Source: a virus
DNA length: 26,484 nucleotides
Strand: one strand, 5' to 3'
Virus record (IMG/VR): IMGVR_UViG_3300027852_000155
Span: 1 to 26,484 of that record
Both the position numbers and the translations under genes were made by a program. Shown here in pieces: positions 1-26,484 of the stretch. Numbering within the stretch: the first letter of the stretch is position 1; every line of letters starts with the position of its first letter. Under the pieces are notes generated by a model. The model was not told the DNA's origin and ran no database searches. It was given only the letters and a program-made list of their open reading frames with translations.

Positions 1-1
1 G

Positions 2-757
2 CCAAACGATCCACATTACATCTCAGGCATGATCGGAATCACCGTCAAAAAGTGGAATTCGATCAGCGATTTTTTAGTCCAAAAAGGCAAGATAAGTCGT
101 GAAAATCATTTTATCTCCAACTTTCGCGCAACTTTTGAGGTCGAAAAACTGGCGGTCTTTTCTGGAAAACAAGCCAAAAACGCTACCGGATCAAACAAAA
201 ACAAGGACTTAACAAAAGCCAAACCAAAGCCAAAAAGCAGCCATTGCGCGTTAAAACCAGAACCAGAACCAGAAGAAGAAAGATCTTTGTTCGCCAAGGC
301 AAACAGAAAAAATCCCGAATTGGTTTCCGTCCCAAAGAAAAAGCAGGGGCCAGAACAGTTCGAAAAGTGGTGGAATGAGTGCTATCCGCATCCCCACAAT
401 CGAAAGCAAAATCGAGCGGGGGCTTTCAAAAAATACAGCGCCGTTCTGCGATCCGGGGTCAGCGAGGATGATCTGCTCGCAGCAGCCAGAGCGTATGGCC
501 CGTATTGCGCCAAGGTCAGCAAGCAACCGAGACTGCCGCTGGTGTGGCTCAATCAATCCGGCTGGGCTGACGCAGAAACCAGCAAGACGCACAGCGCCGA
601 CGAGATTGCCGAGGCCGCGAGAACGAGGAACGCCGAGGCGATCAAAAAGCAGCAGGATTATCTGACCCAAAACATTTCGCCGTCCGATGCTCGGGAGATG
701 ATCCGGCTCGGTCTGGTCAGCGAGGCCGAATGCGATGCGGCAAAAATAAATTATTGA
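2..757 (+). CDS. Phage replication protein, DUF1376-type N-terminus (5' partial)
   Basis: The reading frame is open from base 2, with no stop before the edge, so the true start lies outside the window and the ATG at 29 is internal. The first visible residues (PNDPHYISGMIGITVKKWNSI region, bases 2-64) resemble the end of the DUF1376 helical domain found in phage and prophage replication proteins. A low-complexity linker rich in Lys, Pro and Glu follows (about 200-300). The C-terminal part (about 350-590) has the pattern FEKWW...YP, a basic stretch, then LPLVWLNQSGW, which is common at the end of phage replisome-organiser or helicase-loader-like proteins. By family it probably helps start phage DNA replication by binding DNA or loading helicase; this is inferred, as no catalytic motif is visible. 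The gene sits just before the accessory and packaging genes, and its stop overlaps a candidate promoter. Confidence 0.6.
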   Translation, partial: PNDPHYISGMIGITVKKWNSISDFLVQKGKISRENHFISNFRATFEVEKLAVFSGKQAKNATGSNKNKDLTKAKPKPKSSHCALKPEPEPEEERSLFAKANRKNPELVSVPKKKQGPEQFEKWWNECYPHPHNRKQNRAGAFKKYSAVLRSGVSEDDLLAAARAYGPYCAKVSKQPRLPLVWLNQSGWADAETSKTHSADEIAEAARTRNAEAIKKQQDYLTQNISPSDAREMIRLGLVSEAECDAAKINY

Positions 758-783
758 CAGGCAATCCAAACCCGGATTACAAA
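754..783 (+). promoter_or_regulatory. Candidate sigma-70-like promoter for the small-gene cassette
   Basis: A perfect TTGACA (754-759) overlaps the stop codon of the preceding gene. A TACAAA (778-783), matching 4 of 6 consensus bases, follows after an 18-base spacer. Transcription would start near 790, just ahead of the small gene at 823. The placement between a replication gene and a new run of tightly spaced genes makes it plausible. The -10 match and spacer are imperfect, and the sequence gives no direct proof of use. Confidence 0.35.
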
Positions 784-822
784 ATCTCATGTTTTCAAAA
801 ATCAACCGAAAGGTTTTCCAAA

Positions 823-930
823 ATGATCCGCAAGATATTTTCAGTTTTCGGTGACGCCGTTGGGGCAGCGATCGTTCTCGGTTTCCCGATTGCCGCTCTC
901 TGGATTGCCGCTGGCATGGGTTGGCTGTGA
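823..930 (+). CDS. Small single-span membrane protein, 35 aa
   Basis: This short gene encodes a basic start (MIRKIF) followed by one hydrophobic stretch (about residues 11-33, VGAAIVLGFPIAALWIAAG). It is therefore probably a single-pass inner-membrane peptide with its N-terminus in the cytoplasm. The ATG at 823 is chosen over the upstream in-frame ATG at 730 because GAAAGG (808-813) lies 9 bases before it and the upstream extension is not membrane-like. Its stop overlaps the GTG of the next gene (GTGA, 927-930), which implies translational coupling. I do not recognise the family. A holin is possible in principle, but most holins are longer and no endolysin lies beside it. Confidence 0.5.
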   Translation: MIRKIFSVFGDAVGAAIVLGFPIAALWIAAGMGWL

Positions 931-1082
931 CCGATCTTGCCGCAGCTATCCGGGCTAACGCTGTTCGAGAACGCTTGATCCACCGCGCCGACAAGGCGGC
1001 TGGCAGGTCAGGCGTTTCGGATTTGAGGGCTCGTGTCAGGCAGGCAACCATTGCCGCTCTGAAAGCTGAACTTTCAGGATAA
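927..1082 (+). CDS. Small hypothetical protein, 51 aa
   Basis: A 51-residue frame starts at a GTG that overlaps the preceding stop as GTGA and ends in TAA at 1080-1082. The product (starting MTDLAAAIRANAVRERLIHR) is rich in Ala, Arg and Lys and looks wholly alpha-helical and basic, with no membrane segment or recognisable motif. The coupling overlap and the compact layout of the neighbourhood are the main reasons to call it a gene. A small DNA-, RNA- or protein-binding regulator is conceivable, but nothing in the sequence shows this. The non-ATG start and short length keep confidence moderate. Confidence 0.45.
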   Translation: MTDLAAAIRANAVRERLIHRADKAAGRSGVSDLRARVRQATIAALKAELSG

Positions 1083-1087
1083 CGCCA

Positions 1088-1129
1088 GCGGGCGGTGCGT
1101 TGGGTTTATCATTACCCACTAACACCCGC
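1088..1129 (+). other. Imperfect inverted repeat in a 180-base non-coding gap
   Basis: The stretch 1083-1262 holds no convincing gene. It contains an imperfect stem: GCGGG (1088-1092) can pair with CCCGC (1125-1129), and inside it TGGGT (1101-1105) with ACCCA (1114-1118). No clean T-run follows, so it is a weak terminator candidate. It could be a structured leader or a processing site for the genes at 1263 onward. I saw no tRNA-like fold in this gap. Confidence 0.25.
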
Positions 1130-1262
1130 AGCCGGGGGCTTTGGGTTTAACCTCCCACCAGCAGGAACATCACAAAGTATCTGACACGGGAATGAGCCCG
1201 GAGAATGCTTTCATTGTTCTAGCGGTGAGTTGACCCGGTAAATTTATCAACAGGGGGACATC

Positions 1263-1367
1263 ATGGGACTGATAAGCGGCGCGATTGAACTTCTCTTTCT
1301 GTCATTCCTGATAGTGGTTTATCTGGTGATTGTGTTTCTCGTTGCGTGTCTGTTGCTAGGTGACTGA
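1263..1367 (+). CDS. Small hydrophobic membrane protein, 34 aa
   Basis: This is a 34-residue frame with a strong ribosome-binding sequence (AGGGGG, 1252-1257) 5 bases before the ATG. After MGLISGAIE almost every residue is hydrophobic (LLFLSFLIVVYLVIVFLVA), giving one membrane-spanning helix, and it ends CLLLGD. It overlaps the next gene by 8 bases. It is the second single-span mini-protein in this cassette. The strong ribosome-binding site makes it more credible than most tiny frames. The function is unknown; membrane modulation, superinfection exclusion or a lysis accessory role are untested possibilities. Confidence 0.55.
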   Translation: MGLISGAIELLFLSFLIVVYLVIVFLVACLLLGD

Positions 1368-1554
1368 ACAGGTCACGGCAGAACAGATCAAGGACGCGCT
1401 ACGATCCTGCACCAGCGTTCCATCGGTCAATGAGTGTGCCAAGCAATTCGCCAAGGACGTTGCGCGGCTCACAGCAGGGACGCAAGACGACAAGACAATG
1501 GCAATTCAGATAAAGAACCTTGCCAGTTATCGCCGAAAAATGTTGATGAGATAA
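1360..1554 (+). CDS. Small hypothetical protein, 64 aa
   Basis: The frame starts at a GTG (1360) that overlaps the end of the preceding membrane peptide by 8 bases, which suggests coupled translation. The product is soluble and mostly helical: MTEQVTAEQIKDALRSC, then a middle section with two further charged helices, ending in a basic tail (SYRRKMLMR). It has two cysteines (near residues 17 and 26) but no zinc-finger spacing. I do not recognise a family. It lies immediately before the Tad2-like gene and probably shares its transcript. Confidence 0.5.
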   Translation: MTEQVTAEQIKDALRSCTSVPSVNECAKQFAKDVARLTAGTQDDKTMAIQIKNLASYRRKMLMR

Positions 1555-1572
1555 TTTCACAGAGGGGGAAAG

Positions 1573-1794
1573 ATGATGGATTTCAGTGATGCGATAGTAT
1601 TGATTAAATCAGGAATATTTGTAACCAGAACCGGGTGGAAAAATCAAAACGCTATTGCTTGGATAAGTAATGAACTTTTGATGATTGATTCTGTTTCAGG
1701 TTATCAAACTTATGCCGCTCTAACTTCCGACGACATCATGGCTGATGATTGGACGTTAACCGTTCCAGCATTTCCAAGAAAACAACCTCGTTGA
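1573..1794 (+). CDS. DUF2829 / Tad2-like protein (candidate Thoeris anti-defence)
   Basis: The 73-residue product fits the compact DUF2829 fold. It opens with MDFSDAIVLIKSG, followed by VTRTGW (residues 17-22, an RxGW signature), and ends the domain with DDIMADDW (53-60), the usual acidic-Trp end motif. A short basic Pro-rich tail follows. Members of this family include Tad2, a phage protein that binds and sequesters the cyclic ADP-ribose-type signal made by Thoeris TIR proteins; some also bind other cyclic nucleotides. That role here is inferred from resemblance by eye. The ribosome-binding sequence AGAGGGGG (1561-1568) serves either ATG 1573 or ATG 1576; the second has better spacing. It lies in an accessory cassette just before the packaging genes. 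DUF2829 proteins of unknown function are also common, so the anti-defence role is less certain than the family call. Confidence 0.65.
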   Translation: MMDFSDAIVLIKSGIFVTRTGWKNQNAIAWISNELLMIDSVSGYQTYAALTSDDIMADDWTLTVPAFPRKQPR

Positions 1795-1845
1795 CCGGTT
1801 ACACCAATACGTGCGAAAGTCCGACCCGTTGAAAGGTCAGTCAAA

Positions 1846-2385
1846 ATGAGTTGGATCACAAAGAAGAAAACTCTCGACGGTCAGGACGAAAAAGGCCAGT
1901 TCATGCCCGGCAACCAGATTTGGAAGCGCCGCAGCCACCACGGCCACCGCAAAGGTTTTCTATTCCCAGAGCCAGAAGATTTGGAGCGAGCGGCGATAGA
2001 ATACTTTGAATGGGTGCAAGCCAACCCACTTTATGAAGCAAAGTCTGTTGGCGGGAAAATTCAACCAGTTGAAAAGATGCGCGCCATGACGTTGCACGGG
2101 CTCTGCCTCTTTATTGGCATTTCAAAGCCCGGTTGGGATAAGTATGTTTCGCGCGAGAAATACAGTGAAACGTGCGAATGGATTGCCACCGTCATCTATG
2201 AACAGAAGTTCACCGGGGCCGCTGCAGGACTTCTCAATCACAGTATCATTTCCCGCGAACTCGGACTTGCCGATAAAAAGGAAGTCAGCAACCCGGATGG
2301 CACATTGACCCCGCCGTCACGTATTGAGATTGTTGGCATTCCCGCGAGCGTTCCAGAGGATTCCGATGACGGCAATCCAGATTGA
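1846..2385 (+). CDS. Small terminase subunit, P22 gp3-like DNA packaging protein
   Basis: The 179-residue product matches the gp3-type small terminase pattern. It has a basic N-terminus with KGQFMPGNQIWKRRS, then a helical DNA-recognition region (about 45-145) containing YFEWVQANPL, MTLHGLCLFIGIS and FTGAAAGLLNHSIISRELGL. The C-terminus is short and acidic. P22 gp3 is about the same size (162). The small subunit recognises the packaging site on phage DNA and regulates the large subunit. GAAAGG (1831-1836) lies 9 bases upstream of the ATG. Its end overlaps the large-subunit gene by 20 bases, so the two are probably translated together. Confidence 0.85.
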   Translation: MSWITKKKTLDGQDEKGQFMPGNQIWKRRSHHGHRKGFLFPEPEDLERAAIEYFEWVQANPLYEAKSVGGKIQPVEKMRAMTLHGLCLFIGISKPGWDKYVSREKYSETCEWIATVIYEQKFTGAAAGLLNHSIISRELGLADKKEVSNPDGTLTPPSRIEIVGIPASVPEDSDDGNPD

Positions 2386-3706
2386 AATCCCCGACAAGCT
2401 GGTCCCACTGTTCCAAGGGTCGGCGCGCTACAGGATTTCACATGGTGGCCGGGGCTCTGCCAAAACCCGCACATTCGCCAAGATGTCAGCCGTTTGGGCC
2501 TACAAGATGGCCGAGGCAGGTATTCATGGCCAAATTCTATGCGCTCGGGAACACCTGAACTCGCTTGATGAATCGTCAATGGCCGAGGTCAAGGCCGCGA
2601 TCCGATCTGAGCCGTGGCTGAACGCCTATTTCGACATCGGCGAGAAATACATCCGAACCAAAAACGGGCGTGTGAGTTATACATTTGCTGGGCTGCGGAC
2701 CAATGTTGATAGCGTCAAATCCAAGGCGCGCATCCTTTTGTGTTGGGTGGACGAGGCCGAGGGTGTGCTGGATTCGTCCTGGCGAACACTTATCCCAACG
2801 GTTCGTGAGGAAGGTTTCGCCGAGGGCGAGAAGTGGATCTCGGAAATCTGGGTGACGTTCAACCCAAAATCAGATCGAAGCGCGACCTATAAACGATTTG
2901 TCGCCAGTCCACCGCGCGAATCCAAGGTTGTCGTGATGAACTTTCGTGACAATCCTTGGTTCCCAAGCGTTCTGAATGACGAGCGGCTTGATGATAAGGA
3001 AAAGCGCCCCGATACCTACGGCCACATTTGGGAAGGCGATTTCTTGAAGGTGCTGGAAGGCGCATATTGGGCCAAGAACTTGAAGAAAGCCGAGGCAGAC
3101 GGTCGGATGACGCGCATTCCCATCGAGCCGGTGCTGCCTGTGTTCACGTTCTGGGATTTGGGGATCAACAATAAGACCGGGAACATGGCGGTCATCCTGA
3201 TGCAACCCATCGGCAAGGAATTGCGGTTCGTCGGCAGCTATCTAAACGCTGATTATGGGATGCCCCACTATGTGAACTGGTTGCTGAAATTCCAGAAGAA
3301 ACACGAAATCCAGTTTGGCGGGCACTATGCGCCGCACGACATCGCGGTGCGGGAACTGATAAGCGGCAAATCCCGGCAGGATGCGGCAGCCGCGCTCGGC
3401 ATTCAGTTTGAGAAGGTCGATCAGGTTTCTTACAAGCAAATTTCGATTGATGCGGCCAATGAGATATTGCCTCGGTGCTTTTTCGATCCGGTGCGCTGTG
3501 AGGACTTGCTGGAATCTCTTTGGAACTATCACCGGTTGTTCGACGAGAAGAAACAGCGGTTCCTTGGGCAGCCCGATCACGATTGGAGTTCAGATTATGC
3601 GGACGCATTCCAGCAATTCGCTATGGTCTGGACCGACGATATGGCCACAACAAAGCCACCACAGCCGCTACGTCTGAATTCCCTTGGTGGTGGCTGGATG
3701 GGGTGA
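2366..3706 (+). CDS. Terminase large subunit
   Basis: The 446-residue packaging motor has an N-terminal ATPase with a Walker A motif GGRGSAKT (27-34) and a Walker B motif ILLCWVDEAE (123-132). The C-terminal RNase H-like nuclease carries candidate metal-binding aspartates at D264 (FWDLG), D325 (APHD) and D410 (SSDYADAF). It pumps DNA into the prohead through the portal and cuts the concatemer. The start at 2366 is preferred to the in-frame ATG at 2324 because AGAGGA (2355-2360) sits 5 bases ahead and the conserved part begins right after. It overlaps the small-subunit gene by 20 bases. Length and motifs are normal for the PBSX/P22-type terminase family, and nothing key is missing. Confidence 0.95.
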   Translation: MTAIQIEIPDKLVPLFQGSARYRISHGGRGSAKTRTFAKMSAVWAYKMAEAGIHGQILCAREHLNSLDESSMAEVKAAIRSEPWLNAYFDIGEKYIRTKNGRVSYTFAGLRTNVDSVKSKARILLCWVDEAEGVLDSSWRTLIPTVREEGFAEGEKWISEIWVTFNPKSDRSATYKRFVASPPRESKVVVMNFRDNPWFPSVLNDERLDDKEKRPDTYGHIWEGDFLKVLEGAYWAKNLKKAEADGRMTRIPIEPVLPVFTFWDLGINNKTGNMAVILMQPIGKELRFVGSYLNADYGMPHYVNWLLKFQKKHEIQFGGHYAPHDIAVRELISGKSRQDAAAALGIQFEKVDQVSYKQISIDAANEILPRCFFDPVRCEDLLESLWNYHRLFDEKKQRFLGQPDHDWSSDYADAFQQFAMVWTDDMATTKPPQPLRLNSLGGGWMG

Positions 3707-3766
3707 CACGGCGGCTCAATTCACTTACAGGTTTGATCTATATCAATGTCCAAATGAGGTTGGTTC

Positions 3767-5851
3767 ATGGCGCGCAAGGCAAAAAAACACACGTTGGATT
3801 TATCGGATGACCTCGTAAACGAGGCGGAATACGATAAACAGGCTGGATATTCTGGGTTTCTACAAATCGTGCGCGAGAACGCGGCCTACGGGCTTCAAGG
3901 TTGGGCCGAAAACTTTGCCGAAGCGCGTGATGATGTCCGGTTTTTCCGTGGTGGCAAGTATCAATGGGAACAAAAGGCATATGAAAAGAGGATGCTTTCT
4001 GACCGCCCGGCTCTGACATTCAACGATCTGCCGCAATACGTCGATCAGGTTCTCGGCGATCAGCGACAGAACCGACCGAGCATTCACATTGCGCCGAGCG
4101 ATGATGCTGGCGCCGGGATTGAGGTCGGCAATGTTGCAGGCACGTCCACCTATAAAATGGCCGAGGTCTACGAGGGGCTTATTCGGAACATCGAGTATTC
4201 TTCGAATGCTGAAACGCACTATGACGTGGCCGGGCAACACGCTGTTGAGGCCGGATTTGGATGGCTGCGCGTTCTGACAACCTATGCCAACCCCAAAAGT
4301 TTCGATCTGGATATTCGGATCAAGTCGATTGCCAATCGCTGGTCTGTGGTCATGGATCCGGATGCGCAAGAGCCAGACTATAGCGATGCAAATTACGCAT
4401 TCATTTTTGACGAAATGCCGCGCCACCAGTTTGACAAACTCTATCCAAATGCCGCAATCGGCAACCTGAATGAACGTGATGCAAAGATATGGGGCGGCAA
4501 GACAAAGGTTTCGGTCGCCGAATACTATGAGCGATATGCGGTTCAGCGCGAATTGCTGTTGTTGTCGAGTGGCGAGATTGTCTGGCGTGATGAAGTCAAG
4601 GACGTGCTGGATGATCTGCTCGAAAAGGGTGTGACCGTCGAAAGGCAAAGGCTGGTTGATACCTTCAAGGTGCGCTGGTGGAAGGTCACGGCCAATTCGG
4701 TTCTGCGCGGACCGATCGACATTCCATGCTCGATGATCCCGATCGCTCCCGTTCTGGGCAAAGAACTGAATATCGACGGAATTTCATATTATCGCGGCAT
4801 GATCCGCAACGCCAAAGACCCCAAGCGGGCCGATAACTTTTGGATGACGGCGGCAACCGAGCGGGTCGCTCTTTCTCCAAAGGCACCTTGGGTTCTGACC
4901 GCCAAGCAGATCGAGGGCCACGAAACCGAATGGGCGACAGCCAATCAGGGCACACCATCCGTTCTCGTCTACAATTCTGATCCGGCTGCAAACGGTATGC
5001 CAAAACGCCAAGATCCGGCCACCATGCCCGCAGCGGAATTGCAGGTCGCCGCCCATATGACCGACAAGGTTAAATCAACTATCGGGATGTATGATGCGAG
5101 TATTGGCGCGCAATCGAATGAGACAAGCGGAATTGCTATCACGGCAAGGCAACGAAAGTCTGACATCGGTGCATTCGCATTCTCGGACAATCAAAACCGT
5201 TCGATTGCACATGTCGGCCGAATTCTGGTTGAAATGATCCCGGCGATTTATGACACGGCCAGAACAGTTCGCATCCGGCACGTCAACGGCAAGGGTGATT
5301 GGATAAAGATCAACACCGTTGTTCGTGACGACAAAACCGGCAAAGACGTTGTGATCCACGATATGGCGCTCGGTTCTTACGATGTGACCGTGAAAGCGGG
5401 CCCAAGCTACACCACGCAACGCGCTGAGGCGTCCGCCGCCCTTCTTGAGTTTGTCCGGGTTGTGCCCGGCGTGGCCCCAATCATTGTTGATAAAATCGCG
5501 GACGTTATGGATTGGCCAGACGCTGACGAGATTACCAAGCGTCTGCGCTACACCATTCCGGGCCACATGCTGACCGAGGAAGAACGCGAGGGCATGGAAG
5601 AACAGCCGCCGGAAGAACCAACCCCGGAACAGGCGGTTGCGGCCAAACAGGCAGAGGCTGATATGGCAAACGCCGAGGCCGAAACGACGATGGCACAGGC
5701 CAAGTCGGAAGAAGCGCAGGCCAAAATTGCAGAAATTCAGGCACGGGGCGTTGAAAATGCGTTCATGGCTGATGTCGCCAAGCTGATCGAGGAAACCCTT
5801 ACACAAGTGATTGGCGATCACATGAAAACTGTTGACCATAAAGAGGACTGA
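3767..5851 (+). CDS. Portal protein, P22-type
   Basis: The 694-residue protein resembles the P22 portal family (P22 portal is 725 aa). The N-terminal half holds typical portal features such as FAEARDDVRFFRGGKYQW and PALTFNDLPQYVDQVLGDQR, followed by RPSIHIAP. The C-terminal part (about 600-680) is Glu/Ala/Gln-rich and strongly helical, matching the long coiled-coil barrel of P22-like portals. A ring of twelve subunits would form the DNA entry channel at one head vertex, dock the terminase, and later bind the gp4-like tail factor. A 60-base gap with no apparent signal separates it from the terminase gene. Its stop is followed 2 bases later by the scaffold ATG. Confidence 0.92.
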   Translation: MARKAKKHTLDLSDDLVNEAEYDKQAGYSGFLQIVRENAAYGLQGWAENFAEARDDVRFFRGGKYQWEQKAYEKRMLSDRPALTFNDLPQYVDQVLGDQRQNRPSIHIAPSDDAGAGIEVGNVAGTSTYKMAEVYEGLIRNIEYSSNAETHYDVAGQHAVEAGFGWLRVLTTYANPKSFDLDIRIKSIANRWSVVMDPDAQEPDYSDANYAFIFDEMPRHQFDKLYPNAAIGNLNERDAKIWGGKTKVSVAEYYERYAVQRELLLLSSGEIVWRDEVKDVLDDLLEKGVTVERQRLVDTFKVRWWKVTANSVLRGPIDIPCSMIPIAPVLGKELNIDGISYYRGMIRNAKDPKRADNFWMTAATERVALSPKAPWVLTAKQIEGHETEWATANQGTPSVLVYNSDPAANGMPKRQDPATMPAAELQVAAHMTDKVKSTIGMYDASIGAQSNETSGIAITARQRKSDIGAFAFSDNQNRSIAHVGRILVEMIPAIYDTARTVRIRHVNGKGDWIKINTVVRDDKTGKDVVIHDMALGSYDVTVKAGPSYTTQRAEASAALLEFVRVVPGVAPIIVDKIADVMDWPDADEITKRLRYTIPGHMLTEEEREGMEEQPPEEPTPEQAVAAKQAEADMANAEAETTMAQAKSEEAQAKIAEIQARGVENAFMADVAKLIEETLTQVIGDHMKTVDHKED

Positions 5852-5853
5852 AC

Positions 5854-6813
5854 ATGGCCGATGAAGAGCTGAAACCCGACACAATCAAGCCCGACAACGA
5901 CGCATCCATTCAGGTTTCGTCGTCTGACCTGCCGGAACCTAAGGCCGAGGAAACGCCCAAGGCCAAGGAAGAACCGACCCTGCTGCCTAAGGACAAAGAG
6001 GACGAACCGGAAAGCAAGGACGATCCAGAGAAAAAGCCAGAGGATGATCCTGAACAGGTCAAGGCAGCCGAGGTTGCCGCAGCCAAGGCGCGTGAAAAGG
6101 AAGATTGGGACAACTTGCCCAATGGCGCGCAAAAACGCATTTCCCGGCAATCCCGCCAGATCAATGACCTCAAAGGCGAAAATGCCGCACTCGAGGCTCG
6201 GATTGATGCGCTGGAAGCGCCGTCCGACGATCCAGAACCCAAGGCAGAAGAACTCGACCCAGACAGTTTCGATTCTTGGGATGAATATTTGGATGCGCGC
6301 GACAAGGCGGGTGTGAAAAAGGAAGAACCCAAGCCAGAGCCCAAGGCCGAGAAATCCGAACCACTGACTGGCACGGTTCCGCCCGAGGACTTTTTCAAAG
6401 CACAGGGTGATCTGGGCGAAAAGGTTTCGGCCAAAGACCCCGACCTTTGGGACAAGATCAGCGATACAAAGCACCCTGATTTTGTAAATCTTTCGATAAG
6501 CCCGGAACTCGTTGTGTCTCTCAGTGAGCTGGATGATCCGGCCAACGTGATCGAAAAGCTGATTGAAACGCCCGACAAGGCGGCCAAGTTCTCGAAAATG
6601 TCCGTGTTCCAACAGGCGCGCGCACTGGCAAAGCTGGACGCAGAGGAACCGCCAAAACAGCGCATCAAGTCAGAGGCACCCGAGCCTATCGAGCCGGTCG
6701 CCTCGCGCTCACGTCCGGTTGACAGGCCCTTTGATGAATTGTCTCAATCCGAATTTGAGGAACGTCGAAACGCTGAGGAAACCGCAAGGGGCGGGGCCGG
6801 GGCTTTCCGGTAA
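5854..6813 (+). CDS. Capsid scaffolding protein
   Basis: The 319-residue product is highly charged, rich in Glu, Lys, Asp and Pro, with repeated short units such as PKAEE and PKPEPKAEK. It lacks an enzyme motif. Its position between portal and coat and its size match P22 scaffold gp8 (303 aa). Such proteins fill the prohead, guide coat assembly and portal incorporation, and leave before packaging. Predicted helices near 80-120 (around GAQKRISRQSRQINDLKG) could drive self-association, and the basic C-terminus (EERRNAEETARGGAGAFR) could bind coat, as in P22; both are inferences. AAGAGGA (5841-5847) is a good ribosome-binding site inside the end of the portal gene. Confidence 0.85.
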   Translation: MADEELKPDTIKPDNDASIQVSSSDLPEPKAEETPKAKEEPTLLPKDKEDEPESKDDPEKKPEDDPEQVKAAEVAAAKAREKEDWDNLPNGAQKRISRQSRQINDLKGENAALEARIDALEAPSDDPEPKAEELDPDSFDSWDEYLDARDKAGVKKEEPKPEPKAEKSEPLTGTVPPEDFFKAQGDLGEKVSAKDPDLWDKISDTKHPDFVNLSISPELVVSLSELDDPANVIEKLIETPDKAAKFSKMSVFQQARALAKLDAEEPPKQRIKSEAPEPIEPVASRSRPVDRPFDELSQSEFEERRNAEETARGGAGAFR

Positions 6814-6830
6814 TACTTGCCAAAATGGCG

Positions 6831-6861
6831 TGTTCTGTCCTATTGATGGGACACGCGAACA
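6831..6861 (+). other. Hairpin in the scaffold-coat intergenic gap
   Basis: The 144-base gap 6814-6957 holds no convincing gene. It contains a stem in which TGTTC and TGTCC (6831-6840) pair with GGACA (6849-6853) and GAACA (6857-6861) around a 3-base bulge. A smaller GGGA-TAAT-TCCC stem lies nearer the coat start. No T-run follows, so a terminator is unlikely. A leader structure or mRNA-processing site that raises coat expression relative to scaffold is possible but unproven. Confidence 0.35.
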
Positions 6862-6957
6862 TTCCGCGCGGTGAAACGGGAATGGGTGACAGCGATCTAA
6901 GGGCTGGTTGTTGGGGATAATTCCCTAGAAAAAATCAACCAAACAAAGGATCAAATC

Positions 6958-8214
6958 ATGCCCCGTCTTGAAGGCACCGACAACATCATTCTAACCGATG
7001 ACGTGATTGCAAAAGAGGCCATGCGCCTTTTGAAAAACAACCTCGTCGCAACCCGCCTATGCCACCGTGACCACGAACAGCGGTTTGGCTCTATCGGCGA
7101 TACAATCTCCGTGAAAAAACCATCGCGCATCAAATCTGCGTCTGGCCGAACTCTGGTTAAACAACCAATGGTCGATCAGGTTGTTGCCGTAAAGGTGGAC
7201 AATCAGGAACATGTTGGCTTGGAATTCAATTCCATCGACCGTTCTTTGACGCTGGGCGACTTTTCCAGCCGTCACCTCGCATCCGGTATTTCGCAGATTG
7301 CACACGCGATTGATTCCTCGATCATCCGAACCGCGAAAAACGCTTTCTTCTTTAGCTCAGGCACACCCGGCGGCGCAGTCACGTCCGACAATTTCGTTGA
7401 TGCTGCGGCCTATATGTCGATGGTGGGTGTTCCCGCTGACAACATGTGCGCGAACCTGCTGAACCCACTGGATGCTGCGTCTTATCGCAAAGACCTGACC
7501 AGCCTCAACAACCCGGCGATGGTCAAGGCGGCGATTGAACGGTCCTATCTGGGCTATATGGGCGGTTCGGAAAGCTACGAAACCGCACAGATGATCCCGC
7601 ACACTGTTGGCGCGCTCGGCGGCACACCGCTGGTTGTTGGTGCATCGCAGACAGGGGCAACGCTCAATGTGGATGGCGGCTCAAACAGCGTCACCGACTG
7701 GATGCTGGAAGGTGACGTGTTCACGATTGCCGGTGTTTATGAGATTAACCCGCGCACCTATGTCTCGACAGGTCGCTTACAGCGTTTCGTCTGCACGGCT
7801 GATGTTGACACCTCGGGCACGGGAACGGTCACTATCCCAATCTCGCCCGCAATCAACGATGGCACTGTCACTGGTGTGGACAAAACTGGCGCGTCTATCT
7901 CGCTTGCGGCCTACCAGAACGTCACCGCCGCACCTGCTGACAACGCGGCAATCACGGTCATTGGCTCGGCTGGCACCACTTACCGCCAGAACCTCACGTT
8001 CCACCGTGACGCCGTGTCGCTGGCCATGATCGACATTCACCTGCCTGAATCGGCACCAGTTGCCAAACGGGTTCGTGATGAAGACACGGGCCTGTCATTG
8101 CTGCTGACCGCGCAATACGACATCAACGATATGACCGAAACATATCGTGTTGATGCGCTATGGGCTTGTGACGCGATCTACCCGGAACTTGGTCACCGCG
8201 TCTGGGGCGGCTGA
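6958..8214 (+). CDS. Major capsid (coat) protein, P22 gp5-like
   Basis: The 418-residue protein fits the P22 coat family (gp5, 430 aa) with an HK97-like fold. It begins with a short N-arm (MPRLEGTDNIILTDDVIAKE) and has the conserved VGLEFNSIDRSLTLGDFS stretch. A centrally inserted beta-rich segment (about 220-360) contains GDVFTIAGVYEINP (252-265), matching the position of the P22 insertion domain that stabilises the subunit. About 400 copies would form the head shell. AAAGGA ahead of the ATG is a good ribosome-binding site. It is followed by a strong hairpin terminator and preceded by a structured gap, which suits separate high-level expression. Confidence 0.95.
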   Translation: MPRLEGTDNIILTDDVIAKEAMRLLKNNLVATRLCHRDHEQRFGSIGDTISVKKPSRIKSASGRTLVKQPMVDQVVAVKVDNQEHVGLEFNSIDRSLTLGDFSSRHLASGISQIAHAIDSSIIRTAKNAFFFSSGTPGGAVTSDNFVDAAAYMSMVGVPADNMCANLLNPLDAASYRKDLTSLNNPAMVKAAIERSYLGYMGGSESYETAQMIPHTVGALGGTPLVVGASQTGATLNVDGGSNSVTDWMLEGDVFTIAGVYEINPRTYVSTGRLQRFVCTADVDTSGTGTVTIPISPAINDGTVTGVDKTGASISLAAYQNVTAAPADNAAITVIGSAGTTYRQNLTFHRDAVSLAMIDIHLPESAPVAKRVRDEDTGLSLLLTAQYDINDMTETYRVDALWACDAIYPELGHRVWGG

Positions 8215-8228
8215 ACCTAAATACTTAA

Positions 8229-8259
8229 AGGGCGGCTGTTCGTGGCCGCCCTACTCTTT
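8229..8259 (+). terminator. Rho-independent-type terminator or attenuator after the coat gene
   Basis: A perfect 8-bp stem, AGGGCGGC (8229-8236) with GCCGCCCT (8245-8252), encloses an 8-base loop and is followed by ACTCTTT. The T-tract is short, so it may be a partial terminator that lowers expression of downstream tail genes relative to coat. It starts 15 bases after the coat stop. No - strand gene nearby would need it in the other direction. Confidence 0.6.
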
Positions 8260-8279
8260 GGAAACTAGGGATTGAGAAA

Positions 8280-8684
8280 ATGGCAAAAGTCACAAATGAA
8301 CTGAAATCCGCAAAAGCAAGGGCCGTTATGCCGACAGCACCGGCCCGCTGCGTGATGTATAGCGAGGAATTCCCACTCGGGAAAACTTTCGATGTTGATG
8401 ATCTTGTGTTGATAGACATTGGCGATGGATGGGTGGATTCGCCCGACCTTGTTGGTGGTGCAGATCCGGCAGAAGTGCAGAAGGAACGCGCTCTGGCCGA
8501 GAAACTTGAGGCTTTCCAGAACGGAAAAACCGGATCATGGCTCAAGGATGATTTTGTTTCCTTGGCAATCATGCTCGGCGCGCCTGATGATGTTGGGTCT
8601 GAAACTGTTGCCAACATCCGGGCCATGATCGAGCAGGCCGTTGAAGAACGCAACAAACCTTCTGAACCGTCACTGATGGGATAA
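8280..8684 (+). CDS. Hypothetical protein between coat and gp4-like genes, 134 aa
   Basis: The 134-residue product lies between the coat and the gp4-like tail factor, where it is probably structural or helps complete the head. It begins with a Lys-rich start (MAKVTNELKSAKARAVMP). A beta-like section follows, with YSEEFPLGKTFDVDDL and DGWVDSPDLV, and then a helical acidic C-terminal half. The DGWVDSP phrase is seen in assorted small phage proteins that read like accessory structural factors. I cannot name the family. Translation starts 65 bases after the coat stop, just past the terminator, so it depends on read-through or its own weak promoter. Confidence 0.6.
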   Translation: MAKVTNELKSAKARAVMPTAPARCVMYSEEFPLGKTFDVDDLVLIDIGDGWVDSPDLVGGADPAEVQKERALAEKLEAFQNGKTGSWLKDDFVSLAIMLGAPDDVGSETVANIRAMIEQAVEERNKPSEPSLMG

Positions 8685-8687
8685 TCT

Positions 8688-9461
8688 GTGGGTATCACAG
8701 CAAAACAACTGATCGACAGCGCGGCCAGAAAGATTGGCGTATCCGGCAAGGGCCTGGACATGGACGCGAGCGACTATATGGACTTTCTCGAAGGTCTGAA
8801 AATGATGCTCGACGGTTGGGCGCTGGAACACCTGATGATCCCATACCGAACCAAAGAGACTTTCACGCTCGATGGTTCATCCAGTTACACAATCGGGCCG
8901 GGCGGTGATTTCGACACCGTGCGGCCCTTGGCCATTGCTGACATGCGAATTTCCAATGGTTCAGGAACTGACTTCAAGGTCACATCCGTTGAACTGGAAC
9001 AGTGGAACCGCCTGTCTGCGACAATCAGCGTAGGGCGGCCAAACTACTTTTTCCTTGAAGCTGGCTACCCTCTTTCAACGATCTGGTTTGAAAAGGCACC
9101 TGACGATCCAAACGTGACGTTCTGGTCCTACAAGCCGATTGAGGCATGGCAGGTCGGCGATCTGGACGTTGCTGACAACCCCGCTTGGGCCGGTCAAGAC
9201 CTTCCAACCTCTGGCCTGTCCATCGCAACCCTGCTGGCAGATATTGAATTCGATGTCGGATACGAGGCGGCGATTGTGTTCAATCTCGCAATCGTCATGG
9301 CCCCGGAATATGAAAAAATCCCTTCCATTGTGGTTCTCAATCTGGCCGACAGCTACAAGAGCCGGATCAAAAACCAGAACATTCGGGTGGGGCAGTTGAC
9401 CGTTGATAGCGGCCTTGGCGTGAGCCGACCATATTACGACATTACCGCCGGGCCGGGCTAA
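8688..9461 (+). CDS. Tail accessory factor, P22 gp4-like head-completion protein
   Basis: The 257-residue protein starts at a GTG. Its N-terminus (ITAKQLIDSAARKIGV, then DFLEGLKMMLDGWALEHLMI) is the helical signature of the gp4 family of podovirus adaptor proteins. The middle (FTLDGSSSYTIGPGGDFDTVRP) and the FLEAGYPLSTIWFEKAPD stretch are also typical. It would bind the portal ring after packaging, extend the tail tube and hold in the DNA. P22 gp4 is shorter (166); the extra length suits the long-form versions seen outside enterobacteria. A lytic activity has been reported for P22 gp4, but nothing here shows it. Its stop overlaps the gp10-like start by one base (TAATG). Confidence 0.85.
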   Translation: MGITAKQLIDSAARKIGVSGKGLDMDASDYMDFLEGLKMMLDGWALEHLMIPYRTKETFTLDGSSSYTIGPGGDFDTVRPLAIADMRISNGSGTDFKVTSVELEQWNRLSATISVGRPNYFFLEAGYPLSTIWFEKAPDDPNVTFWSYKPIEAWQVGDLDVADNPAWAGQDLPTSGLSIATLLADIEFDVGYEAAIVFNLAIVMAPEYEKIPSIVVLNLADSYKSRIKNQNIRVGQLTVDSGLGVSRPYYDITAGPG

Positions 9462-10807
9462 TGGCGAAAGTTCAATTCGCAATTGAGCATGGCAAGGGCC
9501 GTTCCTCAGTTGGGTCTGGGTCGGAACTGGTCAACATGTTTGCCCAACGTGCGCCCAAAGGGGCCAAGGATTCGGTTTACCTTCTGGGCACACCCGGCCT
9601 TTCGCTGTTCTCGATGCTCGCAACCGCTGGCGAATCCGTCGCCAACTTGCAGCCGTTTGGAAATGATGTCGTCGTGATTTCCGATGTCTCGACATATCTT
9701 CTGTTCAGCGATGGAACCTATCAATATTTGGGCGCTGGCCTATCAGGTAGCGTGAGCGCGGCCACGAATGGAACAGTGGTTTGCGCGGTCAACGGCACAA
9801 CAGGGGTTGTTATCACAACAACATCCGTGAGCGTTATCACCGATCCTGATTTCCTACCGGCTGACACGGTTACATTCATTGGCGGGTTCTTTGTGTTCAA
9901 TCGCCGGGGCTCGGGCCAGTATTTTATATCCTCTCTCTATGGAACGGACTTCGATGCGCTGGACTTTGCGACAGCGGAATCTGCACCGGATGACACAATC
10001 GCCGTGCTGGCTCTGCGCCGGGAAATTTGGCTGATGGGCGAAAACACGGTCGAGGTGCACACGTTGACCGGGGGGTCATTTCCGTTCTCGCCTCTTACTG
10101 GCGTGTCAATAAACTTTGGCTGCGCGTCCTCGTTCTCTGCCCGCAAGGTCGATCAGTCGATTGTCTGGTTGTCGCCAGATGGGATTGTCTATCAATCGAA
10201 TGGATATGCCGCTCTGAGGATCAGCACACATGAGATTGAGGAAGAAATGAAGCCGCTCGCGGATCAGTGGGCCACGTCCTTTGCTTGGGACTATATCGAG
10301 GACGGGCACCAGTTCTATGTCCTGACGATGGGCACCGAGACTTTCTGCTTTGATTTTGCAACCCGACTTTGGCACAAGCGATCGACAATCTCGACGGGAA
10401 GTCACATTGCCAAGACCGCCTGCCGGGCATTCAACAAAAATCTGGTGGGTGATGCGACCGGCCGCATTCTGGAAATGAGCAAAACGCTCAATCAGGACGT
10501 GGACGAGGACATTGTGGCAATCATTGGATCAATTCCATACACCGCCAACGGTCAGTTTTTCACGGTCGCCAGCTTCACAATCGACAGCGAGGTCGGCAAT
10601 GGCGGTTCAGCGACCTTGGAATTCAGCAAGACGGACGGCAAAACATGGTCGAGCCGGTTGCTCATAAGCCTTGGCTTGATTGGCGATCACACCCGAATTG
10701 CACAGTGGAAAAGACTTGGCCGACACCGTGATTTCCGCGCGCGCATTCGCCTCTATGGTGACGTTCCGCGCCGCATATCCTCAACCGCAGAAATGAAGGC
10801 AGGCTGA
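9461..10807 (+). CDS. DNA stabilisation / tail hub protein, P22 gp10-like
   Basis: The 448-residue protein matches the length (472) and character of P22 gp10, the hub that closes the tail after gp4. It is beta-rich throughout, consistent with a propeller-like fold, with the typical N-terminus GSGSELVNMFAQ. It also has FIGGFFVFNRRGSGQYFIS, INFGCASSFSARKVDQSIVW and SPDGIVYQSNGY. It prevents DNA leakage and provides the attachment surface for spikes. Its position directly after the gp4-like gene with a one-base overlap supports the call, and the downstream gene starts on its last base. Confidence 0.88.
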   Translation: MAKVQFAIEHGKGRSSVGSGSELVNMFAQRAPKGAKDSVYLLGTPGLSLFSMLATAGESVANLQPFGNDVVVISDVSTYLLFSDGTYQYLGAGLSGSVSAATNGTVVCAVNGTTGVVITTTSVSVITDPDFLPADTVTFIGGFFVFNRRGSGQYFISSLYGTDFDALDFATAESAPDDTIAVLALRREIWLMGENTVEVHTLTGGSFPFSPLTGVSINFGCASSFSARKVDQSIVWLSPDGIVYQSNGYAALRISTHEIEEEMKPLADQWATSFAWDYIEDGHQFYVLTMGTETFCFDFATRLWHKRSTISTGSHIAKTACRAFNKNLVGDATGRILEMSKTLNQDVDEDIVAIIGSIPYTANGQFFTVASFTIDSEVGNGGSATLEFSKTDGKTWSSRLLISLGLIGDHTRIAQWKRLGRHRDFRARIRLYGDVPRRISSTAEMKAG

Positions 10808-11064
10808 TGAAACTTTCCGTTCCCGCCCTTTCTTCGCCAATGACCGAGCCCAAAAGTGGTGTGATGACGCCCGCTTGGGCGCACTTCATATCAACGATGG
10901 CGGAAAGTGCTACCACGGTTGCAGCGTCCACCGCTGCCGTGAGCGTGGCCCCTGTCTCATATTCGCAGGCCTGGGGGCAGGAAGTGGTTGCAGCCCTTGC
11001 CGAAATTCAACAACAACAGGCGGCGATCATCGCAGCATTGCAGGGCGCAGGGAAAATGGAATGA
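10807..11064 (+). CDS. Small phage protein with TPAW motif, 85 aa
   Basis: The 85-residue product begins at the final base of the gp10-like gene. It carries GVMTPAWAHFISTM (19-32), a motif style (G-x-hydrophobic-T-x-x-W-x-x-F) seen in many short phage proteins near tail genes. The second half is an Ala/Gln-rich amphipathic helix (VVAALAEIQQQQAAIIAAL) that could form a coiled coil. It sits where P22 has the gp26 needle gene but is far too short to be that 233-residue coiled-coil needle. A role as a virion or tail-tip adaptor is a guess from position. Confidence 0.55.
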   Translation: MKLSVPALSSPMTEPKSGVMTPAWAHFISTMAESATTVAASTAAVSVAPVSYSQAWGQEVVAALAEIQQQQAAIIAALQGAGKME

Positions 11065-11501
11065 ACTTCGAGGATCTTCTTTCAAAGTGGTTTAAGGGCA
11101 ACGCTGACGCCGTGTCCTTTGCCCTGCAAATCTGGGAAGCCGCGCAAATCTGGGACGACATGAAGGATGGCGCCAAGCAAGGCTCGGATGATGTCGAGGA
11201 CTTGCTGGCGTGGCTGGCGTTTGGCAAGGAATACTCGCCGTTCTTTGCAAAATACCAACCCATTCTTCGCCCTGCCTTGCTCGGCATGTATCTGAAATGG
11301 TCCGCGGCCAACGTGCTTGAGGTTGGCGACGAGGACGACATCAACAAAGCGTATATGTTGCGAGCCGGTTTTTATGACGTGTTGCATTTGATGGTGTGGC
11401 TGGTGGGTGGAAATGATTGGGCGCGCCGTGTTGGCCCGGAAATCTATCGAGCATACGGCGAAACGCTGAATGAACTGAAAAGGGAATTTGACAATGCCTG
11501 A
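11061..11501 (+). CDS. Conserved helical phage protein, 146 aa, function unknown
   Basis: The product is wholly helical. Features are a starting LLSKWFKGNADAVSFAL, a WDDMKDG motif (about residue 31), FGKEYSPFFAKYQPILRPAL, and a late LVGGNDWARRVGPEI. This pattern recalls a widespread uncharacterised phage family with W-D-D-x-x-D near the N-terminus and a Gly-Gly-x-x-Trp near the C-terminus. I know of no assigned function. The start at 11061 overlaps the previous stop and is preferred to the long upstream extension in the same frame, which is a shadow of the 85-residue gene. The gene overlaps the next by 8 bases, and a virion or assembly role is suggested only by location. Confidence 0.65.
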   Translation: MNFEDLLSKWFKGNADAVSFALQIWEAAQIWDDMKDGAKQGSDDVEDLLAWLAFGKEYSPFFAKYQPILRPALLGMYLKWSAANVLEVGDEDDINKAYMLRAGFYDVLHLMVWLVGGNDWARRVGPEIYRAYGETLNELKREFDNA

Positions 11502-12177
11502 TCCAATTACTGCTATTATCGGGTCTGGTGCTATTGGCGGGATTGGCTCTATCGCTGCGGCCAAGTCACAAGAGAAAGCATCCGACAAGGCGGCAGACGT
11601 TCAGTCGGAAACCGCCGACAAATCCATTGCCGAATCCAGACGCCAATACGATCAGGACCGTGAGGATCTTGCACCTTGGCGTGAACTTGGCGCGCAGGCC
11701 GTGGAAGCAATCTCGGCAGGGCTGGAAGATGGCTCGTTTAGCATGGATGATTTCGATTATACGAAAGACCCCGGCTATCAGTTCCGAATGGACGAGGGCG
11801 AAAAACTTCTCAACAATTCGGCAGCGGCGCGCGGGTCCGTTCTGTCAGGGCAACAACTCAAGAACGCGATTGCCTACGGGCAGGACTTTGCATCAAACGA
11901 ATATGACCGAGCCTATGGTCGCGAGTCGGGCCGAAAGGCGTCTGATTTTGCGCGCTACACCTCGGCTGCGGGATTGGGCAGTTCTGGCGTGTCTCAGACA
12001 GTGCAGGCCGGTCAGGCGGCCACCGGGCGTTCCATCAACGCACTGACGTTGCAGGGCAATGCGTCCGCGCAAAACTACATCAATCAAGGCAATATCTCTG
12101 CAAGCATGTATGGCAATTTGGCGTCCGGGGCCAATCAGGGGATTGAGAATTACCTGACATATAAGGGGCTTGGCTAA
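11494..12177 (+). CDS. Candidate DNA ejection (injection) protein, 227 aa
   Basis: The N-terminal hydrophobic Gly/Ala-rich helix (ITAIIGSGAIGGIGSIAAAK, residues 5-24) could insert in a membrane. A charged coiled-coil region follows (25-60). Then comes a block conserved in many phage injection-type proteins: DPGYQFRMDEGEKLLNNSAA (92-111), RGSVLSGQQLKN and YGQDFASNEYDRAYGR. The C-terminal third is Gln/Asn/Ala/Gly-rich. It occupies the place of P22 gp7, one of three proteins released into the cell to form a DNA conduit. AGGGAA (11481-11486) lies 7 bases before ATG 11494, so I prefer it to the TTG at 11488. It overlaps both neighbours slightly. Confidence 0.75.
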   Translation: MPDPITAIIGSGAIGGIGSIAAAKSQEKASDKAADVQSETADKSIAESRRQYDQDREDLAPWRELGAQAVEAISAGLEDGSFSMDDFDYTKDPGYQFRMDEGEKLLNNSAAARGSVLSGQQLKNAIAYGQDFASNEYDRAYGRESGRKASDFARYTSAAGLGSSGVSQTVQAGQAATGRSINALTLQGNASAQNYINQGNISASMYGNLASGANQGIENYLTYKGLG

Positions 12178-13268
12178 TGGCAAACGCGCTTGGAATTAAC
12201 TATTCGGACGTTCTCAAAAACGTCGAAAGCATAAAGACGGCCAGATTGCAGCGCGAGGGCATTGGTCTGGACAATCAGTCCAAACGGCTCGCGCTTGGCG
12301 AGGGCAGAAAGGCCGTTGAGCGCAACGATAATGCTATCGCTCTGCGTCAAGATGCGATTGCGGGCGATGAAACGGCGCTTCCAAAGCTGGTTGCGATCAA
12401 TCCAGACGAAGCCACTGGATTTATGAAAACTCTCGCCACCATGAGCGCCTTTGACCGGTCGGAAATCAACCGTGGGATTGAGGTGATGGGCAAGGCGGCG
12501 GCCTTTGTTCTTGGCTCAAACGACCCGACCGCAGCCTATTCTCAATTGTTGCAGGCGCTACCCGAGGAAGAACGCGCAAAATATCCGCCCGAATACGATG
12601 AACAATTTGTCCGGTTGCAATTGGCGCGCGCAAGCGAGTTTGACGAACTGTTCAAAAGTGTCACGGCTAAGGATGAAACCTTGCTCAATGCCGGGATTGA
12701 TAGCGCAGCGGCAGACGCCGACGAATTGCGGGATATTGCCACCGAGGACCGCAAGACAGCCAGCACAATCGCGACAGAGAACCGGTCCGAAGGGGCTGAC
12801 ATTCGGGCAGAGGGGCGAGCCGAGGACCGCGCGATCCGTGCCGACCAGCGAAAGAATGAAGCGGCCAGCCGGAAAGCTGAACAAGCACAGACCTACCGGC
12901 TCAATGAACTGGAAGCAGGGGCCAATCTGACCCGCGAAACCAACCGACTGAAAGCGCAGGTTGAAGCTGACATCGAGGCCGGGGCTGGTCGAACAATGAA
13001 ATCGGCGGATTCCAATGCGATCTATTCTCGGGCGGCATCCCTGTTCGGCGGGACATACACCCAGAGCGCGGGCGGCGATTATGTTTTCACCGGTCTGGAT
13101 AAAACGTCATCAACCCGTGCTTTGAAGATTGCAGAACTTGCGGAAACAATTTGGCGCGGGCAGACGTCTATCGGGCACAGCGAGGCCGCACGACAGGCCG
13201 CAGAAATGCTCGGTTTTGATTTTTCCGACAACACCGGCCTACCAGCGGGGTTTGTAATTGATAAATGA
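12177..13268 (+). CDS. Internal virion / ejection protein, coiled-coil, 363 aa
   Basis: This is a soluble helical protein starting MANALGINYSDVLKNVESIK. Helical repeats lie in the middle (about 60-175). A very charged Arg/Glu/Ala segment follows (about 185-245), with near-repeats such as ADIRAEGRAEDRAIRADQRK that should form a long coiled coil. A small C-terminal domain (about 275-363) contains LFGGTYTQSAGGDYVFTGLD. No enzyme motif is seen. By position it corresponds to P22 gp20/gp16-type ejection proteins. It starts on the last base of the previous gene and overlaps the giant downstream gene by 4 bases (ATGA), which suggests coordinated production of a multi-protein ejection apparatus. Confidence 0.65.
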   Translation: MANALGINYSDVLKNVESIKTARLQREGIGLDNQSKRLALGEGRKAVERNDNAIALRQDAIAGDETALPKLVAINPDEATGFMKTLATMSAFDRSEINRGIEVMGKAAAFVLGSNDPTAAYSQLLQALPEEERAKYPPEYDEQFVRLQLARASEFDELFKSVTAKDETLLNAGIDSAAADADELRDIATEDRKTASTIATENRSEGADIRAEGRAEDRAIRADQRKNEAASRKAEQAQTYRLNELEAGANLTRETNRLKAQVEADIEAGAGRTMKSADSNAIYSRAASLFGGTYTQSAGGDYVFTGLDKTSSTRALKIAELAETIWRGQTSIGHSEAARQAAEMLGFDFSDNTGLPAGFVIDK

Positions 13269-16200
13269 AAACCGCAACCAACCCCACAACCGGCGAAAAG
13301 GTTTTTTTCAACGAAGAATCTAACAAGTGGCAACCGTTGAAAACCGCCACCAATCCTGAAACTGGTGAAAAAGTTTACCAGCAGGGGGATCAATGGCTGC
13401 CATACGAGGCGTCCAACCAGCCGGAAGCACCAAGATCATCGGACGAGACTGGCGTGATAGCCGCAGGAAAGCGCATTGCCCGGCGGTTGCCGGGCGTGGC
13501 CGAGGCGACGGGGCAGGCATTGCAGAACGTGCCGGAAAACCTGACAATCGGTGCACTTGGCTTGGGTCTGGCTGAGGCCGAATTGGAAGCAGGGGTTTCA
13601 CGTTCCGACGAGCAGGCGCAAATCAAAGGCGGGGCCGCTCTTGAGCAGATGGATGCTCAGATGGCTGACTTGCAAGCGTCCCTATCCACGGCACCACGCG
13701 ATCAGCGGGCAGCAATCCAATCCAAGATCATTGACCTGCGAAGCCAGCAGGGCCAGCAACGCCAATTGTTCGGCGCATCGAAGCAAGAAGCGCAGCGCGA
13801 GGCTCGACAGGCCACACAGGCCGAGATTGACGCCGAGGACAAGCGGATCGCCATTTCCGAGGAACAGGAAACCTTGGTCAATATCAATGCCCCAAAGGGT
13901 TCGGCAGAGTGGTATATCGCGCAGGCAATCGGGGCCACGGCGGAAATGGCGCCAGCCCTTGTTGCGTCTGTGTTGACGAGAAGCCCGGCCCCGGCAATGA
14001 CGTTCATGGGCGGCTATTCAGGCGGTCGCGCTTATGTGAGCGGGCGAGCCGAGGGGCTCACACCCGGCGAGGCGCGCGGCTATGCAACCCTGAACGCAAT
14101 TGCCGAAGGTATTCCCGAGGCCATTCCGGTTGCTGTTCTTTTGAGGCCCGGTGCAAAATTCCTAACCCGTATTGTTCAGGGTGCCGCCGCCGAAAGCGCG
14201 CAGGAAATGCTGACCGAGGCACTACAGGTCGCAATTGACCGGGGCTATATTACACCAGAAACCACATGGGCAGAGGCGCGCGAGCGCATCCTGGACGCCG
14301 GAATAATCGGATCTATGGCCGGAGTGAGCATGGCCGGGGTTGTGACAGCGACCGAGGGCACAATGACAGCCGGTCAGGCGATAGGCCGCCGCGTCATGGA
14401 CAAGTTTACGTCCGCGCAGCCCGTTGCCCCGCAGAGCGAGGCTGCACCCGTTGTCGAGGGCGTTGAGGCACCACAACAGCCGGGAACGGCCCCACCAGAC
14501 GCCCCAGTCGTCCCAGAAGGACAGGAAGGCCCCACACCGGACACACAGGCACCGGCAGCGCCCGAGGGGGCCGCTGACCCGTTCACACGCAATGTTCTGG
14601 CTTTTGTTGGCGACAAAGAGGCACCGGGTGGGTTCGATCAGGTCTACTCCGGTTCCAAGCTGGCACCGCCCAAGCCAATCACCACCATGAGCATTAACGA
14701 ATTGCTGGCTTGGCAGGACGCGAGCGTTGCAGCCGGATCGGAAAGTTCCGCAGCCGGGCGGTATCAGATCATTCGAAAGACGTTGCGCGGGCTCGTTGCC
14801 AAGATGGGTCTGAATGGTTCTGAGACTTTCAATCAAGAATTGCAGGATCGTTTGGCAGTTGAACTTATGAACGAGGCCGGGCTGGCACAGTTCAAGGCCG
14901 GTGAAATAACCGCATCCGAATTCGGCAATCGACTGTCTGGCGTGTGGGCGGCTTTGCCACGGGTTTCCGGCGATGGGGCTGGTCGGTCCACATATGCCGG
15001 GGATGGGCTGAACGCGGCCACCACCTCAGTTGATGCGTTCATGGGAATTCTTGCAGGCGACGAATACGTTGCAGGCGAGATGACAGGCGGCCACGGTGTG
15101 GGTGGAAATCAGTCCTCGCCCGCGCCCGAAGCCAAAGGCGGCACCTCTCAACCCTCCCAGAGTGGTGTCGCCACCACGCCAGAACAGGGTGTTCCCGAGC
15201 CCGTCACCACTGAGATTGAGGCAACGCAGGCACAGCCCGAGGCCGAGCCAAAGACCGAACCGCAAGAGGTGGCAGAGCAAGCCGAACAGCCGGTTGAAGA
15301 ACAGCCCGCGCCGCCCAAATCACCAGAGGCAGAGGCCGAGGTGATAAACAAGGCGATTGAGAACATCGAAACGGACCCGACCGACGCCCAAAAAGAGGCC
15401 GGGAATTATCCCAAGGGCCATGTGAAGATCGAAGGGCTGGACGTAACGATCGAGAACGGCGCGGGGCATGTTCGCAAGGGCACGGACGAAAACGGCAAGG
15501 CGTGGGAAGTCACCATGCCAGCGCATTACGGATACATCAAACGCACTGTTGGCGCTGATGGCGATCACGTTGATGTCTATGTCGGCGAGGTGCCAAATCC
15601 AAACAGCGTGTTTGTTGTCGATCAGATTGATTTGGACACCGGCAAGTTTGACGAACACAAGGTCATTCTGAGCGTTGCCGACGCAAAGGCCGCCGGAATG
15701 CTCTATCGCGCCGGGTTTTCTGATGGCAAGGGCGGCGATCGCATGGGCGCACTGTCCGAAATGACGATGGATCAGTTCAAGGCATGGCTGGATAAGGGCT
15801 CACAGAAAAAGCCTTTCGGAAAGATTGCCAAGGTTTCACGTGAAACATCGGCCACAGACACCAAGCCAAAATCTAAGGCCCCGGTGCTCGATGATCTGGT
15901 AAAGGAAGAACCCGACGCCAAGAAGCGCGCGGCGGTCATGCGCAAGGCCGCAGGCACTTCGGAAAATGTGTCGTGGGACAATCTGGAAGCGGACCAAAAA
16001 GTCAATGCTATCGCGCTCGCCCAGGCATCAAAAATGCCAACCCAAAAGACAGCGCCACGCAAGAAGCCAAAGAAACGCGCCGAACCCCTGCCGGTTCCAC
16101 GCAAAGAAATTGAACTTGCCCGGAAAACGGCGATGGACAAACTGCGCGAGGCGACCGCAGAGATTAAGCGCAAGATGGCGCGCGGCGATGATACGCTTGT

Positions 16201-19200
16201 TGAGGTCACGATATTCACACCCATGAACAAGGGCACGACATTCCGGTTCCAGCCAAATGAGGCGGGGCTGGATGCGGTCAAGGGTGTGCTGAAAAAGTGG
16301 AAAACGTCACCGGCTAAAACGCTGGCAATGGAACCGCCAAGCGATGCGGCGCTAAACTTCGATATGCCAATGCCCGGCCACCAGCCGCTTTGGCGATCTA
16401 TCCCGACGCCGTTGCGCTCAAACGCCAATTACATTCGGATAGCTGGCGAGCGCGTTGATCTGCCTGACCAACACAAGCCAGTGCGTCGATCGAGCATAAG
16501 AACATCCGTTGAAAGAATGATCGGTTCGCGTGTTTATCAGGGGAAAATCAAAGGCAAGACGCGCGCCGGTTTCTATCGCACAAGCAACGGTGAATTGCGC
16601 CTGAACAGCTTTGACGATCTGGAAGTGCTGGCCCATGAGGTTGCGCATTGGCTCGACTTCCATAGTTCTCGCAAGGCGGCTTTCACGGCCATGCGCAAAT
16701 CGGCCCCGGCCCTTGCCAAGAAGCAGATGAAAGACCTGTCCTATACGTCGCAATCTGGAAAGGTTGAGTTGGAAGGATTCGCGGAATTCGTGCGCCTTTG
16801 GCTAACGCAATACGATGTGGCCGTTGCCAAGGCACCGGACTTCACAAAACTGTTCGAGGCTGAACTGGCAAAGGACAAGTTCCTGTTGCGCGGCTTTGAA
16901 CATCTTCGCCGGGAAATGCACAAATATTTCTATCAGGGTCCACTTGCTCAAGCGCGTGGGAACATCGGCAAAGACCCAAGCCTAAAGAATGCGACCGAGG
17001 AATTCATTCTGACCCGGCCCATATCGCGCTTGCGCCAGCAGGCCGTTGATAACCTGCATGGGATCAAGGTCGCCGAGCGGGAAAGCACGGGCACAATCGC
17101 GAGTGCTGAAAATTCGCCCTACAAGCTGATGCAATTGGTCAATGGGGCCGAGGGCGTTTACGAGGCAACGGTTCGGTGGGGCACGCCAAAGCTGGAAGCG
17201 GATGGATCGTTCTCGTTCAACGGCAAAGCCCTGAATGAAATTTTCCGGCCGATTTACAAGATGGGCCCAAAGGCGTTTGACGATTTCTTGCTCTATGCCG
17301 CGGGTCGGCGCGCCAATGAGTTGAAGAAACAAGACCGCGAAAACCTGTTCGATCAGGAACAAATCGCGGCCATGCTAGAATTAAAGCGACCTGAGTTCGA
17401 TGCGGTTTTTGATGAATACCAACAGTTCAATTTGGAAATGCTGGATTTCTACGTGGACATGGGGCTGATAACGAAGGACCAGAAAAAGGCTTTCAGGGCA
17501 GCGAATGAAAACTACATTCCCTTCCATCGGATTTCTGAAAGTCTCGAAACGGGACGGCCCACCAGCGGTGTGTCGATAGGGGCGAGATTGAAGGGCGGCG
17601 ACAGAAACGTCCGCAATCTGGCAGACAACATTGTCGAAGGCGTTATGACCAACATCCGGGCTGCGATGATCGCCAAGGCAAAACAAACCCTCTACCGACA
17701 AGTCTCTAAGAGCGACACGGGCGGTTCGTTTGCTGTTAAAATTGGGACCGACAGCAAGGCAGTTAAGGCGCGTCTTGATGATATGGCTGGCAAGGTTGCC
17801 GAGGCGATGCTGCGTCTTGGCTTTGGTGTGTCCAAAGACGGAATGATAATGGGCACGGGTCAGTCTGGAACCATCACCGATGTGGACGAAATCGCCACAG
17901 TTCTAAAAGACAACCCGGAATTGTTGATGCTCTGGAACCATAACGTCGCCCCGACCACCCAGGAAACTTACGTGGATTCGGCGATCATCGGCGGCAAGCA
18001 GGTTTATTTTGAGGTTCAAGATCCGGTCTTGGTCGATAGCCTTCTGGCAAACCAGCACATGAAATACGGACTTTTGATGCGCTCGCTCGTCGGTGTTCGC
18101 CGGTTCTATACGCGCACGATCACCAACATGGTTCAGTTCATCACGCCCAACATAAGCCGCGACACCCTGACCGCTGCCGGCCTGTCCGACAGCCGGTTCC
18201 GCCCGTTCTGGGATAGCCTGCGTGGCATGAAGCAAATCCTGACAACTTCGGATGTTTATAAAGACTGGAAGTTGCAGGGCGGCGGCTATGCGTCCTTTGT
18301 CGAGGCATCCACAGCAGAGGGGCGGCACCGCGCACAACTGGACATGCCGTCACGCGGCCCGCTTGATGTGTTGGCAAAGGGGCTGGCATCCTATGACGCC
18401 TTGTCCGCGGCATTTGAGAACGCAACGCGCGTCGGCGAATTTATGCGGGCGCAAGAGCGCGGAACATCAAAGAAAGAAGCGGCCTTTCGGGCTCGGGAAG
18501 TATCGACAGATTTCAGCAAAAAGCCGGGGAACCGCGAGTGGTCCGGTTTCTTGCAGATTGTTCCTTTTGCAAACGCTGCCCTTCAAGGTAACGACCGGAT
18601 GGTCAAGGCGTTCACAGGCGAGGATGGCCGAGTGCAAAAAGGTCGCATGGCTTCCTATGCTCTGCGCCGCACATTCTTTTCCGCTGGCACAGCAATGGCA
18701 GCCTTTACAGCGTTCCTTTGGTATCTGCAAAACGACGACGAGCGATACAAGGCATTGACGCCAGATCAGAAAAGCCGGTTCTGGCACATTTGGTTGCCGG
18801 GCAAAGAAAACGCCATTCAGATTCCAAAGCCTTACGGGTTGGGTTTGATCTTTGCAGACACGGTTGAGAATGCGCTGGACTATGTGAAGGACAAGGATGG
18901 GGCCGAGGTCGCGACAAATCTTGCTTGGGCAATGAAGCACCATTTCTGGTTCATGGATTATCCCGGCGCGATCCAGCCAATCGTTGACCACATGACTAAC
19001 CAGAAATTCACGGGCGCGCCGGTTATCCCGCCGAGCCTTGAGAATGTTTCGAATGAATTGCAGTTCACAGACAGAACGCCGGAAATCTATCGCCGCATGG
19101 GTCGGACGATGGGCGTGTCGCCGTTGCTGGCAGAGCATTATTTCCGGGGATACCTGGGCTATGTCGAGCAATACTGGACGGACGCCACTGAAACGATGCT

Positions 19201-19648
19201 TTGGGACACTGAGACTTGGGGCCCGAGGCCCTTCCCGCGTGGGATTGATGACTACTTTGTGAAGCAGTTCAAGGGGGCCAAAATATCATATCGGACGAAA
19301 TACACCGAAGGATATTACGATCTTAGAAAGCGCGCGGCCACAGCGACAGCCGATTTGCGCATGGCAGAAAAGATCATTCTCAGGGATGGGACGCGATTGC
19401 AGGAAGTGGCATCCAACGAAATGAACCAAGTTCTTATCGGCTTGACCAAGGTTTTCGCCCAAATCGACAAAGTGTTGGGTGATGGGCAAAAAACTGTTAT
19501 TGCAATCAAGTATGACCCGAGTTTGACCCGCGCCGAAAAGGAAACCCAGATTGAAAACTGGTATGAACAAAGGCATGAACTTGTGAAAGATGTTTACTTG
19601 GCGGCGGAAACTGAGGTCGAGAAGGTCGAAAGGGGCTTAGGCAAATGA
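13265..19648 (+). CDS. Giant polyvalent ejection protein: lysozyme-like, pyrophosphatase-like, metallopeptidase and LPD38-like domains
   Basis: This 2127-residue protein carries several domains in order. (1) Two tandem repeats KTATNPxTGEKV...W (2-24, 26-46). (2) A hydrophobic Ala/Gly-rich helical region (about 220-370) that could cross membranes. (3) A lysozyme-like domain (about 438-600) with E452 and SAAGRYQI (495-502). (4) An inorganic-pyrophosphatase-like domain (about 713-860) with ADGDHVDVYVG, whose aspartates 765, 767 and 770 match the family metal-binding motif. (5) A zinc metallopeptidase with HEVAH (1124-1128) and EGFAEF (1170-1175). (6) A long C-terminal helical region with an LPD38-like block (about 1815-1880, from WYLQNDDERYKAL). 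Such combinations define phage polyvalent proteins, thought to be delivered with DNA to counter the host. The lysozyme would open peptidoglycan. Substrates of the other domains are unknown. It overlaps both flanking genes by 4 bases. Confidence 0.85.
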   Translation: MKTATNPTTGEKVFFNEESNKWQPLKTATNPETGEKVYQQGDQWLPYEASNQPEAPRSSDETGVIAAGKRIARRLPGVAEATGQALQNVPENLTIGALGLGLAEAELEAGVSRSDEQAQIKGGAALEQMDAQMADLQASLSTAPRDQRAAIQSKIIDLRSQQGQQRQLFGASKQEAQREARQATQAEIDAEDKRIAISEEQETLVNINAPKGSAEWYIAQAIGATAEMAPALVASVLTRSPAPAMTFMGGYSGGRAYVSGRAEGLTPGEARGYATLNAIAEGIPEAIPVAVLLRPGAKFLTRIVQGAAAESAQEMLTEALQVAIDRGYITPETTWAEARERILDAGIIGSMAGVSMAGVVTATEGTMTAGQAIGRRVMDKFTSAQPVAPQSEAAPVVEGVEAPQQPGTAPPDAPVVPEGQEGPTPDTQAPAAPEGAADPFTRNVLAFVGDKEAPGGFDQVYSGSKLAPPKPITTMSINELLAWQDASVAAGSESSAAGRYQIIRKTLRGLVAKMGLNGSETFNQELQDRLAVELMNEAGLAQFKAGEITASEFGNRLSGVWAALPRVSGDGAGRSTYAGDGLNAATTSVDAFMGILAGDEYVAGEMTGGHGVGGNQSSPAPEAKGGTSQPSQSGVATTPEQGVPEPVTTEIEATQAQPEAEPKTEPQEVAEQAEQPVEEQPAPPKSPEAEAEVINKAIENIETDPTDAQKEAGNYPKGHVKIEGLDVTIENGAGHVRKGTDENGKAWEVTMPAHYGYIKRTVGADGDHVDVYVGEVPNPNSVFVVDQIDLDTGKFDEHKVILSVADAKAAGMLYRAGFSDGKGGDRMGALSEMTMDQFKAWLDKGSQKKPFGKIAKVSRETSATDTKPKSKAPVLDDLVKEEPDAKKRAAVMRKAAGTSENVSWDNLEADQKVNAIALAQASKMPTQKTAPRKKPKKRAEPLPVPRKEIELARKTAMDKLREATAEIKRKMARGDDTLVEVTIFTPMNKGTTFRFQPNEAGLDAVKGVLKKWKTSPAKTLAMEPPSDAALNFDMPMPGHQPLWRSIPTPLRSNANYIRIAGERVDLPDQHKPVRRSSIRTSVERMIGSRVYQGKIKGKTRAGFYRTSNGELRLNSFDDLEVLAHEVAHWLDFHSSRKAAFTAMRKSAPALAKKQMKDLSYTSQSGKVELEGFAEFVRLWLTQYDVAVAKAPDFTKLFEAELAKDKFLLRGFEHLRREMHKYFYQGPLAQARGNIGKDPSLKNATEEFILTRPISRLRQQAVDNLHGIKVAERESTGTIASAENSPYKLMQLVNGAEGVYEATVRWGTPKLEADGSFSFNGKALNEIFRPIYKMGPKAFDDFLLYAAGRRANELKKQDRENLFDQEQIAAMLELKRPEFDAVFDEYQQFNLEMLDFYVDMGLITKDQKKAFRAANENYIPFHRISESLETGRPTSGVSIGARLKGGDRNVRNLADNIVEGVMTNIRAAMIAKAKQTLYRQVSKSDTGGSFAVKIGTDSKAVKARLDDMAGKVAEAMLRLGFGVSKDGMIMGTGQSGTITDVDEIATVLKDNPELLMLWNHNVAPTTQETYVDSAIIGGKQVYFEVQDPVLVDSLLANQHMKYGLLMRSLVGVRRFYTRTITNMVQFITPNISRDTLTAAGLSDSRFRPFWDSLRGMKQILTTSDVYKDWKLQGGGYASFVEASTAEGRHRAQLDMPSRGPLDVLAKGLASYDALSAAFENATRVGEFMRAQERGTSKKEAAFRAREVSTDFSKKPGNREWSGFLQIVPFANAALQGNDRMVKAFTGEDGRVQKGRMASYALRRTFFSAGTAMAAFTAFLWYLQNDDERYKALTPDQKSRFWHIWLPGKENAIQIPKPYGLGLIFADTVENALDYVKDKDGAEVATNLAWAMKHHFWFMDYPGAIQPIVDHMTNQKFTGAPVIPPSLENVSNELQFTDRTPEIYRRMGRTMGVSPLLAEHYFRGYLGYVEQYWTDATETMLWDTETWGPRPFPRGIDDYFVKQFKGAKISYRTKYTEGYYDLRKRAATATADLRMAEKIILRDGTRLQEVASNEMNQVLIGLTKVFAQIDKVLGDGQKTVIAIKYDPSLTRAEKETQIENWYEQRHELVKDVYLAAETEVEKVERGLGK
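13268..13402 (+). repeat. Tandem coding repeat at the start of the polyvalent gene
   Basis: Two diverged direct repeats of about 70 bases start at 13268 and 13340. Each encodes K-T-A-T-N-P-x-T-G-E-K-V followed by a short charged loop and a W-x-P ending. The pattern looks like a small beta unit, perhaps used to dock the protein in the virion or to another ejection protein. The repeats differ mostly at silent or loop positions, so this is an old duplication rather than a recent one. Confidence 0.7.
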
Positions 19649-21012
19649 GCAATTCAAGAATGAACAACGGGCTGTTCCGGGCCTTTGACCCTGACACCGG
19701 CAAGCCTTTGTCTCTGGGCAAGGTTTACACCTATGAACCCGGCACAACGACGCCCCGGACGGCCTATCAGGACAAGGCAAAGGTTGCCTCACACCTGAAC
19801 CCAATCATCCTGAATACAACGGGCGAGGCGGTCATTTTCCTTGAGGGCGAATATGATCTTGCCGTCTACGATTCCGACGATGTTCTGGTTTTCACGATGT
19901 CGGATGTCTACGGCGCGATGGACGAGGGAAGTATTCAAACGATTGTCGATGATTCTGTTGCCGCTTCGATTGTTGGTTACGATGTTCGGTTGATCCAAGC
20001 CACCGAAACGCTGGTGATAGAGGATGCAGCCCGCTTGTTGCGGGTTGATGCGTCCCTTGGCGATGTCACGCTAACGCTGCCAACAGCGGCGGCTATGGGC
20101 GACGACAAGCCCGCGATCTGGATTAAACGGATCGACAACAGCGCGAACACTGTGACGATTGATGGCAATGGTTCTGAGACTATTGATGGTGCGTTGACCT
20201 ATTCGCTTGCGTCCCAACATCAAAGTGCGGCTCTTAGATGCAATGGGTCAGTGTGGAACCTTCAAACTGAAAGCGTTCCATCTTCTCAAAAAGTCATAAG
20301 CAAGGCGGCAAACTATACGATTTTATCTGCGGATCGTTCAAAGTTACACATTGGAACCGCTGCGCTGACCTTCACCCTTCCACCATCGCAAGACGGTTTG
20401 GTTTATCAGATCAAAGCCTCTGGTGGCGCGGTGGCGATAGACCCAGACGGTTCCGAGACGATAAATGGAAATTCGATATTCACTCTGCAAGATGGGGAAA
20501 CTGCACACCTGACCGGCGACGGGACCGGCTGGCATATGGATGTGCCAAATGCTTATCGGCCACGCGTCCACTCGCAGGTGTATCCAATTACGCCCGCACT
20601 TGATGACACTCATGGATCGTCGCCAGTTGCCGATCAACACAAAACGAATGGTGTGAATACCGAGATTATTTTGGCGTCGGGGGAGAGCGTCGATTTCATA
20701 ATCGACCACCAAGTGCAACTCGAAAACGACACTGTGACCAGTTCAATCGCTCAGGTTTCGAGTTCGATTCATATTGAGAAAGGCGGGGTTCCAAATATTG
20801 GCCCAGCGGCTCGCGTTTACATGGATATGGCGATGCCAACAGATAACAATAAATCTGGCCTCTCTATGCTGGCTGGAACCGATCAAGTCACACTGACTGG
20901 TCCCGGCACGTTTACATTTTTTCACGAATTAAAAACCCTAACATTCGGCGTCGGTGAACTTTGCGACAGGGATAGTCAGAGGTTTTCAATCACGCGAGCG
21001 TCCGATGTTTAG
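19645..21012 (+). CDS. Tail fibre/spike protein with head-binding N-terminus, 455 aa
   Basis: The N-terminal about 90 residues (LSLGKVYTYEPGTTTPRTAY, then NPIILNTTGEAVIFLEGEYD) match the domain that fixes podovirus tailspikes and fibres to the tail hub. Two tandem beta units follow (about 130-208 and 222-300). Each has TLP, then V-x-I-D-x-(N/D)-G-S-E-T-I-(D/N)-G, then a Trp near the end. The C-terminal part (about 310-455) is beta-rich and not assigned; no catalytic motif is visible. It probably acts as an anchoring fibre or adaptor that carries the later receptor-binding proteins. It overlaps the polyvalent gene by 4 bases, with AGGGG upstream as the ribosome-binding sequence. Confidence 0.8.
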   Translation: MSNSRMNNGLFRAFDPDTGKPLSLGKVYTYEPGTTTPRTAYQDKAKVASHLNPIILNTTGEAVIFLEGEYDLAVYDSDDVLVFTMSDVYGAMDEGSIQTIVDDSVAASIVGYDVRLIQATETLVIEDAARLLRVDASLGDVTLTLPTAAAMGDDKPAIWIKRIDNSANTVTIDGNGSETIDGALTYSLASQHQSAALRCNGSVWNLQTESVPSSQKVISKAANYTILSADRSKLHIGTAALTFTLPPSQDGLVYQIKASGGAVAIDPDGSETINGNSIFTLQDGETAHLTGDGTGWHMDVPNAYRPRVHSQVYPITPALDDTHGSSPVADQHKTNGVNTEIILASGESVDFIIDHQVQLENDTVTSSIAQVSSSIHIEKGGVPNIGPAARVYMDMAMPTDNNKSGLSMLAGTDQVTLTGPGTFTFFHELKTLTFGVGELCDRDSQRFSITRASDV

Positions 21013-21358
21013 TATTTGCTCCATATTCCTTGCCGTGTCGCTGCACATGGGCCTCGGTGACGGGTGGAACGATGTTCATCCGGGCGCAAGGTGCGAGGTC
21101 GGTCAGTGGACAGCGGGGGCCTACTACAACAGCGAGCGAACAATTTCCCCATATGCGTCCTACACCTTTGAACACGAATCTTTGTTCTTGGATTTGGGAA
21201 TTGTCGGCGGATATTCCGGGGCCGATGTTTTGCCGTTCTTTCGGGCAGGTGTTGATCTTGAACGTGCCGGAAAACTGTTTGTCATGCCGGGTTTTGTCGA
21301 GGAACAGGACGGAACCCTGCGGATTGGTGCCGTGATGGGTTACGAGATAACTTTTTGA
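21005..21358 (+). CDS. Small secreted or outer-membrane-like beta-rich protein, 117 aa
   Basis: The product starts with a hydrophobic stretch (FSICSIFLAVSLHMGLG) that looks like a signal peptide. Alternating aromatic/polar strands follow: WTAGAYYNSERTISPYASYT, then LFLDLGIVGGY and RIGAVMGYEITF. It ends in Phe, as many outer-membrane barrel strands do. That suggests a small periplasmic or outer-membrane beta protein rather than a virion part. The ATG at 21005 overlaps the fibre stop. An in-frame GTG at 20954 would add an Arg-rich start more like a classic signal peptide, so the start is uncertain. Similar YYNS/SPY/GLVGGY proteins occur in other phages without a known job. Possible roles include altering the host surface or blocking superinfection; this is inference. 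Confidence 0.6.
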   Translation: MFSICSIFLAVSLHMGLGDGWNDVHPGARCEVGQWTAGAYYNSERTISPYASYTFEHESLFLDLGIVGGYSGADVLPFFRAGVDLERAGKLFVMPGFVEEQDGTLRIGAVMGYEITF

Positions 21359-21376
21359 AGAAAGAAGGAAAACAAC

Positions 21377-21715
21377 ATGTTTGATATAACGCTCAATCGG
21401 GCCGATCCTGACGGAAATGTCCACAAGGTTTTGTGGGAAGGTATGGCCGATGGTGACACTATCCAGCCACTATTTCCGGGTCGAATGCAGTCCGCACTTT
21501 CATCGGTTCAAATGACAGGAACATTTGGCGGAACCGTTGTTCTTCAAGGCTCAAATGATGGGGTGAATTGGGTCACGATGAAGGACACAGACGGGGCAGA
21601 CATATCAATGTCGGCTGCCGGTCTTGTTGAATTGTCGTCAACTGTTTGGGCTATTCGACCGAGCCCCGGCGCTGGCGTGTCGGATGTTGATGTCACGATG
21701 GTTCTGAGGGGTTGA
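21377..21715 (+). CDS. Small beta-sandwich-like virion protein, 112 aa
   Basis: The 112-residue product is beta-rich. It has VVLQGSNDGVNWVTMKDTDG (54-73), a phrase typical of small phage proteins with an Ig-like or carbohydrate-binding-like sandwich fold, and it ends AIRPSPGAGVSDVDVTMVLRG. AAGGAAA lies shortly before the ATG. It sits among the receptor-recognition genes and may decorate the tail or cap a fibre. No enzyme motif or signal peptide is seen. Function is inferred from fold style and position only. Confidence 0.6.
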   Translation: MFDITLNRADPDGNVHKVLWEGMADGDTIQPLFPGRMQSALSSVQMTGTFGGTVVLQGSNDGVNWVTMKDTDGADISMSAAGLVELSSTVWAIRPSPGAGVSDVDVTMVLRG

Positions 21716-21717
21716 GC

Positions 21718-24492
21718 ATGAGACGCCGCAACAAAGTCAGAACACGGGCAAGAGATCTTCCCATTTTGTTGCGTCGTCGCAGTCGGTCAGGGATCGGGGC
21801 GCTCGCCAACTACACCCCTTCCGACACGCCAGCAAACTACGTCTGGGATGCTCGCGGGGATTTCTACCACTCGCAGGTAGCAGGGGCCTCGCCTGAAGAT
21901 CACGTGACCCTCACCGGGCCTTCGGTTGTGCGGGATAGCGATGGGCTGTTGAAGTGGTCGGCGCATAATATCTGTGACTACTCAGACCTCAGTGGGGCCG
22001 TTGTTGGTGTTGTCGGGGCAGGAGGGGCGCTGCCTACAGGGTGGAGCGCGGGTTCTGGTATCGATGAGGTGGAAATCCTTGAAATATCAACATATGAAGG
22101 TTTGCCATCTATAAGGTTAAAGATAACAGCCGATGCTGCTGGAGGGACCAAATACCCAGACATACAAAACGTGATAGGTTCGACTGTTGCCGCTGACTAC
22201 ACTTTTGATTGCAAAGTGAAAGTTGTATCATCAACAAACATGGCGGTCAAAAATATGTTGCTTTACGCTGGATCAGCCATAGCTACATATTCTATGCTCG
22301 GTTCCGGCGATTGGGAAACTGTTTCAATAGAAGGTGCCGCCGCTGCGGGCGCGGCCAAGATATTTCCATTCAACGGCACGGTAAATTCACCAGACCTTGG
22401 CGTTATTGATTTTTGGATTGCAGCCCCGCGCGTCTACCGTTCCGACCTAGGCGGGATGCAGAACAACCCTGACACCGGCGACAGCTACGTGCCGACAACA
22501 GGCGCAGCGGCCTACATGCGGGCGGTCAATTACGCTGTTTCCGGCGCTCGTGAGGGGGTTCTGAATGAGCCAGCGCGGACAAATTTGGTCACATACTCTA
22601 TACCCGACGCGGCCCCCCCAACCAATTGGACGTCCCCCGTAGGGACGGGAACTGTTACACAAGCGACTTTGACAAATGGATTGCCGGGATTGCGGTTTCA
22701 GGCGACGTCTGAGCGTCCAATGGTGCAGCAGTCAGTAACTTTCGTCGCATCTACCGAATACACACTATCGGTTATTCTTGAGCCGGGAGGCACATCGTCA
22801 GGGTCCATCATTCAAGTGACAGGCCTCAGTGATGCTACAGGAACATTATCAGCCACAGCGGCTTCCGTAGACGCAAACGGGGTGGTGAGCATCACTTTCA
22901 CGACAGGTGCAGACGTTTCAGGATCAATTCGCTACGGGCTTGGCACGGCAAGCAACGATACTGGCGATGAAACGCTTGGAGGTATTCAACTCGAAGTAGG
23001 CGCATCTTATACGTCGCGAATTCCAACAACCACGGGGTCAGTCGTCCGCGCCGCCTCTGTCGTATCTGTTGCCAAAGCCCATGCAGGCACCGATGCGGAG
23101 CTTGTCGAGGGCACTTGGATCATAGGTGTTTCTGGGTTGGGCGGAACTGGCAAAGCCCTTGCTTCGTCTGTAGGCGGGGAGAATGTTTTTGAACTAGCTG
23201 CTACGGCGGTAAATACCTATTCCGGCAGTAATTTTCTGGGAAACAGTAATGGGACAGTTATTGGTGGTGAACATAAATTAGCTCTGGCATTTGAGGACGG
23301 GGTTGGAAGAAGCCTAGCCTATGACAGTGTAGCCACAACAGATGGAAACGATTATTTAGACACCAACCCGCCTGCGCAATTTTATGTTTTACAAGATCAG
23401 GGTGGGTCAGGTTTTCCCGGAGGAATTTTGCAGTTCCTAATCTTCGTTCCAAAGCGGGAAACGGATGCGGTGATTGAGGACATCACAGACCCGGCAACCC
23501 TATACGGCACGGCTCTGGAAATCCTTACACCGCTTGCAGACATTAGCGACACGGTGGGCAACGGCCCTTGGGTTGTTGATTATTCAGCGGCCTACTTTGG
23601 CAATGATTTGGATGTTTCACTGTCTTTGGGGCAATCACCAGAGGGCACAATCCTTGATACATCGGCGCAAACAATCACGATACCTGACGATATTATTTCC
23701 GACGAAGTAGTAGTAGTGATTGAAAACTCTGTTGGGATTATTCACGATATATTCTCGGTTGAAATTGCTGACGTAGCGAACACGGCACCGACGCTGGCAG
23801 ACTTCACCGCAGCGGGCGTGTCGGATGTTGGCAATTACTCGCAAAATCTGGTCGATACGGATGCAACGGGCTACCTCACGCACACCGCCACAGGGTTCAC
23901 CAACACCGGCAAGCTGACTTACTCGTTTTGGATTGAACCAACCAATATAAATTCCACAAACGATTGGATACATCGGACCGGATCGGGCGGGGCTGGTCGG
24001 ACACTTTACCAAGACGACGCCGAGATCAAATTTGCTATCAGAGATAGTGCGGACGTTCCGGTTCTGATTGCCCGCACAAACAATGCGCCGCTGGCGGTTG
24101 GAGTGCGGACCCATGTATTTATCCAGATGGATATAACCGGGGCTTCACTGGTGGCGTCCATCAAGATCGGCGGTACAGAATATTATGGCTCTGGCGACCT
24201 GACGGTTGATAACGGCCCTGCTGTCGGCACCAAGCTGTTCAACCATGCCACGGCTGGCCAGATATGTGCGCAATCAGGATCAGTTGGCGATCTCAAATTG
24301 TCTGATTTCTTCTTTTCAAGTGATCTGGTGGATTATGCGCAATTCCACGATGGCGCGGGTGGCCCCACGAAAATCTTCGGGGATGGCAGTCCTGAGATTA
24401 AAATTACCGGTGATGCAGCCGATTGGGACGCGGCAGTAAATGTCGGCTCGGTAACACTGGCCAGTGGCGCAACAGGATTTTTGGATGCTTAG
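21718..24492 (+). CDS. Large modular tail adhesin, 924 aa
   Basis: The start is very basic (MRRRNKVRTRARD). A chain of beta-rich modules follows. An N-terminal region (about 25-75) has NYVWDARGDFYHS. Two jelly-roll-like carbohydrate-binding-style modules lie around 90-250 and 290-440, the second ending in GGIQLEVGASYTSRIPTTTG. A third beta region spans about 450-590. An Ig-like section and the linker NTAPTLADFTAAGV (about 688-701) come next, then a LamG/concanavalin-like C-terminal module with LTYSFWIEP and LVASIKIGGTEYYG. No hydrolase active site was recognised, so it probably binds host surface sugars. ATG 21718 is preferred to TTG 21712 because GAGGGG (21706-21711) lies 6 bases upstream. 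Exact domain families need profile searches. Confidence 0.7.
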   Translation: MRRRNKVRTRARDLPILLRRRSRSGIGALANYTPSDTPANYVWDARGDFYHSQVAGASPEDHVTLTGPSVVRDSDGLLKWSAHNICDYSDLSGAVVGVVGAGGALPTGWSAGSGIDEVEILEISTYEGLPSIRLKITADAAGGTKYPDIQNVIGSTVAADYTFDCKVKVVSSTNMAVKNMLLYAGSAIATYSMLGSGDWETVSIEGAAAAGAAKIFPFNGTVNSPDLGVIDFWIAAPRVYRSDLGGMQNNPDTGDSYVPTTGAAAYMRAVNYAVSGAREGVLNEPARTNLVTYSIPDAAPPTNWTSPVGTGTVTQATLTNGLPGLRFQATSERPMVQQSVTFVASTEYTLSVILEPGGTSSGSIIQVTGLSDATGTLSATAASVDANGVVSITFTTGADVSGSIRYGLGTASNDTGDETLGGIQLEVGASYTSRIPTTTGSVVRAASVVSVAKAHAGTDAELVEGTWIIGVSGLGGTGKALASSVGGENVFELAATAVNTYSGSNFLGNSNGTVIGGEHKLALAFEDGVGRSLAYDSVATTDGNDYLDTNPPAQFYVLQDQGGSGFPGGILQFLIFVPKRETDAVIEDITDPATLYGTALEILTPLADISDTVGNGPWVVDYSAAYFGNDLDVSLSLGQSPEGTILDTSAQTITIPDDIISDEVVVVIENSVGIIHDIFSVEIADVANTAPTLADFTAAGVSDVGNYSQNLVDTDATGYLTHTATGFTNTGKLTYSFWIEPTNINSTNDWIHRTGSGGAGRTLYQDDAEIKFAIRDSADVPVLIARTNNAPLAVGVRTHVFIQMDITGASLVASIKIGGTEYYGSGDLTVDNGPAVGTKLFNHATAGQICAQSGSVGDLKLSDFFFSSDLVDYAQFHDGAGGPTKIFGDGSPEIKITGDAADWDAAVNVGSVTLASGATGFLDA
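23779..23820 (+). repeat. Coding repeat, copy 1: NTAPTLADFTAAGV linker
   Basis: This segment encodes NTAPTLADFTAAGV inside the 924-residue adhesin, between an Ig-like part and the LamG-like part. A diverged copy at 24640-24681 encodes NTAPTLADLTATGV at the end of the 64-residue gene downstream. The matching peptide with scattered base changes suggests an older duplication or a shared module border used in domain shuffling. Confidence 0.65.
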
Positions 24493-24494
24493 CT

Positions 24495-24689
24495 ATGAAA
24501 ATATTTGAAGTGTGGGTTGTCGATCACTGGTCTGAAATCAAGACCAACGCAGCCGGTGAGGCCGTCTATGCAAGTAATGGTGGGCAGGTTGGCGACGGGA
24601 TGCGGATCACGCGTGTTTCCAACGCACCGGAACCAGTCAACACCGCGCCGACACTGGCCGACCTTACAGCAACAGGAGTTTTAAAATGA
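24495..24689 (+). CDS. Small linker-like protein, 64 aa (possible adhesin remnant)
   Basis: The frame begins at ATG 24495, two bases after the adhesin stop; a longer in-frame start at 24423 would lie inside the adhesin gene and is not favoured. The product, MKIFEVWVVDHWSEIKTN and onward, looks like a small beta-strand unit followed by EPVNTAPTLADLTATGV. That last phrase is the same inter-domain linker found in the upstream adhesin, yet here the protein stops 3 residues later. It overlaps the next gene by 4 bases (ATGA). It may be a true small tail protein, or the leftover front of a once larger adhesin split by a module exchange. Confidence 0.55.
   Translation: MKIFEVWVVDHWSEIKTNAAGEAVYASNGGQVGDGMRITRVSNAPEPVNTAPTLADLTATGVLK
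24640..24681 (+). repeat. Coding repeat, copy 2: NTAPTLADLTATGV linker
   Basis: This is the diverged counterpart of 23779-23820. It lies at the very end of the 64-residue gene, directly before the start of the beta-helix tailspike gene, so it marks a likely module junction. Confidence 0.65.
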
Positions 24690-26484
24690 CCGTCACATTG
24701 CTGGATAGAAACATTGTTGATGAGGCTGTCGATACGACACCGACCGCCGAGGGGATTAAGGTTCGTGAGGTCAACGGAGCGGTGCGGACTTTCCCATACA
24801 CGGCCGCGTTAGATTATGGATCAGCAATCATCTATGAAAATGGCGCGATTGAATTTGACGATGGCGGGGATGCGTCGGGACTTCCTGCGGCAGGTGCCAC
24901 AAAGAGGATGGGAACATTCACCGTCAAGGTTTGGGATGGGGCTTTAACTCAAGCCGTCGCTGCCGACATCAATGTTGACGTGGATGGCGCGAACACAGCT
25001 ACCGCGCCTTCGCCGTTCTCAGTGGCATCGCTGACCGTGTCGACCGAAGCCTCGACCAACGGTGATCAGATTGGGATTGACGTGTTAAGCCTGCCTTCGG
25101 ATGGCGGCTCTGCGATATTGGAAATCAAATTCAAGGTGAATGGCGGGGCGACGCAAACCCTGACTGGCACAGGCACCGGCAAGCGGCTGGTCACAGTTCT
25201 GGCAGAAACCCTATCTTCGGTTGAAATCTGGCTGACCAATGCGGTTGGCGATAGCCTGACCTACACCGCGCCGAGCGTGACGCCGACCAAGACCGGCACC
25301 GGCTTTCCAACGGCGCACACCAGCGTTGCCGATGCGTCTGCACTTAATACGCTGATGAACATTTTGGAGGGTGATTATGATGGCACTGTTGCGGCCTATG
25401 GCGGCACAGCGGGGCAACCATTCATTATTGATCTGGATAGTGGGGCCTACGATAGCGCCACGCTATCAAGCCGGGTATTTGACCACTTGGTAACTATACG
25501 GGCCACAGATCAGGCAGGCGGTGCAACCCTTTCAAATACGACATTGAACGACAGTTCAAATATGCGCCTGAGCCATTTTGCCGTTACCGGGTCAGGATCG
25601 GGGCGAACGTTCACGATTGGCGGCGGGTGTTCCAATGTTCAGGTTGAATACACGCGCGTTCTTTGCCACCCAACAGCCGGGCAGCTATCAACGGGTAGCG
25701 TCAAATATGGGTGCAGCGTCGATAGAACGGTTGGCGGTGGTGCGCGTCCTGTAAATTGCGGGTTTAACCATTGCGACATTCAACGCGCGGGCAGCAACCT
25801 GCTATTTCTGCGTCAATGTGATAATTTTTCAGCCGTGGGTAACGTGTTCAATCACGGCGGCGCTGATGATATCCAAGCCAAGGATTGCAACATTGGATTG
25901 ATTGATCTGATGTGGGGTTCCACTAATCACCAAAACCCGTCAGGCGCGCATATGGATGGCGTTCAGCTTACCCGTGACAGCACAACCTTGCTTGGGTGCA
26001 ATAAGATCACATGGTCCCGCAGCGTTATTGCTGATTGGAACAACCCGACGCCAACGGCCAAGCCCTACCGTCAGAATATTTTCGGCACGATTGGGCACAC
26101 AAACATTACGATCAACAACGTGATTGTTGTCGGTGGCAACACCAACGGCGTGAACGTGGTTGGTTCTGGCTATGATGTGCAGAATTGCGATTTCATATTC
26201 ATGCGCGATATCGTCAACACATGGGGAACCACTCACACGGGAATTACCGGCTCGGCATCGGGCACGTTTAACAACAATGTCGAGCGCCTTAATTCGGGCG
26301 GCAAAGCCGGATCGTTGCTGTTGTCATATAGCGCAGTTGATCCGGCGTCCTACGAGGCGCTTTATGGCGATGCTCGGGTTGGCGGTGAGGCTTGGGAATG
26401 CATGGGGCTTGGCGGCGATGCGAGCGAGTTGAAGCCGCCTTCTGGGGCTGACACGCATTGGTCATTTGGCGGCACCAAGAAGGG
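24686..26484 (+). CDS. Right-handed beta-helix tailspike (3' partial)
   Basis: The frame from ATG 24686 stays open to the right edge (599 residues visible). The first about 210 residues are beta-sandwich-like, with TFTVKVWDGALTQAVAAD and an Ig-like stretch (VASLTVSTEASTNGDQIGID). From about residue 210 the sequence shows short repeating strands with Asn, Gly and Cys turns, such as LSHFAVTGSGSGRTFTIGGG, NHCDIQRAGSNLLFLRQCDN and TNITINNVIVVGGNTNGVNV. This is the pattern of a pectate-lyase-like parallel beta-helix. HMDGVQ (422-427) sits where carbohydrate-active beta-helix proteins often have conserved polar residues. It probably binds and perhaps cuts host polysaccharide; enzyme activity is not shown. 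It has several cysteines in the helix region. It overlaps the previous gene by 4 bases, and AACAGGAG lies just upstream. Confidence 0.75.
   Translation, partial: MTVTLLDRNIVDEAVDTTPTAEGIKVREVNGAVRTFPYTAALDYGSAIIYENGAIEFDDGGDASGLPAAGATKRMGTFTVKVWDGALTQAVAADINVDVDGANTATAPSPFSVASLTVSTEASTNGDQIGIDVLSLPSDGGSAILEIKFKVNGGATQTLTGTGTGKRLVTVLAETLSSVEIWLTNAVGDSLTYTAPSVTPTKTGTGFPTAHTSVADASALNTLMNILEGDYDGTVAAYGGTAGQPFIIDLDSGAYDSATLSSRVFDHLVTIRATDQAGGATLSNTTLNDSSNMRLSHFAVTGSGSGRTFTIGGGCSNVQVEYTRVLCHPTAGQLSTGSVKYGCSVDRTVGGGARPVNCGFNHCDIQRAGSNLLFLRQCDNFSAVGNVFNHGGADDIQAKDCNIGLIDLMWGSTNHQNPSGAHMDGVQLTRDSTTLLGCNKITWSRSVIADWNNPTPTAKPYRQNIFGTIGHTNITINNVIVVGGNTNGVNVVGSGYDVQNCDFIFMRDIVNTWGTTHTGITGSASGTFNNNVERLNSGGKAGSLLLSYSAVDPASYEALYGDARVGGEAWECMGLGGDASELKPPSGADTHWSFGGTKK

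Follow-up and report, generated by a model that had tools for sequence, protein, structure and literature searches.

A short, divergent Tad2-like protein with altered pocket motifs encoded ahead of the terminase genes of a podovirus-like phage

SPO1 Tad2 (gp34.65; PDB 8SME, 8SMF, 8SMG, and 8WJE) is an anti-Thoeris sponge for 1''-2' and 1''-3' gcADPR. ModTad2, from a Myroides prophage (PDB 8V3E and 9EIB), binds His-ADPR, and HgmTad2/AcrIIA7 and SptTad2 (PDB 8KBI-8KBM, 8WJC, 8WJD, and 9KZR) are sponges for cADPR isomers as well as cyclic dinucleotides. According to a review (PMC12043709), gcADPR sits in a pocket bordered by strand beta4, helix alpha3, and three loops (beta1-beta2, beta3-beta4, and beta4-alpha3), and cyclic dinucleotides bind at a site formed by a long insertion between beta2 and beta5. 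The corresponding Pfam family, PF11195 (DUF2829), is presently named "Thoeris anti-defense 2-like domain." A rhizobiophage protein, P015 of the Sinorhizobium podovirus AP-20-A, is Tad2-like, 97 aa long, and 50% identical to MoTad2 (PMC13299392). Many phages carry Tad2-like domains, and the annotation of a divergent member does not reveal which signal it binds.

The window, i.e., the whole stretch of DNA analyzed here, is a virus record of 26,484 bases (IMG/VR) that may be a fragment. Because it contains portal, major head protein, head-closure, and DNA-ejection-type genes, and because its large terminase subunit has relatives in Rhizobium, Paracoccus, and Sulfitobacter phages, we consider the phage to be podovirus-like. 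Directly upstream of its packaging genes, where the original prediction had placed it, lies an intact reading frame for a 73-residue protein that indeed contains MDFSDAIVLIKSG, VTRTGW, and DDIMADDW (Table 1). A strong ribosome-binding site (AGAGGGGGAAAG-ATG) precedes its start, and an alternative start is possible (ATG at 1576). Between positions 700 and 2400 we found no promoters exceeding chance and no excess of terminators, and an Rfam search of the whole window returned no family.

Table 1. Positions of the Tad2-like gene and its neighbors in the window
Feature	Position	Strand	Evidence
Membrane peptide, 35 aa	823..930	+	Max 19-residue Kyte-Doolittle 2.2; no family hit
Basic small ORF, 51 aa, GTG start overlapping preceding stop	927..1082	+	No relative in viral contigs; no family hit
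Single-pass membrane peptide, 34 aa	1263..1367	+	Max 19-residue Kyte-Doolittle 3.2; no significant family hit
Small gene orf1360, 64 aa, GTG start overlapping the preceding ORF's stop	1360..1554	+	Relatives in 10 viral contigs; no family hit
Shine-Dalgarno region agagggggaaag of the Tad2-like gene	1561..1572	+	Sequence
Tad2-like (PF11195/DUF2829) protein, 73 aa, compact, without beta2-beta5 insertion	1573..1794	+	PF11195 33.2 bits; fold Z 11.2; GC 38%, GC3 30%
Terminase small subunit (TerS), landmark	1846..2385	+	phrog_606 E 1.8e-38; PF16677
Terminase large subunit (TerL), landmark	2366..3706	+	PF04466 E 2.8e-23; 44-47% identity to Paracoccus, Rhizobium, and Sulfitobacter phage TerL

The proposed membership of DUF2829 was borne out by a profile search, with which the predicted fold agrees. 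PF11195 matches residues 2 to 62 at model positions 1 to 72 of 73 with an E value of 7.6e-8, and the score of 33.2 bits exceeds the curated gathering cut-off of 25 bits. Typical members of the family score 64 to 89 bits; hence, the window protein is a distant member. The profiles phrog_1048 and phrog_872 also match it, and both match SPO1 Tad2 strongly. SPO1 Tad2 in turn tops the list of a phmmer search against the PDB (E 0.003). No PADLOC model matched the protein. The core residues F4, K12, G14, R19, G21, W22, D54, A57, D59, and W60 are conserved. Judged by its sequence, the window protein is a real, divergent, and unusually short member of a known counter-defense domain family.

An AlphaFold2 model of the protein, obtained with an alignment of ten viral relatives that included family members, reached a mean pLDDT of 81. 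In a Foldseek search against the PDB the top 24 matches were all Tad2/AcrIIA7 chains, and the next match had an E value of 4. VIA-align gave Z scores of 9.8 to 11.2 for ten Tad2-family entries versus 5.8 for the next fold, and the model superposed best on apo-SPO1 Tad2 (8wje; Z 11.2, rmsd 1.4 A over 64 residues). The model thus resembles the solved Tad2 structures and no other fold. This agreement is not independent proof of the fold, because the input alignment held family members and a single-sequence AlphaFold control reached a pLDDT of only 51. The model is weak at residues 41 to 50 (pLDDT 67).

What sets the protein apart is its length. The chain runs directly from the second strand to the third, with LLMIDSVSGYQTYAALTSDDIMADDW aligning without a gap to IIFIKTADNKIHAWVPSQTDVLAEDW of SPO1 Tad2, and therefore the inter-strand insertion is missing. 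From RxGW to DW the protein spans 42 residues, compared with 64 in SPO1 Tad2 and 50 to 90 (median 66) in 138 relatives. Other phage-borne members of 60 to 75 aa exist. The long beta2-beta5 insertion that characterizes anti-CBASS-type Tad2 is absent, so the window protein is unlikely to bind cyclic dinucleotides in the manner of the long-insertion Tad2 proteins.

Both motifs that line the pocket are changed as well. In the beta1-beta2 loop the family has GWNGK(G/N)M and the window protein GWKNQNA; in the beta4/alpha3 motif the family has W-x-x-S-(Q/V)-(T/S)-D and the window protein A-A-L-T-S-D-D. WNG is present in 138 of 138 relatives, a count that is partly circular because many of them were retrieved by a pattern containing WNG. 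The W ahead of SQTD, whose column was not part of the search patterns, is likewise found in 138 of 138. At these two positions the window protein has WK and A, respectively. Read residue by residue, SPO1 Tad2, ModTad2, and HgmTad2/AcrIIA7 retain RxGWNGKxM and W-x-x-S-x-x-D-x-LA-x-DW, and most of these pocket-loop residues of the solved Tad2s are gone from the window protein. A one-residue shift could place N24 and Y47 at the family N and W positions. Because of this possible shift, and because the model is uncertain in this region, the pocket is best described as remodeled rather than lost. A divergent relative (L097) likewise deviates at both motifs, so such a change is not unique to the window protein. 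The comparison with Tad2 supported the family membership given in the original prediction and did not recover the pocket-lining motifs (GWNGK reads GWKNQ, and W-x-x-SQTD reads A-x-x-TSDD). An anti-Thoeris role is a plausible possibility. The motif changes might even be harmless and the protein an ordinary Tad2 that is fully active against Thoeris and binds gcADPR exactly as SPO1 Tad2 does; the family and fold match and the retention of R19, W22, N26, D54, A57, and D59-W60 are consistent with this explanation, yet we consider it unlikely because the solved ligand-binding members inspected have other residues in most columns of the two loops.

The loss of the pocket motifs could also mean that the Tad2 fold has been repurposed, for example as a small regulator or a protein-binding module that does not use the pocket for a nucleotide, and the AcrIIA7 branch carries a PDB name that refers to a type II CRISPR-Cas inhibitor. 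A match to phrog_643 ("transcriptional regulator") at 20.7 bits seems to point in the same direction. However, SPO1 Tad2 (20.5 bits) and a typical member (21.2 bits) match this profile equally well, which makes the match uninformative, and we dropped the regulator reading that was based on it. Moreover, the model matches no fold other than that of Tad2, and a repurposed protein appears improbable to us.

The gene differs in composition from its surroundings. Its GC content and third-position GC (Table 1) compare with 54% for the contig and a median of 61%, respectively, and nowhere in the larger genes does an in-frame stretch of equal length have so low a third-position value. In TerS and in the four small upstream genes, GC content ranges from 46 to 58%. 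Among 37 contigs with related terminases, several of which are fragments, no PF11195 match exceeded the cut-off, and three named alphaproteobacterial phages gave no match; phrog_643 was likewise absent from these contigs and phages. In one related phage (G010), an 816-aa frame contains a sub-threshold match of 16.3 bits to the C-terminal motif of PF11195 (L083; G010:C1:14571-14642), which is probably due to chance. The outlier composition and the lack of above-cut-off PF11195 matches in related phages make the gene look like a foreign, recent single insertion. No close relatives emerged from tblastn and pattern scans of phages, plasmids, viral contigs, and bacterial species genomes; where these scans returned anything, it was a short match to the N-terminal part of an ordinary DUF2829 protein. 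The domain is rare in the phylum of an Acidimicrobiales genome (G044): of 396 genomes, the center genome alone scored above the PF11195 cut-off. That the insert is a decaying, nonfunctional fragment of a foreign Tad2, stripped of insertion and pocket, would fit its low score (33 versus 64 to 89 bits), its AT-rich foreign composition, and the lack of a close relative, but is very improbable in view of the intact frame, the strong Shine-Dalgarno sequence, the preserved core and fold residues, and the phage members of similar length mentioned above.

Does the gene belong to a larger counter-defense locus? Four small open reading frames, two of which encode one hydrophobic stretch each, do lie upstream, as had been noted together with the suggestion that the whole cassette (823-1794) may be a counter-defense island. 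Profile searches assigned none of the four to a known family; as a test of the island this is weak, because PADLOC covers defense rather than anti-defense. The 10 viral contigs with relatives of orf1360 encode longer proteins with 43 to 56% identity to it. These relatives (L297-L306) have an N-terminal, zinc-ribbon-like CxxC..CxxC, which the window copy does not have. We saw no sign of counter-defense in orf1360, and tblastn of the stretches around its ten relatives, a search that a distant Tad2 could escape, found no relative of either the Tad2-like protein or the terminase of the window. Within the cassette only the Tad2-like gene is a compositional outlier, and its small neighbors are native in composition. 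Related phages differ from one another in the small genes that precede the terminase. Hence, with native neighbors, no families, orf1360 occurring elsewhere without a detectable Tad2-like partner, and variable pre-terminase genes, the island is unsupported.

Elsewhere in the window (13265-19648), a 2127-aa polyvalent protein carries an inorganic-pyrophosphatase-like domain (PF18823; residues 707 to 842, E 5.8e-49) and LPD38 (PF18857), and its residues 639 to 971 match the DarB-like antirestriction profile phrog_10089. We regard this protein as a candidate for co-injection with the phage DNA, and it is a better-supported counter-defense lead than the small-gene cassette.

Of the explanations considered, we favor, with about an even chance of being correct, a horizontally acquired, compact Tad2-fold moron whose remodeled pocket probably serves to sequester an immune signal of the ADP-ribose type. 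We hypothesize that a podovirus-like phage acquired this accessory gene horizontally at a point between its small genes and its packaging genes. The product would be a minimal Tad2-fold protein, most likely forming a Tad2-like assembly, and could capture a nucleotide signal, presumably one of the ADP-ribose class that TIR enzymes produce, with pocket loops that have been remodeled relative to those of the known Tad2 proteins. Sequestration of a nucleotide immune signal is the most likely function, as suggested by the fold and the family and not by the pocket residues. It is a more distant prospect that the loss of the insertion and the rewriting of both pocket loops have given this minimal Tad2 a specificity for a signal not assigned to any sponge, in a podovirus-like phage related to phages of alphaproteobacteria. 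Because the window protein is unusually small by nature and altered in both pocket loops, it provides a clean test of whether a bare Tad2 core still binds a signal and, if so, what that signal is; in other respects, it would be another lateral acquisition of a known counter-defense domain.

Compared with the described systems, the window protein shares its predicted fold with the solved Tad2 proteins named above and lacks the insertion that they carry. The N-terminal F..A..K.G..V.R.GW and C-terminal D..A.DW core is common to SPO1 Tad2 and the window protein, which are about 23% identical; the insertion is lacking in the latter, and GWNGKN and AWVPSQTD of SPO1 Tad2 correspond to GWKNQN and YAALTSDD. 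ModTad2 (Z 10.3 to 10.6, about 25% identity) retains GWNGKGM, the W, and the insertion, none of which the window protein has, and its domain comprises 83 residues (PMC13299392) versus about 62. HgmTad2/AcrIIA7 and SptTad2 (Z about 10) have the long cGG-binding insertion that is absent here. P015 is likewise a Tad2-like domain in a podovirus, with 97 aa compared with the 73 aa of the divergent window protein. A second insertion-less Tad2-like protein, L295 (IMG/VR 3300037466_003665; L295:2001-2336), has a C-terminal extension and is about 31% identical to the window protein over the aligned part. Its RPAW-to-DW span is about as short, with the insertion absent in both, but L295 retains the W before the C-terminal helix, unlike the window protein. 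With 20 bits it falls under the PF11195 cut-off, and it may represent a branch of short Tad2-like proteins that Pfam does not detect.

Follow-up and report, generated by a model that had tools for sequence, protein, structure and literature searches.

A polyvalent protein with lysozyme, InPase and zincin-type domains fills the gp16 slot of a P22-type head gene cluster and opens with a tandem tag found on unrelated ejection-type proteins

Introduction

What might a protein of more than two thousand residues be doing at the place where phage P22 keeps the last of its three ejection-protein genes? The question is raised by a metagenomic virus contig of 26,484 bases from IMG/VR, which was analysed over its whole length and is called the window below. 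A preliminary description of this DNA had proposed that one continuous frame joins wall lysis with three or more other activities, that P22 divides the ejection role among three modest proteins without such enzymes, and that entry and early functions are delivered here together with the DNA.

Phage proteins of this general kind have been described. According to passages of Iyer et al. 2017 (PMC5512222), polyvalent proteins combine several unrelated enzyme domains in one polypeptide and are encoded beside late virion genes, and InPase, LPD38, lysozyme and MPTase are among the domains found in them. The giant of the window has at least two disparate domains in a single polypeptide and its gene lies among late virion genes; by these features it is a phage polyvalent protein, a kind already known, and as such would be carried in the particle and delivered into the host. 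We found no literature report of virion mass spectrometry of large polyvalent proteins.

Results

The giant is encoded by a single uninterrupted frame, as had been described: its ATG at 13265 overlaps the stop codon of the preceding gene (ATGA, 13265-13268), and its own stop codon ends at 19648 (Table 1). A tRNA search of the window found none.

Table 1. Coordinates of the genes, domains and motifs discussed in the text.
Feature	Position in window	Strand	Residues or remarks
P22-type head genes TerS, TerL, portal, scaffold, coat, gp4-like adaptor, gp10-like head closure	1846..10807	+	
gp7-family DNA ejection gene	11488..12177	+	phrog_598, same PHROG as P22 gp7
gp20-position gene	12177..13268	+	phrog_36852, 363 aa
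2127-residue polyvalent protein	13265..19648	+	gp16 slot of P22-type head cluster
N-terminal tandem tag, candidate capsid-targeting sequence	13265..13408	+	1-48
Conserved hydrophobic segment	13910..14341	+	216-359
Lambda-type (GH104) lysozyme domain	14573..15064	+	437-600
Codon of candidate catalytic Glu452 of lysozyme domain	14618-14620	+	
InPase domain PF18823	15383..15790	+	707-842; conserved D765, D770, D786, D796
Charged linker before peptidase, probably flexible	15827..16444	+	855-1060; read from translation
Zincin-type metallopeptidase domain	16463..16942	+	1067-1226
Peptidase motif, HEVAH and EGFAE	16634-16648; 16772-16786	+	
Helical region of constant C-terminal module	16952..18727	+	1230-1821
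LPD38 domain PF18857	18737..19198	+	1825-1978
C-terminal end of constant module	19217..19645	+	1985-2127

PHROG assignments bore out the proposed P22-type head cluster. The genes run in the order TerS, TerL, portal, scaffold, coat, one further gene, gp4-like, gp10-like, one further gene, gp7-family, gp20-position and giant, and 3' of the giant lie genes for proteins of host-recognition or tail type. Because the gp7-family and gp20-position genes stand directly upstream, the giant replaces P22 gp16 only and not the trio (gp7, gp20 and gp16 of P22 have 229, 471 and 609 aa). The trio is thus retained in the window, with the giant in the gp16 slot alone, and the contrast drawn with the three modest proteins of P22 is smaller than had been claimed. 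P22 gp16 is likewise the third ejection gene after gp7 and gp20, but it has none of the giant's enzymes. Profile alignment of the giant with P22 gp16 detected no sequence homology (E 0.5 for the N-terminal part and 0.9 for the C-terminal part), the two proteins belong to different PHROGs, and profile comparison of the gp20-position gene with P22 gp20 gave no homology either, so that equivalence at both slots rests on position.

Relatives of the giant were collected by a profile search with its C-terminal part, which gave 80 kept IMG/VR loci and three in genome assemblies; with the isolates VvAW1, Thalassomonas phage BA3, 41E34.2, phiARM81mr and CF418P1 added, the total came to 88. Their proteins mostly have 1400-4100 residues, some being cut at contig ends. 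Among the 69 related loci with enough upstream DNA, a gp7-family gene was in place in 43 and a gp20-family gene in 40. The remainder of these loci include other phage types.

The lysozyme-like domain of the preliminary description proved to be a real lambda-type lysozyme, by sequence as well as by modelled fold. It has no Pfam match; it is 44% identical to the lambda-type lysozyme of Rhizobium phage Paso (E=7e-25) and matches lambda lysozyme by sequence at E=0.002. In a structure model of residues 425-860, which cover the lysozyme and InPase part, the lysozyme domain had pLDDT values mostly above 95 and superposed on lambda lysozyme (1am7) with a Z of 11.7 over 139 residues. The position of Glu452 holds Glu in 32 of the 35 relatives ungapped there and in all five rows of a separate alignment. 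We regard this residue as the candidate catalytic glutamate, and enzyme activity of the domain is a prediction from sequence. Upstream of the lysozyme, the hydrophobic segment is also present in 47 related giants.

The strongest fold match of the lysozyme model was a baseplate protein of cyanophage A-1(L) (Z 13.6), and there was a weak match to phrog_430, a tail lysozyme. Both would suit a tail- or baseplate-type lysin with accessory domains and no role in ejection. We consider such a lysin very unlikely, as tail-tube, sheath and baseplate genes were not recognised in the cluster and most relatives with the same C-terminal module lack this lysozyme.

The pyrophosphatase-like domain was recognised by Pfam as InPase (E=5.8e-49, 165.8 bits against a cut-off of 26.8). 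Its four conserved aspartates (Table 1) are common to five relatives, its DGDxVDV motif aligns with E. coli PPase, and the modelled fold matches family I pyrophosphatases. Passages of Iyer et al. (PMC5512222) describe polyvalent InPase domains without one hairpin of the classical enzyme, so the giant's InPase may not hydrolyse PPi. Among PDB entries its nearest relative is the C-terminal domain of the portal protein of Pseudomonas phage Pa193 (gp19, 9b41; E=1.5e-23), in which residues 529-765 have no density (PMC11042391). The two domains belong to the same InPase family, but one is fused to a portal and the other to an ejection-type protein.

The HExxH motif of the predicted peptidase also held up. 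It consists of H1124-E1125-x-x-H1128 followed downstream by E1170/E1174, and these columns are invariant in 46 relatives at 22-47% identity. HExxH itself is kept in 84 of 85 relatives, the single exception being cut off by a contig end. Fold comparison of the peptidase part placed zincins in all 17 top rows, with Z from 7.9 to 7.0 over 126-134 residues, just under the caution level of 8; the matches included anthrax lethal factor (7.9), PPEP-1 (7.1) and ArdC (5.4). At a Z below 8 such a match is only suggestive by itself, and it agrees with the motif and with the assignment of polyvalent MPTases to zincins in passages of Iyer et al. (PMC5512222). Pfam, which had been proposed as a check, bore out two of three named families: InPase, as above, and LPD38 (E=2.2e-37, 129.4 bits against a cut-off of 27), with no match of the MPTase-PolyVal profile in the giant. 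LPD38 is preceded directly by a TM-like helix (1803-1821), which closes the helical region. What stands of the claim of wall lysis plus three or more other activities is the set of enzyme domains with catalytic residues; LPD38 is a conserved domain of unknown role and does not count as an activity. The whole C-terminal module had no match among solved structures. Further fold comparison probed mainly the peptidase and the C-terminal helices, and a known fold in the rest of the module may therefore exist.

It is hard to see what a wall lysozyme would do inside a head, and the gene position is that of gp16, which is an ejected protein. Both points argue against an alternative in which the giant is packaged without being injected, resides inside the head or at the portal vertex, and uses its peptidase as a maturation protease and its remaining domains in assembly. 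Such a reading could draw on the occurrence of an InPase domain in a portal, a component that remains part of the particle, and on the fact that a separate prohead protease was not recognised among the window genes; P22, however, is not known to require a head protease. We judge it unlikely.

The layout of the giant resembles that of the N4 virion RNA polymerase (vRNAP) gp50, in which a membrane-active N-terminal part is followed by the enzyme, an HExxH domain and an extensive helical part for which no relatives are known (PMC12633501). In a profile comparison of the two proteins the HExxH element alone aligned (E 0.0025, against 0.67 for a reversed control), so that the likeness is one of layout and does not imply kinship. 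Profile comparison found no homology between the giant's helical part and the C2 region of N4 vRNAP, and Pfam and PHROGs detected no T7-like RNA polymerase domain in the giant.

Comparison across the relatives divided these proteins into a constant and a variable part. In 41 non-redundant closed proteins, the distance from the peptidase to the C terminus was 1012-1153 residues with a CV of 2.8%, and the upstream part of the same proteins reached up to 3049 residues with a CV of 61% (the minimum of 1 upstream probably reflects a wrongly called start). The near-constant C-terminal module thus spans about 1060 residues and comprises peptidase, helical region and LPD38. Upstream of it the relatives carry Eco57I-type and small methylases, SNF2/ResIII helicase, InPase, ART and LPD3 domains. 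Vibrio phage VvAW1 has a giant of 3640 aa, annotated as a DNA methylase, in the same slot after gp7- and gp20-type genes; its C-terminal ~1100 residues are 47% identical to those of the window giant, whereas upstream it has methylase and helicase domains in place of lysozyme and InPase. The lysozyme of the window giant was found in one other relative, L049, in a different domain order. Lysozyme and InPase occur together in none of the 88 relatives, and the set of lysozyme, InPase, MPTase and LPD38 is absent from all of them.

A domain set missing from every relative examined, on a metagenomic virus contig, might raise the suspicion of an assembly chimera or a degenerate fusion. We give this hardly any credence, given that the frame is uninterrupted, its start overlaps the upstream stop, key residues are conserved in all domains, and the C-terminal module is so similar to its VvAW1 counterpart over ~1100 residues.

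The least expected part of the giant is its N-terminal tandem tag. Residues 1-48 read KTATNPxTGEKV...WxP twice, in a motif unit of about 24 residues, and the self-repeat of this N terminus stands 10.5 s.d. above shuffles (z=10.5). A self-repeat with z>3 was found in 33% of the giants' N termini, compared with 1% of internal stretches of the same proteins. The repeated sequences vary among giants: NPFDQFD, for example, occurs twice in both L049 and L010, and the VvAW1 giant, unlike that of the window, has no TNPxTGE tag. We searched IMG/VR with TNPxTGE[KR]Vx6WxP written as a DNA pattern, taking the same pattern one base short, and hence out of frame, as the chance level. The tag pattern was found in at least 119 stretches, against 5 for the out-of-frame control, and in at least 107 IMG/VR loci it stands at the start of ejection-type proteins that are unrelated to one another. 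Among the matches listed, 114 tagged ORFs have a closed start, and 107 of them carry it no further in than residue 35; a degenerate second copy follows in 76 of these 107 N-terminal carriers, and in five tagged ORFs it sits at the extreme C-terminal end; beyond residue 60 the carrier bodies, among the same listed matches, form 9 groups with no detectable mutual relation. We found no family for the tag itself among Pfam, PHROGs and NCBIfam matches, and the exact tag strings were not found in the literature, which is weak evidence of novelty.

In at least 53 loci the tagged gene comes second after a gp7-family gene, with a single gene of 242-567 aa in between, and so stands in the gp16 slot again. 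Among the matches listed, gp7 lay 1.0-1.75 kb upstream in 48 of the 81 loci with 2.5 kb of upstream DNA; in the others it was not found, and it was never elsewhere. The motif is absent from the gp7 and gp20-position genes of the tagged loci among those matches. The carriers include relatives of P22 gp16 (2.5e-7), of P22 gp20 (8.8e-8; L163, tagged at the C terminus), of T7 gp16 (1.6e-5) and of the N-terminal part of N4 vRNAP (1.3e-21), as well as DarB-like proteins (2.2e-59), M15 peptidases and the third ejection protein of Pseudanabaena phage Pan3; several of these family matches are weak (1e-5 to 1e-8). One carrier, L194, has both the tag and LPD38.

Discussion

The domains of the giant with their key residues, the constant and variable layout, the gene order and the common tag are direct observations. 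They are best explained, we think probably, by a polyvalent protein that takes the place of gp16, the third ejection protein, in a P22-type head and acts in the following way. The tandem tag would recruit the giant into the procapsid, from which, going by its gene position, it would be expelled ahead of the DNA with the gp7- and gp20-type proteins. The lysozyme domain, with its putative catalytic Glu in place, would open peptidoglycan around the conduit, and the hydrophobic segment and the C-terminal module may come to lie in or across the inner membrane. The zincin-type domain, which sits where the variable upstream part meets the constant C-terminal module, might free the upstream enzymes or process a target, and once in the cytoplasm the InPase could work on pyrophosphate or on a nucleotide. 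That the giant is packaged, injected and cleaved, and that its domains are catalytically active, is thus what we infer. Several enzymes with catalytic residues in an ejection-gene position do fit entry and early functions arriving together with the DNA, and to that extent the original proposal stands.

The proposed roles (loading by the tag, membrane passage, the wall, release or processing, and a PPi or nucleotide step) follow the precedents of P1 DarB and of the N termini of P22 gp7 and gp20. For DarB, a protein of 250 kDa, the first 30 residues are enough to bring a reporter into P1 heads (PMC9024508). The capsid-targeting sequences (CTS) of DarB (PMC9024508) and of the T4 internal proteins are short N-terminal stretches of internal head proteins, as the tag would be, and DarB-like proteins are themselves among the tag carriers. 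P22 gp7 and gp20 are incorporated by means of their N-terminal portions, which in the published model act via the scaffolding protein (PMC8402733). For the InPase, the portal polypeptide of Pa193 offers a precedent of such a domain on a virion protein (PMC11042391). By analogy with DarB, the tag of the giant may be a capsid-targeting sequence. The tag differs from the P1 case in being common to many unrelated proteins, whereas BLAST found no common signal among the P1 Dar proteins (PMC9024508).

We put forward, as a tentative hypothesis, that phages use TNPxTGE[KR]Vx6WxP, usually as a tandem pair, as a portable capsid-targeting tag on unrelated injected proteins, among them gp16-slot, giant polyvalent, vRNAP-like and DarB-like proteins and wall hydrolases. 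The window giant would then consist of the tag, a membrane segment, exchangeable enzymes and a constant peptidase/LPD38 carrier, with the upstream enzymes as interchangeable injected cargo. Alternatively, the tag could have another role within the ejection complex. It might act after exit as a docking motif by which ejection proteins bind one another or a component of the host envelope, and be no loading signal. Most of its carriers are gp16-slot proteins, and one, L163, is a gp20-family protein with the tag at its C terminus; a docking peptide might be placed in this way. We nevertheless hold docking to be rather unlikely, since DarB-like and vRNAP-like proteins and M15 peptidases carry the tag as well, outside any recognisable P22-type locus, and since experiments have shown the N terminus of DarB to be a capsid-targeting sequence (PMC9024508).

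As a polyvalent protein, the giant is one more of its kind, with a domain set unseen in its relatives. To what was known it adds a quantified constant and variable layout at the gp16 slot of P22-type heads, in which a module of ~1060 residues follows an upstream part of up to ~3000, and an N-terminal tag, short and recognisable, that many unrelated ejection-type proteins share. Passages of Iyer et al. 2017 (PMC5512222) on polyvalent proteins make no mention of the constant C-terminal length or the N-terminal tag. The selection of ejection proteins for packaging into the head is poorly understood. Should the tag prove to be a targeting sequence, sequence alone could suffice to recognise proteins inside the virion.

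Terminal motifs of the giants and tagged ORFs

Many of the giants, large proteins that share the C-terminal module (peptidase, helical region and LPD38) with the window protein, have in common a start of ~45 residues, F..xNPQYnDmxDdqLv.alh.KyYsDiP.eqFnqkIG, which is a candidate for another tag. This type of N terminus was seen at loci L005, L006, L028, L035, L037-L044 and others. By eye, a 'PDG/PDD...' stretch is alike at the N termini of the L050, L065 and L075 giants and of P22 gp16, and is possibly another common N-terminal tag, with P22 gp16 itself included. The TNPxTGE motif of the proposed capsid-targeting tag forms the extreme C-terminal end in a few tagged ORFs (L122, L159, L163, L179 and L200); because of this position, which at L163 is on a P22 gp20 relative, the motif may be portable to either protein end.

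Downstream genes and related multidomain proteins

Two large proteins are encoded downstream of the polyvalent gene, and they are probably receptor-binding or tail proteins. One has a weak laminin-G-like match; the other, which the contig end truncates, has no match. Elsewhere, the closest relative of the window lysozyme (56%) lies within an L221 protein that, judged by eye, also contains a nucleotide-kinase-like P-loop and would be a second multi-enzyme protein bearing the same lysozyme. A tagged protein at L156 matches N4 virion RNA polymerase in its N-terminal part and also the LPD38 module in its helical region, and possibly links these two giant families.

Coordinates of the proteins discussed
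Locus	Position	Protein
Window	21712-24492	large downstream protein
Window	24686-26482	large downstream protein
L095	11484-13313	P22 gp16
L156	6193-12039	tagged protein
L221	7065-10976	lysozyme-containing, 1303 residues
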